Assembly (NCBI GenBank): GCA_028871475.1
Contig: JAGWMZ010000001.1
Span: 1 to 64,000, forward strand
DNA length: 64,000 nucleotides
Direction: 5' to 3'
Origin: Sphingomonadales bacterium
GTDB lineage: Bacteria; Pseudomonadota; Alphaproteobacteria; Sphingomonadales; Sphingomonadaceae
Below are positions 1 through 64,000 of this stretch, piece by piece. Below the pieces are notes generated by a model. That model was not told the origin of the DNA. It saw nothing but the letters and a program-made list of their open reading frames with translations, and ran no database searches. The translations under genes and the position numbers were made by a program. The number at the start of each line of letters is the position of its first letter. Within the stretch, counting starts at the first letter, position 1.

Positions 1-134
1 CGTCTCCACTACCAACATCCCCATCCTCGCCGTTCGTAAGCACGAACGGACAGCCTCTGACGTGCCCAAGAGGGGGGTCAATTCTAGACGCCGATTACCC
101 CTCAGACGGGGTCAATTTTGCATGCCGCTCCACA
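1..134. mobile_element. IS21-family-like element terminus (partial)
   Basis: Two related 20-bp repeats, GGGGTCAATTCTAGACGCCG at 74-93 and GGGGTCAATTTTGCATGCCG at 108-127, lie 34 bp apart and run up to a terminal CA near 132-134. Repeated GGGGTCAATT...GCCG boxes ending in CA are typical of IS21-type element ends. No istA or istB coding sequence is inside the window, so either the element continues to the left or this is a remnant. Bases 135-247 read as an open frame (TVTVTKSATDARG... and onward) that could be the tail of a chromosomal gene cut by the insertion. I do not recognise it. Confidence 0.5.
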
Positions 135-247
135 GTGACGGTGACGAAGAGCGCCACGGACGCACGCGGTTACACGCTTGAGATCGAGGGCCGACTCAAT
201 GATCTGGTGGGCTGGGAGACTGTGGAAATGCCTGTAGGGGGTAATGG

Positions 248-298
248 TGGTAGCGGAGGAGGGACTCGAACCCCCGACACGCGGATTATGATTCCGCT
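248..298. repeat. attL: Left attachment-site repeat (tRNA-Met 3' fragment)
   Basis: These 51 bases are identical to 31135-31185. They carry the 3' half of a minus-strand tRNA-Met gene: CCA end, acceptor 3' strand, T-arm and anticodon-loop side. Beyond 298 the match stops, so the 5' half of the tRNA is missing and this copy is not a functional gene. This is the footprint of integrase-mediated insertion into a tRNA gene. The original 3' end stays with the chromosome on the left, while the element re-supplies a 3' end at the right. Confidence 0.9.
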
Positions 299-425
299 CA
301 ACTAAATTGAATTCAAAGCATTTTTCTCCCAACTTGGGTGAAAAAACACCATAACATATCAATGCGTTACATCAGAACTGCCAACCGATTATGTGTACCT
401 GCAAAGGAGGGCAAGGGCGCTGAGA
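299..425. other. Island left end, non-coding, with an imperfect inverted repeat
   Basis: AT-rich spacer between the left att copy and the end of the leftward defence operon. Bases 321-345 form an imperfect inverted repeat (TTTTTC and CCCAA arms around ACT). It could be a transcription end for the operon or an integrase/excisionase arm site. There is no clear U-tract on the minus-strand side, so the terminator reading is weak. Confidence 0.3.
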
Positions 426-3400
426 TCATCCTCCAAGGCCTTCGGCAGCGCGAGCGATAACAATTGCGGCCTCAAACCTTTTTCGCGTTGGCTCTCTAAG
501 GCGTGTCAGGCTGAATGTGCGTCCATAGTGCGCCAGAATTTCCGCATCGCTTTTGGCTGCCCGGATATGGGGAAGCGCCAAGCTGGCCAGCTCAATGATT
601 GGAATATCCCGGTGGGACCGCCAATCCGACTTTGCGGGTCGGTATGCGACCAGCCTGTCCGCACGTGTGCTGCGGTGGAACAGAACCCTTCGCCCCTCCT
701 CGTCTATTGAAGGATGCCGATCGGCGACCGCCCCCATAACAATATCCTGAATGACACGCCCCGCGCGCTCCTTTTTATGCGCGCGCGCGATCCTCTCAAT
801 CAGCAGGTCCTCATACATGGGCCCTTCCACCTGGAGAACCTCATCAATCAGCAGTTCGAGGTCAGGCCTGTAATCCGCTTCATATATCCGATCTGAATCC
901 TCTGCACCGATGGCGAGGGGGGCGAGTTGATATTCGGCTCCGATTTCATGAATGGGGGGTAGGAAACGCTGCCCACCGTCGACAACGGAGGTCGTTTCTG
1001 GATCTGGAACATTGAGAGGGACTTGCTCCAAATCGACCTCGGCAAGCACATGTAAGCCACGCCCCGCACTTTTCACCGATCCCTTGGCGTGGAGCGAATT
1101 GCCGCGCGAAGGCGACAAGGCGTTGTTCACCAACTCTTCCCATTTTTCTTCGCCGGGCCTGAAATTAGCGGATTCCCGGTCTGCCGCTGACAAGGGCAGA
1201 ATGTTTCCCAGCGCCTTTTTCAGGTCACTGTTAGACCAAACCTGACCATCAGACAGCAGGCCGAGGATAGCAACCTGCACCTGTGGCTCAGTTATCCGAG
1301 AGGGTGGCGCGCTAGGGGCAGTACCAAGCTCGGCAACGGGAAGATCGCCAACTTCTTCAGGTGCTTCAGGCAGTACGAGCTGCTGCCCCCTGTCCGGTTC
1401 CTCGACCGCCAGCAGATCGCGCTCCTCACCTGCCAGGTCAGGACGCCACGCGCGCAGCTCTGTGTGCCGACTGGCCCATTCACCATCGCCACGAACCGGT
1501 TGAATCGCATGGGCTGCCAGGAAGGCTGTGATTTCATCAATCACCGCTTGACGATTGCGGATAAAGCGCGAGGCAAAGCAACGCCAGACTGTCCAGCCTG
1601 CGCGCTCAAGAATGCGCTGACGCATCATATCATCAGGCCATTTGTCCGGCCCGTGATACCGGTCACCGTCGCACTCGATGGCGATGCGCTGATCATTCTC
1701 ACCTTCGACAACAATGTCGATCCTGAAGTTGCCGACACGCACCTGGGTGTTCACCCGAAAGCCCCGCTCGCAGAGCAAGTCGAACATCTCCCGTTCGAAA
1801 TCGGATTCACACCGGCCGCGTCGATCACTCAGGTCCGATGTTTCCGCAGGGTAAGGGCAACGGAAATGCTCGAGCAGCTTCCGGCGCAGTTGATCGCTTG
1901 GGCGTAACTGATCGAGTTCGACCGACCGCACGAGGTAGGTTCGGTCACGTGCCCGCGAAAGGGCCACATTGAATCTCTGCTCAAAGCGGTTGCCAGAGAG
2001 GGGAGTGTCGGCACGTTGCGCGACCAGGGACACGAACATGATGTCCCGCTCGTCGCCCTGGAATGCCGTGGGGTCACCAACCCGAATCTCGTGGCGTTCC
2101 ATCACCTCGGTGCCGAGGCGCTGCTCGATTTCCTGATAGATGTGGGCAGCCTGGTTTTGTCCCAGCAGCGTCGTCACGCCGATGGAACGCTTCGACATCC
2201 GTTCATCCCCGGCAATGGCGGCAATCTCGGCAACGATGAAATCGGCTTCCGGCGGATTGATATCACCCTTGCGGAAACCATCCTCAACAAAAACATCGAT
2301 CAGCGGCGGATCAAGCCGTTCAGATGCCGTGGGAAGCCGAAGCGCTGTCAGGCGATGGCCATAGAACTCACCTTTTGAAAATTCGATGATCGGTGCGACG
2401 CAACGGAAATGCTCGGTCAGCATGATGGCACCGCCAGCGAACACGACCTTGCCGAGATCGTAAAGCGACTGCTCTTCCCTCAGCGATGAACGATAATCGG
2501 CAACCTGGGTGGACAGGTGGCGGGTGGCCAGTTCATCGGCACGTGCCTGGTCACGCCCTATGAGTTCAGGGCTTACCTGTTTGTCATCACCAACAATGAG
2601 AATTTTGCGGGCCCGCAGCAATGCGGGGAGCGCCGCCACGGTCGATTGGGAGGCCTCGTCCACGATGACAAGATCAAACAGCCCGAAGTCGGCTGGCAGC
2701 GATTCCGAAACCCGGTAATGGGGCATGATCCAGCAAGGCAGCGCGCCCTTTGCGCGATCCGATGCCGCGCGAGCCTCCCTGCGATAGCGACCTGCCCGTT
2801 TTCCTGTTCCCTTCCCGATGCGGCGCACTGCGTCCGCATAGGCGGCGAGTGCAGCCTTGACACTGTCTGTCGCTTTCCGGCTCAGCTCCAGCCAAGTTCG
2901 CAGTTCGATTGCATTTTCATAGGCTTTTTTGAGCAAGACTTCCTTCTCGGCACGTTCGGTGCCGAGTTCCTGAAGCCGGGCATGGCGATCGATCCGGGCG
3001 AGCCAAGTGCCAAGGCGCCTAAGTTTCCAACGCCTGGCCCAGTCACCCGGTGTCAGGCTGTCTTCCACCCCCTCCACAGCCCGAGAACGAAGTGCTTCAG
3101 ACCAGCGCGGAGCGCCGGATTCAGAGATAGAGTGGCAAACCCGGTCTATGGTGACGAATGCCTCGGTAAAACCTTCAAGATCGGCAAGCCGAGCCATCAA
3201 AGCCTGCCATTGGGAATGCGCGGTTTCCACCGAGACATCCGGATTGCCCAAGGCATTGACAACATAGTCCTGCAAGGCGCGGGAAATCTCGCCCCCCTTG
3301 GACGACAACATCGTGATCAACTGCGAGCGCATCGCCTCAGCGCCCTGCAGTCGGTATTTCAAGCGATGCGTTTCGACCAGATGGCGCAGTTTGGCTGCAT

Positions 3401-5960
3401 TTTCAGCACGCTCAGAGACGGCTTCGGTCCAACCGGCAATCGCGCCTCGGGCTAGCGCATCGACAGATTGCTGTTGGGCAACGAGTTGCCTCAAGTTATC
3501 AAGGTGCTGTTGTTGGGCTCGAATGCGCTTTGCCACGCCCAGATCGTCTTGGTGGACAGCGTCGCCCACGCCCAGTGAAGTCAGATGGTTCCACGCCTGC
3601 GCCAGCTTCCGGGATTGCCTGATGCCGTCAATGTAACGCTGGATTTCCAGCCATTCTTCAACACCGCGGGGTGTTTCCGCCAGAAGCGTGACCTGCCCCA
3701 ATTTCGTTTTGGTCTTGCCAGAGAACAAGCCGCCGAAACCCAAGGCTGCCCTGCCCTCGCAAAGCCGCTGCAAGGCCGCGAGAAATTTCTCGTCGTCGAG
3801 CGCTCCATCCGGCAGCATGATCGGGCGGGTGAGGAAATGGCTGGCTTCACCAAGGAGATGGTCGATATCCGGCTGGAGCCGTGCCATCGCATCGAGAAAT
3901 TCCTGATCCGCGCCGCCTCGGATGTTACCGCAGGCTTCACCTGTCCAGGTGTACAGGGCGGCGGAAACCTTGGCTTCGATGCCATTCAGTGCATCAAGCT
4001 CGTGCGAAAGCGTCGCCAATCGTTCCGGAGCCTCGCCGTCCGACACGCGCAGATCAGGCAATGTCCCAGCGTTAATCTGGCGCCGCAATTCCTCTGCATG
4101 GGAAAGATCACGATGAACCTGCAGGATATGATCGGTCGAGGGCAAGCTTGCCGATTGAGGAATGGCGACGCCCAGATAGGCAATGTCAGCGCCAACCAGC
4201 TTGCGAGCCTGCCTGAGAGCAACAATGTCCTCATCGCTGAACCGGGCATCGAACCTGGGTTCTGCGTCGATGATATCCGGCAGCCAGGAAGCCAGATCCG
4301 GTTCGGCCACCACCATCCTGGCGGCGTGGACGGGCTCTATAACATCCTCACCCAGTGCAACTGGTGATACGGCAGTGCGCCCTATTGAATCCACCTCATT
4401 GTCATTGCGGGCGAGTGCACGATGCAGATTGTCGATCTGATGATCGAGGTCGGCAATTTGCTGTTCCAGTTCATGCCTGCGCAGGCGCTGCAGCTTTTCG
4501 GCGATGATATCGACGGATTCCTGGAACTGCTTCAGGCCATCACGATCACTGTCGAGCAGGCTGACGGCCAGCGGTCGCACCGCCTCAGGCAATTTGTCGC
4601 GCAGCACACGCAACGCCGGTGCTTTCTGCGAGGTGACCAGCACACGCTTGCCCAACGCGAGATAGTGACTGATGATGTTGGCGATGGTGTGGGTTTTGCC
4701 GGTGCCGGGCGGCCCTTGCACCACAACGCCGGGCCTAACCTCCAACCGCTGCACCGCCTCAACCTGCTCCCGGTTGAACGGCTTGGGGAAGAACAGATCC
4801 TTGCCAGATCCATCGGAAGAGGTGACGCCTGGAATGGTCGATATGCCGCGGAACTGCGGATATTCCGGTTCGTCGATTGTGTCCGAAGGATCGATGAGCA
4901 GGGCGGCCACGGCTGCCGGCAAGCCCGAAGTGACAGCTCCGTCTGAAACGGCTGCCCGGAAGCGGCGAAGGTCTTCCATGAGTTGTGTCGCCCGCCGCTC
5001 CCGCTGGAAGAAGGCAAAGGCCATGCTCACTTGCAACTGCGGTTCGATCGACGGAATCTTCCGCGCTTCGGCAGGCCGAGCATCCGGCACGAAGACACCA
5101 TCAGGATCGAACAGGGCTGAGGCCTGACGCAGGGCCGGTTCGAAACTTGCCGGGATGAAGGGCGAGAGCGCCACATCGTCCAGTCCGGCAAGGAACCTGT
5201 CGGTCGCTGAACGCCACTGGTCCAGCCCATGGACCCCCATCCGGTCCAGCGGATCGACCTCCAGCCCCGGATCAGCTTCAATCCGGGGACGCGCTTCAAG
5301 ACAATGGTTCTTCTCGTCGAGCGACAGCTCCATCGCCATGGACAATAGAGGATAGCGCAGACGCTGTCCGTCGCGGAGCAAAGTGGCAAAGCCAATGCCA
5401 CACGTCAGTTCAACCGGTACGTCGCTGACGCCCTCCAACTGCTGGCGCAACATATAGAGGGCGTTGTAGAGCTTGATGGTTTCACGCCGAGGCTTTTCCC
5501 TTTCCGCCCAAGGCTTCCAGGCGCCATCCAGCCATTCCGCAAAGGCGGCTTCAACCGCCCCGCGCCGTTCATAATCGGCAAGGTCGATGCGCGCAGGGGC
5601 CTCGGCAGGCGAAAGAAGCTCAAGTTCAATCAGGCCGGACGTGGCGATTTCTGATTTGAGGGAAGGCACGACGGCCACATCGTCCCTCATCGATAGCCAG
5701 TTGGCGAGTTCCTGATCCACAGGATTTGGTGGTGCAACCTTGGCAAGGCGCTCCACACGCAACCAGATAGGTTCTTCATCATCGCCGCAGTCGAAAGACA
5801 CGCCCGGTAGACCTGCAATGTCCTCCTCGGTCGCGACAAAACCGCGATGGCCACGATAATCCAACTCGACCTTGAGGCGATCCCGCTCTGTCGCCTCAAC
5901 ATAATCGATCAGGTCGATCAGACGACGAAGCTCTGGAGTGGGCGCAACAGGCGCGTGCAT
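426..5960 (-). CDS. Giant SF1 helicase / PD-(D/E)XK-type nuclease with C-terminal DUF3320-like domain
   Basis: This 1844-residue protein is probably a single-polypeptide DNA-targeting defence effector. The Walker A motif QGPPGTGKT is near residue 415. The Walker B motif VIVDEAS near 1100 is followed by GDDKQ, and VALSRARDRTYLV further on is the last SF1 helicase motif. A Vsr/MTES_1575-like nuclease follows at about 1390-1480 (FRIDIVVEG, then AIECDGDRYHG, then ERAGW). The remaining 350 residues hold a winged-helix-like stretch and a DUF3320-like domain near 1690-1750. A long helical region lies between the helicase halves. The architecture resembles the helicase-Vsr-DUF3320 proteins known from the Hhe defence type, but I do not recognise a DUF4011 domain at the N-terminus. 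It is the last gene of the leftward locus, 227 bp after mcrC. The start is ATG at 5960. Confidence 0.8.
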   Translation of the reverse strand: MHAPVAPTPELRRLIDLIDYVEATERDRLKVELDYRGHRGFVATEEDIAGLPGVSFDCGDDEEPIWLRVERLAKVAPPNPVDQELANWLSMRDDVAVVPSLKSEIATSGLIELELLSPAEAPARIDLADYERRGAVEAAFAEWLDGAWKPWAEREKPRRETIKLYNALYMLRQQLEGVSDVPVELTCGIGFATLLRDGQRLRYPLLSMAMELSLDEKNHCLEARPRIEADPGLEVDPLDRMGVHGLDQWRSATDRFLAGLDDVALSPFIPASFEPALRQASALFDPDGVFVPDARPAEARKIPSIEPQLQVSMAFAFFQRERRATQLMEDLRRFRAAVSDGAVTSGLPAAVAALLIDPSDTIDEPEYPQFRGISTIPGVTSSDGSGKDLFFPKPFNREQVEAVQRLEVRPGVVVQGPPGTGKTHTIANIISHYLALGKRVLVTSQKAPALRVLRDKLPEAVRPLAVSLLDSDRDGLKQFQESVDIIAEKLQRLRRHELEQQIADLDHQIDNLHRALARNDNEVDSIGRTAVSPVALGEDVIEPVHAARMVVAEPDLASWLPDIIDAEPRFDARFSDEDIVALRQARKLVGADIAYLGVAIPQSASLPSTDHILQVHRDLSHAEELRRQINAGTLPDLRVSDGEAPERLATLSHELDALNGIEAKVSAALYTWTGEACGNIRGGADQEFLDAMARLQPDIDHLLGEASHFLTRPIMLPDGALDDEKFLAALQRLCEGRAALGFGGLFSGKTKTKLGQVTLLAETPRGVEEWLEIQRYIDGIRQSRKLAQAWNHLTSLGVGDAVHQDDLGVAKRIRAQQQHLDNLRQLVAQQQSVDALARGAIAGWTEAVSERAENAAKLRHLVETHRLKYRLQGAEAMRSQLITMLSSKGGEISRALQDYVVNALGNPDVSVETAHSQWQALMARLADLEGFTEAFVTIDRVCHSISESGAPRWSEALRSRAVEGVEDSLTPGDWARRWKLRRLGTWLARIDRHARLQELGTERAEKEVLLKKAYENAIELRTWLELSRKATDSVKAALAAYADAVRRIGKGTGKRAGRYRREARAASDRAKGALPCWIMPHYRVSESLPADFGLFDLVIVDEASQSTVAALPALLRARKILIVGDDKQVSPELIGRDQARADELATRHLSTQVADYRSSLREEQSLYDLGKVVFAGGAIMLTEHFRCVAPIIEFSKGEFYGHRLTALRLPTASERLDPPLIDVFVEDGFRKGDINPPEADFIVAEIAAIAGDERMSKRSIGVTTLLGQNQAAHIYQEIEQRLGTEVMERHEIRVGDPTAFQGDERDIMFVSLVAQRADTPLSGNRFEQRFNVALSRARDRTYLVRSVELDQLRPSDQLRRKLLEHFRCPYPAETSDLSDRRGRCESDFEREMFDLLCERGFRVNTQVRVGNFRIDIVVEGENDQRIAIECDGDRYHGPDKWPDDMMRQRILERAGWTVWRCFASRFIRNRQAVIDEITAFLAAHAIQPVRGDGEWASRHTELRAWRPDLAGEERDLLAVEEPDRGQQLVLPEAPEEVGDLPVAELGTAPSAPPSRITEPQVQVAILGLLSDGQVWSNSDLKKALGNILPLSAADRESANFRPGEEKWEELVNNALSPSRGNSLHAKGSVKSAGRGLHVLAEVDLEQVPLNVPDPETTSVVDGGQRFLPPIHEIGAEYQLAPLAIGAEDSDRIYEADYRPDLELLIDEVLQVEGPMYEDLLIERIARAHKKERAGRVIQDIVMGAVADRHPSIDEEGRRVLFHRSTRADRLVAYRPAKSDWRSHRDIPIIELASLALPHIRAAKSDAEILAHYGRTFSLTRLREPTRKRFEAAIVIARAAEGLGG

Positions 5961-6187
5961 TAGCCTTCGACCTCTTCTGGTTGATCCAAACGGTGGCCGG
6001 GCGCTTCACCACCGGTCAGCAGGCTGGCACGGCAATCTTCACCCAAACCACCAGATATCATCGACTTTGCCTATCCCGCATCATCCTCGTAGTCGAGTAG
6101 TCTCAGATATCTTCTAACAAAAGATGCAAAACGCCTGACTGTCGCCGTGCCCCATGGCATCTGTAGGGCTGCCTTTTTCTGATGTTT

Positions 6188-7498
6188 TTAAGCAGCAGCC
6201 TCCCCTCCGCCTTGGAAGGAAAATGAACAAGTGCCGGCCAGTCGCTCCTTGATGCTCTCGCTGCGTGAGACGTCGATTGAGAAAAGCTCCAGTCGATCCG
6301 AACTGGAGGTCACCGCGTAATCGCCGATCACCCCCTCCTCGCACCCAGCCTGGTGATGGTGAGGATAGAGCAAGGTGAGCTTGTTGCATCGATAAAGGCG
6401 GCCATAGGCCATCATCTGATACACGTCAGCCTGCGACACACCGCGCTTGGGATCATCGATACGGGCTGAAATCCGCTTCCATTTGGTGTCGATCACCTGC
6501 AACACGGTGGCACCACGCTTGATGAGGATGTCCGGCCGGGTTTGAAAGACCTTCCGCTGATCCTCTGTTTCGAGACAATAAAGCCGCCCCCCCTGACTGA
6601 CAACGCGTAGGTCAGTGTCGGCCAGCGCGCGTTTCAGCATGCGTGCGATATATTCCTCAAACAGCATGTTCATCTCGAACAGCAGCGAAAAACCTTCGCT
6701 GCCGCCAGAAGACGTGGTCTGGAAGCGGTCGCCCAGCAGCAGACGTGCAAGGTTGAGCAACTCGCGCCAGCGCCCATTGGTGCGATCCAGCACGACATCG
6801 TCCCAGCGCAGCGCGGAGACCGCCACGTCGGCGATATCGGCGTAGGCGAAAGCCAGTTCCCGTAGTCGGCGCTGGTTGTCGGTCGTGCGCGAGATAGCGG
6901 AGAGCCGTATGATCGCCGCCTTCATGATGCGGTTGAGAGCAATATCCGGGGTCAGCGCATCATATCGACATGCTAGCCGCGACGGCTCGACCGCCAGGGC
7001 TGTGAATTGCCGCGTGACATTCAGCCGCCCGCGCAGCGCTGGAAGATCATCGGCATGTTCAACATAGCGCCGCGGCATACCCTGCCGCACGGCATCGACC
7101 AGTTTCTCTGAAAACAGGCGGATCAGGATTTCCAGCAGCGTCTCGCGCTGCCAATCGAGAGCGGTGACCTGCCCAGCGTCAATCTTTAGGTCAAGCGCGA
7201 CGGCAAGCATGTGGACCAACCGGCGACGGATGCTGCCGGTGGCCTGTTCACCATCCTCACCGGGGATATCAATTTTGGGCAGGATTTCGAGCGCGCAGCC
7301 ATTACAGGCGATGACGCCGACAACACCGCGTGCGCGAAGGGCTTTGCGACCGTGCTCTAGCACCCCGCCCCCGCCCCTTCCGGCCAGCGGAGATGCCGCC
7401 GCGACCGCCGCGATGCGATCTGCGGCATTCGGCGGGATTTCGTCCGCCCCTTCACCATAGCGGATGCTTTCCCATTCAAGGAGTGTGCGGCGGATCAC
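6188..7498 (-). CDS. mcrC: McrC-like nuclease subunit of a McrBC type IV restriction system
   Basis: This 436-residue protein fits the McrC family, the endonuclease partner of the McrB GTPase. McrBC cuts DNA carrying modified cytosines. The C-terminal PD-(D/E)XK site is visible as RPDILI near residue 320 and VIDTKW near residue 336, with the catalytic Asp and the DxK pair intact. The N-terminal half is the usual McrC adaptor region (EILPKIDIPG, LACRYDALTPD). The start is GTG at 7498, overlapping the mcrB stop by 4 bases, so the two are translationally coupled. The specificity of this variant is unknown. Confidence 0.85.
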   Translation of the reverse strand: MIRRTLLEWESIRYGEGADEIPPNAADRIAAVAAASPLAGRGGGGVLEHGRKALRARGVVGVIACNGCALEILPKIDIPGEDGEQATGSIRRRLVHMLAVALDLKIDAGQVTALDWQRETLLEILIRLFSEKLVDAVRQGMPRRYVEHADDLPALRGRLNVTRQFTALAVEPSRLACRYDALTPDIALNRIMKAAIIRLSAISRTTDNQRRLRELAFAYADIADVAVSALRWDDVVLDRTNGRWRELLNLARLLLGDRFQTTSSGGSEGFSLLFEMNMLFEEYIARMLKRALADTDLRVVSQGGRLYCLETEDQRKVFQTRPDILIKRGATVLQVIDTKWKRISARIDDPKRGVSQADVYQMMAYGRLYRCNKLTLLYPHHHQAGCEEGVIGDYAVTSSSDRLELFSIDVSRSESIKERLAGTCSFSFQGGGEAAA

Positions 7499-9012
7499 GC
7501 CTTAGGATATCCATCATAGGAGAAGTTGGAACGAACGCTCCAGCGATAGCGCGGAGCCGCGTCCTCATCACCGCCCAGGCCCTTTGGCGCCTTCAGACGA
7601 CGGCGGTCGATGAAGCTGCCCTCCCGATCACCGTCGCCATCATCGCCGTCGCCCAGCACTGCGGCAACCTTTGCCCAATCCTCATAGAAATATTCGGCGA
7701 GCAGCGGGATCACCTTGTGCCGCATCACCTCGTCCACCTCACTCCGTTTCGTGCAGCGGATGAAATAGGCATGGCCGATCTGGTGTTCCCGGTCGAAAAG
7801 ATATTCGATCCGTTCGTTGATGGTCGCAAGTAAAGCCGCAAGGTTGATGCCATCGACCGGCTTTAGCAACGATGCGTCGGGCATCAGTTCGCGAAATTCG
7901 AACCGGCGCCGAAGCGCGGTATCCAGCAGTGCAATCGAACGGTCAGCGGTATTCATTGTGCCAATGATGTGCAGATTGGCAGGCACACCGAACCGCGCGT
8001 TGCTGTAGGGCAAGGTAAGGCGCATGCCCTCGTCCATGCCAAGCCGCTTGTCCGGCTCGATCAGCGTGATCAATTCGCCGAAAACCTTGGAGATGTTGGC
8101 TCGATTGATCTCGTCGATGACAAGAACGTGCTCTTCCGCGCTGAGTTCGGCGGCCTCCGCCATCTGTCGCAGGATGCCCGGCTGCGGTTTCAATGTGAAG
8201 CCGACGCCGTCAGCGAGTGGCTGGGGACGCAACCCTTCGACGAAATCCTCATAGGCATAATTCTGGTGAAAGGTGACGAAGCCGATCTGCCCCTGACCTT
8301 TCAATTCATCATAAGCCTGACGGAGCTCCTGCCGCCGCCCGATATCATTTAAAAGCGGATCGTTACCGGCGAGGCCCCGACATAACCGCACGGCCTCAGC
8401 CATCGTGCGATAGGTCTTGCCAGTACCGGGAGGGCCATAAAGGATCAGGTTGACTGGCGAATGCTTGACGGGGTCAACCTGCACATCCTCTCCTTCCGTC
8501 ACCGCAGGGCTATCCGTTAACTGATCTGGCCAATAAGCCGCGCGAGGAAAACGAGGTGGTGAGCGCAGGGCTTCTTCCGGAGCCTCCACAGCGAAACGCT
8601 GAGAGAAACGTGTAAAATCCTCTTCAGTCAAATGGAAATCCTCCTCTTGACCGAGGCCCCTTCCATCTAATTTTTTACTATATATGCTCAGCACGGGCGG
8701 AGATCCTTGAAGTCCACCAAGAACAGGGAAGCCACGAGCCCTATCTTTTTCCTTTCGCCCAAAGTGCAATTTATATGATCCTATATCAACATAATACCAA
8801 TCAAAGCCAGCATCGTGAATTAGTGCAGCATAACGCAAAAACAACTCCTTCTGAGACTCACCCCATGCCGCATATGAAGAAGAAAATGCTTTATTTACAT
8901 CTGTGAAATGGCGAGATATTTCTTCAATATCCTTACCTTGAATCAAATCACGACCCTCGCTTGCTTGCGAAGATCCCGACACCTGAAAATCCTGCAGCAC
9001 ACCTTCGGACAT
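7495..9012 (-). CDS. mcrB: McrB-like AAA+ GTPase of a McrBC restriction system
   Basis: This 505-residue AAA+ protein has Walker A YGPPGTGKT near residue 195, the Walker B stretch VLVIDEINRANISK, and the McrB hallmark MNTADRSI near residue 353 followed by the arginine-finger region TALRRRFEF. Residues 1-150 form a separate N-terminal domain (YYVDIGSYKLHFGRK is part of it) that I cannot assign. In McrB proteins this position holds the DNA-recognition domain. The DNA for roughly the first 125 residues is much richer in AT than the rest of the gene, which suggests module exchange. Stop and start overlap with mcrC (GTGA). Confidence 0.87.
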   Translation of the reverse strand: MSEGVLQDFQVSGSSQASEGRDLIQGKDIEEISRHFTDVNKAFSSSYAAWGESQKELFLRYAALIHDAGFDWYYVDIGSYKLHFGRKEKDRARGFPVLGGLQGSPPVLSIYSKKLDGRGLGQEEDFHLTEEDFTRFSQRFAVEAPEEALRSPPRFPRAAYWPDQLTDSPAVTEGEDVQVDPVKHSPVNLILYGPPGTGKTYRTMAEAVRLCRGLAGNDPLLNDIGRRQELRQAYDELKGQGQIGFVTFHQNYAYEDFVEGLRPQPLADGVGFTLKPQPGILRQMAEAAELSAEEHVLVIDEINRANISKVFGELITLIEPDKRLGMDEGMRLTLPYSNARFGVPANLHIIGTMNTADRSIALLDTALRRRFEFRELMPDASLLKPVDGINLAALLATINERIEYLFDREHQIGHAYFIRCTKRSEVDEVMRHKVIPLLAEYFYEDWAKVAAVLGDGDDGDGDREGSFIDRRRLKAPKGLGGDEDAAPRYRWSVRSNFSYDGYPKA

Positions 9013-9146
9013 TATTTCATTCCACTAAATTGAGACGATAAAAATAAACATTTAAATATTTGAAATATGAAATTAATAACTTATTTGTTAAATTGAAAAC
9101 ATCAATTTGCTAGAAACTTTCCATGAATTATCGCCTCTTGGGATTT
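9013..9146 (-). promoter_or_regulatory. Very AT-rich spacer upstream of mcrB, probable promoter region
   Basis: The 134 bases between the AddA-like gene and mcrB are dominated by A and T (runs such as ATTTAAATATTTGAAAT), in sharp contrast to the GC-rich neighbours. It is the only large non-overlapping gap inside the first part of the locus, so mcrBC plus the giant helicase may have their own promoter here. I cannot pick a convincing -35/-10 pair. Confidence 0.35.
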
Positions 9147-12100
9147 TCAGTAGATCGCGATTGGTAATTCACCCACAGACAATTCACCCACATCTGTCCA
9201 GAAAATGGCCATTCCGCTCACGGGCCTTCCTCCCATTGCGTCGACCGCATCGGCATAAGCCGCCAATTGCGGCCAATAGGTCGCGAAACGTGCTGCGTGA
9301 TCGGCCACAGCGCCGCTCTTGTGGTCGACGATCATGTAGCCATCTTGGCCTTCCGCGATCAGGTCGATGATGGCTGTTTGCCTGCCGCCATCGGCCAGAG
9401 CAATCTCCAGAGGCTGCTCCACATGCAGATCGGGATAGCCCAGTTCCGCCAGTGCCCGGCGCAAGCCTTCTGCCTGCAGGGCAATGGCCTCGACATCCCC
9501 GGCTTCCATCCGGCAATGCGCCGCGACCCGGTCCTTCAGATCAGGGCGTTGCAGCAGGATGCGGAAGGCATCGTGCATCGCCGTTCCCCGGTCGGCGGCG
9601 AGAGCAAGGCTCTCTCCTGCGACACGCACACCAGGCGCGATAGCGCGTGTTTCCAGATTTTCGGGCACGGGGCGCCCCGTTACAACCGCCTGCGATGGGC
9701 TCAGCACGGCAATTCTTTGCATCGGTGCCTGCGACACCAATGCAAAACGCAAATCGCGATCGGCCACCACCGCGCCATCTGAAGCATCGGCTTCAAAGCT
9801 GGCCGGAATGTCCTTGCCACACACAATCTGCCGGGCCGGGAAGCGATCCTTGCCAACCAGCAGACCCCCTCCCTCGATCGCCACGCCGCACAGATCGCTC
9901 ATCAGGCGGCGGGCGGTGATCGGCAGGGGCGGCTCATCCGCGCCATCGTCCTGCGGCCATTCCAGGATCAGCCGGTTGCGCGCGCGGGTCAGCGCCACAT
10001 ACAGCAGTCGCCGCGCATTCTGGTCCGCCTCGGGGCGCAGGCCCACAAGGAAGCGCTCGCTCGCTTCTGGCGCGGCAAAGGCCGGAGCATAGGCCAATTG
10101 CGCTCCCTCGACCACATGGTCGAGATCCTCGAAGCCGGGGAAGATCGTGCTGAACACCCCGCTGCGCGGATCCAGCTTCTGGTCCAGCCCGCAAACCACC
10201 ACCACCGGCCATTCACGCCCCTTCGAGGCATGCCAGGTGATGATTTCGACCCCATCAGCCTCCAGCCCGGCGGGATTGGGGCGCTTGTCCTCACCCTTCA
10301 GATTCATCCGGCTTTCCAGCCAGCCCAGGAAGACATTGGCACCCTGACCATAGAAGCCCGATGCCTCGCGCATATCGCGATGGGCCTCAAGGAAGGCGCT
10401 GGCCTCGGCCTCGAAGCGCAGCAGATCGGCACGCATCTGCGCCGGGTCCTCCAGCCGGTCGCACCATCCCCGCAGGCCGCCCGCCGCAATGACCCGCGCC
10501 ACCAGATGATCGACAGGCATCGCCGCCGCCTCCGGCCACAGCGCATCGAGCGCGGCCAGTTCCGGCGTGACGATCCGCCCCTCGCGCGCCAGCATGCCCA
10601 GCGCCTCTTCCAGAGGGGTGCCGCCCGGCCCCAGCGTTGCCACGCAGAGGGCCGCATGGCGGTCCTGCGGGTTGACGGCATAGCGCAGGGCAAAGCAGGC
10701 GGCCTGCACGATCCGGCTCTGCCACCAACCGTCCTCGGCGACACGCACCGGCAGACCCAGAGCGCGCAAGGCGGCGGCATAATCGGAACAGCGGCTGTGC
10801 GTCGGGCAGAGGATGGCAATATCCCTGGCCTCCAGCGCCCGCGGCTGCTTGCTGTGACGGTCGATGATCGACACAGCCTCATCTTCCAGCAGCGAGAGCA
10901 GGCGGTCCGCCACGAAATGCTGCGGCTTGCCCGGGGTTCTGGCATTGCGCTTGGCGCCCAGAGCGATCACCTCCAGCGCGGTTTCGTCGCCCGACTCGTT
11001 CTGCGGCGTCAGCGCGGTGTAGCCTTCGCCGAACAGCTTGGGCCCCAGCGCATTGACCAGCGCCATGATGCGCGGGTCCGAGCGCCAGTTGCGGTCCAGC
11101 GGGCTGGTTTCGAACTGGCCGATCAGCGCTTCGGTCAGGCGCGGATCGGCACCCTGAAAGCCCATGATCGCCTGCTTGGTGTCGCCCACGATCAGCGCGT
11201 GTTTCGCCTGCCGCGCCAGCGTCCAGAGGAAGGTGAACTGGATCGGGTTGGTGTCCTGAAACTCATCGACGATCACACAATCGACCTCGGCCAGCACCGA
11301 GGAGAGGATCGCCGGGTTCTCGCGCAGCAGCCGTGCGGCATTGGTCACCATATCGCCGAAATCGATGACGGCGAGCGCCTTCTTGCGCGCCTCGTAATCG
11401 GCCATGGCGGACTGCGCCCCCTCGACCAGCGCGCGGGCGTGGAGCACGGCGTCCTCCAGCGGGCCGGGATGGGTTGGCAGGGCGTCGGCGGCGTCCATCA
11501 CCGCCTGCGCCAGATCGTCATAGCCCTCGGGCGTCGCGCTGCCCTTCTTGCTCAACCGCAAACCGCGCAGCTTCTGCCATAGGCTCCAGTCATGTTCGCT
11601 CCGTGCCAGCGCGGTGCGGGCGCGCTGCAAGGCACTGAAATTGTCGCGGAAAGCGGTGCGGGCGGTCTCATTGCCCATGGTGTCAGCCAGAGATCGGGGA
11701 AAGGCCGCCAGCAACGCCTCGACGGCCACCAGGAGGCGGGCATCCAGCGCAGCGCCCTTGCCCTGCGGTTTGCCATAGCCTTCCCGGATCGAGGCCTCGA
11801 CGAAGCCGGCCATCGCCGGATCGGCCCCGCGCGGCCCCAGCGCGCGCAGCAAGGCGATGACATCGAGCAGCTTCTTGCGGAACCCGTCCTCCACGCTCTC
11901 GTCCGAGGTGAAGCTGGCGCGATAGCCATGCGCCGCCAGATTGCGCGCCAGCGCATTGAGCGCCTCATTCTCATCGATGGCGCGGCGGATCAGCAAATCC
12001 TGCTCATCCTCGGCGATCAGGCGCTGTTGGGGCGAGGAACCGCTGGCCAACGCATGCTCCACCAGCAGGCGGCGGCCCAGACCGTGAATGGTCGAAACAT

Positions 12101-12323
12101 AGGCCCGCTCCACCGCCAGAGCCGCGCGCAGATTGCCATCGGCGATCAGGGCCGCGCGGATGCGCTGGCGCAACTCGCCCGCCGCCGCCTCGGTGAAGGT
12201 CACAGCCAGAATGCGCTCGGGCCGCACCAGACCATCGCGCACCCAGCGCACCAGCGTTTCCTGAATGTGGTGAGTCTTGCCCGCGCCCGCACCAGCGGGG
12301 ACGATCGAAAGGTCTGTCATCAT
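9147..12323 (-). CDS. AddA-like UvrD-family helicase-nuclease
   Basis: This 1058-residue protein is built like the AddA subunit of AddAB (RecBCD-type) helicase-nucleases. Helicase motifs are intact: Walker A AGAGAGKT at residues 11-18, IVDEFQDTN near 350, GDTKQAIMGFQG, ITWHASKGREWPVV and YVALTRARNRLIL. A PD-(D/E)XK nuclease closes the protein: AIIDLIAE, then MIVDHKSG near residue 1000, then the YWPQLAAYADAV motif. Its ATG overlaps the TGA of the AddB-like gene, so the pair is co-translated. AddAB normally resects double-strand breaks with Chi control. This copy sits on a mobile island inside a defence cluster, so a dedicated anti-phage or anti-plasmid role is more likely than housekeeping repair (inference). 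Confidence 0.85.
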   Translation of the reverse strand: MMTDLSIVPAGAGAGKTHHIQETLVRWVRDGLVRPERILAVTFTEAAAGELRQRIRAALIADGNLRAALAVERAYVSTIHGLGRRLLVEHALASGSSPQQRLIAEDEQDLLIRRAIDENEALNALARNLAAHGYRASFTSDESVEDGFRKKLLDVIALLRALGPRGADPAMAGFVEASIREGYGKPQGKGAALDARLLVAVEALLAAFPRSLADTMGNETARTAFRDNFSALQRARTALARSEHDWSLWQKLRGLRLSKKGSATPEGYDDLAQAVMDAADALPTHPGPLEDAVLHARALVEGAQSAMADYEARKKALAVIDFGDMVTNAARLLRENPAILSSVLAEVDCVIVDEFQDTNPIQFTFLWTLARQAKHALIVGDTKQAIMGFQGADPRLTEALIGQFETSPLDRNWRSDPRIMALVNALGPKLFGEGYTALTPQNESGDETALEVIALGAKRNARTPGKPQHFVADRLLSLLEDEAVSIIDRHSKQPRALEARDIAILCPTHSRCSDYAAALRALGLPVRVAEDGWWQSRIVQAACFALRYAVNPQDRHAALCVATLGPGGTPLEEALGMLAREGRIVTPELAALDALWPEAAAMPVDHLVARVIAAGGLRGWCDRLEDPAQMRADLLRFEAEASAFLEAHRDMREASGFYGQGANVFLGWLESRMNLKGEDKRPNPAGLEADGVEIITWHASKGREWPVVVVCGLDQKLDPRSGVFSTIFPGFEDLDHVVEGAQLAYAPAFAAPEASERFLVGLRPEADQNARRLLYVALTRARNRLILEWPQDDGADEPPLPITARRLMSDLCGVAIEGGGLLVGKDRFPARQIVCGKDIPASFEADASDGAVVADRDLRFALVSQAPMQRIAVLSPSQAVVTGRPVPENLETRAIAPGVRVAGESLALAADRGTAMHDAFRILLQRPDLKDRVAAHCRMEAGDVEAIALQAEGLRRALAELGYPDLHVEQPLEIALADGGRQTAIIDLIAEGQDGYMIVDHKSGAVADHAARFATYWPQLAAYADAVDAMGGRPVSGMAIFWTDVGELSVGELPIAIY

Positions 12324-15025
12324 GCCTCTTCCGCCAGGATTACCGAAGGCGCATCATCCTCGCGCAGGAAGGCCGCAATCAGCGGGCTGTCCTGCAAGGC
12401 ATAGGTGCCCAGCGACGCCTTTTTGGTGAAGAAATCCGCGTCCGCCGTGGTGTTGATCGTCAGGCGCCCGGCCCGCAGCGCAGCAAAGCGCGCCTCGATC
12501 TGTGCCACCGCCTGCTCGGCGATATCGCCGTCGATCACTTCGAGATGATCGCTCTCGATCTCGGTGAGGCCATTGACCAGCACCCCGCCGTCGTTGAGCA
12601 TATGGTAGGCCACACCGGGCAGGCGGTTGGTGGCCAGCGCGGCGGCGATCCTGCGGACCGGCTCGCCACTCTCCTCGTCCAGCCGCACATTCATGCGGCG
12701 ATAGAGATCGACCTGCAAATCCCACCCGGCCCTGAGCCGCTTGCGCCGCCCGCCCGAACTGCTTTTCTTGTAGTCGATCACCACGGCCTGCCCATCGGCC
12801 AGCCGCAGCAGGCAATCGGCCTTGCCATGCACGGGGTGACCGAAAATCTCGCCCGAGAGCCAGAATTCATTGCCCACGATCTCAGCCCCCAACGCAGTGA
12901 GCACCTGCGACCAATGGCGGGCCGCCTTGACGATCTCGCTTTCCAGCGTGCGCCGCTCAACCAGCCAGGCCGGGCTTTGCAGGAAGGGGGCGATGGCGCG
13001 GATGCGCTCCATCAGCAGATCGGGGACCAGCGCCGCGATAGCATCATGATCGGGATGGTCGCTACCGGGCGGGAACAGCAGTTCGAACACCTCATGCGCC
13101 AGCGACCCGCGCAGCATGACATCGAGCGTCTCGGGTGCCCAGGACACCTGCCTGGCCCCCAACTCGCCCAGCAGCCAGGCAAGCGGGCTGACCAGCAGCG
13201 TTTCCAGCCGGCTCGGGCTCTGGGGCCGCAGGCTGCCATCCTCCTTGCGGCGCAGGCCGAGCAGGTCGATCCCGAACTCCAGATGCGGCGGCAGATCGGG
13301 CGCCTCGATGGCCTTGAACTCGGGCCGCGCGCGCCAGGCGACAAGCCGGTCCCAGATCGTGCCTGCCCCGCGCACCATCGGCACGACCAGATCATCGGGC
13401 GCGGCGATACCCTCCACCAGCCGCGCCATCAGCGGCAGGCTGGAGGACGGCGCCAGCGCGCCACCGCTGCGGTCCCGCTCGGAGAGCAGCAACACGATCT
13501 GCTCGCTGGCACAGCCCAACTGGCGGATGAACAGCGCCAGCGCGCGATCCAACTGACTGGCCATGGAGGGCAGCGCGAGGCCCGTCTGCTCACCGATCAG
13601 CGCCACCTCACTGTCGAGGAAGAAGGGATTGCCCGAGGGCGCGCAAGGATAGGCGCCATCATTGAACCCCAGCACCAGCAGCTTGCGATAGGAGCGGTCC
13701 GGTGCCTCATGCGCCAGCATCACCCGCACACCGCCCAGCAGATAGGGGCCGCGCCGGGCCGCGATCGGCTGATAGGCGGCGGCGAAACGGATCGCCTTGT
13801 CGAAATCGGGCTCGGCGGCGTCGACCGCGCCCCCCAGCGCGGTGGCCAGCCGGGCGAGTTGCGCCTTGGCTTCCAGCACATCGTCTTTCAGCGCCTCATC
13901 CTCGCTGAGCAGATGACGGAAGCGGCGAAGCTGGTCCTTCAGTTCGGCGGTGGTGGTGGGCGACGGCGAACGGATCAGATGGAAGAGCGACTTGGCCCTA
14001 TCGCTCAGGCCCTCGATCAGGCGCGGGGCATAGTCGCCGCCCATCACGGCGGCGGCCAGCGCCGCCCCCACCTCAGGCGGCCAGCAGAGGACCGGTGAGC
14101 TGTAGAGCGAGGCCAGCGCCATCGCGGGGGCGGGCCGCCTGCGGCATTCCACGAAATGCAAGACTGCCTCCGCGCCCACGTTGCGGCGGGTGGCGGTGCC
14201 GGGCAGCAGGGAGGCGGCAAGGCCGACCACCGCGAAGGCATCGGCAAGGCTGGCAGCATAGGCGCCGTCTGCGGGCAGGATCACGCCGATGTCGGCGGGC
14301 TTGAGCGTCGGGTCCTGGGCCAGCCAGTTCTGGATGATCGCGGCGGCGGCCTCGCCTTCGCTCAGGCTGTCGCGCACCGAGAGGACGGCAAAGCTGTCGT
14401 CGGCAGGACGCCGGGGCGCCTGCGGATCCAGCATAAAGCGCTGAACATGCCCGGCCAGCGTGGCCTCCGAAGCCGCCGGGGCCTGACGCTTGCCGATCAG
14501 GCGCGCTGCATCGGCGTCCCCAGCCTCGATCGCGCCGTGATGCGCCTCCAGCCGCTCCAGAACGGCGCGTTCAAGGGGCGTTAGGTTCTGCATGTTACGA
14601 TCCCAGATCAGCTTGAGAGGCTGCACGGCATCCTTCGCCTCGCTGGCCAGAAAGTGCTTCAGCCGGGCGAGATCGGCGGGCAGAATGGCCTCATTTGCCG
14701 CCCACAGATCGCGCAACGCCTCCAGATGATAGCGCGCGCGGCTGCCTGCCTCCAGAGCTTCGGCTCGAATGGAGGCCGGGTTCAGATCCATGGTCGCCAG
14801 CATCACCTGCCGCAGCATCGCGCTGACCGCCTGCAAGGTCTGCTCGGGCGCGATGGCAAGGCTGGCGCTCCACGGCCTGTCTTCGCCGCCCTTATCCAGC
14901 GCGCCGCGCAGATCGGGCTCGTCCCGCGCCGGCAGGGCATAGAGCCCGGCCAGCAATTGTACCGTCAGCGGCGTGCAACTTGCGAAGCGGCCGGGCCCGA
15001 GCCGCAGATAGCAATCGTCAAACAT
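12320..15025 (-). CDS. AddB-like PD-(D/E)XK nuclease subunit
   Basis: This 901-residue protein resembles AddB. The middle region has the family pattern VRVMLAHEAPDRSYRK followed by LVLGFNDGAYP. The C-terminal nuclease shows RGSLAHEVFELL, GKADCLLRL near residue 737, VVIDYKKS near 752 and DLQVDLYRRM. I see no Walker A motif at the N-terminus, so it should not be an ATPase. I also see no four-cysteine iron-sulphur pattern. It is the first gene after the WYL regulator and overlaps the AddA-like gene by 4 bases. Confidence 0.82.
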   Translation of the reverse strand: MFDDCYLRLGPGRFASCTPLTVQLLAGLYALPARDEPDLRGALDKGGEDRPWSASLAIAPEQTLQAVSAMLRQVMLATMDLNPASIRAEALEAGSRARYHLEALRDLWAANEAILPADLARLKHFLASEAKDAVQPLKLIWDRNMQNLTPLERAVLERLEAHHGAIEAGDADAARLIGKRQAPAASEATLAGHVQRFMLDPQAPRRPADDSFAVLSVRDSLSEGEAAAAIIQNWLAQDPTLKPADIGVILPADGAYAASLADAFAVVGLAASLLPGTATRRNVGAEAVLHFVECRRRPAPAMALASLYSSPVLCWPPEVGAALAAAVMGGDYAPRLIEGLSDRAKSLFHLIRSPSPTTTAELKDQLRRFRHLLSEDEALKDDVLEAKAQLARLATALGGAVDAAEPDFDKAIRFAAAYQPIAARRGPYLLGGVRVMLAHEAPDRSYRKLLVLGFNDGAYPCAPSGNPFFLDSEVALIGEQTGLALPSMASQLDRALALFIRQLGCASEQIVLLLSERDRSGGALAPSSSLPLMARLVEGIAAPDDLVVPMVRGAGTIWDRLVAWRARPEFKAIEAPDLPPHLEFGIDLLGLRRKEDGSLRPQSPSRLETLLVSPLAWLLGELGARQVSWAPETLDVMLRGSLAHEVFELLFPPGSDHPDHDAIAALVPDLLMERIRAIAPFLQSPAWLVERRTLESEIVKAARHWSQVLTALGAEIVGNEFWLSGEIFGHPVHGKADCLLRLADGQAVVIDYKKSSSGGRRKRLRAGWDLQVDLYRRMNVRLDEESGEPVRRIAAALATNRLPGVAYHMLNDGGVLVNGLTEIESDHLEVIDGDIAEQAVAQIEARFAALRAGRLTINTTADADFFTKKASLGTYALQDSPLIAAFLREDDAPSVILAEEA

Positions 15026-15056
15026 CTCTGGTCTTTCGCAGCAGAATCACAACATC

Positions 15057-15077
15057 TGTTGGATTAGACATCCAACA
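15057..15077. promoter_or_regulatory. Inverted repeat upstream of the AddB-like gene (candidate operator)
   Basis: Perfect 8-bp inverted repeat TGTTGGAT-TAGAC-ATCCAACA, 32 to 52 bases upstream of the AddB-like start and just past the WYL gene stop. The symmetry and position fit a dimeric repressor site, plausibly for the WYL protein. It could instead be a weak terminator of the WYL gene, but there is no U-tract. Confidence 0.4.
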
Positions 15078-15089
15078 CGACAAAAATGG

Positions 15090-16082
15090 TCATGGCAGAC
15101 TGGCCAGCGCCGATTGGGCCAGCGTCAGCCTTTCGCGCATCACATCACGCAGGGCGGGCGGCCCCTCGATCACGATGTTCCCGCCCCAGGTGAAGAGATG
15201 ATCGGCGATTTCCCGCAGCCCCCCGGCACGGAAGCGGACAAGCAGGGTTTCGCCATCCTCCACGACGGTCTGGGCCGGGTGGAACCGCCAGGATCGCGCC
15301 TTGGGCACCGAGGGCGCCAGCACCCGCAGCACGATATCATGGTCATCCTCGCGCCAAATACCGAAGCTGTCGGCCAGCCAGGCATCGAGATCCCAGTCCT
15401 CCGGCGGACAGCCCAGCACCTCGCTGGCGCGGACATTGGTCATCCGGTCGAGGCGGAAGGTATAGGGCGAGTCATCGCGATCCGGCATCTTGCCCAGCAG
15501 ATAGGTCACGGGCCCATGCATTAGCCCATACGGCACCACGCGGCGCCACGAGGGTGTTTCAGCGCCATCGGGCCGATAGTCGAATTCCACGCAATGCCCG
15601 GAAAGGATCGCGGCCTGAATTTCGGTCAGATCCTCGGGCGACACATCCACAATCGGCCCCGCTGGCACGCGCGAGCGCTGCAGGCGGGTCAGCAGGTCCA
15701 GATCATTGTCGAGGCGACGGCGGCCAGCGCTGTCGAAGGCCAACTTGATCTTGGAGAGCAGCGTGGCCAGCGCTCGCGCATTGGCCGTGCCATCACGCTG
15801 CCCGGCATCGACAACGGCCTCCAGCGCGGCGACCTCGCGCGCGTTCGGACGTGCATAGGCAGGCCCCGGACTGTCGGAGATGCGAAAGCGTTTACGCCGA
15901 CCATCGGCAATCTCCTCCAGATCAAAATGGATCAGGATGACATTGCGCAAACGCTCCACCGTGCGTCGATCGACCAAAATCAGATCGGCCATCTCGTCGA
16001 GCGTCAACCCTTCAATATTGCCGGCAAGAGCGTGGATGAGGGTCAGGATATTGTCGAGCTTGGTCAGGCGGCGCTGGGTCAT
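15090..16082 (-). CDS. WYL-domain transcriptional regulator of the defence locus
   Basis: This 330-residue protein has an N-terminal winged helix (LTLDEMADLILVDRRTVERL, residues about 25-45), a central WYL domain (GHCVEFDYRPDG, then YGLMHGPVTYLLGK) and a C-terminal WCX-like extension (VLRVLAPSVP, then VRFRAGGLREIADHL). WYL regulators such as BrxR and CapW repress phage-defence operons and are thought to respond to nucleic-acid or small-molecule ligands. It is the first gene of the leftward locus, 64 bp before the AddB-like gene. Two inverted repeats flank it (15057-15077 and 16146-16166). Confidence 0.85.
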   Translation of the reverse strand: MTQRRLTKLDNILTLIHALAGNIEGLTLDEMADLILVDRRTVERLRNVILIHFDLEEIADGRRKRFRISDSPGPAYARPNAREVAALEAVVDAGQRDGTANARALATLLSKIKLAFDSAGRRRLDNDLDLLTRLQRSRVPAGPIVDVSPEDLTEIQAAILSGHCVEFDYRPDGAETPSWRRVVPYGLMHGPVTYLLGKMPDRDDSPYTFRLDRMTNVRASEVLGCPPEDWDLDAWLADSFGIWREDDHDIVLRVLAPSVPKARSWRFHPAQTVVEDGETLLVRFRAGGLREIADHLFTWGGNIVIEGPPALRDVMRERLTLAQSALASLP

Positions 16083-16145
16083 GGTGAGAGAGGGCTAAGC
16101 CTTAAATGGTTAAGAGCAAGGTTAATTTCCTCATGCATATCGTTA

Positions 16146-16166
16146 TTGCGACCATTTTTGTCGCAA
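16146..16166. promoter_or_regulatory. Inverted repeat upstream of the WYL regulator gene (candidate operator)
   Basis: Perfect 7-bp inverted repeat TTGCGAC with a 7-base spacer and GTCGCAA, 64 to 84 bases upstream of the WYL start codon. A second, weaker one (CTTAA-ATGG-TTAAG, 16101-16114) is closer to the gene. Autoregulation of a WYL gene through such a site is common. Its sequence differs from the 15057 repeat, so the two may serve different proteins. Confidence 0.35.
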
Positions 16167-16306
16167 CCGGATAGGTTGGGCTATTCTGCGCGGTTCGAAA
16201 GGAAAATCTGAGTTGAGCGGTTCAGCAAACCTATGACCAATTTTGACGCATGCATGGTCCATGGAGCGGCAGGCATCGAACGCCCCCTGATTCTTGGAGA
16301 GATCGA

Positions 16307-16723
16307 ATGAAGCCCTTTCACATGCTGCTGCCCGCTGTCATCTTCCTCGGGGCTGGCGGAGCCCATGCCGCTGGCAAATCCCCAATCGAACAGCGCTATA
16401 CAGCTACCTACAACCGATGCATGAACACCGGCGATGCGGGGCAAGGTGTTACCAGTGCCATGATGGCCTGCACCGAGGCCGAGCGGAACTTCCAGGACGG
16501 CAAGCTGAACCAGGTCTACAAAATGGTCATCTCGCGCCTCCCTGCGACGCGGCAGGATGACTTGCGCCGATCGGAGCGCAACTGGATCAAGGTTCGAGAT
16601 GCTGTCTGCGCGAAGGAATTGACCGGCGAGTTTGCCGGCGGCTCGATGAGTCGTGTCACCTGGCTGGGTTGCCTGGTGGATGAAACCATCAAGCGGACGA
16701 TGGCGCTGGAGCAATATCGCTGA
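16307..16723 (+). CDS. LprI/DUF1311-like secreted protein
   Basis: This 138-residue protein starts with a clear signal peptide (MKPFHMLLPAVIFLGAGG, cleavage after AHA). The mature part has the lysozyme-inhibitor LprI / DUF1311 pattern: paired cysteines (NRCM, MMACTEAE), a helical stretch, RNWIKVRDAVCAKE, then GGSMSRVTWLGCL. Members are periplasmic, and some inhibit lysozymes. The ATG at 16307 is preceded by GGAGAG, and the longer in-frame start at 16250 would bury the signal peptide. It lies just outside the defence operon on the opposite strand. Confidence 0.75.
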   Translation: MKPFHMLLPAVIFLGAGGAHAAGKSPIEQRYTATYNRCMNTGDAGQGVTSAMMACTEAERNFQDGKLNQVYKMVISRLPATRQDDLRRSERNWIKVRDAVCAKELTGEFAGGSMSRVTWLGCLVDETIKRTMALEQYR

Positions 16724-16777
16724 GGGACGGGCGGTAACCTTGGCTCGCTGTGACTGCCATATCGGGGTGGACGTGAC

Positions 16778-17152
16778 ATGAAATATCTCGTCGAGCTTGT
16801 TTTCGGGATCGGCTTTTTTGGACTCAGCGTCATTGTGCTGACCTTCTTTCTGCGATTCCTGCTGCTGACATGGGCGGTTCGTACCGTTGGTCGTGTGGTT
16901 CACGGCGTGCTGGGGTTTATGAAGCGCCTATGCCACGCGCTGATCTTCATCTTCGGCCCCGCTCTGCTCGGCGGATTTATCGTTGGCACAGGCCTAGGTG
17001 CTGGCGAGCACGCCATGGGCAATGGCGGCAATGGCGCCACCGATCCGACCCAGACCATTTTGCTGGCATTCCTGAGTTTTTTCGTGATCGTAGCGTTTCG
17101 TGCATGGCAATGGAATGCATGTAAGAATCGCATCAGCCCAACGTCATCCTAA
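16778..17152 (+). CDS. Small membrane protein, unknown function
   Basis: The 124 residues include a first hydrophobic segment at about 8-35 (LVFGIGFFGLSVIVLTFFL), a second at about 55-72 (ALIFIFGPALLGGFIVGTG) and a third at about 90-107 (TILLAFLSFFVIVAF). A glycine-rich loop (GNGGNG) separates the last two. I do not recognise a family. It follows the LprI-like gene by 54 bp on the same strand and could share its transcript. Confidence 0.6.
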   Translation: MKYLVELVFGIGFFGLSVIVLTFFLRFLLLTWAVRTVGRVVHGVLGFMKRLCHALIFIFGPALLGGFIVGTGLGAGEHAMGNGGNGATDPTQTILLAFLSFFVIVAFRAWQWNACKNRISPTSS

Positions 17153-17191
17153 CGGAAATCTGGCGAGGCTGGATCACCGGACAATGAAGAC

Positions 17192-17452
17192 GTGGCGGAT
17201 GCGTGGGCACGAGCCATGGAACTGGCTCCGGCACGGCGTGATAAGCTTCTGCAAGCGCAGGCGGCATGCTCCTCGTTGCTCGTCGCCACGCTTGTCCACA
17301 GCACGGAGCGCCGCTTGCGAGGTGTCAAATCCAGCGAGAGAGCAGCCGTCATCGAGGAGATGGTCAATTTCTTACTGGGATTCGGCCTGAGGGCGGAAAC
17401 TGATATTGCAACTGCGGGCTTGAGCATGGAAAAGGACAAAGCAGCATTCTGA
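17192..17452 (+). CDS. Small hypothetical protein
   Basis: An 86-residue open frame with a GTG start at 17192 and mostly helical, charged composition (SSERAAVIEEMVNFLLGFGL). No signal peptide or membrane segment is visible and I do not recognise it. It continues the rightward run of small cargo genes. The start is uncertain because no strong Shine-Dalgarno sequence is evident, and an internal ATG at 17216 is an alternative. Confidence 0.45.
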   Translation: MADAWARAMELAPARRDKLLQAQAACSSLLVATLVHSTERRLRGVKSSERAAVIEEMVNFLLGFGLRAETDIATAGLSMEKDKAAF

Positions 17453-17618
17453 TCGCCGCTTGTACCGCAATTGTTTGACTGAACGCCAGAATGCTGCCCG
17501 TAATTTTAAGCGGGCACGACATTTTGTGGCCAAGGTGCAGGGATGCGTGTGACGAGTTGGCTCTGGGTGAACCACGTGATCTGTTCAGGCCAATGGCGCC
17601 TTATGAAGGAGTATCTCA

Positions 17619-18797
17619 ATGAGCGATGTGGATGCAGTTTCTGGCGCCGATGACGCGGACTTGGTAGCTGGACACGAAGATCAGACTGCGGCGGCAGCAG
17701 CGTTTGTCGCGCAGGTTACGGAATATGTGTTGGATTTCGACAAGGGCCATCCTCATGCGAACATTCTCATCGCTGGCAAGACAGGTGTTGGCAAGAGCAC
17801 TCTGATCAATACGGTGTTTCGTGGTGATATGGCGGAGACTGGCATTGGCCGCCCGGTCACACAGGCAATTGACGAAATCACAAAAGCTGATGTTCCCCTG
17901 ACGATCATCGACACAAAAGGGCTTGAACTGGCTGATTTCACGCCCATTCGGACCGATATCCTGAATTATATTGAAGCTCGCAAAGGTGAAGACGCCAAGA
18001 CGTATGTGCATGTTGCATGGTTGTGCATAAGCGATAGCAGCGCGCGTATCGAGGATGCCGAATTGGATTTGGCCAAGGCTCTAAAGGATGCTGGCCTCCA
18101 AGTGATCGTCGTCCTGACCAAGGTTTCTCGCTTCAAGGACAATCCATTTGAGGCTGTTGTTCGTGAACAGTTTCGAGATATTACCAGCGACATTGTGCTT
18201 GTTCGCGCACTATCCCAGAACATTTACGACGACGAAGATAATGTAACTTCTCGGCAGGAAGTTCGTGGGATCGATCAATTGCTAAATTTGAGCTACATTC
18301 GCCTTCCGGAGGCGCAAAAATACTCATTTGCAAATTCAGCATCAATATCTCACAAAAAAGCTCAAGAAATAAAGCGCAATGAATCCGAAACTGCGATCAA
18401 TTATTTTTGCACAGCAGCGTTCGCGATAGGTGCCGCCCCGATCCCTTTTTCGGATGCTGCGCTTCTCGCTCCTCTCCAAGCGGGCATGATTATCAAGATA
18501 AGTGATGTTTATGGAATGGACATCGGCCTTAATAATGTCGGCCAAGTGATGACCTCGATGGTTGGGGTTTCTGGGGCGATCTCAATGGTTGGCAAACAGA
18601 TCGTCACCGGCGCGATGAAGCTTGTGCCTGGCGCTGGATCATTGGTTGGCGGAACCATCTCTGGGACTACTGCAGCAGGCCTGACCAAAGCTCTAGGCTC
18701 TCAATATGCATCTGCCCTGTCCGAAATCAACGATAAAGGTAAAGAATTAACGATAGATGCGGCGATCGCTGCAGTCCGGAAGCGCATTCCGTTTTGA
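17619..18797 (+). CDS. Era/YcjF-like GTPase with C-terminal DUF697-like membrane region
   Basis: The 392 residues contain a P-loop GTPase: G1 AGKTGVGKSTLIN near residue 52, G3 TIIDTKGLE near 97 (DTKG in place of DxxG), and G4 VVLTKVSRF (TKxS, weaker than NKxD) near 165. The region from about 260 onward has alternating hydrophobic, glycine-rich segments (AAFAIGAAPIPFSDAALLAP, AMKLVPGAGSLVGGTISG) that resemble DUF697. A good Shine-Dalgarno AAGGAG precedes ATG 17619. Base composition in the middle (about 18.2-18.4 kb) is richer in AT than in the neighbours. A strong hairpin terminator follows. Its role is unknown; stress or defence functions are possible because of the island context. Confidence 0.75.
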   Translation: MSDVDAVSGADDADLVAGHEDQTAAAAAFVAQVTEYVLDFDKGHPHANILIAGKTGVGKSTLINTVFRGDMAETGIGRPVTQAIDEITKADVPLTIIDTKGLELADFTPIRTDILNYIEARKGEDAKTYVHVAWLCISDSSARIEDAELDLAKALKDAGLQVIVVLTKVSRFKDNPFEAVVREQFRDITSDIVLVRALSQNIYDDEDNVTSRQEVRGIDQLLNLSYIRLPEAQKYSFANSASISHKKAQEIKRNESETAINYFCTAAFAIGAAPIPFSDAALLAPLQAGMIIKISDVYGMDIGLNNVGQVMTSMVGVSGAISMVGKQIVTGAMKLVPGAGSLVGGTISGTTAAGLTKALGSQYASALSEINDKGKELTIDAAIAAVRKRIPF

Positions 18798-18801
18798 CAA
18801 A

Positions 18802-18836
18802 AAAGGGGTTTGATCAATTTTTGATCAAACCCCTTT
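18802..18836 (+). terminator. Strong hairpin terminator after the GTPase gene
   Basis: Perfect 16-bp stem AAAGGGGTTTGATCAA / TTGATCAAACCCCTTT with a TTT loop, 4 bases after the GTPase stop codon. A-rich on the 5' side and ending in TTT, it fits an intrinsic terminator and may work in both directions. Confidence 0.8.
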
Positions 18837-18900
18837 CATCTCGAGAAGGCTGTATAATTTTATGATGATGAGGTGCGGTAATATCTTGGGAGATAAGTGA

Positions 18901-19077
18901 GTGCATACATATAAAGTCCTTGTTCAAATGACCAAGAAGGTAGGTTCAGCCCAGCGATGGGTTACAATTCAGGCGGAAGGCGCGCGGGATGCCATGCGCT
19001 TGGCCGAGGCCAGCGTTATGTCCCCACATTCTACGGTCGTGAAGGCAAGCGCCCTTCAGATCCGGGTCGTTAAATAG
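18901..19077 (+). CDS. Small hypothetical protein (58 aa), GTG start
   Basis: A 58-codon frame starts with GTG at 18901, preceded by an in-frame TGA and by GGGAG 8-12 bases upstream. The product (starting VHTYKVLVQM, with WVTIQAEGARDAMRLAEA in the middle) looks like a compact beta-alpha fold. A TATAAT box at 18853-18858 gives a possible promoter, and a GC hairpin begins 2 bases after the stop. These signals together argue that it is a real gene although it is very short. I do not recognise a family. Confidence 0.5.
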   Translation: MHTYKVLVQMTKKVGSAQRWVTIQAEGARDAMRLAEASVMSPHSTVVKASALQIRVVK

Positions 19078-19078
19078 C

Positions 19079-19100
19079 GACGGCCCCCACCGTGGCCGTC
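19079..19100 (+). terminator. GC hairpin after the 58-aa gene
   Basis: GACGGCC / GGCCGTC stem with an 8-base loop directly after the stop codon at 19077, followed by TATCCCTTTCT. It probably ends the transcript of the small gene. Confidence 0.5.
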
Positions 19101-19469
19101 TATCCCTTTCTGCCTGAATTAGGGCGGCGGGAAGTGATCGAGAAGTAGACACTCCTACCTCTTTATTCGCGCTGGCGTTCTTGATCATATTCACCATCGT
19201 CGCACGTGCTTGAGGGCGAAGCGCATAGCCATGCATGGCCTTGCGCAAATGATCCGTGAGAGCATCGCCGGAAAATATGTGCCTCTCATGGATCATGAGC
19301 AAGTCAGTCTGCTTTTCCAGCAGAGCAAATAACTATTCAAATTGCGCTTGAACGATCTTCGTTACATCAGTGTCGAATGTCAATCTGAAAATTATGCAGA
19401 TATATTGTTAAATTGATCGTAGAATTATGCTTCGACAGATGCCGGAGTCGGTTTTGTAAGGAGTTAATC
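19101..19469. other. Stretch without a confident gene
   Basis: About 370 bases. A leftward open frame (19302 down to 18946) covers part of it, but it runs across the 58-aa gene and has no ribosome-binding site that I can see, so I do not call it. The last 150 bases are AT-rich and probably contain the promoter for the gene at 19470. Confidence 0.4.
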
Positions 19470-19757
19470 ATGGCTTTCGACCCCAACGACTTCTATCCCA
19501 GCGATATCGAAGCGCTGTGGAAAGGTGACCCGAAATATATAGGCCCAGTCCTTTTAACCCGTGGCGAAGATATTGATAAATATCCTCTTTGCGGATTTTG
19601 CCCTCAAGCCCGCTGGTATGTCAAAAACCATACGCCATACGTGTTCTGCAAAGAGTTTCACGAAAACATGCCCAATAATATCGACGAAGGCGTGACGAAT
19701 TGCGACACCTTCGCAATGTTGAGTGGAAGGATTAAGCCCGCGGTTCCCGAGGCTTGA
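19470..19757 (+). CDS. Small cysteine-containing hypothetical protein
   Basis: The 95 residues start at ATG 19470 with AAGGAG 7-12 bases upstream. Four cysteines occur as CGFC near residue 41, VFCKEF and VTNCDTF, which could bind a metal ion. The remainder is hydrophilic. It is convergent with the relaxase gene, overlapping its 3' end by 26 bases. I do not recognise a family. Confidence 0.6.
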   Translation: MAFDPNDFYPSDIEALWKGDPKYIGPVLLTRGEDIDKYPLCGFCPQARWYVKNHTPYVFCKEFHENMPNNIDEGVTNCDTFAMLSGRIKPAVPEA

Positions 19758-22194
19758 CTGATGGCCCAATTGATCGTTGGATATCGGCCTGTCGCACTGC
19801 TGCGCGCTCCTGCGTCTTGCGCATGCGCCAGGGCCAAGGCCAGGCGTCATCTTCCAGGGCGGAGATCCTGTCCGCACGTTGTGCCGCTTCCAGCCACGTG
19901 GCCAAGCGATGGACGACTGATTCTTGGCTGCTTGTGCCGATCGGGCTTGGCGGTCGCGCATCTGATGGAGATTGAGGTGCGAGCTTGTCTTCGCCAACGT
20001 TCTTGAAGCCCTCATCGTCAGTGACAGAATGGCTGGCGGTCTGCTCCAGCCCTGCCGAACCATGCTCATTCGCAGCATCGCCAGGTACGAGAGTTTGGAT
20101 TGCGCGCAGAGCGGCATCCACATCACGCCTGTTGATCACAGGCAACTCCGCCACGATCCCTGCCATCATGCGCTGAAGCGTTATATGGCGCTGTTCTTCT
20201 TCTGAGGCGCGAGCCAAGGCCGACTGACGCGCTTTCATCGCCTGGGCCTGTTCTTCTTCCCCTTCGGTATCAGAATGGGCTCCATCGGCATTGAAACTGC
20301 CCCAAAGATCAAAGTTTTCATAGGCAATCGATGGTGCAGACTGCCCCAAGGCCAATATGCCTGCTGGCAACGGTATCTGTGTAGGGGCCGCTTTACCGAT
20401 TGCGGCGAGATGAGGCGGTGTAACCCTTTCTGGCGCGGCGGTGGATATCCCCGCCAGGGACGGTGCCGGTACGCACATCGGTACGGCCTGTCCAACGCCG
20501 ACAAGAGAAGGTCCATCTGGCATTGCAGGGGTCTTTGGTTCGACCGTCACCACGGGCGGCTTCACGACTTGCGGCGCTGCGACGGCAATGTCCACCAGCA
20601 CTGGCCCCGTTGAATAGAGCGGCGCAGCGCTTCCGTTACGGGCGACCTCTGGCGGCTCCAGCATGGCTGGCGCCTTCGCACCGATGCCTGTCAACGTTGG
20701 TGGCGAATCTCCCAACCGGGCGACATGAGGCAGATCGGTCAATGTCGGCATCCACGGTACAGGCAAAGCTGAGGCTGGCAACTGGGTGATATCAGCCGGT
20801 GGTTGGTCGATATCGTAGCCAGCACTCACCGGCATATCCAGTCGCGCCAGATCAGGCGCGACGCTTACTGGCAGCGGAGCGCTCACCGCAACCGCAGTCA
20901 ATGCCGGGGCATCTGCTGGAGTTGGGGCGGAAGCCGGTATCGCTTCTGCCGCCAAAGACGGTGCCCCGGGCAGGCTGGGAACGCTCCTCGCGGCCCGTTC
21001 CAGCGCAGTTTTGAGCTGTTCAAGGACATTGAGACGCTTGCGTACCTCCTGGACTTTTTCCCGCGCATCGTCCCGGCGGCGCCTCGCTTCGTTGCGCGCG
21101 ACCACGGCAACATGCTCCCCCCGGCGATGGGCGGCTGTGGCCTCTTGGCCAACGTGCTCGCCCCCCTCGCGATCCATACCGCGTTCACGATAGGACAGCG
21201 CGGTGAAGGTGCGGTCGAGTCCCCGTTCCTGGGCAACTTCGGTGAGCACATGCGCGACCATGTGTCGGATGAAGAGCAGCCCGGCCTCGCCGTCCAGGTC
21301 TGTACGCAGATCGTTGGAGATCAGGAAACTACCGTCGGCCTGCCGCTCCATCGGCAACAGGCCATAATCGAAATGGATATGCGGGTTGTCGACGGCGGCC
21401 TCAGGATCGGCATCGTGCGCAGCGCCGGACCAGGGCAATCCCCGCGCGCCGAACACCTGATCGCCGATGCGTTGCAAGACTTCACGGCGGGCATCGACCG
21501 GCAAGCCATAAGGAATAGCCAGGACCATGCGGAAGCCCAGCTTGGCATTCTTGCGCATGGCCCGCAGGACCTGCTCCTGCAGCGCCAAGGCATCCCCGAC
21601 CTCTTCGGTGGTTTCGCCCAGGTTGCTTAGGACGATTGGCTGGCCGCTGCTGTCAAGCGTCACAGCGGCTTCACGGGCGATATACCGCCAGTGCCGGCGC
21701 AGGCATCCTCGCGCGCCGTGCTTGCCGCCGGCACGCACGTAGCGGATGCGCAGCATCATGCCCTCGCGCCCTTTGCTGTCACGACGCGCCAGTGCGCTTT
21801 TGCCCTGGCTGGGCTGTTGCATGACCAGCCCGGCGTGGCTGGCGCTGCGGGATATCGAGCTTGGCCTGCGTTGAGCGGGTTGCCTCCGCTGGCGCTCTGG
21901 CCGAATACGCACACGCTTGGAAAGGCGCCGGATCGCTGCGTCAAACTCTCGTTCGGCTGCCTTGAATTCCCGCCGAACGCGGGCATCCTCTATTGCATCC
22001 GCAACCTTTGCCAACGCCTCGGCGCGGGTCTGCCGCAATCGCTTGAGCTCGGCGGTCCGTTCCTGACGGAGCTGCGTGGCAAGGTCGCGGTCGCTTACGC
22101 GATGGCGCGTGCCGTCGGTGAGAATGACGGTAAAACTGCGGGTGGGGTGCGCAAGGGAGGGCTTTGCCCGAGCCGTCGAATTGGAACAATTCAT
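19732..22194 (-). CDS. MobA/MobL-like relaxase with a long proline/alanine-rich tail
   Basis: This is probably the mobilisation relaxase of the island. Family-like features are the DNA-strand-transferase core (RRHWRYIAREAA), the metal-binding histidine pair in NPHIHFDYGLLP near residue 275, and GEHVGQEATAAHRRGEHV resembling the MobA/MobL motif HLGPAA...RRG. A coiled-coil stretch follows. Residues about 410-630 are a degenerate repeat of short units of the type P.L..IG.AAP. The C-terminal part is helical and ends in basic residues. I chose ATG 22194. The frame is open to a GTG at 22293, which would add 33 residues. The family is divergent and the nicking Tyr is not certain. Confidence 0.65.
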   Translation of the reverse strand: MNCSNSTARAKPSLAHPTRSFTVILTDGTRHRVSDRDLATQLRQERTAELKRLRQTRAEALAKVADAIEDARVRREFKAAEREFDAAIRRLSKRVRIRPERQRRQPAQRRPSSISRSASHAGLVMQQPSQGKSALARRDSKGREGMMLRIRYVRAGGKHGARGCLRRHWRYIAREAAVTLDSSGQPIVLSNLGETTEEVGDALALQEQVLRAMRKNAKLGFRMVLAIPYGLPVDARREVLQRIGDQVFGARGLPWSGAAHDADPEAAVDNPHIHFDYGLLPMERQADGSFLISNDLRTDLDGEAGLLFIRHMVAHVLTEVAQERGLDRTFTALSYRERGMDREGGEHVGQEATAAHRRGEHVAVVARNEARRRRDDAREKVQEVRKRLNVLEQLKTALERAARSVPSLPGAPSLAAEAIPASAPTPADAPALTAVAVSAPLPVSVAPDLARLDMPVSAGYDIDQPPADITQLPASALPVPWMPTLTDLPHVARLGDSPPTLTGIGAKAPAMLEPPEVARNGSAAPLYSTGPVLVDIAVAAPQVVKPPVVTVEPKTPAMPDGPSLVGVGQAVPMCVPAPSLAGISTAAPERVTPPHLAAIGKAAPTQIPLPAGILALGQSAPSIAYENFDLWGSFNADGAHSDTEGEEEQAQAMKARQSALARASEEEQRHITLQRMMAGIVAELPVINRRDVDAALRAIQTLVPGDAANEHGSAGLEQTASHSVTDDEGFKNVGEDKLAPQSPSDARPPSPIGTSSQESVVHRLATWLEAAQRADRISALEDDAWPWPWRMRKTQERAAVRQADIQRSIGPSVKPREPRA

Positions 22195-22320
22195 TACTTG
22201 CGCTACCCCACCCTTACTGAACCTTGCTCCTCCTACAGGTGCAGTTTTTGTGGAGGTTCCCGTCGTTATGGATCGACCCACTTTTCCATCCACGCCTAAA
22301 AAAAAGGTGCGGCGTGATGG
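22195..22320. other. Relaxase upstream region with inverted repeat, candidate oriT
   Basis: Between the relaxase and the first exonuclease gene there is an imperfect inverted repeat with arms CCATCCACGCC (22286-22296) and GGCGTGATGG (22311-22320) around an A8 run. An origin of transfer usually sits beside its relaxase gene and contains inverted repeats near the nick site, so this is the best candidate in the island. No nick consensus is recognised. On the minus strand the A8 becomes a T8 run and could equally belong to the adjacent terminator. Confidence 0.3.
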
Positions 22321-22348
22321 CGAGGCCGACCCTTCAGGGCCGGCCTCG
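22321..22348 (-). terminator. Hairpin terminator of the first exonuclease gene
   Basis: An 8-bp stem CGAGGCCG / CGGCCTCG with an inner CCCT-TC-AGGG pairing lies 12 bases after the exonuclease stop on the minus strand. It is followed 11 bases later by eight T residues (22302-22309 read on the minus strand). Confidence 0.5.
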
Positions 22349-22359
22349 GTATGCGATGT

Positions 22360-23247
22360 TCAGGCTGCGCGCGTATCCAGCCAAGGCGCTAACACCTCGG
22401 CGTCTCTGGCTGCCTGGTTCATGAGGGCATGGAAGCGGCTGGCCCGACGCGCTTCCAGCGCCGGGACATAGCCGCGCCCGGCGCGCAGTTCACACACCCG
22501 GCGCAAGATGCGATCTTCGGCGACATCGGCATCGACACGGTCATCATGCAGCTTACGCCACCGGCAGAGCAACAAGGCCGTCGCGATCACGTCACCTTCG
22601 CATTGCTCTTGCACAAGATCCCACTGCCCCGCCTCGATCAGCCGGGCAACCGCGAAGGCCGGTGCCGACAGCTTCGCCGGGATGTCGAACGCGGCGAGGA
22701 GTTCCGATTCGTGAATCGGTTTCATCTTCATGTTGGCCGTCGCCACCCTGGCGAAGTCCACATGCCGCTGGCGCCCGTCACCGCCGAACGCCAACCATCT
22801 CCAGGCGCCGGGCAGCGTGAGCCCGTGCCTCATGGCAGCGCAGACCAGCATCGGCAGATCGTGAAACGAGCCAGCCCAACTGGCCAGATCAGCTTCGGCT
22901 GGGGCGTCGGCGAACACCTGCAGTAACCCTTCGACGATGTCCCTTTCGCTGTGATCTGGCGCCGACATGGTCACGAAACGCGACACGTCGGCGTTGCCGT
23001 CTGGATGCTCGGTAAGCACCATCGCGCAGGCCGTGGTGATGGTCTGGAAGACCCAGCGCGGGGTTTTGAGCGGGTCCTCGGCCCGTTTGTAGCCGCGGCG
23101 GCCGGGCTTGTCGTCGTCGCCATCGCCCGGTGTCCAGCGCTCGATCTGCTGATAGCGCTTGTGCCCACTTTCATCGATCACGGCGCTTTCGATGTCGAAG
23201 ATGATCCAGGAGCGCTTGCGGGGTTCGGATTTGATGTCGAAATTCAT
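22360..23247 (-). CDS. DnaQ-fold 3'-5' exonuclease (PolB-exonuclease-like)
   Basis: This 295-residue protein has DEDD-type exonuclease motifs: IIFDIESA near residue 15, SWAGSFHDLPML in the middle (Exo II), and a late ECEGDVIATALLL-like motif (EGDV) near 220. It resembles PolB-associated 3'-5' exonucleases that act on single-stranded DNA. The start at 23247 (MNFDIK) has GGAG 7 bases upstream, better than the longer frame from 23277. It sits just upstream of the relaxase gene on the same strand, so a role in processing transferred single-stranded DNA is plausible (inference). Confidence 0.75.
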   Translation of the reverse strand: MNFDIKSEPRKRSWIIFDIESAVIDESGHKRYQQIERWTPGDGDDDKPGRRGYKRAEDPLKTPRWVFQTITTACAMVLTEHPDGNADVSRFVTMSAPDHSERDIVEGLLQVFADAPAEADLASWAGSFHDLPMLVCAAMRHGLTLPGAWRWLAFGGDGRQRHVDFARVATANMKMKPIHESELLAAFDIPAKLSAPAFAVARLIEAGQWDLVQEQCEGDVIATALLLCRWRKLHDDRVDADVAEDRILRRVCELRAGRGYVPALEARRASRFHALMNQAARDAEVLAPWLDTRAA

Positions 23248-23318
23248 AGGGTTTCTCCACCGGCATGGCCGGTTCAAGTAGAGGAAATGGGCGAACGGCA
23301 GTCGCCCGTCCTCAAAGT

Positions 23319-23855
23319 TCAGCCAAAGCGCACGATCGTTTGGACTGGGGCTTCCGGCTCGATCCAGTCACCGCCGGTCGGCACGCAGCGGTTGCCCGCG
23401 AGCAGATCCCCCCTCATCGTGGAAGCCGCCATGCTGATGCGCTTCATGGCAAGCTTGCGCCCGGTGGCGATGTTCGACGGTTTGCCCGCCACGCGGATGA
23501 GCGAGCCACGCCCATCCACGGTGAAAAACTCATCGGCGCGCGTGCTGACCAAGAGGATCGGTGTCTCATCATCGGCGGCGTAGGGAGCGAGACGCTCAAC
23601 CACGTCGACGTTTAGCATCTGCCGGAAGGCCACGGTGAAGCTGGCCGGCTCTTTGGTCTGGGTGTCGGCCCAGCCGGTGTAGACGAAATCCTTGCGCATG
23701 GTCTGCGCGATCCGGGCGATTTCCGTGCCGACATCGAGATTTGGCGGCCTGCCCCACGCAAAGCAGATGCAATCGTTGGCGGGGCGGAACAGGGGCCAAC
23801 CCATCTGCTGCCTGACGGCCAGCATGAAGTTCTGGCGATGGAGTCTCATTTCCAT
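23319..23855 (-). CDS. Hypothetical protein between two exonuclease genes
   Basis: The 178 residues start at ATG 23855 with AAGGA upstream. The N-terminus contains FRPANDCICFAWGRPPNLDV. No membrane segment, signal peptide or catalytic motif is recognised. The two neighbouring DnaQ-like genes on the same strand suggest a linked function in DNA handling during transfer, but nothing in the sequence shows this directly. Confidence 0.65.
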   Translation of the reverse strand: MEMRLHRQNFMLAVRQQMGWPLFRPANDCICFAWGRPPNLDVGTEIARIAQTMRKDFVYTGWADTQTKEPASFTVAFRQMLNVDVVERLAPYAADDETPILLVSTRADEFFTVDGRGSLIRVAGKPSNIATGRKLAMKRISMAASTMRGDLLAGNRCVPTGGDWIEPEAPVQTIVRFG

Positions 23856-23940
23856 TGGATCATTCCTTTCGGTGACGGCCTGGGGCCGGAGCTTTTCCCG
23901 TCTCTCACGGTGCTCAATTCCTTTGACTTCAGATCGATCG

Positions 23941-23958
23941 GCGCGCTCGGCAGCGCGC
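23941..23958 (-). terminator. GC-rich hairpin after the second exonuclease gene
   Basis: Perfect 7-bp stem GCGCGCT / AGCGCGC with loop CGGC, 10 bases after the stop of the second exonuclease gene on the minus strand. There is no T-tract, so it may be only an RNA stabiliser. Confidence 0.35.
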
Positions 23959-23967
23959 TTCTCGACG

Positions 23968-24852
23968 TCAACGGTGCCGCTCGTGCCAGGTGAGCGGTCG
24001 CGTGCGCGGCGTCGGCCCCCAGGGCGTTACCTCTCGCTGGAGCCAGAGCATTTCGATCTCCACCTCATCCTCCAGGATCTCGGCCCACCACACGCGGGCC
24101 GATGGATCCCAACGATACCCTCGGCTCTTGAGGATGGAGCGCTTGCCGAAAGGCGCACCGACCGCCTCGATACGTACCGACGGGCGTTCCGCATTGGCGA
24201 GGATTTTGCCGATTACGGTTGAGCCATCCGGTAGCCGGTGCGCGAGCAGGTGAAGCAGGCTGATGACATCGGCCATGGCGCGGTGCCCCGTGTTGAAGCG
24301 GCCGATCTGCATGAGCAGATGGCCGAGCTTTGCGCCGTCAAAGCCCTCGTCGAGCCAGTTGAAGTCCCGCACCGAACAGGCCCAGCTGGCGCCAGCGAGG
24401 CCAGGCAGAAGCCGTTCGATGAAGGCAATGTCGAAAGAGGCATTGTGCGCGATCCGCACATCCACGCGGGCGATAAGGGCTGCAAGGTGATCGAGATCGA
24501 TCACCTTGCCTTGCACCTGTTCGTCGGTGATCCCGGTCAGCCGCGTGATGGCGGCGGGAATCGGCATGCCGGGATCGCGCAGCGCTTGAGCGGCGCGCTC
24601 GATGCCGACGATCTGACCGCCCGCGTCCACCGAGATGATGACGACGGCGATGTCGATGATCTCGTCAAGATCCGGGTCGGTACCCGTGGTTTCGACGTCC
24701 CAAATGCCGATGGCCCGGATTGCGCCGTCGCCAGGTTCGGCAAGCGGAAAATCGTTGAGCGAAGAGACTCGGCGCAGGATCCTGATGTCTGGATTCTCGG
24801 CGCATAGGGATCGGGTCGCGTCCACCGAGGTGGCGCCGCTGGGATGCATCAT
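23968..24852 (-). CDS. DNA polymerase III epsilon-like exonuclease with C-terminal RGYRW domain
   Basis: The 294 residues contain the DnaQ motifs: WDVETTGTDPDLDEIIDIAV (Exo I), AHNASFDIAFIERLLPG (Exo II) and HRAMADVISLLHLL (Exo III with the catalytic His-Asp). After residue 220 comes a small extra domain (PFGKRSILKSRGYRWDPSAR, then VWWAEI) that also appears at the end of other bacterial exonucleases and resembles DUF5710. The start ATG 24852 has AGGAAT 8 bases upstream. The frame is open as far as 25236, but that longer part overlaps a promoter and a divergent gene. Confidence 0.8.
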   Translation of the reverse strand: MMHPSGATSVDATRSLCAENPDIRILRRVSSLNDFPLAEPGDGAIRAIGIWDVETTGTDPDLDEIIDIAVVIISVDAGGQIVGIERAAQALRDPGMPIPAAITRLTGITDEQVQGKVIDLDHLAALIARVDVRIAHNASFDIAFIERLLPGLAGASWACSVRDFNWLDEGFDGAKLGHLLMQIGRFNTGHRAMADVISLLHLLAHRLPDGSTVIGKILANAERPSVRIEAVGAPFGKRSILKSRGYRWDPSARVWWAEILEDEVEIEMLWLQREVTPWGPTPRTRPLTWHERHR

Positions 24853-24997
24853 GGTCGGTATTCCTGTTTGAAAACGACCGAGTGGATGCGAGGCTTTTCC
24901 CCTCATCCTTCTCGATCGCAGGAGCCGCGACCAAAGCGGCTTTTCCCAAGTTGGCACATGCGAGTGGCCTATTTTGGGCAACGCCACGCCGGTTCTG

Positions 24998-25026
24998 TTG
25001 TCAATCGAATGAAAATCTGCTATAAG
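24998..25026 (+). promoter_or_regulatory. Sigma70-like promoter, probably giving a leaderless transcript
   Basis: -35 TTGTCA (24998-25003), 17-bp spacer, -10 TATAAG (25021-25026). The ATG of the next gene begins 8 bases after the -10 box, which puts the expected transcription start at or next to the start codon. The spacer shares AAATCTGCTATAA with the promoter at 29737-29765. Confidence 0.65.
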
Positions 25027-25033
25027 CGATAGT

Positions 25034-25345
25034 ATGTCCATCCAGACGCCTTCCTCTGACATAGACAACGTCGCTGCTGCGGCGATGGATGATATGTCAG
25101 TCCAAGAAATGCGCGAACTGGTTCTGCGAGAAATATATCGCATAGTCTGCTTGAGATATGATGCCAGGCTGGGTGGTCCCGGCATGTATCGGCGCCTCGC
25201 ATCCGTAATCGCAGCAGTCTGGGCCTTCTCGATCATCCTTCTGGTGCAGGAGCGCGCCAGTGCTGTGACACGTCACTTCGCGACTCCCTTGCGCAGACTA
25301 CAACTCTACATCAGCCACCCGCCAGCGGGCTGGGCGGCTCCCTAA
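25034..25345 (+). CDS. Small hypothetical protein with one membrane segment
   Basis: The 103 residues are acidic at the N-terminus (DDMSVQEMRELVLREIYR) and carry one hydrophobic segment at about residues 58-72 (LASVIAAVWAFSIILLV), followed by a basic tail. A near-consensus promoter lies immediately upstream, and there is no Shine-Dalgarno sequence, which fits leaderless translation. It is divergent from the second exonuclease gene. I do not recognise a family. Confidence 0.55.
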   Translation: MSIQTPSSDIDNVAAAAMDDMSVQEMRELVLREIYRIVCLRYDARLGGPGMYRRLASVIAAVWAFSIILLVQERASAVTRHFATPLRRLQLYISHPPAGWAAP

Positions 25346-25440
25346 TCTCGCATCGTCGACCATAGCTGTGCACTGCCTGCGGGCGCTGCACGTCGATGAT
25401 GATGCGTAGACATGATCCTGCGATAAGTGCGACTGCTGCG

Positions 25441-25462
25441 ACACCTGCGATATCGCAGGTGT
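25441..25462. promoter_or_regulatory. 22-bp perfect palindrome, probable KfrA-like operator
   Basis: ACACCTGCGAT / ATCGCAGGTGT is perfectly symmetric over 22 bases, and ends 36 bases before the start of the KfrA-like gene. A half site CCTGCGAT occurs again at 25417-25424. KfrA proteins are known to bind palindromes in their own promoters and repress themselves, so this is the expected operator. Confidence 0.65.
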
Positions 25463-25498
25463 TACCGGATCATCGTCTCGCCTGATGCGAGAACGAGC

Positions 25499-26152
25499 AT
25501 GAAAGAAAGCAAGGAATGGGTCCGCCAGCCGATGGTGGACAAAGCGGCTGATGAAATCGTCGCCACGCGCGGTTGCGCTGTCACTGAGGTCAAGCCTTAC
25601 CAGGTAGCCAAGCATCTTGGCTGTGAGCCCAACATTTCCCTTTACGCCAAGGTCCGCGACTGGCGTCGTCGCCGACTGGATGAGGCCGGGACGGCCGACA
25701 TCGAGGTTTCCCCCGCCGTGGAGGCCGGCTTTCGCGCCATTCTCGACCGACAGAACGCCGAGGCAACCGATCATTTCATGCAAACCGTCCGGCAGGTCGG
25801 TGGTGACCTTAATCGCGCGGCCATGCTGCGCGTGGCAAATGCGGAGCGCCGTTGCGATGAGGCCGAAACCGAAACCGCCGAGGTGCTGGAACTTTGCCAG
25901 AAGGCCGAGGAGGAACTCGCTGACGCCAACGTGAAGATCACCGCGTTGGCGCAGGCGCTGGCTGACGCCCAGCGTCGCGAAGACCACCTGCGCGGCAGGC
26001 TCGAACAGTGTCAGATGGATGCCGAAGCCATGGGTGCAGCGAAGCCTGAGGAGGCTCCAGTCGAGGCGCAATCGTCGGACGAAAAGTCCACCGCAGACAC
26101 CCCGGCGCAACAGATGCTGGGGTTGTCAGATCCCGAATCTGATCGGCAATAA
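25499..26152 (+). CDS. KfrA-like DNA-binding protein with coiled-coil C-terminus
   Basis: The 217 residues have a KfrA_N-type DNA-binding domain at about 1-110 (QPMVDKAADEIVATRGCAVT, then KVRDWRRRRLDEAG) followed by a heptad-rich alanine/glutamate coiled coil (about 115-190) and an acidic tail. KfrA proteins bind DNA and assist plasmid maintenance and control. A 22-bp palindrome is upstream. The three unknown genes that follow on the same strand are separated from it by a structured 137-bp gap. The longer frame from 25427 is rejected because it would cover the operator. Confidence 0.75.
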   Translation: MKESKEWVRQPMVDKAADEIVATRGCAVTEVKPYQVAKHLGCEPNISLYAKVRDWRRRRLDEAGTADIEVSPAVEAGFRAILDRQNAEATDHFMQTVRQVGGDLNRAAMLRVANAERRCDEAETETAEVLELCQKAEEELADANVKITALAQALADAQRREDHLRGRLEQCQMDAEAMGAAKPEEAPVEAQSSDEKSTADTPAQQMLGLSDPESDRQ

Positions 26153-26206
26153 CAATGCTGAGCGTGCAGGCTGCAGCCTCCGGCTTACCGCTGCCGACTA
26201 TGAATT

Positions 26207-26223
26207 CCCGCAGAAATCAGCGG
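26207..26223 (+). repeat. Left copy of the CCCGCAGAAATC repeat
   Basis: CCCGCAGAAATCAGCGG. Its first 16 bases match the reverse complement of 29567-29582 at 15 positions, so inverted copies flank the three-gene block. The neighbouring GATTTTCTGC (26222-26231) pairs with it to form a short local hairpin, and GGAACCTC (26234-26241) also recurs at 29592-29599. Confidence 0.55.
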
Positions 26224-26256
26224 ATTTTCTGCAGGAACCTCCGCGCAGTGAACCTC

Positions 26257-26294
26257 GCCATGGTGGTCTCCTTTTCGAAGGAGGCCACCATGGC
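26257..26294 (+). promoter_or_regulatory. Hairpin that sequesters ribosome-binding site and start codon
   Basis: Arms GCCATGGTGGTCTCCTT (26257-26273) and AAGGAGGCCACCATGGC (26278-26294) pair over 17 bp, including one G-U pair, around a TTCG loop. The 3' arm contains the complete Shine-Dalgarno AAGGAGG and the ATG at 26290. In RNA this would strongly block initiation, so translation is likely gated by a protein, upstream translation or RNA refolding. At DNA level the near-palindrome could also be a protein-binding site. Confidence 0.7.
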
Positions 26295-27186
26295 ACACCC
26301 AATCATTCCGTTCTCAATGGAGGGCGCGCCCGCCCCCATCATCCGGCTCGATGCTCTTATTGCCAATGCTCAAGCCGAACTCGCCGCGGCCAAGGCACAG
26401 GTCGCATCAGCCGAAGCCGAATTGGCCGCAATCGAGCCTCATCCCCATGCCCATGGTCACACGGCGGGCGGAGACTGTCGCTACGCAGGCTTCCGCTCGG
26501 AGCATCGCCTGCCGCTGGCGGCATTGCTGGCAACCCCGTGGGAAGAGGCGCTCGGCAACGTCGAAGCCGCAGCATTGGCAATGCAAGCCGATTATCTGCT
26601 CAAGGGCTTCCCGATCCTGCTTGATTGTCAAAGTAGGCAATTGGGAGAGCAGGAATTCGCGGAGCGGGGCGCGGCGGTTATTGCCGCCCGTGCTGGACCC
26701 GGTGCTGTCCAGTCCAGCCTGGAGCCCATGCTGGCGATCGGCATGGTCTGGCATCTCTTCGGATTTCATCATCGTGACCGTTATGCCTGGGTGGGAGCCT
26801 TCGCCCGGCCGGGTTCCCTTAGGCAGCGTGTCGCAAGTACTGCAGAGGTGACATCCGAGACCGCCTTCGGTGACGCCTTGACCGCAACCATCAAGGCGCA
26901 ATCGGAAGAGTTCGCCCTGTGGGGGCGGCGCGAAATGGTCAGGCGCGCTGAGGCCAGAGACGCTGAGCGCCAGGCCTCCTGGGCAGCCATTCCGGAACAG
27001 TATCGTGAGAGCGGTTCATGGCGTTCCAAAGCACCGACCAAACGGCAACGCCACCTCATGCAGCGGATCGAGGCTGCAAGGAGCCTGCCCATAACCATCC
27101 CCGGTCGTCGCGGTGATGTGTCCGACTGGATCAAAACCTCGGGCGGAAATCCACGTTTCGCCCGACTCAGCGAGGAGGAAGCATGA
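26290..27186 (+). CDS. Unknown protein, first gene of a three-gene module
   Basis: The 298 residues show an N-terminal alanine-rich coiled coil (AQAELAAAKAQVASAEAELA, about 27-46), then a His-rich stretch PHPHAHGHT near 51-59, then a globular region with FGFHHRDRYAW near 160 and a basic C-terminus (KAPTKRQRHLMQRIEAARS). The histidines could bind a metal, but no known family or catalytic motif is recognised. ATG 26290 follows a perfect AAGGAGG that is locked in a hairpin. An in-frame ATG at 26260 is an alternative start. The TGA overlaps the next gene's ATG. Confidence 0.7.
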   Translation: MAHPIIPFSMEGAPAPIIRLDALIANAQAELAAAKAQVASAEAELAAIEPHPHAHGHTAGGDCRYAGFRSEHRLPLAALLATPWEEALGNVEAAALAMQADYLLKGFPILLDCQSRQLGEQEFAERGAAVIAARAGPGAVQSSLEPMLAIGMVWHLFGFHHRDRYAWVGAFARPGSLRQRVASTAEVTSETAFGDALTATIKAQSEEFALWGRREMVRRAEARDAERQASWAAIPEQYRESGSWRSKAPTKRQRHLMQRIEAARSLPITIPGRRGDVSDWIKTSGGNPRFARLSEEEA

Positions 27187-27524
27187 TGGCCGACAATACC
27201 AACCAGCCTTGGGCGCTGCGGCCCGCAACCTTCACAATCATTGACAAGGGCGAGACGCTCACAGTCAACGATGTTCAGCGCTGGGTCGAGGAGCGCAAGC
27301 AGCTTCTCAAGCGGGCCCGCGCCATTCTCGACAAATACAATGGCAAGCTGGCCTCGCTGTACCCGCATTATGCCGCCCTGATCAGCATTGTCCTGCGGCT
27401 GGAGGAGCTCCGGCTGATCTTCGTCAGCTTCAACCAGCAGCGCAATCTGCACGCCGACGCCAACATCACCGCGATGATGGCCTATTTCAATGATCCCAAA
27501 AATCTGGAGGGCATTGATGATTGA
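27183..27524 (+). CDS. Unknown small protein, second gene of the module
   Basis: The 113 residues look predominantly helical (VQRWVEERKQLLKRARAILD, ALISIVLRLEELRLIF). There is no signal peptide, membrane segment or known motif. It overlaps the previous gene by 4 bases (ATGA) and the next by 8 bases, so the three products are probably made in fixed ratio and may form a complex (inference). Confidence 0.7.
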   Translation: MMADNTNQPWALRPATFTIIDKGETLTVNDVQRWVEERKQLLKRARAILDKYNGKLASLYPHYAALISIVLRLEELRLIFVSFNQQRNLHADANITAMMAYFNDPKNLEGIDD

Positions 27525-29562
27525 GCTCACCGATGCCGTGCAGCGGCACATCCATGCCATCGCGGTGCGCGATAAAGTCGTGCCCGACGATGCTTCGGAC
27601 ATGACGCTCGTGGCGGATGCCTCGCCCAAGCAGATCGAGCGTCAACTGCAGGCCATGCTACCCGGCGTTGATTTTGCCGGTTGTGCGGCTCGCGGTGTTC
27701 TCGATGATCCGGTCGGCCGACGTGTCGGCCGGGTCGCGTTCAATGCCTCGATCCGCGCCTTATGGGCCGGTGATATCTGGACAGGCACCGGGCCCGCTCC
27801 GCACCGTCTGCCCGAGAACGCAGCGGGTATTCGCCGCTTCATTCGTCAACAGACCCTGCTCTGCGGCACTGATCCCGATGACACGGCATTCGACCAACAG
27901 ATCGAGCGGCTGCTCGGCTTCGGCATTGCGGACCACGCCAGCATTTCCGACCTGCTGCGGGAGAACAGCCCACTTGCGCGGCTTTTCGTCTCGACGTCCA
28001 TGCTGGTTGCCGCTTGTGTGAGATATGAGAAGAAGCGGGCGAAGACCGAAGCAACCGGGCGCGATAAAACCGCGACCGCCTGTGCGGCAGCTTCGGTGGA
28101 AGCGGCTTTGACCGGGACGGCCCGGATCGCAGCAGATATCGTGCTCTCGCATGAGGGCATTCGATCCGGCACGCGCAGCATTGCCATGCTTCTGGCAAGC
28201 AAGGTGGAAGCCTTTCGCCGCACTCGCTCGGACAAGAGCGTAACCTCTGCGGTGCGGTTGGCCATGAGCGCTGCCAATGCCGTCCATCTCTTCCTGACCC
28301 GTGGGACACGCCAGGACGTTCCGCTGGAATATGACCGAAACCCGGAACGACTGCCGGGACGGCTGGTGACCCGTTCCGCCGCAGCCGAGGAAACGGTGAA
28401 AGCGATGCTGGACGACGTAGCGGCAGTCGATTGTCACGGCCTCTATCTGCTGCTGATGGCCCGGCGGCTGGATGTCGCCCTGGCTCGCCATCCCTGGCTG
28501 GCCGCCCCCCATCCGATCTTTCGTCTGAGCTATGGTTACATTGGCGGATTTGCCCTTTTCGCCGAGTTCGAGCGGCTCGGCGTCATCATTCGCACCATGA
28601 TGGATCGACAGAGCCAGCAGGACGGGACCATGCTGGACAGCACGACGATGCGCCCGGTATTCGCCAGTCCGCCCGAGACCAGCGATGCCATCCAGCTTCA
28701 GACGGCGGCGGGGCGTTACCTCGATCTGGGGGTCTATCACCGGGCGGTCACGACAGGTTTCATCAAGCGCAAGGCGTATTGGATGGGCAAGACGGTTCCG
28801 GATTATACCCATCATGCCTATGCAAACGGGTCGCGGTTCTGCAATCTGGGAGACGCGGCGTTGGATGCTTCGACCCATGACTTCATGCGCCGGACGGAAT
28901 GGCAGAAGCCAACCCAGTGCGGTACGAAGCGGCATGATCTGGTCCTGTTTTATGGCCTGAACATTGAGAACACGATCATTCTCGCCCTACGGCAGATTTC
29001 CGATCGCCTTGGCCATCGCGAGTTCAACAATGATTGGTGGCTCGTGTATGGCCACACTGTGCTTCGTATCCTGAGCCGCGTCGCGCCGTCCGCGGCTGCG
29101 TGGCTGGAAATGGCCTGGTCGTTGAAGGCCTACGAAGCGAACTGCAAGGGGCTGCGGAACAGGGCAACCGAGTTGGCACGGCGCTTCAACGATCATGACT
29201 ATGACCGGCCCGTCGGCGCATTCTTCGACTATGCCTTATGGTTTGATCGCGATCGCGACATTCCCTTCTGGGACCGGCTTCAGAAGGGCGTGCAACTCTA
29301 CAAGGCATTCGGATCCAGCTTCATTCCTCCAGAGCGCGAGCCCTTGCCTGGGCGGCAGGGACGGCGTCCGACGCCAGCCCAGGCCCCACCGTCGCGCTGG
29401 CAACAGATCATGATGGAGGCGAAGGCGGCGTTTGACGCCTACCTGCCGCTCTATCTCAAGAGCCGGCCGAGCCGGCTGACCGCGCGAATCATGGCGCGGA
29501 TGAGCCAAGGCTATTCCGCCTTCGCCTCCGATCCGCAGTTCAGCACCGTGTTCAGGGTGTAA
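27517..29562 (+). CDS. Large unknown protein, third gene of the module
   Basis: The 681 residues are soluble and rich in helices and arginine, with no recognised domain. Notable stretches are HGLYLLLMARRLDVALA, FKIRxA-free central loops, YGLNIENTIILALRQIS and EFNNDWWLVYGHTVLRILSR. The C-terminus is basic. GGAGG precedes the ATG at 27517, inside the end of the previous gene. The codon use is GC-rich, like that of its neighbours. I cannot assign a function. Its position next to a KfrA-like regulator and relaxase region suggests plasmid-type maintenance, transfer or defence. Confidence 0.7.
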   Translation: MIELTDAVQRHIHAIAVRDKVVPDDASDMTLVADASPKQIERQLQAMLPGVDFAGCAARGVLDDPVGRRVGRVAFNASIRALWAGDIWTGTGPAPHRLPENAAGIRRFIRQQTLLCGTDPDDTAFDQQIERLLGFGIADHASISDLLRENSPLARLFVSTSMLVAACVRYEKKRAKTEATGRDKTATACAAASVEAALTGTARIAADIVLSHEGIRSGTRSIAMLLASKVEAFRRTRSDKSVTSAVRLAMSAANAVHLFLTRGTRQDVPLEYDRNPERLPGRLVTRSAAAEETVKAMLDDVAAVDCHGLYLLLMARRLDVALARHPWLAAPHPIFRLSYGYIGGFALFAEFERLGVIIRTMMDRQSQQDGTMLDSTTMRPVFASPPETSDAIQLQTAAGRYLDLGVYHRAVTTGFIKRKAYWMGKTVPDYTHHAYANGSRFCNLGDAALDASTHDFMRRTEWQKPTQCGTKRHDLVLFYGLNIENTIILALRQISDRLGHREFNNDWWLVYGHTVLRILSRVAPSAAAWLEMAWSLKAYEANCKGLRNRATELARRFNDHDYDRPVGAFFDYALWFDRDRDIPFWDRLQKGVQLYKAFGSSFIPPEREPLPGRQGRRPTPAQAPPSRWQQIMMEAKAAFDAYLPLYLKSRPSRLTARIMARMSQGYSAFASDPQFSTVFRV

Positions 29563-29566
29563 AAAG

Positions 29567-29582
29567 CGCGGATTTCTGCGGG
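29567..29582 (-). repeat. Right copy of the CCCGCAGAAATC repeat
   Basis: CGCGGATTTCTGCGGG, starting 5 bases after the stop of the large unknown gene. The reverse complement matches 26207-26222 at 15 of 16 positions. It is followed by TTTTCAGCGGGAACCTC, which resembles the end of the left copy. Confidence 0.55.
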
Positions 29583-29736
29583 TTTTCAGCGGGAACCTCT
29601 CCCGGATTGGTCTGGGCACCACCGGCGCATGGAAACGTCCGAGCCCCATCCCGAACCAAGCCAGTCGCGAGAACCGACTCAATCTGGCACACTCTTGCAA
29701 ATGGCCAGTGTTTGGGCGCCAAACCCCGACTTTCTA

Positions 29737-29765
29737 CCGTCAATCAACGCGAAATCTGCTATAAT
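29737..29765 (+). promoter_or_regulatory. Promoter of the small gene plus integrase
   Basis: -10 TATAAT (29760-29765) and -35-like CCGTCA (29737-29742) with a 17-bp spacer. GTCAATC and AAATCTGCTATAA are shared with the promoter at 24998-25026, so a common regulator is possible. The -35 is weak, which fits an integrase gene that is normally low. Confidence 0.55.
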
Positions 29766-29834
29766 CTTTTCCTTGTTGGGTCAGGTGGTGACGACGACGG
29801 TAAACGTGCGCTTCAACGGCAGTCGCACGTAGCC

Positions 29835-30044
29835 GTGGCCCGCGCACCCTCCTCATTTAAGCAGGCCGATTTGGTACGTGCGGTGAAAGCCGTTCAGGCC
29901 TGCGGGCTGGATATAGTCAGGACCGAGATCAGTCCTGATGGGCGCATTATCATTCATCACCACGGCACGGAAATTTCCAAATCCGAGGATGAATTTGAAG
30001 CATGGAGGGCACGGCGCGATGCGCGTTCGGTTAAAGGGCATTAA
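29835..30044 (+). CDS. Small protein overlapping the integrase gene
   Basis: About 69 residues from GTG 29835 (VARAPSSFKQADLVRAVKAV ...). A short helix-rich N-terminus is followed by a beta hairpin (IVRTEISPDGRIIIHH) and a charged tail. It overlaps the integrase start by 26 bases. Small proteins of this type often stand directly before alphaproteobacterial tyrosine integrases and may act in directionality or expression, but there is no direct motif for an excisionase. The start is uncertain; GTG 29835 is the only good choice after the promoter. Confidence 0.6.
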   Translation: MARAPSSFKQADLVRAVKAVQACGLDIVRTEISPDGRIIIHHHGTEISKSEDEFEAWRARRDARSVKGH

Positions 30045-31095
30045 TCGGATATCCAAGCGGCTCGCTGACGGTTCCAAAGTGACCTATTATTATGCGTGGA
30101 AAGGGGGCCCACGTCTCGAGGGCGAGCCCGGCAGCCCTGAGTTCCACGCCAGCTATAACCGCGCCGTTGAGTCCCGGAAGGTGACTCCGGCTGGATCGCT
30201 CCAATTCATCTTCAATGGGTACACCGCTTCGGCTGACTTTGAAGCGCTGGCCCCACGTACCCGCGCCGACTACCGCAAGCAGCTCAAGGTCATCGAAGCA
30301 GAGTTCAGTGATTTCCCCATCAAGATGCTGGATGACCGACGTACGCGTGGTGAGTTCATGGCTTGGCGGGATCGGCTGGCGATCAAATCGCGCCGTCAGG
30401 CTGACTATGCATTTGCCGTGCTCGCCCGCTGCCTGTCATGGGGCGTTGATCGCGGCATTGCCTCCTTCAACCCCTGCAAAGATGCAGGCCGCGTCTACCG
30501 CGCCAACCGTTCGGAGAACGTATGGACAGATACAGACGAAGCCGCTTTCCTCGCGAAAGCCCCATCGCACCTCCATCTTGCGCTTTTGCTGGCCCTATGG
30601 ACCGGACAGCGGCAAGGTGACCTCTTGCGCCTGACTTGGGCCGCCTACGACGGGAAGCATATTCGCCTCAAGCAGCGCAAGACAGGTGTGCGCGTTGTTA
30701 TCCCTGTAGGGGCACCGCTCAAGGTTGCGCTGGATGCTGCAAAGGTGAAGCGAGCCGCCGAACCGGAGAAGCCTGCACCGCTGACGATCCTTGCGACCGA
30801 AAATCGCACTTCATGGACCGAGTCCGGCTTCCGGGCCTCGTGGCGCAAGGGTTGTATGAAAGCAGGCGTTGTGGGCGTCACATTCCATGACTTGCGTGGT
30901 ACGGCGGTTACGCGCTTGGCCATCGCGGGATGCACCGAAGCGGAGATTGCAACCATCACCGGACACTCGCTGAAGGACGTGGGCACGATCCTAGACGCTC
31001 ACTATCTGAAGCGGGATGGCAGCCTTGCAGAATCTGCTATACGCAAGCTCGAAACACAAACAAAACTCCCAACTGGCAGCCCAACTGCCCTTTGA
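30019..31095 (+). CDS. int: Tyrosine recombinase / integrase of the island
   Basis: The 358 residues carry the full catalytic set: Arg in TGQRQGDLLRL near residue 198, Lys in KQRKTGVRVVIP, HDLRGT near 290, TGHSLKD near 314, and the nucleophile Tyr in DAHYLKRD near 328. An N-terminal arm domain and a SAM-like core-binding domain precede them. The start ATG 30019 has GGAGGG upstream; the longer frame from 29938 covers the previous gene. The gene points at the tRNA-Met, 39 bp away, whose 3' part is duplicated at both island ends, so it is the enzyme that integrates the element. Confidence 0.92.
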   Translation: MRVRLKGINRISKRLADGSKVTYYYAWKGGPRLEGEPGSPEFHASYNRAVESRKVTPAGSLQFIFNGYTASADFEALAPRTRADYRKQLKVIEAEFSDFPIKMLDDRRTRGEFMAWRDRLAIKSRRQADYAFAVLARCLSWGVDRGIASFNPCKDAGRVYRANRSENVWTDTDEAAFLAKAPSHLHLALLLALWTGQRQGDLLRLTWAAYDGKHIRLKQRKTGVRVVIPVGAPLKVALDAAKVKRAAEPEKPAPLTILATENRTSWTESGFRASWRKGCMKAGVVGVTFHDLRGTAVTRLAIAGCTEAEIATITGHSLKDVGTILDAHYLKRDGSLAESAIRKLETQTKLPTGSPTAL

Positions 31096-31134
31096 GAGTC
31101 CATCGCTAACCCGAGAAAAATGCTTTAAAAGCAA

Positions 31135-31185
31135 TGGTAGCGGAGGAGGGACTCGAACCCCCGACACGCGGATTATGATTCCGCT
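31135..31185. repeat. attR: Right attachment-site repeat, inside the tRNA gene
   Basis: Identical over 51 bases to 248-298. It restores the 3' half of the tRNA gene, so the gene remains functional after insertion. Together the two copies delimit an island of about 30.9 kb. Confidence 0.9.
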
Positions 31186-31211
31186 GCTCTAACCGACTGA
31201 GCTACTCCGCC
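31135..31211 (-). tRNA. tRNA-Met (anticodon CAT), island insertion target
   Basis: 77-nt tRNA on the minus strand. The acceptor strand GGCGGAG pairs with CTCCGCT (one G-U), the D-arm is GCTC...GAGC, and the anticodon stem GCGGA/TCCGC encloses loop ATCATAA with anticodon CAT. The T-arm has GGTTCGAGTCC, and CCA is encoded. I read it as elongator methionine; a lysidine-modified tRNA-Ile(CAT) cannot be excluded by eye. The 3' 51 bases come from the element and are repeated at 248-298. Confidence 0.93.
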
Positions 31212-31525
31212 ATACCACAATGCAGCATGGGCTGCCTGCCGTCAGATGGGTCAACCGTCCGGGGCAGGCGCGGTCCTTAGGCGGGGCTGGCGTGGGGGTC
31301 AACTGGAAAAATCAGCATCATAATCTTTTCCACAGACGAAGCACCGGCACGCGCCCGATGGGACTACAAATTCGGAAAATTCACGCAGAAATCAACCCTA
31401 AGCGCCTCGGAGCATCTGCTCACACGCGCTTCGGCAATGGCCGCGCTGCCACAAAAGACTCTTTGATCATGGCGTCACACGAACCTGCACAATCCCGCAC
31501 CCTTTCACCGCAGCGCCAGGCACGC
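31212..31525. other. Intergenic region between tRNA-Met and mltG
   Basis: About 310 bases without a convincing gene. It holds the tRNA promoter and the 3' untranslated region of mltG. A long rightward open frame covers it but continues antisense through mltG, so I reject it. Confidence 0.6.
31274..31302 (-). promoter_or_regulatory. Promoter of tRNA-Met
   Basis: On the minus strand, -35 TTGACC (31302-31297), 17-bp GC-rich spacer and -10 TAAGGA (31279-31274), about 60 bases before the tRNA 5' end. TTGAC with a CCTAAGG-like -10 is common for alphaproteobacterial tRNA genes. Confidence 0.5.
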
Positions 31526-32500
31526 CTAGATCTCCCCGCGTGCGCGGCGGATGGCAAACCACTTTTTGACGTTCTCATTATGCTCGGCCAGCGTGTCGGC
31601 AAAAACATGGCCATGGTTGCCGTCTGCCACCATATAGAGCGCCTGGGTCTTGGCCGGATGCAACACAGCCTCAATGCTGGCGCGCCCCGGATTGGTGATC
31701 GGCCCCTTGGGCAGCCCCTGCATCGAATAGGTGTTGTAATCGTTCTTGGCAACGATTTCGCTGTGCAGGATGCGGCGCCCCAGCGGTTTGCCCCGCGTGA
31801 TAGGATAAATGATCGTCGGGTCGGCCTGCAGGGGAATCCCCTGCCGCAAGCGGTTTTCATAAAGCCCCGCAACGATCGCCCGCTCGGCCGGTTTACCCGT
31901 TTCCTTCTCGACGATCGAGGCCAGCACCAGGGCCTCGCGCGGCGTCTTGACCGGCAAGTCAGGGTCACGCTTCGCCCATTGCTCGGCCAGGAATTTGGTC
32001 ATGGCGCCCTGCATGCGGGTGACGACCTGCACACGCGTCTCGCCCGCCTTCACATCATAGGTATCGGGCAGGATCGAGCCTTCGTCAGGCACCGTCACCG
32101 GACCGGCCAGCGCGCTTTGCGCCATCAGCCGCTCCTGAACCATGATGCTGGGCAACCCCTCGGGCACCGTCACAAAGCGGCGCAGCGCTTCATTGCCCGA
32201 CAGGATGGCCAGGATCTGCTCCTCGCTCGCTCCCTTGGGCAGCATGAACTCGCCCGCCTTCACATTCGCGCCACCATGGCCCAGCAGGCGCACATGCAAC
32301 CGGAAGGCCCGCGCCGAGGAAATGGCGCCCGCGGCCTGCAGACGCGTCGCCACGATGGAGAGGTTGGCGCCATCGGGCACGGTGAAGGTCTTGTCCTCCT
32401 TCAACGGGCCCGAGCCGTAATAGCCATGCAGCAGGCTGACCGCCGGAACGCCGACGACAAGCGCCACCACGCCCGCGATGATCAGAGTGGGTTTCTTCAT
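31526..32500 (-). CDS. mltG: Endolytic murein transglycosylase MltG
   Basis: This 324-residue YceG/MltG family protein cuts nascent peptidoglycan strands and releases them from the synthesis machinery. An N-terminal membrane anchor (LIIAGVVALVVGVPAVSLL, about 6-24) is followed by a LysM-like part (FTVPDGANLSIVATRLQAAG), and the catalytic domain has the key Glu in LASIVEKETGKP plus GLYENRLRQGIPLQADPT. ATG 32500 was chosen; a GTG sits directly before it. It is the last gene of acpP-fabF-mltG, a conserved order. Confidence 0.92.
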   Translation of the reverse strand: MKKPTLIIAGVVALVVGVPAVSLLHGYYGSGPLKEDKTFTVPDGANLSIVATRLQAAGAISSARAFRLHVRLLGHGGANVKAGEFMLPKGASEEQILAILSGNEALRRFVTVPEGLPSIMVQERLMAQSALAGPVTVPDEGSILPDTYDVKAGETRVQVVTRMQGAMTKFLAEQWAKRDPDLPVKTPREALVLASIVEKETGKPAERAIVAGLYENRLRQGIPLQADPTIIYPITRGKPLGRRILHSEIVAKNDYNTYSMQGLPKGPITNPGRASIEAVLHPAKTQALYMVADGNHGHVFADTLAEHNENVKKWFAIRRARGEI

Positions 32501-32638
32501 CACGCCATTGCTCCGGGCACAGCCCCATCAGCCGGGATATTGCCCGGCGGGTTCGTCACTAAAAGAGATGGGGCCGGAAAGCGGATTGTCCACCCCCGGC
32601 CCCTTCGGGTTTCATCAAGGACCGCTTAGACCCTGCCC

Positions 32639-33904
32639 TCAGTCCTCGACCGCCTTCATCACCAGGCTGGCATTGGTGCCGCCAAAACCGAAGGAATTGT
32701 TCAGCACGGCCTTCACCCGGCGCTTCCTGGCCACATGGGGCACCAGATCGACGCCCTCGGTGCCCTCTTCGGGGTTATCGAGATTGAGCGTGGGCGGCAC
32801 GATCTGGTCACGCAGCGCCAGAATGCAGAAGATCGATTCGACAGCACCCGCGCCGCCCAGCAAATGGCCAATGGCGCTCTTGGTGGAGGACATCGACACG
32901 CCCGAGATCGCATCACCAAACAGTCGGCGCACGGCGCCCAGTTCGATGGTGTCAGCCATGGTGGAGGTGCCGTGGGCGTTGATGTAGTCGATGTCGGCAG
33001 GCGTCATGCCGGCCTTCTTCAGCGCCATTTCCATCGAGCGATAGGCGCCATAGCCCTCAGGATGAGGGGCCGTGACGTGATAGGCATCGCCCGAGAGGCC
33101 ATAGCCCACCACTTCGGCGTAAATCTTCGCGCCGCGTGCCTTGGCATGCTCATATTCTTCGAGCACGAGGACGCCGGCACCCTCGCCCATGACGAAACCG
33201 TCACGGTCCTTGTCATAGGGGCGGCTGGCCTTTTCCGGCTCATCGTTGAAGGCGGTGCACAGGGCACGCGCCTGGGCGAAACCGGCAATGCCGATGGGGC
33301 ACACGGTGCTTTCCGCGCCGCCCGCCAGCATGATGTCGGCGTCATCGTCGCGGATCATGCGTGCGGCATCGCCAATCGAATGGGCGCCGGTCGAGCAGGC
33401 CGTGACGACGGCATGGTTGGGGCCCATCAGGCCATATTTGATCGAGACCTGACCCGAGATCAGGTTGATGAGGCGGCCGTGGACGAAATGCGGCGATACC
33501 CGCCCCGGGCCCTTCTCGGCCAGCACCAGCGATTCGCTCTCGATACCCGGCAGGCCGCCGATGCCGCTGCCGATGGAGCAACCGGCGCGCAGCTTCATCT
33601 CTTCGGGCATGTCCGTCAGGCCGGCGTCTTCCAGCGCCTGACCCGCAGCATCAATGCCGTAAACAATGAAGGGATCGACCTGGCGTTGAACCTTGTGGTC
33701 AACCCGCTTGTTGGGGTCGAAACCATATTCATGATCGGCCGGCTTCACCTCGCAGGCGATATGGCACTTCTGCCCCGTGGTGTCGAAGCGCGTGATGCGC
33801 CCCGCGCCCGACTTGCTCGCCAGCAGATTCGCCCAGGCGGTTTCCACGTCAGCCCCCAACGGGGTGACCAGACCAAGTCCGGTGACAACGACACGACGCG
33901 TCAT
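32639..33904 (-). CDS. fabF: 3-oxoacyl-ACP synthase II (FabF)
   Basis: The 421 residues form the elongation condensing enzyme of type II fatty-acid synthesis. The Cys-His-His triad is visible: VTACSTGAHSIG (Cys near residue 169), NAHGTSTMADTIE and KSAIGHLLGGAGAVE. The C-terminal GFGGTNASLV loop is also present. It condenses malonyl-ACP with acyl-ACP, using the acpP product encoded upstream. ATG 33904 (MTRRVVVTGLG) was chosen; a GTG two codons earlier is possible. Confidence 0.96.
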   Translation of the reverse strand: MTRRVVVTGLGLVTPLGADVETAWANLLASKSGAGRITRFDTTGQKCHIACEVKPADHEYGFDPNKRVDHKVQRQVDPFIVYGIDAAGQALEDAGLTDMPEEMKLRAGCSIGSGIGGLPGIESESLVLAEKGPGRVSPHFVHGRLINLISGQVSIKYGLMGPNHAVVTACSTGAHSIGDAARMIRDDDADIMLAGGAESTVCPIGIAGFAQARALCTAFNDEPEKASRPYDKDRDGFVMGEGAGVLVLEEYEHAKARGAKIYAEVVGYGLSGDAYHVTAPHPEGYGAYRSMEMALKKAGMTPADIDYINAHGTSTMADTIELGAVRRLFGDAISGVSMSSTKSAIGHLLGGAGAVESIFCILALRDQIVPPTLNLDNPEEGTEGVDLVPHVARKRRVKAVLNNSFGFGGTNASLVMKAVED

Positions 33905-34237
33905 GCTCACTTCATCCTTCCTGCATCCCAGACGGTTTTATCATCGGGGGTAAGACAGCAACAGGCCCAGCCCTCTCGGACCGAGCCTGCCGTTCTTTCC
34001 GCTGACGGGCCGACCGGGGTGCGACCCGAACAGATCAGCGTGACGAGGTGATGAAAATCAAAACCTTGCGCCACCGGAAAGTTTGGGCGAACCCTTGAAA
34101 AGGCCCGCTATCGGCAGGCGGGTGGACGGGATGCCTGCATCCTGCCCTGCCCGCTTACCCTGGATGCCCCGGCCTTGGCCCAAGGTCATCCGGCAGAACG
34201 ATCAGGCTGCCCCCTGCGTGAGGGCAGCACCGAAAGA
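33905..34237 (-). other. acpP-fabF intergenic region with a hairpin
   Basis: 333 bases without a gene. A 7-bp stem GCTGCCC / GGGCAGC at 34206-34228 follows the acpP stop by 10 bases on the minus strand and may partly terminate or stabilise the very abundant acpP message. The remaining sequence would contain any separate fabF promoter; I see no clear one. Confidence 0.45.
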
Positions 34238-34474
34238 TCAGCCCTTGTGCTCGTCGATATACTTGATCGCATCCGACACGGTGCTGATCTTCTCGGCAGC
34301 GTCGTCGGGGATTTCCACGCCGAACTCTTCCTCGAAAGCCATCACCAGTTCGACGATGTCGAGGCTGTCCGCGCCCAGATCGTCGATAAAGCTGGCATCT
34401 TCGGTGACCTTCTCGGCCTCGACGCCCAGGTGCTCGACAACGATCTTCTTCACGCGCTCGGCGGTGTCGCTCAT
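34238..34474 (-). CDS. acpP: Acyl carrier protein
   Basis: A 78-residue acidic four-helix protein that carries acyl chains in fatty-acid and lipid synthesis. The phosphopantetheine site Ser is in [16 protein letters not shown]. The length and the sequence ([19 protein letters not shown]) are typical of alphaproteobacteria. It is the first gene of acpP-fabF-mltG. The spacer of about 300 bases upstream of it (34475-34781) should hold its promoter. Confidence 0.97.
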
Positions 34475-34587
34475 GGTATTCCCCTTAAAGAAGCGGCAAA
34501 ACGAAAACTCTCACGCGCCCTAATGGCTGGCGCAGGCACTGGCAAGAGGCATGAACGAAGGGTTGCGACAAGCAGCCCATCCCCATG

Positions 34588-34618
34588 CGGCACAGGGCGT
34601 TTTATCCGCCCCGTGCCG
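34588..34618 (-). terminator. Hairpin between aspS and acpP
   Basis: A 12-bp stem CGGCACAGGGCG / CGCCCCGTGCCG with one A-C mismatch and a 7-base TTTTATC loop, in the 307-bp gap downstream of aspS. It most likely ends aspS transcription before the acpP promoter. The rest of the gap shows no gene. Confidence 0.5.
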
Positions 34619-34781
34619 GTATGGCCAAGGCACCAAGCCCGGCCATCATCTTGTCAAACCTGCCCAAAAAGCACCGGGGCACGAATCACGGCGCGATCTG
34701 CAACAATGCGCACCGTTTCCTAGCGATTTCCGGCGCCTGAGCCAAATGGTGTCAGCACGCCGAAAATCAAGGACTTTGGGC

Positions 34782-36566
34782 TCAGCCCTTCGACGGCTCA
34801 ACCACGCGAATGTGCAATTCGCGCAGCTGCTTGAGGCTGGCGGGCGCGGGCGCGTTCATCAGCAGATCCTCAGCACGCTGGTTCATCGGGAACAGCGTGA
34901 TCTCGCGCAGGTTCTGCGCGCCGCAGATCAGCATGACGATGCGGTCCACGCCAGCGGCCATGCCACCATGGGGCGGCGCGCCATATTGGAAAGCGCGGTA
35001 CATGCCGCCGAAGCGATCCTCGACATCCTGCTTGGACAGGCCGACCGTCTCGAAGGCCTTCACCATCAGATCGGGGTGCTGGTTACGGATCGAACCCGAG
35101 GCGATCTCATAGCCGTTGCAGACCAGATCGTACTGGAACGCCTTGATGCTCAGCGGATCACGCCCATCGGTCAGCGCCTCGATCCCGCCTTGCGGCATGG
35201 AGAAGGGATTGTGGGCAAAGTCGATGCTGCCCGGCTCCTCGCCTTCCTCGAAGAAGGGGAAGTCAATGATCCAGCACAGATCGAAACGGTTCTCGTCGAT
35301 GAGGTCCAGCAACTGGCCCACACGGGTACGGGCCACGCCGGCCAGCTTGGCGGCCTGATCGGCCTTGCCAGCGGCAAAGAACAGACCATCATCGGCGCCA
35401 AGGCCCAGTTCGGCATAGAGCTTCTCCATGGCCTCGGCGCCATGGTTCTTGGCGATGGGGCCGCCGAACTCGCCACCCTTGCGGGTGACATAGCCCAGGC
35501 CAGCATAGCCTTCGCTGCGCGCCCAATCGTTCATCTCGTCAAAGAACTTGCGGCTCTTTTCCGCCGTGCCGGGCGCGGGAATGGCGCGCACCACACCGCC
35601 CGTGCCCACGATCTTCTCGAACAGGCCAAAACCGCTCTGCGCGAAATGGTGCGACACGTCGGAGATGATCAGCGGGTTGCGCAGATCAGGCTTGTCGCTG
35701 CCATATTTCAGAATGGCATCATCATAGGCGATGCGCGGGAAGCTGCCGATGGGCGTCACAGCGCGGCCCTCGGCGAACTTTTCGAAGATGCCGCCGATCA
35801 CCGGCTCCATCGTCTCCCAAACCTCTTCCTGGGTGACGAAGCTCATCTCCAGGTCGAGCTGATAGAACTCACCCGGCAGACGGTCGGCACGTGGGTCCTC
35901 GTCGCGGAAGCAGGGGGCGATCTGGAAATAGCGGTCGAAACCGGCCACCATCAGCAGCTGCTTGTACTGCTGCGGCGCCTGGGGCAGCGCGAAGAAAGTG
36001 CCGGGATGGATGCGGCTGGGCACCAGAAAGTCACGCGCGCCCTCGGGGCTGCTGGCGGTCAGGATCGGCGTCGAATATTCGGTGAAACCGATGTCTTCCA
36101 TCGCATGGCGCATGGCCGAGATGACCTTGGTGCGCTTGACGATGTTGGCATGCAGCGTCTCGCGGCGCAGGTCGAGGAAGCGGTACTTGAGGCGGATTTC
36201 CTCGGGATACTCCTGTTCCCCTGCCACCGGCATGGGCAGTTCCTCAGCGCGCGAAAGCACGGTGGCAGAGCGGGCATAGACCTCGATCGCGCCTGTCGGC
36301 AGGTTGGGGTTCACCGTCCCCTCGCTGCGCGCCTTCACGCTACCCTCGATCGTCACCACGCTTTCCACCCGCAGCGAATCGAGGATGGGCAGCGCCGCAC
36401 TGTCGCTGTCGGCCACGATCTGGGTGATGCCGTAATGGTCCCGCAGGTCCACAAACAGCACGCCGCCATGGTCGCGCTTGCGATGAACCCAGCCCGAAAG
36501 GCGGATATCCTGCCCCACTGCCTCTCGGGTCAGGGCGCCACAGGTGTGCGAACGATAGGGATGCAT
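34782..36566 (-). CDS. aspS: Aspartyl-tRNA synthetase
   Basis: This 594-residue class II synthetase charges tRNA-Asp (and often tRNA-Asn in alphaproteobacteria). It has an N-terminal OB-fold anticodon-binding domain ([20 protein letters not shown]), motif 2 ([22 protein letters not shown]), a GAD insertion domain, and motif 3 near the C-terminus ([13 protein letters not shown]). ATG 36566 was chosen over the preceding TTG. It is divergent from rnd. Confidence 0.97.
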
Positions 36567-36791
36567 CAAGAAACTCTTTCCATAAGCCCTCTTTCCATGA
36601 TGGACCAGTTAGGGCAGGGGATATGTAGCGGCTAACAGGCGATGGCCGCGCTTTTGTCAAGCCGAGAGGGGTGCATCCCCCTCACCCGTCCGGCCTGATG
36701 CCGTGGTTTTGCAAACCCCGGCAAAAGGCCACTGGCCCGCAGACGGGCCAACCACCATGGGCATTACCAGCCCCACAAAGAAAAGACGATC

Positions 36792-37979
36792 ATGAAGATC
36801 CACAAGCTGATTACCACCACGCAGGCACTGAGCGAAATCTGCGAGCGGCTCTCGAAGTCCGATTTCATCTGCGTCGACACCGAATTCATGCGCGAAAGCA
36901 CCTATTGGCCCGAGCTGTGCCTGATCCAGATCGCCGATGCCAAGGAAGCCGCCGCCATCGACCCCAAGGCGCCGGGCATCGACCTCTCGCCACTGCTCGA
37001 CCTGCTGGTCGACAATGAGGATGTGCTCAAGATCTTCCATGCGGGCGGGCAGGATGTGGAAATTATCTACAATCTGACGGGCAAGACCCCTCACCCCATT
37101 TTCGACACGCAGATCGCCATGATGGCCATCAGCCAGAGCGAGCAGATTGGCTATTCGAATTTGGTCGAGGCATGGCTGGGCCTGACCATCGACAAGGGCG
37201 CAAGGTTTACCGACTGGAGCCGCCGTCCCCTCACCGACCGGCAGATCGAATATGCCATTGGCGATGTCACCCATCTGGCAAAAATCTTCCCCAAGATGTT
37301 GCAAAGGCTCATCAAAACGGGTCGCGGCGAATGGCTGGACGCCGAAATGGAGAAGCTGGCCGACCCGGAAAACTATCGCAACGATGCCGGCAATGCCTGG
37401 CTCAAGATCAAGGCCGCCGGGCGCAACCCCGCCATGCTCGGCCGGTTGAAGGCGCTGGCCGCCTGGCGCGAACTTGAAGCGCAGGACAAGAACATCCCGC
37501 GTGGCCGCATCGCCCGCGACGAGACGCTGGCCGACATTGCCAGCCATCCGCCCAAGGTGCAGGCCGACCTTGCCAAGGTGCGCGGCCTCTCGCCCGGCTG
37601 GAAGGACAATGAGATCGGCAAGCGCCTGATGCAGGCCATCGAAAATTCGACGCCGCTGTCCGAGGAGGAACTGCCGCCCCGCACCCCGCGCGGCGCGCCG
37701 CTGGGCAAGGAAGGCGCTTTGGTGGCCGATCTGCTCAAGCTGCTGCTGAAAATCCGCGCGCGTGAAATCGACGTGGCCGCCCGCCTGCTGGCGCGCAGCG
37801 ACGATCTGGAACTGCTGGCCGCCGGCGTGCGCAAGGACCTGCCGATCCTCGAAGGCTGGCGCATTGGCGTGTTCGGCAAGGACGCGCTGGATCTGGTCGA
37901 GGGCAAGCTGGCTTTCGCGGTGGTCAATGGCAAGCTGAAGATGACCCATGTGGACGACGTCGTGGAGGGCGCTGCCTGA
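36792..37979 (+). CDS. rnd: Ribonuclease D
   Basis: The 395 residues form a DEDD-type 3'-5' exoribonuclease for tRNA and stable RNA maturation. Exonuclease motifs: FICVDTEFMRESTYWPELCL (DE), KIFHAGGQDVEII (D), and YAIGDVTHLAKIF (final D). An HRDC domain follows (AWRELEAQDKNIPRGRIARD). It is followed 1 base later by oxyR on the same strand, and divergent from aspS. Confidence 0.95.
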   Translation: MKIHKLITTTQALSEICERLSKSDFICVDTEFMRESTYWPELCLIQIADAKEAAAIDPKAPGIDLSPLLDLLVDNEDVLKIFHAGGQDVEIIYNLTGKTPHPIFDTQIAMMAISQSEQIGYSNLVEAWLGLTIDKGARFTDWSRRPLTDRQIEYAIGDVTHLAKIFPKMLQRLIKTGRGEWLDAEMEKLADPENYRNDAGNAWLKIKAAGRNPAMLGRLKALAAWRELEAQDKNIPRGRIARDETLADIASHPPKVQADLAKVRGLSPGWKDNEIGKRLMQAIENSTPLSEEELPPRTPRGAPLGKEGALVADLLKLLLKIRAREIDVAARLLARSDDLELLAAGVRKDLPILEGWRIGVFGKDALDLVEGKLAFAVVNGKLKMTHVDDVVEGAA

Positions 37980-37980
37980 C

Positions 37981-38877
37981 ATGCACGTCTATCAGCCCAC
38001 GCTCAAACAGTTGCAATATCTCGCCGCACTGCATGAACATGGCCATTTCGGCCGCGCGGCGGAGGCCTGTTTCGTCTCGCAATCAACGCTATCGGCGGGG
38101 CTGCGTGATCTGGAAACGCTGCTGGGCGTGGTGCTGGTGGAACGCACCAAGCGCAATGTTCGCTTCACCCCGTTGGGCAATACGGTCGTCACCAAGGCGC
38201 ACCGCATCCTGCGCGAGACCGAAGAACTTTCCGACCTCATCCATTCGAGCAGCCAACCGCTTTCGGGCGAGATGCGCATGAGCGTCATCCCCACCATCGC
38301 GCCCTTCCTGCTGCCACGCATGTTGCCGCGCCTGCGCCGCGAACGTCCCGGCCTCAAGCTCTTCCTGCGCGAGGAACCCAGCGCGCAAGCCATCGAATCG
38401 CTTCACCATGGCCGCGCCGATTGCGTGCTGCTGGCCCTGCCCTTTGCCACGGGCGAGGTGGAAAAGGAGACGATCGAACTCGACGCGCTCTTCGTGGCCT
38501 TTCCCAAGGATGACCCACGCGACCTGCCCGATGAAATCCTGCCCTCGATGATCGAGGAAAACCGCCTGCTGCTGCTGGAAGATGGCCATTGCCTGAAGGA
38601 TCATGCGCTGGCGGCCTGCAACCGGCCCGAAATGCGCGCCTCGGCCACGATGATCGGCACCTCGCTCCATACGCTGGTGCAGATGGTGGACAATGGGCTT
38701 GGCCTCACCATGCTGCCCGAAATGGCGCTGGATGCCGGCATTCTCAACGGAACCAATGTCGTCGTACGCCCGCTCCGCTCCGATACGGCCAATCGCGAAA
38801 TTGCGCTGGTCTGGCGCAAGAACAGCCCGCGTTCGGATGAATTCCGCCTGCTGGCCGAAGAGCTGCGCGCCGGATGA
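37981..38877 (+). CDS. oxyR: Hydrogen-peroxide-sensing LysR regulator OxyR
   Basis: This 298-residue LysR-type regulator has an N-terminal helix-turn-helix (HFGRAAEACFVSQSTLSAGL) and the peroxide-sensing cysteine pair: GHCLKDHALAAC, with 9 residues between the two Cys, as in OxyR Cys199/Cys208. It activates catalase, peroxiredoxin and related genes when oxidised. It starts 1 base after rnd and overlaps the next gene by 4 bases, so it is probably expressed as part of an rnd-oxyR-yitT transcript. Confidence 0.9.
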   Translation: MHVYQPTLKQLQYLAALHEHGHFGRAAEACFVSQSTLSAGLRDLETLLGVVLVERTKRNVRFTPLGNTVVTKAHRILRETEELSDLIHSSSQPLSGEMRMSVIPTIAPFLLPRMLPRLRRERPGLKLFLREEPSAQAIESLHHGRADCVLLALPFATGEVEKETIELDALFVAFPKDDPRDLPDEILPSMIEENRLLLLEDGHCLKDHALAACNRPEMRASATMIGTSLHTLVQMVDNGLGLTMLPEMALDAGILNGTNVVVRPLRSDTANREIALVWRKNSPRSDEFRLLAEELRAG

Positions 38878-39518
38878 CGCAGCTTCAACCGCGCGAGATG
38901 GATGAAATCGCCGACATGCGCGGCGTGCCCCATACCATGGTGGAGGATGTCTATGGCATCTTCATCGGCTGCCTGCTGGTGGCACTGGGCCTTTATCTGC
39001 TGCGCATGGCAGGGCTGACCACGGGCGGTGTGGCCGGCATCGCGCTGATGATTTCCTATTTCGCGCCGCTGAGCGCCGGGCAGCTTTTCGCCATCATCAA
39101 CCTGCCGATTTTCCTGCTGTTCTGGCGCATGCTGGGCACGGCCTATATCCTGCGCACTGTGGTGGCCACCATCGCCATCATGACGCTGGTGCAGGTGGTG
39201 GCCGGGCAGATGGCCGTCTCGGCGATTGCCCGGCCGATGGCCTCGCTGGTGGGCGGAACGGTCACCGGCATGGGCGTTCTGGCGGTCACGCGCCATGCGA
39301 CCGGCGTGGGTGGCAGCGCGGTCATCGCCCGCTGGCTCAGCCGCCGCAAGAACTGGAATTTCGGCGCCATCTGCATGAGCTTTGACGCGGTGATCGTCAC
39401 CGTCGCCTTTGTGGTACTGGGTGCGGACCGGGGCATCTGGTCGCTGGTGGCGGCGCTGGCGATGAATGCGGTGGTCTTTGTGTGGCACCGCCCCGACCGC
39501 TATCTGGCCGAGAGCTAG
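38874..39518 (+). CDS. YitT-family integral membrane protein
   Basis: The 214 residues contain about six hydrophobic segments, including IFIGCLLVALGLYLLRMAG, LTTGGVAGIALMISYFAP and LRTVVATIAIMTLVQVVAG. The GLTTGGVAGIALMISY motif and the later GVGGSAVIARWLS are typical of YitT/DUF161 proteins, membrane proteins with unclear transport roles. It overlaps oxyR by ATGA. A link to oxidative stress is inference from the operon. Confidence 0.8.
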   Translation: MTQLQPREMDEIADMRGVPHTMVEDVYGIFIGCLLVALGLYLLRMAGLTTGGVAGIALMISYFAPLSAGQLFAIINLPIFLLFWRMLGTAYILRTVVATIAIMTLVQVVAGQMAVSAIARPMASLVGGTVTGMGVLAVTRHATGVGGSAVIARWLSRRKNWNFGAICMSFDAVIVTVAFVVLGADRGIWSLVAALAMNAVVFVWHRPDRYLAES

Positions 39519-39537
39519 GCGCCCAAACCGGCCGCCA

Positions 39538-40113
39538 TCAATCCATGTGCTTGAGGCCCACGCGCAGATAATCCCACCCCGTGATCAAGGTCAGCACCGC
39601 CGCTCCCCACAGGGTGACGATGCCCACCGAAAAGGGCGAGATCACCCCCGCCGTATAGGGCACCGACCAGCCCGGCACGGCCGGAATGAGGATAAGGCTG
39701 CCCAGCGAGACCATCTGGAAGGTCGTCTTCCACTTGGCCAGTTGCGAGACCGGCACCGACACACGAATGCCTCCCAGAAATTCGCGCAGGCCCGAAACCG
39801 CGATTTCCCGCAACAGGATGACCAGCGCGGCGATCACGTGAACGCCCGTGATCACCCCCTTGCCCGTCAGCACCAGAATGACGGCGGCGACCATGATCTT
39901 GTCGGCAATAGGGTCGAGGAAAATGCCCAGCCGGGAGACGGCGCCCTGCGCACGGGCCAGATAGCCGTCGAAATAGTCAGTGATCCCCATCAGGCAATAC
40001 ATGCCATAGGCCAGCCCATAGCCCAGATGCCATGATGGCCACCACAGCAGCCAGACCAGCAGCGGGACCGCGAAAATACGCGAAAGCGTGAGAATATTGG
40101 GCAAAGTCAGCAT
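39538..40113 (-). CDS. pgsA: CDP-diacylglycerol-glycerol-3-phosphate 3-phosphatidyltransferase
   Basis: The 191 residues have the CDP-alcohol phosphatidyltransferase signature DYFDGYLARAQGAVSRLG then FLDPIADK, i.e. the D..D...G...D...D metal-binding pattern, plus several membrane segments. It makes phosphatidylglycerol phosphate at the inner membrane. The frame is open upstream to 40227, but MLTLPNILTLSRI at 40113 is the family's usual start. The divergent neighbour is an LplT-like transporter, also connected with phospholipids. Confidence 0.9.
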   Translation of the reverse strand: MLTLPNILTLSRIFAVPLLVWLLWWPSWHLGYGLAYGMYCLMGITDYFDGYLARAQGAVSRLGIFLDPIADKIMVAAVILVLTGKGVITGVHVIAALVILLREIAVSGLREFLGGIRVSVPVSQLAKWKTTFQMVSLGSLILIPAVPGWSVPYTAGVISPFSVGIVTLWGAAVLTLITGWDYLRVGLKHMD

Positions 40114-40273
40114 GGGCCTTTGCCCATAGCGCGCATCGCGCCCGGGCAAAAGCCCGCGCAAGGCAGGCAGGGGAAAAAGTCGTTCAATGCGAAAAGTGGC
40201 GCTTGGCCCTTGCGACATGCCCCGCAATCGTTAGGTAGGCGCCGGGTACATCACCAGGGTTGCGAGAGAGTTC

Positions 40274-41578
40274 ATGACCACATCCACGCATCTGGTGCGA
40301 CGCCGGCGCTTCCTGCCGTTGTTCGTGACCCAGCTGCTCGGCGCCTTTAACGACAACCTTTTCAAGAACGCCATGGTGTTCTTCGTCGTTTACAGCGTCT
40401 ATGATTCAGACGCAGCCGAAGCCAAATTTTCCGCCATTTCATCCTTCCTCTTCATCCTGCCCTTCTTCCTGTTTTCCGCATTGGCAGGCCAACTGGCCGA
40501 CATGCGCGACAAGGCGATGCTGATCCGCATCATCAAGGCCGTCGAGATCGCCATCATGGCGGTGGGCGGGGCTGGCCTGCTGCTGGCCTGGAAGGGCATT
40601 TCGATCCACATGCTCAGCCTGCCGCTCATGCTGCTGGCGCTGTTCGGCATGGGGGTTCATTCCACTTTTTTCGGGCCGATCAAATACGCCATCCTGCCCC
40701 AGCATCTCAAGGAGGGCGAGGTTCTGGCCGGCACCGGCCTTGTCGAGGCGGGGACCTATCTTGCCATTCTGGCCGGCACCATTCTGGCCGGGTGGATACC
40801 CGTACAATGGGCTGCCGCCGGCGTGGTGGCCACCGCAGTGATCGGCTATGTTTCCAGCCAGTTCGTGCCGCCCGCACCGCCCCTTATCGCGCGCGAGCCG
40901 CTTGATCTGCATCTCGTCCGATCCTCCGTCACGCTGGTGCGCAACACCATGGCCGACCGGCGGGTCTATCTGGCGATCATGGCGATCAGCTTCTTCTGGA
41001 CCATCGGAGCCATCCTCTTCATCGAATTCCCGCCGCTCGCCAAAAATGTGCTGGGCGCGGGCAAGGAGGTGGCCAGTCTGTTCCTCGTGATCTTCTCGAT
41101 CGGCGTGGCGTTGGGCTCGGTGTCGATCAACGCGCTGCTCAAGGGGCGCGTCTCGGCGCGTTACAGCCCGGTTTCGGTGCTGGTGATGGCCGCCTTCATC
41201 GTCGGTTTCGAGCAGGCCTGCGCATTGTGGCATCCGATGCCGGACGGGCAACTGATGGACGTGCCGACCTTCATCACCCAGCCGGGCACGCCCATTCTGC
41301 TGGCCATGCTGGGCGGGATTGCAGTGGCTGGCGGCATGTTCGTCGTGCCGCTCTATGCCTTTCTCACCACATTTGTCGAAAAATCGCAGACGGCCCGCAC
41401 CATTGCCGCCAACAACATCGTCAATTCAGGCGCCATGGTGGTGGGAGCGATCATCGCCGCGGGCCTCTCGGCACTGGGCGTTTCGGTCATCCAGCAATTG
41501 CTGCTGGCGGCCGCCATGTGCCTCATCTCGGCCTGGCTGGCGCTGAAACTGTGCCGCGAGGAAAACTGCGCGGCCTGA
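40274..41578 (+). CDS. MFS transporter, LplT-like (lysophospholipid) type
   Basis: This 434-residue, twelve-segment major facilitator has the family start FLPLFVTQLLGAFNDNLFKN and SALAGQLADMRDKAMLI as the loop motif. This FxxQ...GAFNDN pattern is shared with LplT and with the transporter half of Aas fusions, which flip lysophospholipids across the inner membrane. Divergence from pgsA supports a role in phospholipid turnover. The substrate is inferred. Confidence 0.82.
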   Translation: MTTSTHLVRRRRFLPLFVTQLLGAFNDNLFKNAMVFFVVYSVYDSDAAEAKFSAISSFLFILPFFLFSALAGQLADMRDKAMLIRIIKAVEIAIMAVGGAGLLLAWKGISIHMLSLPLMLLALFGMGVHSTFFGPIKYAILPQHLKEGEVLAGTGLVEAGTYLAILAGTILAGWIPVQWAAAGVVATAVIGYVSSQFVPPAPPLIAREPLDLHLVRSSVTLVRNTMADRRVYLAIMAISFFWTIGAILFIEFPPLAKNVLGAGKEVASLFLVIFSIGVALGSVSINALLKGRVSARYSPVSVLVMAAFIVGFEQACALWHPMPDGQLMDVPTFITQPGTPILLAMLGGIAVAGGMFVVPLYAFLTTFVEKSQTARTIAANNIVNSGAMVVGAIIAAGLSALGVSVIQQLLLAAAMCLISAWLALKLCREENCAA

Positions 41579-41582
41579 CCGC

Positions 41583-41858
41583 TCACCAGATAAAGACGCT
41601 GACCGCCAGAAAGCAGGCGCAATAGGCCATCAGGAACAGGCGCAGATCGCTGGCGGTCAGGTCAAGCTGACGCCAGCGCTGCCGCAGGGCCTGCCCCCCC
41701 AGAACCAAGGCCCCCGCTGCCCGGCGCAGCATGGAAGGACGCGGCTCGGGCAACACCGCGCGCATGATGGGCTGACCGCCGCCGCGCACATGGGGCGGCA
41801 GGCTTTTCAGGAAAGGGTGGCGGGCCGTTTCATCGCCCAGAACAAGAGAGCGTCGCAT
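41583..41858 (-). CDS. Small hypothetical protein with C-terminal membrane segment
   Basis: The 91 residues are basic through most of their length (RRAAGALVLGGQALRQRWRQ) and end in a hydrophobic segment LRLFLMAYCACFLAVSVFIW. It looks like a tail-anchored membrane protein. It converges on the LplT-like gene with only 4 bases between. A clear Shine-Dalgarno sequence is missing and I do not recognise a family. Confidence 0.5.
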   Translation of the reverse strand: MRRSLVLGDETARHPFLKSLPPHVRGGGQPIMRAVLPEPRPSMLRRAAGALVLGGQALRQRWRQLDLTASDLRLFLMAYCACFLAVSVFIW

Positions 41859-41945
41859 GACGCATTGTTAAGAATTTTTTAACCATGGCCGCAAGACCCC
41901 TGCCGCCGGCACGAATCCCAACGCGGGACAGCAGGGATGCGCGCC

Positions 41946-42365
41946 TTACTCCGCTTCGGACAGGGCGATGATGTAGTCCCACTCCTGCGGGGTCACCACG
42001 CCCACCGACAGGCGCGACAGACGGATCAGCTCCATCTCGGCCAGCGCCGGGTCGGCCTTGATCTGTTTGAGCGTCACGGGCCGCTTGAGCTTGCGCACCG
42101 GCTTTACTTTCACGCAGGCCCATTTGCCCGTCTCATCGGTGGGATCGGGAATGCCGCTCTGGCTGATCTCGATGATGCCCACAATCTCGAGCCCGATGTT
42201 CGAATGATAGAAGAACGCCTGATCGCCCACCTTCATCGCGCGCATGTTGTTGGCCGCGCGATGGTTGCGCACCCCGTCCCAGGTCCCCTCGCCCTCGGCC
42301 ACCAGCGTGTCATAGGAATAGACATCCGGTTCCGACTTCATCAGCCAATGATTGATTTTGGTCAT
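41946..42365 (-). CDS. EVE-domain protein
   Basis: The 139 residues form a complete EVE domain (MTKINHWLMKSEPDVYSYDT, TWDGVRNHRAANNMRAMKVGDQ, FFYHSN). EVE proteins have a PUA-like fold that can bind modified bases in nucleic acids. The homologue in eukaryotes is THYN1. It stands alone here as a housekeeping-type gene. ATG 42365 was chosen; an upstream ATG at 42380 adds five residues. Confidence 0.9.
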   Translation of the reverse strand: MTKINHWLMKSEPDVYSYDTLVAEGEGTWDGVRNHRAANNMRAMKVGDQAFFYHSNIGLEIVGIIEISQSGIPDPTDETGKWACVKVKPVRKLKRPVTLKQIKADPALAEMELIRLSRLSVGVVTPQEWDYIIALSEAE

Positions 42366-42461
42366 GCGCAACGCTTCCATTTGCCCTAGAGACTGGGATC
42401 ATCGGGGCATGTAGCCCCTTTCACATCCGCGCCTTAGCGCCAAGACACACACAGGACCACC

Positions 42462-43397
42462 ATGGATCTGACCACCCTTCCCGTTCTCTCGCTGGCCAGC
42501 GATCCGGCGGAATTCGCCCGCGACATCGGCCAGAGCTTTCGCCAGTTCGGCTTTGCCATGGTCAAGGACCACGGCGTTGACGAAGCGCTGGTGAAGCGCG
42601 CCTGGGATCTGACCGAAGCCTTCTTCGCCCTGCCCGAGGAGGAGAAGCGCCGCTACCTCCTGGCCAATGGCGGCGCGCGCGGCTACACGCCGTTCAAGAC
42701 CGAGATCGCCAAGGGCGCCACCCGCCACGACCTCAAGGAATTCTGGCATATCGGCCGCGATCTGCCCGAGGGCAGCCCTCTTGCCGGCTCCAGCATGCCG
42801 CCCAACATCTGGCCTGAAAGGCCCGAGGGTTTCGAGGACACCTTCCGGGCGCTTTACGCCGCGCTGGACCACGCGGGCGAGCGCATTCTCTCAGCCATTG
42901 CCGTCGATCTGGGGTTGGACAAGCATTTCTTTGATGCCACCATCGAGGATGGCAATTCGGTGCTGCGCCTGCTGCATTACCCGCCGATCAAGGACGCCAC
43001 CGACGGCGCCATTCGCGCGGGCGCGCATGAGGACATCAACCTCATCACCCTGCTGCTGGGCGCGCAAGAGGCCGGCCTTGAGCTGCTGACCAAGAGCGAT
43101 GAATGGATGGAGGTCGCCCCGCCGCCCGGCGCCATCGTCATCAACATCGGCGACATGTTGCAGCGCCTGACCAACCATGTGCTGCCCTCCACCACCCATC
43201 GCGTGCGCAACCCCACCGCCGAGCGGGCCGCCCATTCGCGCTATTCGATGCCCTTTTTCCTGCATCTGCGCTCGGACTTCGTGTTCAAGACGCTGCCCGG
43301 CTGCATCACGGAAGAAAACCCGGATCGCTATCCGGTTTCGATCACGGCGGATGATTATCTGCAGGAACGCCTGCGCGAAATCGGCCTGAAAATGTAA
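42462..43397 (+). CDS. 2-oxoglutarate/Fe(II) oxygenase, isopenicillin-N-synthase-like
   Basis: The 311 residues have the DIOX_N region (RQFGFAMVKDHGVDEALVKR) and the 2OG-Fe(II) core: iron ligands in GAHEDINLITLL (HxD) and THRVRNP (distal His), and the 2-oxoglutarate clamp RYSMPFF (RxS). The bacterial relatives act on unknown small molecules. It is divergent from the EVE gene and followed by a D-2-hydroxyacid dehydrogenase 56 bp downstream. Confidence 0.88.
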   Translation: MDLTTLPVLSLASDPAEFARDIGQSFRQFGFAMVKDHGVDEALVKRAWDLTEAFFALPEEEKRRYLLANGGARGYTPFKTEIAKGATRHDLKEFWHIGRDLPEGSPLAGSSMPPNIWPERPEGFEDTFRALYAALDHAGERILSAIAVDLGLDKHFFDATIEDGNSVLRLLHYPPIKDATDGAIRAGAHEDINLITLLLGAQEAGLELLTKSDEWMEVAPPPGAIVINIGDMLQRLTNHVLPSTTHRVRNPTAERAAHSRYSMPFFLHLRSDFVFKTLPGCITEENPDRYPVSITADDYLQERLREIGLKM

Positions 43398-43453
43398 ACG
43401 CGATGGGGCGCACACCCTGCGCCTCCATCTCCAGATCAATGGTTGCCCCCACC

Positions 43454-44404
43454 ATGACCGACATTCTCATCACTGCCCCGATGCCCGACGTGGAACGGGG
43501 GCTGGAATCACACTTCACCCTGCACCGCTTGTGGGAAGCCAGCGATCAACAGGCGCTGCTGGCCGCGATTGGCCCGCGCATCGCCGGGCTTGCCGTATCA
43601 TCGGGCGGGGGCAGGCTTGGCGACGCGCTGCTGGCGCATCTGCCCAACCTCCAGATCGCGGCCAGCTTTGGTGTGGGTTACGATCACGTCGACCTGCCCG
43701 CCATCACCGCGCGAAAGCTGGTGGTCACGAACACACCGGGCGTGCTGACCGAGGAGGTGGCGGACCTCACGCTGGGTCTGCTACTGGCCACCCTGCGCCA
43801 GATCCCGGCGGCGGAACGTTTCCTGCGCGCCGGGCAATGGGAAACGCGGAAATTCCCGCTCTCGCCCTCGCTGCGTGGACGGCGCGTAGGGATATTGGGC
43901 CTGGGCGACATCGGCCTGGCCACGGCACGCAGGCTGGAGGCCTGCGGCGTGGAGATCGCCTATCACACCCGCCATCCGCGCGACGTGCCCTATGCCTATT
44001 TCGACAGCCCTGTGGCGCTGGCCGGCGCGGTCGATGTGCTGATCGTGCTGGTCCCGGGCGGAGCGGCGACCCATCATCTGGTGGATACCGCCGTGCTGAC
44101 CGCGCTCGGCCCCGACGGGGTGCTCATCAATGTGGCGCGCGGGGCTGTGGTGGATACCCATGCGCTGATCGAAGCCTTGCGGGACGGCACCATCCTGTCT
44201 GCCGGGCTCGATGTCTTCGAGGAGGAGCCCCATGTCCCGCAGGCCCTGCTCGACATGCCCCATGTCGTGCTGCTGCCGCATATCGGCTCGGCATCGGTGG
44301 TGACGCGCGCGGCCATGTCGAAACTGGTGGTGGACAATCTGGTCAGCTGGTTCGAGACCGGCACGGCGCTGACCCCCATCGGGGAAAGCCGACCCTTCCT
44401 TTAA
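43454..44404 (+). CDS. D-2-hydroxyacid dehydrogenase (glyoxylate/hydroxypyruvate reductase type)
   Basis: The 316 residues bind NAD(P)H through GILGLGDIGLATARRL. The catalytic Arg is in NVARGAVVD, Glu in DVFEEEP and His in LLPHIGSAS. It reduces short 2-keto acids such as glyoxylate or hydroxypyruvate. The exact substrate is not clear. The start is ATG 43454 rather than the longer frame from 43403. Its stop codon overlaps the stop of the convergent membrane gene. Confidence 0.9.
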   Translation: MTDILITAPMPDVERGLESHFTLHRLWEASDQQALLAAIGPRIAGLAVSSGGGRLGDALLAHLPNLQIAASFGVGYDHVDLPAITARKLVVTNTPGVLTEEVADLTLGLLLATLRQIPAAERFLRAGQWETRKFPLSPSLRGRRVGILGLGDIGLATARRLEACGVEIAYHTRHPRDVPYAYFDSPVALAGAVDVLIVLVPGGAATHHLVDTAVLTALGPDGVLINVARGAVVDTHALIEALRDGTILSAGLDVFEEEPHVPQALLDMPHVVLLPHIGSASVVTRAAMSKLVVDNLVSWFETGTALTPIGESRPFL

Positions 44405-45072
44405 ACCAGCAGACCATAAGCGGGCTGGAGAAAAAAATGTCCTCCCACCGAGGCAATCTCGGTGGTGAGGAAACCATAGCGCCAGTAAATCCAGGCCCAC
44501 AGCACACCGGGCGCGACATAGCGCACCGACCAATAGCCCAGTTCCGCCAGTGACGGCGCATCATCCACCGTCAGCCAGACGTTCAGCCCGATGTTGATCA
44601 TCTGCGCCATCAGACCGGCCAAAAGCACCACAGGCAACTGCGGTTTTGTCTTGGCATGGAACCGCTGCAAGCCAAACATCATGAGCGAGAAAACAAACAG
44701 ACGGTAGATCACATTTTCATAGAAGGCCCGGCCCATAAAGACGATCCAGCGCCCGACCAGGGGAGAATGGGCCAGCGCCAGCGTGCCTTGCGGCAACAGG
44801 CGATGAAACAGAACGACATCGAGCAGCAGGACATAGGCGGCTCCGCCCGGCGCGAAAAGCAGGCCAACCCCCACCCCGCCTTGCAGGTTGAGCCCCGCGC
44901 GCTGACCAAGCCATCCCCCACCCATGGCCAATGCCCCAACGAGCAGCATATGCAGCCTCAGGTCGCCAGATGTGAGCAGGCTGATACCCCGGTCGAAAGG
45001 CAGAAAGGCGGCGATGATCATCGCGATCACGGCCAGCGGCAGCGTTGATTTCCAAGGGAAAGGCTCAGTCAT
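44401..45072 (-). CDS. Integral membrane protein, degenerate CPBP-protease-like
   Basis: The 223 residues contain about seven hydrophobic segments. FYENVIYRLFVF in the middle resembles the EExxxR motif of CPBP intramembrane proteases, but the second Glu is Asn, and GGHFFLQPAYG near the end could be the His motif. It may be an inactive or divergent member, and the assignment is tentative. It is convergent with the dehydrogenase gene: the two stops share bases 44401-44404. Confidence 0.55.
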   Translation of the reverse strand: MTEPFPWKSTLPLAVIAMIIAAFLPFDRGISLLTSGDLRLHMLLVGALAMGGGWLGQRAGLNLQGGVGVGLLFAPGGAAYVLLLDVVLFHRLLPQGTLALAHSPLVGRWIVFMGRAFYENVIYRLFVFSLMMFGLQRFHAKTKPQLPVVLLAGLMAQMINIGLNVWLTVDDAPSLAELGYWSVRYVAPGVLWAWIYWRYGFLTTEIASVGGHFFLQPAYGLLV

Positions 45073-45107
45073 GCCGATGAGCGTAGACCATAAAAATTGG
45101 GATCGCC

Positions 45108-47168
45108 TTACCCGCCGCGCAAAAGCTGAACGCCCCAGTCACGCTCGAAGAGATAAAGCAACAGCCGCGCCGCCTCGCCCCGGTCCCCCACCAACCCGCC
45201 GTCACGTTCCATCAGCAGGCGGGCATCATCATGGGCCAGCGGCAAGAGGCGCTGGATCTGCTCGAGGCTGGCCACGCGGAACGGCGTATCGCCCGACTGA
45301 CGTGTGCCCAGCAATTCACCGCCGCCGCGCAGGCGCAAATCCTCCTCGGCCAGGCGGAAGCCATCCTGCGTCTCGCGCATCAGAGCCAGACGTTCACGCG
45401 CAACTTCCGACAAAGTGTCGCCACGCAGCAGCAGGCAGACCGACTTCTCGCTCCCCCGACCCACGCGCCCGCGCAGCTGGTGAAGCTGGGCCAGACCAAA
45501 GCGCTCGGCCTGCTCGATCACCATCAGCGTGGCATTGGGTACATCGACGCCCACCTCGATCACCGTGGTCGCCACCAGCAATTTCGCCTCATTGCGCGAG
45601 AAACGCTCCATGGCGGCATCCTTGGCCTCGGGCTTCATCTGCCCATGGACCAGCACGACATCGTCGCCGAAAATCGCCGCCAGATCGGCATGGCGCGCCT
45701 CGGCGGCGGCAAGGTCGGCGGTCTCGCTCTCGCGCACCATGGGGCAGACCCAATAGGCCTGCTGCCCGGTCTCGAAATGGCGGCGCAGAGCGGCGGCCAC
45801 ATCGCCCAGACGCTCCTGCGCGACCACCCGCGTGTCGATCGCCTGCCGCCCAGGGGGCAGTTCGTCGAGACGGCTCACATCCATCTCGCCATATTGCGCC
45901 AGCGTCAGCGTGCGGGGAATGGGCGTGGCGGTCATGGCGAGGCAATGCGGCGTGCGGCGGCCCTTCTGGGTCAGCATCAACCGCTGACCGACGCCGAAAC
46001 GATGCTGCTCGTCGATCACCACCAGCGCGAGATCCTTGTAGACCACCGCATCCTGAAAGATGGCATGGGTGCCCACCACCATCTGGATCGAGCCATCCAT
46101 CAGCCCCATCAGAATGCCTTCGCGCGCCTTGCCCTTGTCGCGGCCGGTCAGCAGGGCGATGGTGACGCCGGTGGGCGCCAGCATCCGGCGCAGCGTCTCG
46201 AAATGCTGGCGCGCGAGGATTTCGGTGGGCGCCAGCAAGGCCGCCTGCGCCCCCGCCTCCACGGCGATGAGCATGGATTCGAGCGCCACCACCGTTTTGC
46301 CGCTGCCCACATCACCTTGCAGCAAACGCAGCATCGGGGAAGGCTGGAGAAGATCGCCCTCAATCTCGGCAATCGCGCGCGCCTGTGCGCCGGTCAGGGC
46401 GAAGGGCAGAGACAGGCGCGAACGCAAGCGGCCATCGCCGCGCAGAACCTGCCCCGCCGCGCGGCGGTTGCTGGCGCGCACCAGCATCAGCGCCAAACTG
46501 TTGGCCAGCAATTCGTCATAGGCCAGCCGGTCCCGCGCCTTGCCATCCTCGCCCTTGTGGGCGGCCAGCATGGCCTCGTGCCAATCGGGCCAGCCCTCAC
46601 GCTTTTTGAGCGATGGCTCAATCCATTCGGGCAGTTCCGTCACATGGGTCAGCGCCTGGGCGATCACCGCCCCGAGCCGCCCCTGCGTCAGCCCTTCGGA
46701 CAGGGGATAGACCGGCTCGACCACCTTGCCCATCGCCGCGGCACCATCCGAACCGATGGTTTCGGGATGCACGATCTGCAGCGATTGTCCGAACTGATCG
46801 AGCCGCCCGGCGATCCAGCGGCTTTCCTCCAGCGGCAATTGCTTGCGCGCCCAGCCGGCATTGCGCCCGAAAAACACCAGCGCGCACAGATTCCCCGCGC
46901 CATCGCGCGCCATGATGCGAAAAGGAGTGCGCGGGCTGCCACCACCGCGATACTCAACGGGGGTCAGTTCGATGATGATCTGTTCGCCCACCGCGCCTTC
47001 GTCCAGCGCGGGCAGCACCCGGCGGCTGACGAAACGGTCAGGCAGATGGTAGAGAAAATCCCTGATCCGTGTCAGCCCCAGCTTCTCCAGCGGGCGCGAC
47101 AGGCCGGGGCCCACGCCCTTCAATCCATCGGCACTGGCAAACAGGGGGTTCAGTCGGTCGGGACGCAT
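45108..47168 (-). CDS. recG: ATP-dependent DNA helicase RecG
   Basis: The 686 residues form RecG, which remodels stalled replication forks and branched DNA. It has an N-terminal wedge/OB domain (IIIELTPVEYRGGGSPRTPF), Walker A LLQGDVGSGKTVVALES, LVVIDEQHRFGVGQR (DEQH box), MTATPIPRTL and the TRG-like QLRGRVGRG region. It is divergent from sdhE with 106 bp between. Confidence 0.96.
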   Translation of the reverse strand: MRPDRLNPLFASADGLKGVGPGLSRPLEKLGLTRIRDFLYHLPDRFVSRRVLPALDEGAVGEQIIIELTPVEYRGGGSPRTPFRIMARDGAGNLCALVFFGRNAGWARKQLPLEESRWIAGRLDQFGQSLQIVHPETIGSDGAAAMGKVVEPVYPLSEGLTQGRLGAVIAQALTHVTELPEWIEPSLKKREGWPDWHEAMLAAHKGEDGKARDRLAYDELLANSLALMLVRASNRRAAGQVLRGDGRLRSRLSLPFALTGAQARAIAEIEGDLLQPSPMLRLLQGDVGSGKTVVALESMLIAVEAGAQAALLAPTEILARQHFETLRRMLAPTGVTIALLTGRDKGKAREGILMGLMDGSIQMVVGTHAIFQDAVVYKDLALVVIDEQHRFGVGQRLMLTQKGRRTPHCLAMTATPIPRTLTLAQYGEMDVSRLDELPPGRQAIDTRVVAQERLGDVAAALRRHFETGQQAYWVCPMVRESETADLAAAEARHADLAAIFGDDVVLVHGQMKPEAKDAAMERFSRNEAKLLVATTVIEVGVDVPNATLMVIEQAERFGLAQLHQLRGRVGRGSEKSVCLLLRGDTLSEVARERLALMRETQDGFRLAEEDLRLRGGGELLGTRQSGDTPFRVASLEQIQRLLPLAHDDARLLMERDGGLVGDRGEAARLLLYLFERDWGVQLLRGG

Positions 47169-47274
47169 GACATGTTCTCATAATGATCGCAGCGCATTTG
47201 GCCAGCGCGGCATCGACGAAAGCCGTTGATCACCCGCCCTTGATCTGGCGCGCGCACTGGCCTAACCCGCCGCC

Positions 47275-47556
47275 ATGACCGACCAGAGCCCCGCCCATCA
47301 GGCCCGCCTCAAGCGCCTTCATTTCCGTGCCTGGCACCGTGGCACGCGTGAGGCGGACTATATGATCGGCTGCTTCTTCGACCATTTCCACGGGCAATGG
47401 AGCGAGGAGGAACTGGTCTGGTTCGAAACGCTGATCGAGGAAGAGGATGTCGACATCCTCGGCTGGGCGCTGGGCTCGCTGGCCATTCCCGCCGAATATC
47501 AGGGCCCCATGATGGACCGCATGCGCAAGCTCGATTATGTGGACATTCCGCGCTGA
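47275..47556 (+). CDS. sdhE: FAD assembly factor SdhE
   Basis: The 93-residue helical protein helps to attach FAD covalently to succinate dehydrogenase. The family motif is HRGTREADYMIGCFFDHF (RGxxExD) near residue 22, followed by LVWFETLIEEEDVDILGW. The size and location between recG and mfd fit the usual arrangement in this group. Confidence 0.92.
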   Translation: MTDQSPAHQARLKRLHFRAWHRGTREADYMIGCFFDHFHGQWSEEELVWFETLIEEEDVDILGWALGSLAIPAEYQGPMMDRMRKLDYVDIPR

Positions 47557-47699
47557 TCAGGTTTTGTTCTTCTCCGTGCTTTCCTCCATCGCCGCGCTGC
47601 TCTAAGGGCGCCTGAGAAACGCCCCCGCCTGCCGAATCGGCATGGTGGGTACTTTGCCGTGGGCGCGCCTGCGGTGTCGATGTGTTGAAGGCCCGCCCC

Positions 47700-50600
47700 A
47701 TGCCCGATCTTGCCCGCATTCTCTCCGCCCGCTCGCCGCTGACGCTGGCCAGCCTGGCGCGTGGCAGCCAGCCCATGGTGCTGGCCGATCTGGCGCGGGC
47801 GGCAGCGGTGAAAGGGGGCCGCGCGGTCTTCGTCGCGCCCGATGATGCGGCGATGCGCGCCATTGGCGAGGCGGCGCAGGTCTTTGCGCCGGAACTGGCC
47901 ATCCTTGAATTTCCGGCATGGGACTGCCTGCCCTATGACCGCGCCAGCCCGGCGGTGTCGATCTCCACGCGGCGTCTGGCGGCCCTGCACCAGTTGCAGC
48001 AGAAGGTGGAGGGGCCGCAATTGCTGCTCACCACGGTGGGCGCACTGACCCAGCGGGTGCTCACGCCTTTCCGCATCCGCGAATCCGTGCGGCTGCTGAA
48101 ACCCGGCGTGGAGATCGGGCGGGAGAGCCTGACCGCTTTGCTCGCCCGCGCCGGCTATTCGCGCACTGACACGGTGGCCGATGCCGGTGAATATGCGGTG
48201 CGCGGCTCGATCTTCGACATCTTTCCCAGCGGGCTCGACCAGGGGTTGCGGCTGGATTTCTTCGGTGACGAGATCGAAACGATCCGCCTGTTCGACCCAT
48301 CCACCCAGCGCACCACCGGCACGTTGGCCCAGCACCTGCTGCTGCCCGCCAGCGAGGCGCTGCTCGATGATGAGAGCATCAAGCGTTTTCGCACGCGCTA
48401 TCGCGAAAAATTCGCCGCCCATGCGACGATGGACCCGCTCTATCAGGCGGTCTCCGACGGGCGCCGCCTGGCGGGGATGGAACATTGGCTGCCGCTGCTC
48501 GAAGACCGGCTCGTTACGCTCTTCGACCATCTGGGCAAGAGCGATGTGTTGCTGGTGGAGGCCAGTGCGCAAGGCGCCATCGACGAGCGTCTGTCCGACA
48601 TTGCCGATTACTTCCACGCGCGCACAGACCCCGAAGCGCAGAAGAAATCCGGCGCCTATCGCCCGATGGAGCCCTCCGCGCTCTATCTCGGCAAGGAGGA
48701 GCTGAGTGCGGCGCTGGCGGGTTGGCCCGCCCATACCGCCCAGCCCTTCCCTCAGCCCGACAGCGACCATACTGTCGATTTCGGCTTTTCAGGCGCGCGT
48801 GATTTCGCGCCGGAACGCGCGCGCGGCGACAATCCCTATGAGGCCGCCGCCCGCCATCTGATCAGCCAGGCCGAGGCGGGGCGCAAGGCGGTCCTCGCCT
48901 GCTATTCCACCGGCAGCCGGGCGCGCATCACCTCCATTCTGGCCGAGGCGCAGTCACCCGGCCCGGTGATGGCAGAAAGCTGGCAGGACGCTCTGGGCAA
49001 GGCGGCGGGGCAAGGCGGCGGCACGGGCCGGGTGGTCGCCATCGTCCTGCCGCTGGAAAGCGGCTTTGCCAGCGAGACAATGGAGGTCGTCACCGAGCAG
49101 GACCTGCTGGGCGACCGCCTCGTGCGCCGCAAGAAAAAGAAAAAGTCGGCAGATGCTTTTCTGGCCGAGCTTTCCGCGCTCTCGCCGGGCGATCTGGTGG
49201 TCCATATGGACCATGGCATCGGCAAATATGAAGGGCTGCAATCGGTGCCCGTGGGCGGGTCGCCCCATGATTGCGTGATGCTGACCTATGCCGGGGGGGA
49301 CAAGCTCTACATCCCGGTCGAGAATCTCGATGTCCTCTCGCGCTTTGGCGCGGAGAACGAAGGCGTGGCGCTGGACCGGCTCGGCGGCGAAGCATGGCAG
49401 AAGCGCCGTGCCAAGCTCAAGGAGCGCATCCGCGAGATCGCGCATGAGTTGCTCAAGACCGCCGCGCTGCGCGCCCTGCGGGTGGCTCCGGCTTTGACGG
49501 CCGATCCCTCCAGCTTCGCGCCTTTCGTCGATCGCTTCCCTTGGCAGGAAACCGAGGATCAGGACGCAGCCATCGAGGATGTGTTGAACGACATGGCCTC
49601 AGGCCGCCCGATGGACCGGCTGGTCTGCGGCGACGTTGGCTTCGGCAAGACCGAAGTGGCCCTGCGCGCGGCCTTTGTGGCAGCCATGGCTGGGATGCAG
49701 GTGGTGGTGGTGGCGCCTACCACCCTCCTCGCCCGCCAGCATCACAAGAGCTTTGCCGAACGCTTCAACGGCTTCCCGCTGGAGGTTGGGCGCCTCTCAC
49801 GTCTGGTGCCCGAGAAGGAAGCTTCGGCCACCCGCGCCGGACTGGCCGAAGGCACGGTGGATGTGGTGGTGGGCACCCATGCCATTCTGGCCAAGACGAT
49901 CAAGTTCAAACGCCTGGGTCTCGTCATCGTCGATGAGGAGCAGCGTTTCGGCGTCAACCACAAGGAGCGGCTGAAGCAATTGCGCGCCGATGTGCATATG
50001 CTGACGCTGACCGCCACGCCCATTCCCCGCACGCTGCAAATGGCGATGTCGGGCCTGCGCGAACTCTCCACCATCCAGACCCCGCCGGTCGACCGCCTTG
50101 CCGTGCGCACCTATGTGATGGAATGGGACGAGATGGTGATGCGCGAGGCGCTGATGCGCGAACACCATCGCGGCGGTCAGAGCTTCATCGTCGTGCCGCG
50201 CATCTCGGACATGGCCGAGGTAGAGGAATGGCTGCGCACCCATGTGCCCGAGGTCAAATTCGTTTCGGCCCACGGCCAGATGGCGGCCAGCGAAGTGGAG
50301 GAGCGGATGAGCGCCTTCTACGAGCGCAAATATGACGTGCTGCTCTCCACCACCATCGTGGAAAGCGGCATCGACATCCCATCGGCCAACACCATCATCA
50401 TTCACCGCGCGGACCGCTTCGGGCTGGCACAGCTTTATCAGCTTCGCGGGCGCGTGGGCCGCTCGAAATTGCGCGCCTATGCCTATCTGACGACGCCGGC
50501 GGGCCGGGTGCTGAACGAAACGGCGGAAAAGCGGTTGAAGGTGCTGGGTGACCTCGATTCGCTGGGTGCCGGCTTCCAGCTTGCCAGCCATGACCTCGAC

Positions 50601-51224
50601 ATTCGCGGCGCAGGCAATCTGCTGGGCGATGAGCAATCAGGCCATATCCGCGAGGTGGGCTTCGAACTCTACCAGTCGATGCTGGAGGATGCCATTCTGG
50701 CCGCCAAGGCGGGTGACTATGGGCTGGAACGCGACAGCACCAAGGGTCTCTCGCCCCAGATCACCGTCGACGCGCCCATCATGATCCCCGAGGATTACGT
50801 GCCGGATCTCGCCGTGCGCATGGCGCTCTATCGCCGCCTCAACGATGCGGAAGATGCCGGCGAGGTCGAAGCCCTGTCCGCCGAAATGATCGACCGCTTC
50901 GGTCCGCTGCCCCCGGCAACGGCCAATCTGGTGCAGCTCATCCAGATCAAGCGTCAGGCGATCGAGGCGCATATCGCCAAGATCGACGTTGGCCCCAAGG
51001 GCACGCTCGTCTCCTTCCACAACGACTCCTTCCCCGACCCCGCCGGGCTGGTGGCCTATGCGGCGCGGCTGGAAGGGACGATCAAGCTGCGGCCCGACAA
51101 CAAGCTGGTGGTGCAGCGGGCATGGGGCGATCCCAAGGCGCGGCTCAACGGCTTGTTGCAGCTTACCAAGGGGTTGAGCACGATTGTTCGCAAGAAGCAG
51201 AAGGTTGAAAAGAGCAAGAAATAA
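47700..51224 (+). CDS. mfd: Transcription-repair coupling factor Mfd
   Basis: This 1174-residue translocase removes stalled RNA polymerase and recruits UvrA for transcription-coupled repair. Domain order: UvrB-like N-terminus (LEFPAWDCLPYDR), RNA-polymerase-interacting CarD-like domain (SPGDLVVHMDHGIGKYEGL near 495), helicase with DVGFGKTEVALRAAF, VDEEQRFGV (DEEQ box), and the translocation motif QLRGRVGRS. The C-terminal TRCF domain is complete. ATG 47700 (MPDLARIL) was chosen over an upstream GTG at 47682. Confidence 0.96.
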   Translation: MPDLARILSARSPLTLASLARGSQPMVLADLARAAAVKGGRAVFVAPDDAAMRAIGEAAQVFAPELAILEFPAWDCLPYDRASPAVSISTRRLAALHQLQQKVEGPQLLLTTVGALTQRVLTPFRIRESVRLLKPGVEIGRESLTALLARAGYSRTDTVADAGEYAVRGSIFDIFPSGLDQGLRLDFFGDEIETIRLFDPSTQRTTGTLAQHLLLPASEALLDDESIKRFRTRYREKFAAHATMDPLYQAVSDGRRLAGMEHWLPLLEDRLVTLFDHLGKSDVLLVEASAQGAIDERLSDIADYFHARTDPEAQKKSGAYRPMEPSALYLGKEELSAALAGWPAHTAQPFPQPDSDHTVDFGFSGARDFAPERARGDNPYEAAARHLISQAEAGRKAVLACYSTGSRARITSILAEAQSPGPVMAESWQDALGKAAGQGGGTGRVVAIVLPLESGFASETMEVVTEQDLLGDRLVRRKKKKKSADAFLAELSALSPGDLVVHMDHGIGKYEGLQSVPVGGSPHDCVMLTYAGGDKLYIPVENLDVLSRFGAENEGVALDRLGGEAWQKRRAKLKERIREIAHELLKTAALRALRVAPALTADPSSFAPFVDRFPWQETEDQDAAIEDVLNDMASGRPMDRLVCGDVGFGKTEVALRAAFVAAMAGMQVVVVAPTTLLARQHHKSFAERFNGFPLEVGRLSRLVPEKEASATRAGLAEGTVDVVVGTHAILAKTIKFKRLGLVIVDEEQRFGVNHKERLKQLRADVHMLTLTATPIPRTLQMAMSGLRELSTIQTPPVDRLAVRTYVMEWDEMVMREALMREHHRGGQSFIVVPRISDMAEVEEWLRTHVPEVKFVSAHGQMAASEVEERMSAFYERKYDVLLSTTIVESGIDIPSANTIIIHRADRFGLAQLYQLRGRVGRSKLRAYAYLTTPAGRVLNETAEKRLKVLGDLDSLGAGFQLASHDLDIRGAGNLLGDEQSGHIREVGFELYQSMLEDAILAAKAGDYGLERDSTKGLSPQITVDAPIMIPEDYVPDLAVRMALYRRLNDAEDAGEVEALSAEMIDRFGPLPPATANLVQLIQIKRQAIEAHIAKIDVGPKGTLVSFHNDSFPDPAGLVAYAARLEGTIKLRPDNKLVVQRAWGDPKARLNGLLQLTKGLSTIVRKKQKVEKSKK

Positions 51225-51250
51225 AGTGTGAGGGCCATTGCCCTCGCACC

Positions 51251-52627
51251 CTATCCCTTCTTCCCTTCCTCCAGAGCCAAGGCGAGAAACTCCGCCCCAC
51301 TCATCGGCTGGGCCCGCACGAAGCCCTGATAATAGGCACATCCCTCGCGGGCGACAGCCAGCCTTTGCGGCTCGCTCTCGATCCCCTCGGCAATCACTTC
51401 CAGATCGAGCGCCCGCGCCATGGCGGCAATCGCGCGCAACACGGCCAGATCGCGCGGGTCCTCGGTGATGCCATCGACCATCGAGCGGTCGAGCTTGAGA
51501 TAATGCAGCGGCAGCGTCTTCAAATATCGGAAATTGCAGAAGCCCGCGCCGAAATCATCGAGCGCGATGCGGATCCCCTGGGCGGCCAGGTCGGCCAATG
51601 ATCTTTCGGCAAGACTCATATCAGCAACCAACACCTGCTCGGTCACTTCCAGCGTCAGCCTGTCGCTGGGAAAACCAGTCTTGCCCAAAGCCCGGCCAAG
51701 ATCGAAGGGGAAGCTGCCCGCCGACAGATCCGCAGCCGTGACGTTGAGCGAAAGGCGCAAGGGCGCCGGCCATGCCGCCGCCGCTTTCAGTGATTCCTGC
51801 GCGATATGGCGCGACAGCGGCACGGTGTAATCGGCCCGCTCAGCAATGGAAAACAAAGCCCCGGCGCCGATCCGCCCCAGCTTGGGATGCCGCCAGCGGG
51901 CCAGCGCTTCGGCGCCCGACAGGCGCTCTTCGGCCAGTTCGCCCTCGGGTCGCGCTTGCCAGCTCAGCGCGAATTGCGGCTGGAAGAGAACCTCGATCTC
52001 CTTGCGGTCGATCGCCATCAGCAAATCGGCCTCAAGCTGGGCCGCCGTGCGCCCGGCCCGCGTCGCCTGCCCGTCGGCCCAGAGCACGCGGCGCCCCTGA
52101 TGATGCTGGACCACGGCATAGGTCTGCGCCAGACGGTCGAGCACGCTCTCGCTGCTTTCGCCTTCCAGCACGCGCAGCAAGGCCACACGCGGCGAAAGGC
52201 GCAAGGTGCCCGCGCGGCGCACGATCGGGCGCCCGACCCGGTCTGCCAATTGCTCGGCAAACATTTGCCAGCGTTCCCGGCTGCAGGGCTCATCGGCAAT
52301 AAGCAGGAAGGTTCCGCCCGTTCCCCGCGCCACCATCCAGGGGCCGGCAAGCTGCTCCTGCGCGAAATGGGTGATACGGCCGGCCACCTGCGCCAGCGCA
52401 TCGTCGCCCGCCGCCGCGCCATAGGCCAGATTGACCGTCTCGAACCGGCGAAGGCCCAGCAGCAAAGTGTGGATGCGCGTTGCCGGGGCCGGTTCATCGG
52501 GGGCCTCGCCGCCCTTGCTGCTCCACTCCGTCAGCCGCTCGCGCGCCATCTCCAGCCCGGGCAGGCCGACCAGCTCGTCATGCGTATGGGGCCCCTCCAG
52601 CGTGAGCCGCACGTCATCCATCGTCAT
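51251..52627 (-). CDS. EAL-domain c-di-GMP phosphodiesterase with degenerate GGDEF domain
   Basis: The 458 residues hold a GGDEF-like domain at about 30-190 whose signature is lost (GTGGTFLLIAD in place of GGDEF), so it should not synthesise c-di-GMP. The EAL domain at about 200-450 retains the active-site pattern: SGAEALARWRHP (EAL), LEVTEQ, ALDDFGAGF, KLDRS, VIAEGIES and YYQGFVRAQPM. It is probably an active phosphodiesterase. No sensor or membrane segment is seen. It is divergent from nadK. Confidence 0.88.
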   Translation of the reverse strand: MTMDDVRLTLEGPHTHDELVGLPGLEMARERLTEWSSKGGEAPDEPAPATRIHTLLLGLRRFETVNLAYGAAAGDDALAQVAGRITHFAQEQLAGPWMVARGTGGTFLLIADEPCSRERWQMFAEQLADRVGRPIVRRAGTLRLSPRVALLRVLEGESSESVLDRLAQTYAVVQHHQGRRVLWADGQATRAGRTAAQLEADLLMAIDRKEIEVLFQPQFALSWQARPEGELAEERLSGAEALARWRHPKLGRIGAGALFSIAERADYTVPLSRHIAQESLKAAAAWPAPLRLSLNVTAADLSAGSFPFDLGRALGKTGFPSDRLTLEVTEQVLVADMSLAERSLADLAAQGIRIALDDFGAGFCNFRYLKTLPLHYLKLDRSMVDGITEDPRDLAVLRAIAAMARALDLEVIAEGIESEPQRLAVAREGCAYYQGFVRAQPMSGAEFLALALEEGKKG

Positions 52628-52826
52628 TCCACCATCCCGCTCTCGATCACGCCCCGACGAATCAGCCTTCTAGCGCACGGGCCTTGCCAAAGCGTTTGTT
52701 CCCACAGGGCGCCGCCGATGGACAGCGAGAATGGACAGGCCCCCGCCCCCGGCCTATGACCGGCCAGCCGCTCAGGGCCAAACCTGTCGGCACCGTGAAA
52801 CGGCAGATGACAGGCTGACACCGCAC

Positions 52827-53606
52827 ATGACCAAAGAACCAAGGCTGGCGCTGGCCGCCTCGGAAACCCCCGCAGCACAGGCCGCCTATCAGGCCATGGC
52901 CGGGGACCACGACTGGGTACCGCTGAGCGAGGCCGATGCCGTGGTGGTGCTGGGCGGCGATGGCTTCATGCTCACCGTGCTGCACCAGATGCTCGACCTG
53001 AAGCGCGTGGTGCCGGCCTATGGGCTCAATTACGGCACGGTCGGCTTCATGATGAACAAGGTCCGCTCGTCGCGCCCGCTGATGCAACGCGTGATGCGGG
53101 CCAATTCGGTGTCGGTGACGCCGCTGCAGATGGTGGCGCGCACCCATTCGGGTGAGGTCATCACTGCCTATGCCATCAATGAAGTCTCCTTGCTGCGCGA
53201 AACGCGCCAGACCGCACGGCTGGAAATCACCGTGAATGACAAGGTCCGCATGGCCGATCTGGCTTGCGATGGCATTCTGGTGGCCACGCCCGCCGGCTCC
53301 ACGGCCTATAATCTTTCCGCCAACGGGCCCATCCTGCCGCTGGGCAGCCATATGCTCGCCCTCACCCCGATCAGCCCTTTTCGCCCGCGCCGCTGGAAAG
53401 GCGCCATCCTGCCCGAAAGCGCCGAAGTGTCCTTCCGCGTGCTGGAGCCGGAAAAGCGCCCGGTGGCAGCGGTGGCCGACCAGAAGGAAGTGCGCGACAT
53501 CGACAGCGTGACCATCGCGGCGGCCCGCGATCATCGGCTGCATCTGCTGTTCGATCGCGGCGCGAGTCTGGAAGAACGCATCTTTGCCGAGCAATTCCTG
53601 ACCTGA
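52827..53606 (+). CDS. nadK: NAD kinase
   Basis: The 259 residues form the short alphaproteobacterial type of NAD kinase, which phosphorylates NAD to NADP. The GGDG motif is in VVLGGDGFMLTVLH near residue 44. The NE motif is in YAINEVSLLR, and the conserved nucleotide-binding DGILVATPAGSTAYN is intact. The start is ATG 52827; the longer frame from 52731 has no ribosome-binding site. A long minus-strand frame opposite it is a shadow. Confidence 0.94.
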   Translation: MTKEPRLALAASETPAAQAAYQAMAGDHDWVPLSEADAVVVLGGDGFMLTVLHQMLDLKRVVPAYGLNYGTVGFMMNKVRSSRPLMQRVMRANSVSVTPLQMVARTHSGEVITAYAINEVSLLRETRQTARLEITVNDKVRMADLACDGILVATPAGSTAYNLSANGPILPLGSHMLALTPISPFRPRRWKGAILPESAEVSFRVLEPEKRPVAAVADQKEVRDIDSVTIAAARDHRLHLLFDRGASLEERIFAEQFLT

Positions 53607-53833
53607 GCGAGGCGGGTAGGCGCCGGCAGAACCGGGCCTGGCGATTGAAGATCGGACAGTCATAAGCCTGCGTTATAAGAACATAGCGCAATTGTATTTC
53701 ACTGGATCACGCCCACACCCCATCATGGGCGCCACGATAGAAAACTATCGAGATGGAGAGGGGGCATCGTTCCGGTCCTGGCGCGTCATCGCGCCGGGCG
53801 CACCCTCCAGCCATGACCATGGAGAAGGTGCGC

Positions 53834-56638
53834 ATGATGGGGGTTTCGCAAAAACATTGGTTGCTGATCGGCACGGCGCTGGCAGCGGGGTGGCACGGAG
53901 TGGCTCTGGCGCAGGATGCTCCCGCTCCGGCGCAGGGCGAGGTCAAGACGCAGGACATTGTCGTGACCGGATCCTATCTGGGCAACATCCGGCAGGAGAA
54001 CCGCGCCTCGCCCATTCTGGCGGTGGACAGCGCCGCCATCGAGCGGACCGGCTCGTCCTCGATCGGCGACCTGACCCGTTTCATTCCGCAGAATGTGGGC
54101 AGCACAGGCGGCTTGCAGGATCTTTCCAAGGGCGGGGCCGATACGCGCGACACGCGATCGGCCAATCTGCGCGGACTGGGAGCGGGCTCCACGCTGGTGC
54201 TGCTCAATGGCCGCCGCGTCACGCCCCAGGCCGGCGATGACTATGTCAACCTCAACAGCCTGACGCCCGACATCGCCATCCAGCGCGTGGAAGTCCTGCT
54301 CGACGGCGCATCGTCGACCTATGGCGCCGACGCGGTGGCGGGTGTGTTCAACGTGCTGACCAACACCAAATTCAACGGCTTCAAGACCAGCGCGCAAGTC
54401 ACCAGCATTGCCAATTCCCCGGCATGGAACGTGCAGGCGATGCTGGGGCTGGGCAATGAACGGTTCCACACGGTGCTCTCCGCCTCATACCGTTTTCAGG
54501 ACAATCTCCAGAATTCGGACCGTGCGGTTACCAATTTCTTCAACCCCTCGGCCAGTGGCTATCCCGGCAGCTATCTGCTCACCGGCCGCCCGCAGACCGC
54601 CAGCGGTGGGCATGTCATCATCAACGGCAATGACTACACCGCGCTTTACGACGCCAGCAAGGCAGCCAACGGCACGCTCAAGGTGGTGGACCCCAATTGC
54701 GGCGCGGCGGGCACCAACAGCATCTATTCCCCCAGTGGCGGCGCGACGTTCGGTCTGGGTAACTGCCTGTACAATTTCCAGCCCAAAAACCCGATCCGCC
54801 CGCGCGCGCGCAGCCTCAACATCCATGATGATACGACGTTCGAGGTGAACGACGCCAACACGCTCTTTGCCGAACTGAGCTATTACCATCAGGATTCCGA
54901 ACGTTTCGGCGTGCCCTCCTATGCCCAGAACGCGGGCAATGCGACGATGCCGGCCGCCAATCCCTACAACCCTTTTGGCGTGGACGTGCTCTTCTATGGC
55001 CGTGCGATCGGCGCTCAGGGTTTCCCGGGCGGCTATGACTACCGCGTGATGCGCGACACGGTAAACCAGCAGCATTATGTGCTGGGCGGGCGGGGCAGCC
55101 TGATCGGGCGATGGAAATATCTCGCCACCCTCACCTATTCGGCCTCGCAGACCATCGCGCGGGACCGCGACACCGACATGAACCTGTTCCAGGCCGCGCT
55201 CAAAGGCTATGGCGGGCCCAACTGCAACACCAACTTTCTGGGCGGGGCGAGCGGCGCGGTGGCGGGCAAGGGAAGCTGCCTCTACTACAGTCCCTTGCAG
55301 GCCAATCTTTCGCAGATGGACCCCTCGCTCATCTACAATCTGCAGAGCGACGTCTTTACCGACTACAAGCGCGAATATTACATCGCCGAAGCCGTGGTCA
55401 ACGGTCCGCTGGCCAGCATCGCGGGCCATGACATCGACGTGGCGCTGGGCGCACAATACCGGCGGGAAAAGTCGATCACCACCTATTCCGACCTGCTCCT
55501 CTCGGGCTATGGCGGCTTTCTTGGCAAACACCTCAACACCTCCTTCTCACGCGCGGTCAAGAGCGTCTTTGCCGAGGCCAATTATCAGCCCATCGACAGC
55601 CTGACGCTGAACGCCGCCGCGCGCTATGAGGATGCGGGCGGCTACAGCAAGCTGGTGCCCAAGATCGCCGCCAACTTCCGCCCAATCGCATGGTTTTCGC
55701 TGCGCGGATCGTTCAGCAAGGCGTTCCAGGCGCCCACGCTGGCCAATGGCTCGGCCTCGCTGATCGGTACCAATGTGGTCAATGTCACCGATCCTGTCGA
55801 TGGCACCACCTCATTCCGCACGATCCAGACCTATGGCAACCCCAACCTGAAGCCCCAGTCCTCGACCGTGTACAACATCGGCGCCACCTTCGTGCCCAGG
55901 CGGGGCGCGCGCCTCTCGCTCGATTACTGGAACTATCAGTTCAACAACCAGATCTCGACGCAGAACCCGCAGCAGATCGTCAACACCGCGCCCAATGGCA
56001 GCGCGGTCTTGCGTGACCCGCTGACCGGCGCGCTGCAATCGGTCATCGTCACCAGCTTCAACGCGCCCAGCGGCACCAGGACGGCGGGCCTCGACCTGCA
56101 GGGCCAATATGGTTTCGATGCAGGCCCGGTCAAACTGACCCTGCGCGACACGCTGACCCTGCTGCTCACCTATGACGTGGATACCGGTGTCCTGCTGCGC
56201 AACGGCAGCGGGGTTGTGACCGGCTCGGTGGTCTATGATGGCGTTGGCTATCGCAATGCCTTCAATCAGTCGCCCACCTCGTCCTCGGCGGCGCCCCGCT
56301 GGCGCAGCGTGGCAGGCGTCGACGCCAATTATGGCCGCCACACCGTCTCGCTGACCTGGCGTTATACCTCGGGCGTCAGGGATGATTACGGGCAGAATCT
56401 CAACACCACCGGCACGGGCAGCGTCGTTCCCAATGTCGCGGCGAAAGTGTCCGCTTTCTCGGTGTTCGATGCCCAATACAGCCTGAATTTCGGCAAGGAT
56501 GACCGCTACGACCTGACACTGGGCATGATCAACATCTTCGACAAGGCCCCGGGCGCCGCGCTTTACAACGGCTATCTGCCATCGATCGCCGATCCTTTCG
56601 GCCGGCAGATCTACGCCCGCGTCTCGGCGAAATTCTGA
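53834..56638 (+). CDS. TonB-dependent outer-membrane receptor
   Basis: The 934 residues start with a signal peptide (WLLIGTALAAGWHGVALAQD), then a plug domain with DIVVTGSYLGN and LRGLGAGSTLVLLNGRRV, then a 22-strand-type barrel ending in YARVSAKF with the terminal aromatic residue needed for outer-membrane insertion. GGAG at 53821 supports ATG 53834. It should import a substrate at the expense of TonB energy. The substrate is unknown; the genes that follow (CitMHS transporter, AtuA-type proteins, hydrolase) suggest a carboxylate or ester. No STN domain is seen, so it probably does not signal to a sigma factor. Confidence 0.93.
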   Translation: MMGVSQKHWLLIGTALAAGWHGVALAQDAPAPAQGEVKTQDIVVTGSYLGNIRQENRASPILAVDSAAIERTGSSSIGDLTRFIPQNVGSTGGLQDLSKGGADTRDTRSANLRGLGAGSTLVLLNGRRVTPQAGDDYVNLNSLTPDIAIQRVEVLLDGASSTYGADAVAGVFNVLTNTKFNGFKTSAQVTSIANSPAWNVQAMLGLGNERFHTVLSASYRFQDNLQNSDRAVTNFFNPSASGYPGSYLLTGRPQTASGGHVIINGNDYTALYDASKAANGTLKVVDPNCGAAGTNSIYSPSGGATFGLGNCLYNFQPKNPIRPRARSLNIHDDTTFEVNDANTLFAELSYYHQDSERFGVPSYAQNAGNATMPAANPYNPFGVDVLFYGRAIGAQGFPGGYDYRVMRDTVNQQHYVLGGRGSLIGRWKYLATLTYSASQTIARDRDTDMNLFQAALKGYGGPNCNTNFLGGASGAVAGKGSCLYYSPLQANLSQMDPSLIYNLQSDVFTDYKREYYIAEAVVNGPLASIAGHDIDVALGAQYRREKSITTYSDLLLSGYGGFLGKHLNTSFSRAVKSVFAEANYQPIDSLTLNAAARYEDAGGYSKLVPKIAANFRPIAWFSLRGSFSKAFQAPTLANGSASLIGTNVVNVTDPVDGTTSFRTIQTYGNPNLKPQSSTVYNIGATFVPRRGARLSLDYWNYQFNNQISTQNPQQIVNTAPNGSAVLRDPLTGALQSVIVTSFNAPSGTRTAGLDLQGQYGFDAGPVKLTLRDTLTLLLTYDVDTGVLLRNGSGVVTGSVVYDGVGYRNAFNQSPTSSSAAPRWRSVAGVDANYGRHTVSLTWRYTSGVRDDYGQNLNTTGTGSVVPNVAAKVSAFSVFDAQYSLNFGKDDRYDLTLGMINIFDKAPGAALYNGYLPSIADPFGRQIYARVSAKF

Positions 56639-56751
56639 AGACCGGCGCGGAGCGGGCGATGATACAGCTTCTGGACGCGGCGCCCGCTCCCCGCCACCAT
56701 GTGCCTTCCGTCCGGGCCGTCCCCCGGCTTTCTCAGGCGCACAGGTTCTTT

Positions 56752-57666
56752 ATGGCCCGCACACCCAGCCTTTCCACCCTGCGACAGTTTCGCATGTTGG
56801 CCCAGACCGCCAATTTCAGCCGCGCGGCGGAATTGGCCTGCGTCTCGCAACCGGCGTTGTCGCGCACCATCCGCCTGCTGGAAGAGGATCTGGGCGGCCG
56901 CCTGTTCGACCGCGACCGGCGCCATGTGGCGCTGACCCCGGCGGGCGAGGACCTGCTGCGGCTGACTGAGCGCCTCGTCGCGGATTTCGACGATGCCTTC
57001 GAGCAATTGGGCCAGACGCTGTCGGGCCAGCGCGGGCGGGTGGTGATCGGTGTGCTGCCGTCCTATGCGGTGGGCGACCTGCCGGGCGTGCTGAGCCTGT
57101 TCCGTGACCAGTGGCCGGGCGTCGATGTCACCGTGCGCGAAGGACTGGCCGGCACGATCTACCAGCATCTGCGCGAAAGGCAGATCGACCTGGCCGTCAT
57201 GACTCCACCAGAAGAGGCAAGCGGGGACTTTACCTTTACCCCGCTGTTTGCCGACCCCTGCGCCCTGGTCTGCCGCGCCGGCGAGGCGCCCGACAACCCC
57301 GGCTGGGACAGCTTTGCCGAGCGTCCCTTCATCGCCATGGCCCCGAGCAGCAGCGTGCGCCAGATCACCGACGCCGCCTTCGCCCGCGCCCATCTTGCCC
57401 CGCGCCCGCTGTATGACTGCGCCCAGCCGGCGACTCTGGGCGCCTTCATCGCGGCGGGGCTGGGGATCAGCGCCCTGCCGCTGTCCTGCCGCCCGATGGT
57501 CGGCGCGCATGACCTTGAATGGCACAGGTTGAGCGACCCCCAGGCCGAGCGCATCATCGGCATCGCACATCTTTCCGGCCGCAGCCTTTCGCCCGCCGCA
57601 CAAAACATGCTGGCGGCGCTGAGCGGGGGCAAGATCAAACCAGCTGCCGCCGTAAGGACCCGCTGA
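56752..57666 (+). CDS. LysR-family transcriptional regulator of the catabolic cluster
   Basis: The 304 residues have the LysR helix-turn-helix (ANFSRAAELACVSQPALSRT) and a C-terminal effector-binding domain (GRVVIGVLPSYAVGDLP). Its TGA overlaps the ATG of the CitMHS transporter, so it is translated with the genes that it most likely regulates. This is unusual, since LysR genes are more often divergent from their targets. The inducer is unknown. The start is ATG 56752; the frame is open from 56659. Confidence 0.9.
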   Translation: MARTPSLSTLRQFRMLAQTANFSRAAELACVSQPALSRTIRLLEEDLGGRLFDRDRRHVALTPAGEDLLRLTERLVADFDDAFEQLGQTLSGQRGRVVIGVLPSYAVGDLPGVLSLFRDQWPGVDVTVREGLAGTIYQHLRERQIDLAVMTPPEEASGDFTFTPLFADPCALVCRAGEAPDNPGWDSFAERPFIAMAPSSSVRQITDAAFARAHLAPRPLYDCAQPATLGAFIAAGLGISALPLSCRPMVGAHDLEWHRLSDPQAERIIGIAHLSGRSLSPAAQNMLAALSGGKIKPAAAVRTR

Positions 57667-58970
57667 TGCTGGCACCGTCCCTTCTGGCCCTGGGCACGAT
57701 CCTCATCATCGGCACGATGCTGGCGGTCATCCTCACCAACCGGCTCTCGCCGCTGGCCGCGATGATCCTCATTCCTGTTCTGGGGGCCTGCCTGCTGGGC
57801 CAGGGCGCGGGCGTGGCCGGCTGGATCATCGCGGGCATCACCAAGATCGCGCCGGTCGCTGGCATGTTCGTCTTTGCCATCCTGTTTTTCGGCGTGGTCA
57901 GCGATGCCGGACTGCTGGCCCCCTTGGTCGGTGGCGTTCTGCGGCTGGTGGGCCGGCGCCCCTCGCGCATCACCATGGGCACCTCGCTGCTCGCGCTGCT
58001 CATCCACCTCGATGGGTCGGGGGCGGTGTGTTTCCTGATCACCGTACCGGCCATGCTGCCCTTGTATGATCAACTGGGCATGGACCGGCGTATTCTGGCC
58101 TGCTGCGCCTCACTGGCGGCGGGCGTGAACTTCCTGCCATGGACCGGGCCGACACTGCGCGCCAGCGCGGCCCTGCACATTCCCGCGGCGCAGATGTTCG
58201 CGCCCATGCTGCCGGTGCAGATCGTCGGGCTGGTGTTCGTCTTCGGCGCGGCCTGGTGGATGGGGCGGCGTGAGGAAAAGCGCCTCGCCAGCCTCCCCGA
58301 GATGGAAGCCAAGCAGGTCATTCAAGACACGGCAAGCGATCCGCTCCACCGCCCGCGCCTGTTCTGGCTCAATCTGGCGATTACCCTGCTGGTCATAGCG
58401 CTGATGGTCACAGGCAAGGCCGAACCGGCGGTGGTGTTCATGGTGGCGACCGCTGTGGTGCTGGCCATCAATTACCCCCGCGCCGAGGACCAGCGCGCGC
58501 GGATCGAGGCGCACGCCCGCCCCGCTATGCTGATGGCGGGCATCCTGTTTGCCGCCGGGGCCTTTACCGGCATCATGAACGGCGCCGGGCTGATCCATGC
58601 CCTGGCACAATCCACCGTGGCGCTGGTGCCGCCGGGCATGGGCGCGCGCATCCCCCTGCTGGTGGCGGTGACCGGCATGCCGCTGAGCATGATGTTCGAC
58701 CCGGACAGCTTCTATTTCGGCGTGCTGCCGGTGGTGGCGGAGGTGGCCGGGCATTTCGGCGTGCCGCCCGTGCAGGTCGCTCAGGCCGCACTGCTGGGCA
58801 TGCACACGGTCGGCTTCCCGGTCAGTCCGCTGACCCCTGCGACCTTTCTGGTGGCGGGCCTGAGCCGCATCGAACTGGGGGCGCATCAGCGCTTCGCCTT
58901 TCCCTGGCTGCTGGCCGCCACATTGACGATGACGCTGGCCGCGCTGGCCTTCGGATTGATCGCCCTATGA
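57666..58970 (+). CDS. CitMHS-type carboxylate transporter
   Basis: The 434 residues contain about twelve membrane segments and resemble the CitMHS / citrate-Mg2+:H+ symporter family (IHLDGSGAVCFLITVPAMLP, FLPWTGPTLRASAALHIP, MSMMFDPDSFYFGVLPVV). It should import a citrate-like di- or tricarboxylate, perhaps as a metal complex, through the inner membrane. Its start overlaps the LysR stop, and its stop overlaps the next start (ATGA at 58967). Confidence 0.85.
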   Translation: MLAPSLLALGTILIIGTMLAVILTNRLSPLAAMILIPVLGACLLGQGAGVAGWIIAGITKIAPVAGMFVFAILFFGVVSDAGLLAPLVGGVLRLVGRRPSRITMGTSLLALLIHLDGSGAVCFLITVPAMLPLYDQLGMDRRILACCASLAAGVNFLPWTGPTLRASAALHIPAAQMFAPMLPVQIVGLVFVFGAAWWMGRREEKRLASLPEMEAKQVIQDTASDPLHRPRLFWLNLAITLLVIALMVTGKAEPAVVFMVATAVVLAINYPRAEDQRARIEAHARPAMLMAGILFAAGAFTGIMNGAGLIHALAQSTVALVPPGMGARIPLLVAVTGMPLSMMFDPDSFYFGVLPVVAEVAGHFGVPPVQVAQAALLGMHTVGFPVSPLTPATFLVAGLSRIELGAHQRFAFPWLLAATLTMTLAALAFGLIAL

Positions 58971-60319
58971 GTGAGACGCAGAGCGAGATGGGCATGACAG
59001 GCATACGCATTGGTGCCGGGGCCGGCTTTGCCGGAGACCGCATCGAACCCGCGGTCGAACTGATCGAAAAGGGGGAGCTTGACTACCTCTGCTTCGAATG
59101 TCTGGCCGAACGCACCATCGCGCTGGCGCAACTGGCGCGCCAGCATGACCCCGGCGCGGGTTACGACCCAAGGCTGGAAAAGCGGATGCGCGCGGTGCTG
59201 GGTCCGGCCATGGCCAAAGGCGTGCGCATCATCTCGAACATGGGCGCCGCCAACCCGCTGGCCGCCATGCAGGCGGCACTGGGCGTGGCGCGTGACATGG
59301 GGCTCACTGGTATCCGCATGGCCGCCGTTCTGGGCGATGATGTGCTGAGCGTGATCAGCGGTCAGGACCATACGCTGATCGACCGCACCGGCACGCTGGC
59401 GCAGTTGGCTCCGATTTCGGCCAACGCCTATCTGGGCGCATTCCCTATCGCCCGTGCCCTGGCGCAGGGGGCACAGGTGATCTTCACCGGCCGCGTCTGC
59501 GATCCGGCGCTGTTTCTGGGGCCGATGATCCACGCCTTTGGCTGGGGCGAGCAGGACTGGACCTTGCTGGCGCGCGGCACGGCGGTGGGCCATCTGCTCG
59601 AATGTGCCGGGCAACTGACGGGCGGCTATTTCGCCGACCCGGGATTCAAGGATGTGCCCGGCCTCGCCCGGCTCGGCTTTCCGCTGGCTGAAGTGTCGCC
59701 CGATGGCCATGCGGTGCTGACCAAGGTTGCAGGCTCGGGCGGGCGCCTGTCGCTCGCCAGCGCGCGCGAACAGGCGATGTACGAGATCCTCGACCCCGCG
59801 CGCTATCTTCAGGCCGATGTGGTGGCCGATTTCACCACATTGCGGCTGACCGAAATCGGCCCGGACCGCATTGCCGTGTCCGGCGCGCGGGGTCTGCCCC
59901 GCCCCGAAACGCTCAAGGTTTCGGTCGGCTACCGCGACGGCTTTATCGGTGAAGGGCAGATCACCTATGCCGGGCCCGGCGCGGTGGCGCGCGGGCAACT
60001 GGCGCTCGACATAGTGCGTGAACGCATCGCCATGCTGGGCCTGCCGGTCGAGGAGGTGCGCTACGATCTCATCGGCGTCAATTCCGCCCATGTCGGCGCG
60101 TATCACGGCGACCCGGCGGAGGTACGCGCCCGCGTCGCCGCCCGCGCGCAGGACGCCGCCACCGCTGCCGAGATCGGCGCCGAGGTCGAGGCGCTTTACC
60201 TCAATGGCCCCTCGGGCGGGGGCGGGGTCACCACCTCCCTGCGCGAGGTCGTGGCGGTGGCCTCCATCCTGATCGGGCGCGATGTTGTCCAGCCTTCCAT
60301 CGTCCATGAGGTGAGCTGA
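58967..60319 (+). CDS. AtuA/DUF1446-family protein
   Basis: The 450 residues match the acyclic-terpene-utilisation AtuA (DUF1446) family: IRIGAGAGFAGDRIEPAVEL at the N-terminus, CLAERTIALAQLAR, ISNMGAANPLAA, FTGRVCDPALFLGPMIHAFGW and the late LNGPSGGGGVTT. The biochemical function is not established; family members lie in catabolic clusters for branched or polycarboxylic compounds. The C-terminal ferredoxin-like domain that is fused in longer AtuA proteins is encoded separately by the next gene, which overlaps by one base (TGATG). Confidence 0.85.
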   Translation: MSETQSEMGMTGIRIGAGAGFAGDRIEPAVELIEKGELDYLCFECLAERTIALAQLARQHDPGAGYDPRLEKRMRAVLGPAMAKGVRIISNMGAANPLAAMQAALGVARDMGLTGIRMAAVLGDDVLSVISGQDHTLIDRTGTLAQLAPISANAYLGAFPIARALAQGAQVIFTGRVCDPALFLGPMIHAFGWGEQDWTLLARGTAVGHLLECAGQLTGGYFADPGFKDVPGLARLGFPLAEVSPDGHAVLTKVAGSGGRLSLASAREQAMYEILDPARYLQADVVADFTTLRLTEIGPDRIAVSGARGLPRPETLKVSVGYRDGFIGEGQITYAGPGAVARGQLALDIVRERIAMLGLPVEEVRYDLIGVNSAHVGAYHGDPAEVRARVAARAQDAATAAEIGAEVEALYLNGPSGGGGVTTSLREVVAVASILIGRDVVQPSIVHEVS

Positions 60320-60627
60320 TGCGCCTGCGCGAGATTGCCCATGCCCGCACGGGCGACAAGGGCGACACATCCCAGATCTGCGTCTTCGCGCGCGACCCGG
60401 CGCATTTCCCGCTGCTGGAACGGCGACTGACCACCGAGCGGGTCGCGGCCCATCTGAGCGGCCTGCGCCCGCGCCGCATCGACCGCTATGTGCTGGCCGA
60501 ACTGGGAGCGGTGAATTTCGTGCTGCACGGGGCCTTGTCGGGCGGAGTGACCCGTTCGCTCGCCCTTGACGCGCATGGCAAGACGCTGGGCGCGCAATTG
60601 CTGGATATGGAGATGGGCGATGCGTAA
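60319..60627 (+). CDS. AtuA C-terminal-domain-like protein
   Basis: The 102 residues carry the signature IAHARTGDKGDTSQICVFA at the N-terminus, known as the last domain of longer AtuA proteins. VLAELGAVNFVLHGALSGGV follows. It starts at the last base of the AtuA stop codon and overlaps the hydrolase gene by 8 bases. It very likely works together with the preceding protein. Confidence 0.85.
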   Translation: MRLREIAHARTGDKGDTSQICVFARDPAHFPLLERRLTTERVAAHLSGLRPRRIDRYVLAELGAVNFVLHGALSGGVTRSLALDAHGKTLGAQLLDMEMGDA

Positions 60628-62602
60628 GAGGTTCCTTCTGGCCGGCGCCGCGCTGGTGCTGGCGACGAGCGCGCAAGGTCGCGTCACCGCCATCCATATC
60701 GAAAGCCGCACCCCCGCCCCCACAAGGCCGGGCGAACGGCCTTACGAGATCATCACCGGCAGTTTTGACGGCGACCTCAGCCCGCGCGCCGACGCGATCA
60801 TCACCGACATCGACCATGCTCCGCGCAATGCCAGGGGGCGCGTCGGTTACAGCGCCACCTTCGCCATCGCCCGCCCGCTGGCGCGCGGCAGCGGCGTGTT
60901 GTTCTACGATGTGCCCAACCGGGGCAATGGCAAGGTCGCCCCGGACGAGGACGGCCACATCCGCGTCATCAGCGGCTGGCAGGGCGACCTCACACCGGCG
61001 CCGGGCGTGCAGAGTGCAAGCGTTCCCGTGGCCAGAGGGCTGACAGGCCTGGCGCTGGCCCGCGTCACCGATCTGTCCGGCAGCACCTGGGGGTTGACCG
61101 GCGGCATCGGGCGCCCCGTGGCACGCCCCCTGCCCGTGGACCTGAACCCCGCCCACGCCCAGCTCTATCGCCAGAGCAACGATGGCGCCGCGCTCCAACC
61201 CGTTCCGGCCGATCAATGGGCCTTTGCCGATTGCCGCAGCAAGGCGTTCCCGGGCACGCCCGATCCCTCGCATATCTGCCTGAAGGGCGGCTTTGATCCG
61301 GCGCTGGCCTATACGCTGACCTATACGGCGCGCGATCCGCTGGTGCTGGGCATCGGCTTTGCGGCCACGCGCGATCTGGTCGCCTTCCTGCGCCATGCCA
61401 AGGCTGACGATGCCGGCACCGCCAATCCCCTTGCCGGGCAGGTGCGCTGGAGCGTGGTGAGCGGCACTTCCCAATCGGGCAATTTCGTCAAAAGTTTCAT
61501 CAATCTGGGGTTCAACCGGGATGAGGCGGGGCGGCGCGTCTTTGATGGCGCCAACCCCAACATCGCGGCGCGGCAGGTGCCTTTGAACCTGCGCTTTGCC
61601 GTGCCGGGGGGCGCGGCCACCCTGTTCGAGCCGGGCAGCGAAGGCACGCTCTGGTGGACGCCCTACAATGACACGGTGCGCGGCCGGGGGCGGCACAGCC
61701 TGCTCGACCGCTGCACCGCGAGCAGCACCTGCCCCAGGATCATGGAAACCTTCGGCTCGACCGAACTGTGGGGCCTGCGCCTGTCGCCCGCGCTGGTGGG
61801 CACTGATGCCAAGGGCGACGTGCCCATCCCGGCCAATGTGCGGCGCTACTATTTCCCGGGCGTCACCCATGGCGGCTCGATCACCGGCGGCATTTCGCTT
61901 GATGGTGACAAGCCCTGGCCGGGCGCGCCCGTCTGCGTGCTGGCCAACAATCCCAACCCGTCGCTGCCCACCATGCGGGCCTTGCTGAAACGGCTGGTGG
62001 ACTGGGTGACCACCGGCCGGGCCCCGCCGCCCAGCCAGTATCCCACGCTGGCCCATGGCGACCTTGTCAGCCCCACCGCCGCTGCCATGCACTGGCCGAA
62101 CATCCCCGGCGCTCCGCTGCCCGACGGCAAGATCAACGCGCTGCTGGACTATGACTACGGGCCTGCCTTCGACTATCCCGATCTCTCGGGCGTCATCACA
62201 CGCCAGCCGCCGGTCATCCGTGGCACCATCCCCTCGCTGGTGCCGCGGGTGGACGCCGATGGCAATGAGATGGGCGGCGGTGTGCCCTCGGTGCAGCATC
62301 TGGTCCCGCTTGGCACCTATCTGGGCTGGAATGTGCTGGCCAAAGGCTATGGCGCGGGAGGCGATTGCGGTTTTGCCGGTGGCTTCATCCCCTTCGCCAC
62401 CACCAGGGCCGAAAGGCTGGCCAAAGGCGATCCACGCCGATCGCTGGAGGAACGCTATGGCTCGCATGCCGGTTTCGTGGCGCGGGTGAAGGCGGTCGCC
62501 GCGCAACGCGTGAAGGAAGGATGGCTGCTGCCCGACGATGCCGCGCGATTGGTGGCCGAGGCACAGGCAAGCAGCGTGCTCACCGCCATGCCGGAGAAAT
62601 GA
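60620..62602 (+). CDS. Secreted alpha/beta-hydrolase domain protein
   Basis: The 660 residues start with a signal peptide (MRKRFLLAGAALVLATSAQG) and contain the nucleophile elbow GTSQSGNFVKSFINLGF near residue 290, typical of the Abhydrolase_10 family. The late WTTGRAPPPSQYPTLA region and LGTYLGWNVL are also family-like. It should act in the periplasm on an ester or amide whose acid part may be imported by the CitMHS transporter (inference). It overlaps the previous gene by 8 bases. Confidence 0.82.
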   Translation: MRKRFLLAGAALVLATSAQGRVTAIHIESRTPAPTRPGERPYEIITGSFDGDLSPRADAIITDIDHAPRNARGRVGYSATFAIARPLARGSGVLFYDVPNRGNGKVAPDEDGHIRVISGWQGDLTPAPGVQSASVPVARGLTGLALARVTDLSGSTWGLTGGIGRPVARPLPVDLNPAHAQLYRQSNDGAALQPVPADQWAFADCRSKAFPGTPDPSHICLKGGFDPALAYTLTYTARDPLVLGIGFAATRDLVAFLRHAKADDAGTANPLAGQVRWSVVSGTSQSGNFVKSFINLGFNRDEAGRRVFDGANPNIAARQVPLNLRFAVPGGAATLFEPGSEGTLWWTPYNDTVRGRGRHSLLDRCTASSTCPRIMETFGSTELWGLRLSPALVGTDAKGDVPIPANVRRYYFPGVTHGGSITGGISLDGDKPWPGAPVCVLANNPNPSLPTMRALLKRLVDWVTTGRAPPPSQYPTLAHGDLVSPTAAAMHWPNIPGAPLPDGKINALLDYDYGPAFDYPDLSGVITRQPPVIRGTIPSLVPRVDADGNEMGGGVPSVQHLVPLGTYLGWNVLAKGYGAGGDCGFAGGFIPFATTRAERLAKGDPRRSLEERYGSHAGFVARVKAVAAQRVKEGWLLPDDAARLVAEAQASSVLTAMPEK

Positions 62603-62786
62603 TGTCGGTGTGCGCCGCTGAGCCACTGGGAGTCTTGCCCGACACGGCCGCAGCGCCCGCGATGGAGCGTTGCGGTTTCGCATCGAGGCCCGGTCTGCCC
62701 GAGGGTGAATGGATACCGTCTTTACCACTTGCGGTCAAGGCCACTCATAGTTAGAACAGAAATTCTAATAATGGGAGAGGCACGGG

Positions 62787-64000
62787 ATGGAATCTCGTCG
62801 CGATGCGTTAAGACTTGCCCTTGCGGGTTCCTTCGCCGCGTCGCATGTCGCCACCGCGCGCGCTGAGGCGACAGGCAGCCCGGTCCATGGGAAGCCATGC
62901 CTGACCAGCAACATGGCTTGGCCGCGCGGCGTGGAGGGACAGCGCAAGGCGGACCTGGGCAACGGGACATTCCTGAACCCGGTGCTGCCCGGCGACTACC
63001 CCGATCCGTCTGTCCTGAAGGACGGCGATGATTATTACATGACCCATTCATCCTTCGATGGCGCGCCCGGATTGCTGATCTGGCACTCGCGTGATCTGGT
63101 GAACTGGCAGCCTCTGGGCCCTGCTTTGAACAAGCCCCTCGGCACGGTCTTTGCCGTGGACATCGTCAGGCATGGGGATCGCTATTTCATCTACATCCCC
63201 TTCATGCGGGCGCCATGGTCCCCGCCGCTTGCCAGTTTTGCGAACATCTATGTCATCCATGCGCCCGCGATGACCGGGCCATGGAGCGAGCCTGTCGATC
63301 TGGGGATCGGCGGTTTGATCGATCCGGGTCATGTCGTCGGCGAAGACGGCCACCGCTACCTGTTCTTCAACGATGGCAAGCGCGTGCGCCTGACCCCCGA
63401 TGGTCTTGCAACGGCCGGGCCTGTCGAGACCGCCTATCAGGCATGGCATTACCCTGATGACTGGATCACCGAAGCCTGGTCCCCCGAAGGGCCAAAGCTG
63501 TTCCGGCGCGGCGATTATTTCTATCTGGTCAATGCTGTGGGCGGCACCAGCGGCCCGGCAACGGGACACATGGTCGTGGCCGCAAGGTCGCGCTCGATCA
63601 ACGGCCCCTGGGAGACCTGTCCGCACAATCCGATCGTGCGGGCAAGGTCGCAGGATGACCTCTGGTGGTCACGCGGCCATGCAACCTGCGTGGAAGGGCC
63701 CGGCGGGCAGTGGTTCATGGTCTATCACGGCTATGAGAATGGCTTTCAGACGCTTGGGCGGCAAACCTTGCTCGAACCCATCGAATGGACGCAGGACGGC
63801 TGGTTTCGCGCGACGGGCGGCAATCTTTCCAAACCGCTCGCCAAACCTTCGGGACCGGCCGTGGCTCATGGCATGCCGCACTCGGACCCTTTCGAGCACG
63901 CCGCATTGGGCTGGCTATGGACGCTTTACGCCAGCCCCCCGCAGCAAGCGGGACGGGTGATGGTGGCCAATGGCTGCCTGACGCTGGATGGCAAGGGCAC
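62787..64000 (+). CDS. GH43-like glycosidase, Tat-exported (partial at window end)
   Basis: The frame is open from ATG 62787 (GGAGAG 7 bases upstream) through the window end, more than 404 codons. The first residues ESRRDALRLALAGS form a twin-arginine-type signal. The catalytic part starts with NPVLPGDYPDPSVLKDGDDY, containing the catalytic base Asp of five-bladed beta-propeller GH43 enzymes. FAVDIVRHGDRYFIY is probably the second Asp region, and EAWSPEGPKLFRRGDYFYL holds the acid Glu. Beta-xylosidase or arabinofuranosidase activity is possible. A 184-bp gap upstream separates it from the hydrolase gene. Confidence 0.82.
   Translation, partial: MESRRDALRLALAGSFAASHVATARAEATGSPVHGKPCLTSNMAWPRGVEGQRKADLGNGTFLNPVLPGDYPDPSVLKDGDDYYMTHSSFDGAPGLLIWHSRDLVNWQPLGPALNKPLGTVFAVDIVRHGDRYFIYIPFMRAPWSPPLASFANIYVIHAPAMTGPWSEPVDLGIGGLIDPGHVVGEDGHRYLFFNDGKRVRLTPDGLATAGPVETAYQAWHYPDDWITEAWSPEGPKLFRRGDYFYLVNAVGGTSGPATGHMVVAARSRSINGPWETCPHNPIVRARSQDDLWWSRGHATCVEGPGGQWFMVYHGYENGFQTLGRQTLLEPIEWTQDGWFRATGGNLSKPLAKPSGPAVAHGMPHSDPFEHAALGWLWTLYASPPQQAGRVMVANGCLTLDGKG

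Follow-up and report, generated by a model that had tools for sequence, protein, structure and literature searches.

Catalogues of defence usually list each system as a unit of its own. AddAB (B. subtilis structures 3u44, 4ceh, 4cei and 4cej; alphaproteobacterial family TIGR02784) is encoded by two adjacent genes, for an AddA that joins a UvrD-type helicase with Walker A and motif II to a C-terminal PD-(D/E)XK nuclease and for an AddB with a helicase-like fold and a C-terminal nuclease. McrBC, a type IV restriction system, consists of the AAA+ GTPase McrB, which bears an MNTAD signature, and the PF10117 protein McrC, encoded by overlapping genes; Azaca comprises ZacA, ZacB and ZacC. UvrD-Cas4 fusions found with type III restriction and WYL genes are proposed (PMC5704561) to be an ancillary part of several defence pathways. 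They combine helicase and nuclease as the locus described here does, with WYL neighbours in several of their loci, but are one fused protein, whereas here a two-subunit AddAB-type pair is accompanied by exchangeable cassettes. No description of a platform made of a WYL-AddBA head and swapped cassettes was found in the literature searched.

Six genes on an integrated element

The window (the whole stretch of 64,000 nucleotides that was analysed) contains a 30.9-kb element at a tRNA-Met gene, with the locus at its left end. That end is marked by a copy of the 3' part of the tRNA gene (248..305; first 51 nt identical when compared with 31135-31192), and the right end by the intact tRNA-Met gene (31135..31211, minus strand), beside which lies a tyrosine integrase (Phage_integrase; 29938..31095, plus strand). 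A MobA/MobL or TraA-like relaxase is suggested by weak matches, below cut-offs, at 19732..22293 (minus strand). Parts of the stretch comprising the tRNA gene and right flank are matched in 58 of the 59 genomes of the same genus, counting the window's own, and the contig begins 247 bp left of the element. No plasmid record spanned most of the locus in a DNA search, and a search of viral contigs returned one relative.

All six genes are intact and on the minus strand. They encode a 330-residue regulator with WYL and WCX domains (15090..16082), the first gene of the head module; a 901-residue AddB-type subunit with a predicted helicase-like N-terminal fold and a C-terminal RecB-family nuclease (12320..15025); a 1,058-residue AddA-type subunit with a UvrD-family helicase and a C-terminal nuclease (9147..12323); the AAA+ motor McrB (7495..9012); the nuclease subunit McrC (6188..7498; PF10117, motif RPD...DTKW); and a giant protein of 1,844 residues (426..5960) with SF1 helicase halves, MTES_1575 at residues 1388-1481 and DUF3320 at 1690-1738. 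An earlier reading from the sequence alone had reported six leftward genes, four nuclease domains, three motors and two 4-base overlaps, and the ORF list and Pfam agree on each count: PDDEXK_1 in AddB and AddA, McrBC (PF10117) in McrC and MTES_1575 in the giant are the nucleases, UvrD in AddA, AAA_5 in McrB and AAA_11/AAA_12 in the giant are the motors, and the overlaps lie at 12320-12323 (AddB/AddA) and 7495-7498 (McrB/McrC). The sequences also contain the motifs that active enzymes of these kinds should have.

Third-position GC is 0.76-0.83 in the WYL, AddB and AddA genes versus 0.58-0.69 in those for McrB, McrC and the giant, and this break between AddA and McrB suggests that the locus has two origins. 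The sequence-only reading placed all six genes under one WYL regulator, yet mcrB and the giant may be transcribed separately from the head: mcrB is preceded by a gap of 134 nt, which holds a weak match to a promoter (9091-9064) of a kind no more numerous than in shuffled sequence, and the giant by one of 227 nt. Sigma-70 and terminator scans of the locus gave counts at shuffle level. Overall, the six genes look like three modules: a WYL-AddB-AddA head, an exchangeable cassette and the giant.

AddA carries the motifs GAGAGKT (residue 11), VDEFQD (352) and VDHKS (999). Like AddAB, the pair has adjacent genes, an AddA with UvrD-type helicase (Walker A, motif II) and C-terminal PD-(D/E)XK nuclease, and a full-length AddB with a predicted helicase-like fold and C-terminal nuclease. 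The AddB nuclease motif DYKK is at residues 751-754, and H644, D737, D751, K753, Q771 and Y775 are invariant in 19 of 19 aligned sequences, window included, down to 38% identity. A sequence profile of AddB yielded nothing above noise against the PDB, and the window's AddB matched no model of the PADLOC catalogue; the top PDB match in a structure search with its predicted model was the AddB of AddAB, and the modelled fold is of AddAB type, nearest to the B subunit. The B. subtilis AddB nuclease carries iron-sulphur cysteines; no such cysteine set occurs in the five defence-type AddBs listed, nor in the housekeeping AddB of the window's genome.

Because the window's AddA scores 136.7 bits against TIGR02784, below the curated cut-off of 860.75, we call the pair AddAB-type rather than filing it as AddAB. 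A housekeeping AddA lies elsewhere in the same genome (G000:C1:237647; TIGR02784 975 bits, above the cut-off), and we rejected the idea that the AddBA pair is the genome's repair enzyme, since that housekeeping AddAB is present. The two AddAs share 26% identity over 467 aa, and in a tree the window type forms a separate clade far from housekeeping AddA. TIGR02784 matches 25 of 31 genomes of the class; defence-type AddB occurs in 4 of the order's 396 genomes, counting the window's own, and, unlike housekeeping AddAB, the pair is patchily distributed and often stands beside WYL genes and defence cassettes. WYL genes 67-72% identical lie directly upstream of AddB in most sphingomonad loci compared, and the window's WYL domain adjoins a defence operon, as do regulators of the BrxR/CapW kind. 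WYL-AddB-AddA is thus a recurrent head apart from the genome's own housekeeping AddAB. Not every head seems complete: those of L020, L024 and L045, for instance, look disrupted or truncated.

McrB has a Walker A motif, GPPGTGKT, at residue 193 and MNTADRS at 353, as expected of the McrBC AAA+ subunit, and McrC matches the full PF10117 nuclease profile (residues 54-379, 251.9 bits). The unit differs from described McrBC in its place behind a WYL-AddBA head and in its short McrB, whose N-terminal ~180 aa, where a reader of modified bases would be expected, have no Pfam match (model pLDDT <50 over most of residues 1-181), and it falls below the NCBIfam equivalog cut-offs for E. coli-type McrBC (121 versus 338 bits for McrC, 125 versus 637 for McrB).

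Cassettes are exchanged behind the WYL-AddB-AddA head

Relatives of the head were fetched with an AddB profile, and the best 80 of 96 found by two peptide patterns, alphaproteobacterial according to their database records, were compared; an AddA relative is present in 76 of the 80. Cassettes were counted in the 59 loci with both genes and at least 2.5 kb downstream of AddA (21 of the 80 being dropped), genes being called by a length and third-position GC script that may miss or mis-start small genes. A same-strand cassette lies behind AddA in 39 of the 59: Azaca in 12, an Azaca-like system in 22, McrBC in 4 and Tiamat in 1 (PADLOC bits for one representative each: ZacA/B/C 457/588/1148, TmtA 1763). 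The remaining 20 have no match to these four cassettes behind AddA, and two of them, L012 and L039, carry one before AddB instead. Azaca, with DUF6361, PLD-type and helicase genes, is the commonest named partner in the slot; PADLOC matches in the relatives name only ZacA, ZacB and ZacC, a set that is not found in the window's genome, where ZacC has no match at E 1e-60. BREX genes lie upstream in some loci (brxL by family search; brxC, pglX and pglZ by reading of the sequences); several of these loci probably have a PLD-type gene at a place where the gene calls gave two reverse-strand ORFs.

The chance co-occurrence that the sequence-only reading had named as fatal to its proposal does not hold for AddBA and McrBC, since McrBC also follows AddBA in L016, L023, L070 and L075, from two orders and with a WYL gene in three; for the giant it largely does hold. 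The window's McrC is 85% identical to that of L023, versus 47% (AddB) and 52% (AddA) for the pair in front of it.

Exchange is visible in closely related loci. L072 and L052 share 12,090 bp at 94.3% identity, a stretch that ends 124-136 nt short of the AddA stop; they then carry Azaca and Azaca-like cassettes, respectively, and resume at 90.6% identity over 566 bp, so that the replaced part runs from the AddA 3' end to ~100 nt past the cassette. L057 (Azaca) and L060 (Azaca-like) match at 97.8% across 8,335 bp, as far as 142 nt short of the AddA stop, beyond which the cassettes differ and only 137 bp match, at 75%. On an AddA tree from a quick search, with long branches (L023, L074 and others), the cassette type changes at least 10 times, the minimum possible being 3; rows of the tree are related, and locus counts are not independent events. 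These comparisons establish both the architecture and the swapping of cassettes. They also recast the earlier question of one staged system or several stacked ones: a recurrent head with exchangeable tails is a third answer, and a single six-gene system is disfavoured.

The AddA tail follows the cassette among close relatives: with bodies 93-100% identical, its score is 0.90 in 44 same-cassette versus 0.34 in 9 different-cassette pairs, and at 85-93% it is 0.54 in 25 versus 0.31 in 18. Below 85% body identity the two kinds of pair score alike, and a cassette-specific adaptor tail was discarded as a general rule, the tail tracking the cassette only at or above 85%.

Function of the head and alternative readings

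Because other known defence units occupy the same spot in relatives, AddBA likely disposes of invader DNA that interchangeable cutters would first open. We lean towards a reading in which the AddAB-type enzyme of the recurrent head degrades invader DNA from ends predicted to be made by a swappable cassette, here McrBC. Infection or DNA damage would lead the WYL protein to turn the genes on; McrBC would cleave phage DNA that carries modifications, and AddA would load on the resulting ends and drive along the DNA, with both strands cut by the nucleases of AddA and AddB. The giant would be a further, independently acquired helicase-nuclease that works alone or on the same substrate. The pattern of swaps points to one 'chewer' reused with many 'cutters' ('cut, then chew'), a scheme whose biochemistry and any anti-phage effect are predicted. 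Neither Tiamat nor BREX is known to make ends, so 'cutter' does not fit every partner.

More tentatively, at a little short of even confidence, we propose that a mobile AddAB-type engine under WYL control, no longer tied to repair, is the motor with which a whole set of plug-in targeting cassettes destroys DNA (McrBC, Azaca, the undescribed Azaca-like system, Tiamat and, in some loci, an upstream BREX). The cassettes would be exchanged at a socket in the addA 3' end to retarget the shredder. If so, unrelated defence systems share one DNA-disposal engine, the head being kept while the cassette changes, and the synteny that lacks a record in the PADLOC catalogue used is accounted for. The locus would also make it possible to test directly whether immunity has recruited enzymes of the RecBCD/AddAB type as dedicated effectors.

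The strongest competitor, which we consider unlikely, is a stacked defence island: the slot at the AddA 3' end would merely be recombination-prone, and the modules would share a neighbourhood, perhaps a promoter, but not target DNA. The location on an integrated element, the GC break at the AddA/McrB boundary, recombination within the AddA 3' end of near-identical loci, the 20 of 59 loci without a recognised cassette and a giant that, among the cases opened, stands next to the set in this locus alone all fit such an island. The 134-nt AddA-McrB gap and the GC change there likewise make the coupling look looser than in the Azaca cases. Against it stand the few kinds of cassette, a strand bias of 39 same to 1 opposite relative to AddA, and very short gaps or overlaps: in the 35 loci whose first called gene after AddA belongs to the cassette, the two lie -59 to 148 nt apart, and 18 of them show an overlap of 1 or 4 nt. 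A second, deeply diverged AddBA lineage, moreover, directly precedes Azaca genes in 10 of the 14 ZacC-bearing plasmid records from outside Cronobacter, several of which nearly duplicate one another, and has the same order, AddB-AddA-ZacA-ZacB-ZacC. The tree of AddA lineages has three groups, unrooted between them. Azaca also occurs without AddBA, in Phaeobacter, Halomarina, B. elkanii, L122 and both Cronobacter records examined.

Less probable still is that AddBA is a self-sufficient defence or a spare AddAB, which would attack or repair DNA ends once a phage has put the housekeeping enzyme out of action, with the cassettes as passengers. Gabija offers a precedent, being proposed (PMC12407980) to restrict phages that antagonise RecBCD. 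The 20 kb with the genome's second AddBA copy (C16) contain no match to WYL or to a cassette, and of five AddB plasmids opened, three (L105, L140 and L142) have no cassette match and two (L139 and L141) do; a cassette-free pair with WYL occurs on an N. humi plasmid. From the second copy and the cassette-free plasmids, the pair may work alone, but the cassette is kept in the same place in 39 of the 59 testable loci.

That all six genes form one staged system of recognition, resection and degradation, giant included, is very improbable: they share strand and order at 426-16082, but the giant's GC is unlike that of the head, a 227-nt gap precedes it, and in the other four genomes and the three plasmids opened it stands apart from AddBA/McrBC, on which ground we rejected an obligate six-gene system. 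Among the order's 396 genomes the giant is found in five, one of them the window's, and no AddBA or McrBC match lies in the 19 kb around it in the other four. Its closest relatives are on sphingomonad plasmids, in other operons; one of these plasmids, pMSHV, has a McrBC pair ~7 kb further on, separated from the giant by other genes. From these neighbourhoods the giant looks like an independent add-on. Its helicase and C-terminal region match PDC-S37, ProA, Hhe and Mokosh MkoA (249, 277, 143 and 118 bits), below the cut-offs of ProA (NF058533; 277.4 versus 1500) and of the Hhe NCBIfam model (143 versus 2000), which places it outside both families by this test.

The six-gene locus and the element that carries it

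The sequence-only reading had claimed a composite defence locus of six genes at 426-16082, and the ORF listing of the window agrees with it for all six open reading frames and their coordinates, which encode, on the reverse strand, a WYL protein (15090-16082), AddB (12320-15025), AddA (9147-12323), McrB (7495-9012), McrC (6188-7498) and a giant DUF3320 helicase-nuclease of 1,844 aa (426-5960). The two claimed 4-nt gene overlaps are borne out by the ORF coordinates, and a domain search of the six proteins recovered the four nuclease domains and three motors proposed. The expected motifs are present: AddA contains GAGAGKT, VDEFQD and VDHKS, AddB contains DYKK, McrB contains GPPGTGKT and MNTADRS, McrC contains RPD...DTKW and the giant also contains GPPGTGKT. 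Third-position GC is 0.76-0.83 in the WYL, AddB and AddA genes and 0.58-0.69 in the McrB, McrC and giant genes, compared with 0.81 in the chromosomal mfd gene.

This block forms the left end of an integrated element of ~30.9 kb, bounded on the left by a duplicated 3' portion of the tRNA-Met gene (51 identical nt) at position 248 and, on the right, by the intact tRNA-Met gene (31135-31211), with an integrase gene beside the latter and a weakly matching MobA/MobL-like relaxase gene inside. Just within both ends lie inverted 23-nt near-repeats (306-328 and 31113-31135; 87%), possibly integrase sites, and the element also contains a low-GC GTPase gene with DUF697 at 17619-18797. The window's own genome holds a second AddB-AddA pair (contig C16, locus L097), with no WYL or cassette match in 20 kb around it.

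The order WYL-AddB-AddA-McrB-McrC recurs at L016, where the proteins are 48-68% identical to those of the window locus and the gene calls place a 96-aa ORF after the WYL gene and ahead of AddB, and in a Roseobacteraceae genome (L075). McrBC also follows the AddB-AddA pair (AddBA) at L023, with a divergent WYL gene and one extra gene preceding McrB, and at L070, where a 93-aa ORF precedes McrB and no WYL match was found. The AAA+ domain of the window McrB is widespread, with many relatives at 60-90% among the matches listed (at least 120), few of which cover its N-terminal region.

Defence cassettes behind AddBA and their exchange

Scanning genomes with an AddB alignment yielded 96 relatives, of which the best 80, with alphaproteobacteria as their named source, were kept; 76 of these 80 loci have an AddA match. 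Both genes, together with 2.5 kb or more of sequence behind AddA, are available at 59 loci; there the next same-strand defence cassette is Azaca (ZacA/ZacB/ZacC) in 12, an Azaca-like PLD/helicase cassette in 22, McrBC in 4 and Tiamat in 1, and 20 have none of these four on that strand. A single locus, L030, carries a McrB-like gene behind AddA on the opposite strand, and cassette genes precede AddB in three (L012, L039 and L066). The first gene behind AddA shares its strand in 51 of the 59; where the gene calls put the cassette immediately after AddA (35 loci), the gap from AddA is -59 to 148 nt, with an overlap of 1 or 4 nt in 18. Identities were assigned on one representative each (PADLOC for Azaca: ZacA 457, ZacB 588 and ZacC 1148 bits; Tiamat: TmtA 1763 bits). 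Some heads (WYL-AddB-AddA) appear shortened or split in our own gene calls at L020, L024 and L045. A plasmid search found AddB on 10 records. Five were opened: L139 and L141 have the Azaca-like cassette, and L105, L140 and L142 gave no cassette match.

At the level of sequence, gene order, motifs and exchange of tails at AddBA loci are established. Of the 41 rows of an AddA tree, 40 are labelled by cassette; on this tree, cassette type requires at least 10 changes (minimum possible, 3), and McrBC requires 4 for 5 rows. L072 aligns with L052 at 94.3% identity across 12,090 bp, ending 124-136 nt before the AddA stop; L072 then carries Azaca and L052 the Azaca-like cassette in the same slot, and identity resumes ~100 nt past the cassette (90.6% over 566 bp). 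L072 and L054 show the same pattern, with 93.0% identity across 12.2 kb followed by 79.6% across 565 bp. Between L057 and L060 (97.8% over 8,335 bp) identity ends 142 nt ahead of the AddA stop, with a match past the cassette limited to 137 bp at 75%. L023 McrC is 85% identical to that of the window, against 47% for AddB and 52% for AddA, which indicates that the tail travels separately from the head.

The Azaca-like cassette (L052:15612-21185 and 21 other loci) comprises genes for an unknown protein of ~404 aa, a PLD-type protein of ~600 aa and a SNF2/ResIII helicase of ~870 aa. Profile comparison related the helicase (96.8% probability) and the PLD gene (86.8%) to Azaca; the first gene had no profile match to Azaca, and its representative no Pfam or PADLOC family match. 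The cassette is possibly an undescribed system.

Upstream genes were counted on both strands, up to five called genes away, at 61 loci whose upstream sequence reaches 3.5 kb or more: WYL in 36, a double-AAA ATPase in 29, a phosphatase fused to ADP-ribosylglycohydrolase in 19 and BREX genes in 8. The ATPase and phosphatase fusion lie beside the WYL gene at L052:5057-9737 and many other loci, a possible control layer. BREX-like genes upstream of AddB-AddA (L044 and 7 other loci) were identified by PADLOC (brxL) or by reading of sequences (part of brxC, pglX and pglZ); 7 of these 8, those reaching far enough, have the Azaca-like cassette downstream.

A second AddBA lineage before Azaca

A plasmid search with ZacC, chosen without regard to AddB, returned 33 records, 19 of them from Cronobacter. 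An AddB-AddA pair directly precedes the Azaca genes in 10 of the 14 others, all examined: Niveispirillum (H41; coordinates as L121), Bradyrhizobium sp. 195, two Shinella, R. phaseoli, R. sullae, R. etli, Mesorhizobium, A. tumefaciens F2 (AddB annotated 'hypothetical') and A. fabrum (PLD gene annotated as two pieces), a set that includes near-copies (the two Shinella and F2). No such pair precedes ZacC in Phaeobacter, Halomarina, B. elkanii or Rhizobium NXC14, which has ZacC alone, nor Azaca in the two Cronobacter records examined. ZacC occurs in 5 of 385 sampled Alphaproteobacteria genomes, with AddBA upstream in two (L121 and L123) and absent in one (L122); in two the sequence ends too soon upstream to show it. 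These AddAs are ~27% identical to the window AddA, and the AddBs gave no BLAST match to the window AddB at E 1e-3. ThiF-family and DUF6527 genes, as annotated, directly precede AddB-AddA-Azaca on rhizobial plasmids (L128:1-1650, L132, L135, L137, L171 and L172), with an additional multiubiquitin gene in L128 and L132; L129 has unnamed genes of similar size in that position.

Putative mechanism and the giant helicase-nuclease

McrBC or another cassette would open DNA, which AddBA, whose AddB has an AddAB-type predicted fold, would resect and destroy, with expression under WYL control and the giant as an added module. Alternatively, AddBA may be self-sufficient, or the genes may be stacked with no functional link at a site prone to recombination. 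In the openly accessible literature searched, including passages of PMC12839542, PMC11090510, PMC9122601, PMC12458937, PMC10952713, PMC12948488 and PMC3925955, we found no account in which Azaca, McrBC or Tiamat accompanies an AddAB-type pair. The nearest precedent in that literature (PMC5704561) concerns UvrD-Cas4 fusions, proposed to be ancillary parts of several defence pathways; type III restriction genes accompany them, as do WYL genes at several of the loci.

Five of 396 genomes in the order encode the giant, the window's own included, and the other four gave no AddBA or McrBC match within the 19 kb fetched. Relatives on the three sphingomonad conjugative plasmids opened, of four records, share 76-77% identity with it across the matched region, and an IS splits one of the copies. 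At L101:1-17550, L102 and L103 they stand last in a run of genes with SbcD/SbcC-like members, for which the annotations read RecB-like nuclease, exonuclease/phosphoesterase, AAA ATPase or hypothetical, DNA methyltransferase and restriction endonuclease. The plasmid pMSHV has a McrBC pair some 7 kb past its giant. A shortened DUF3320 gene directly adjoins a divergent WYL gene on another Sphingobium plasmid, and in the genome G114 MmeI-like and GmrSD-like genes are followed by the giant.
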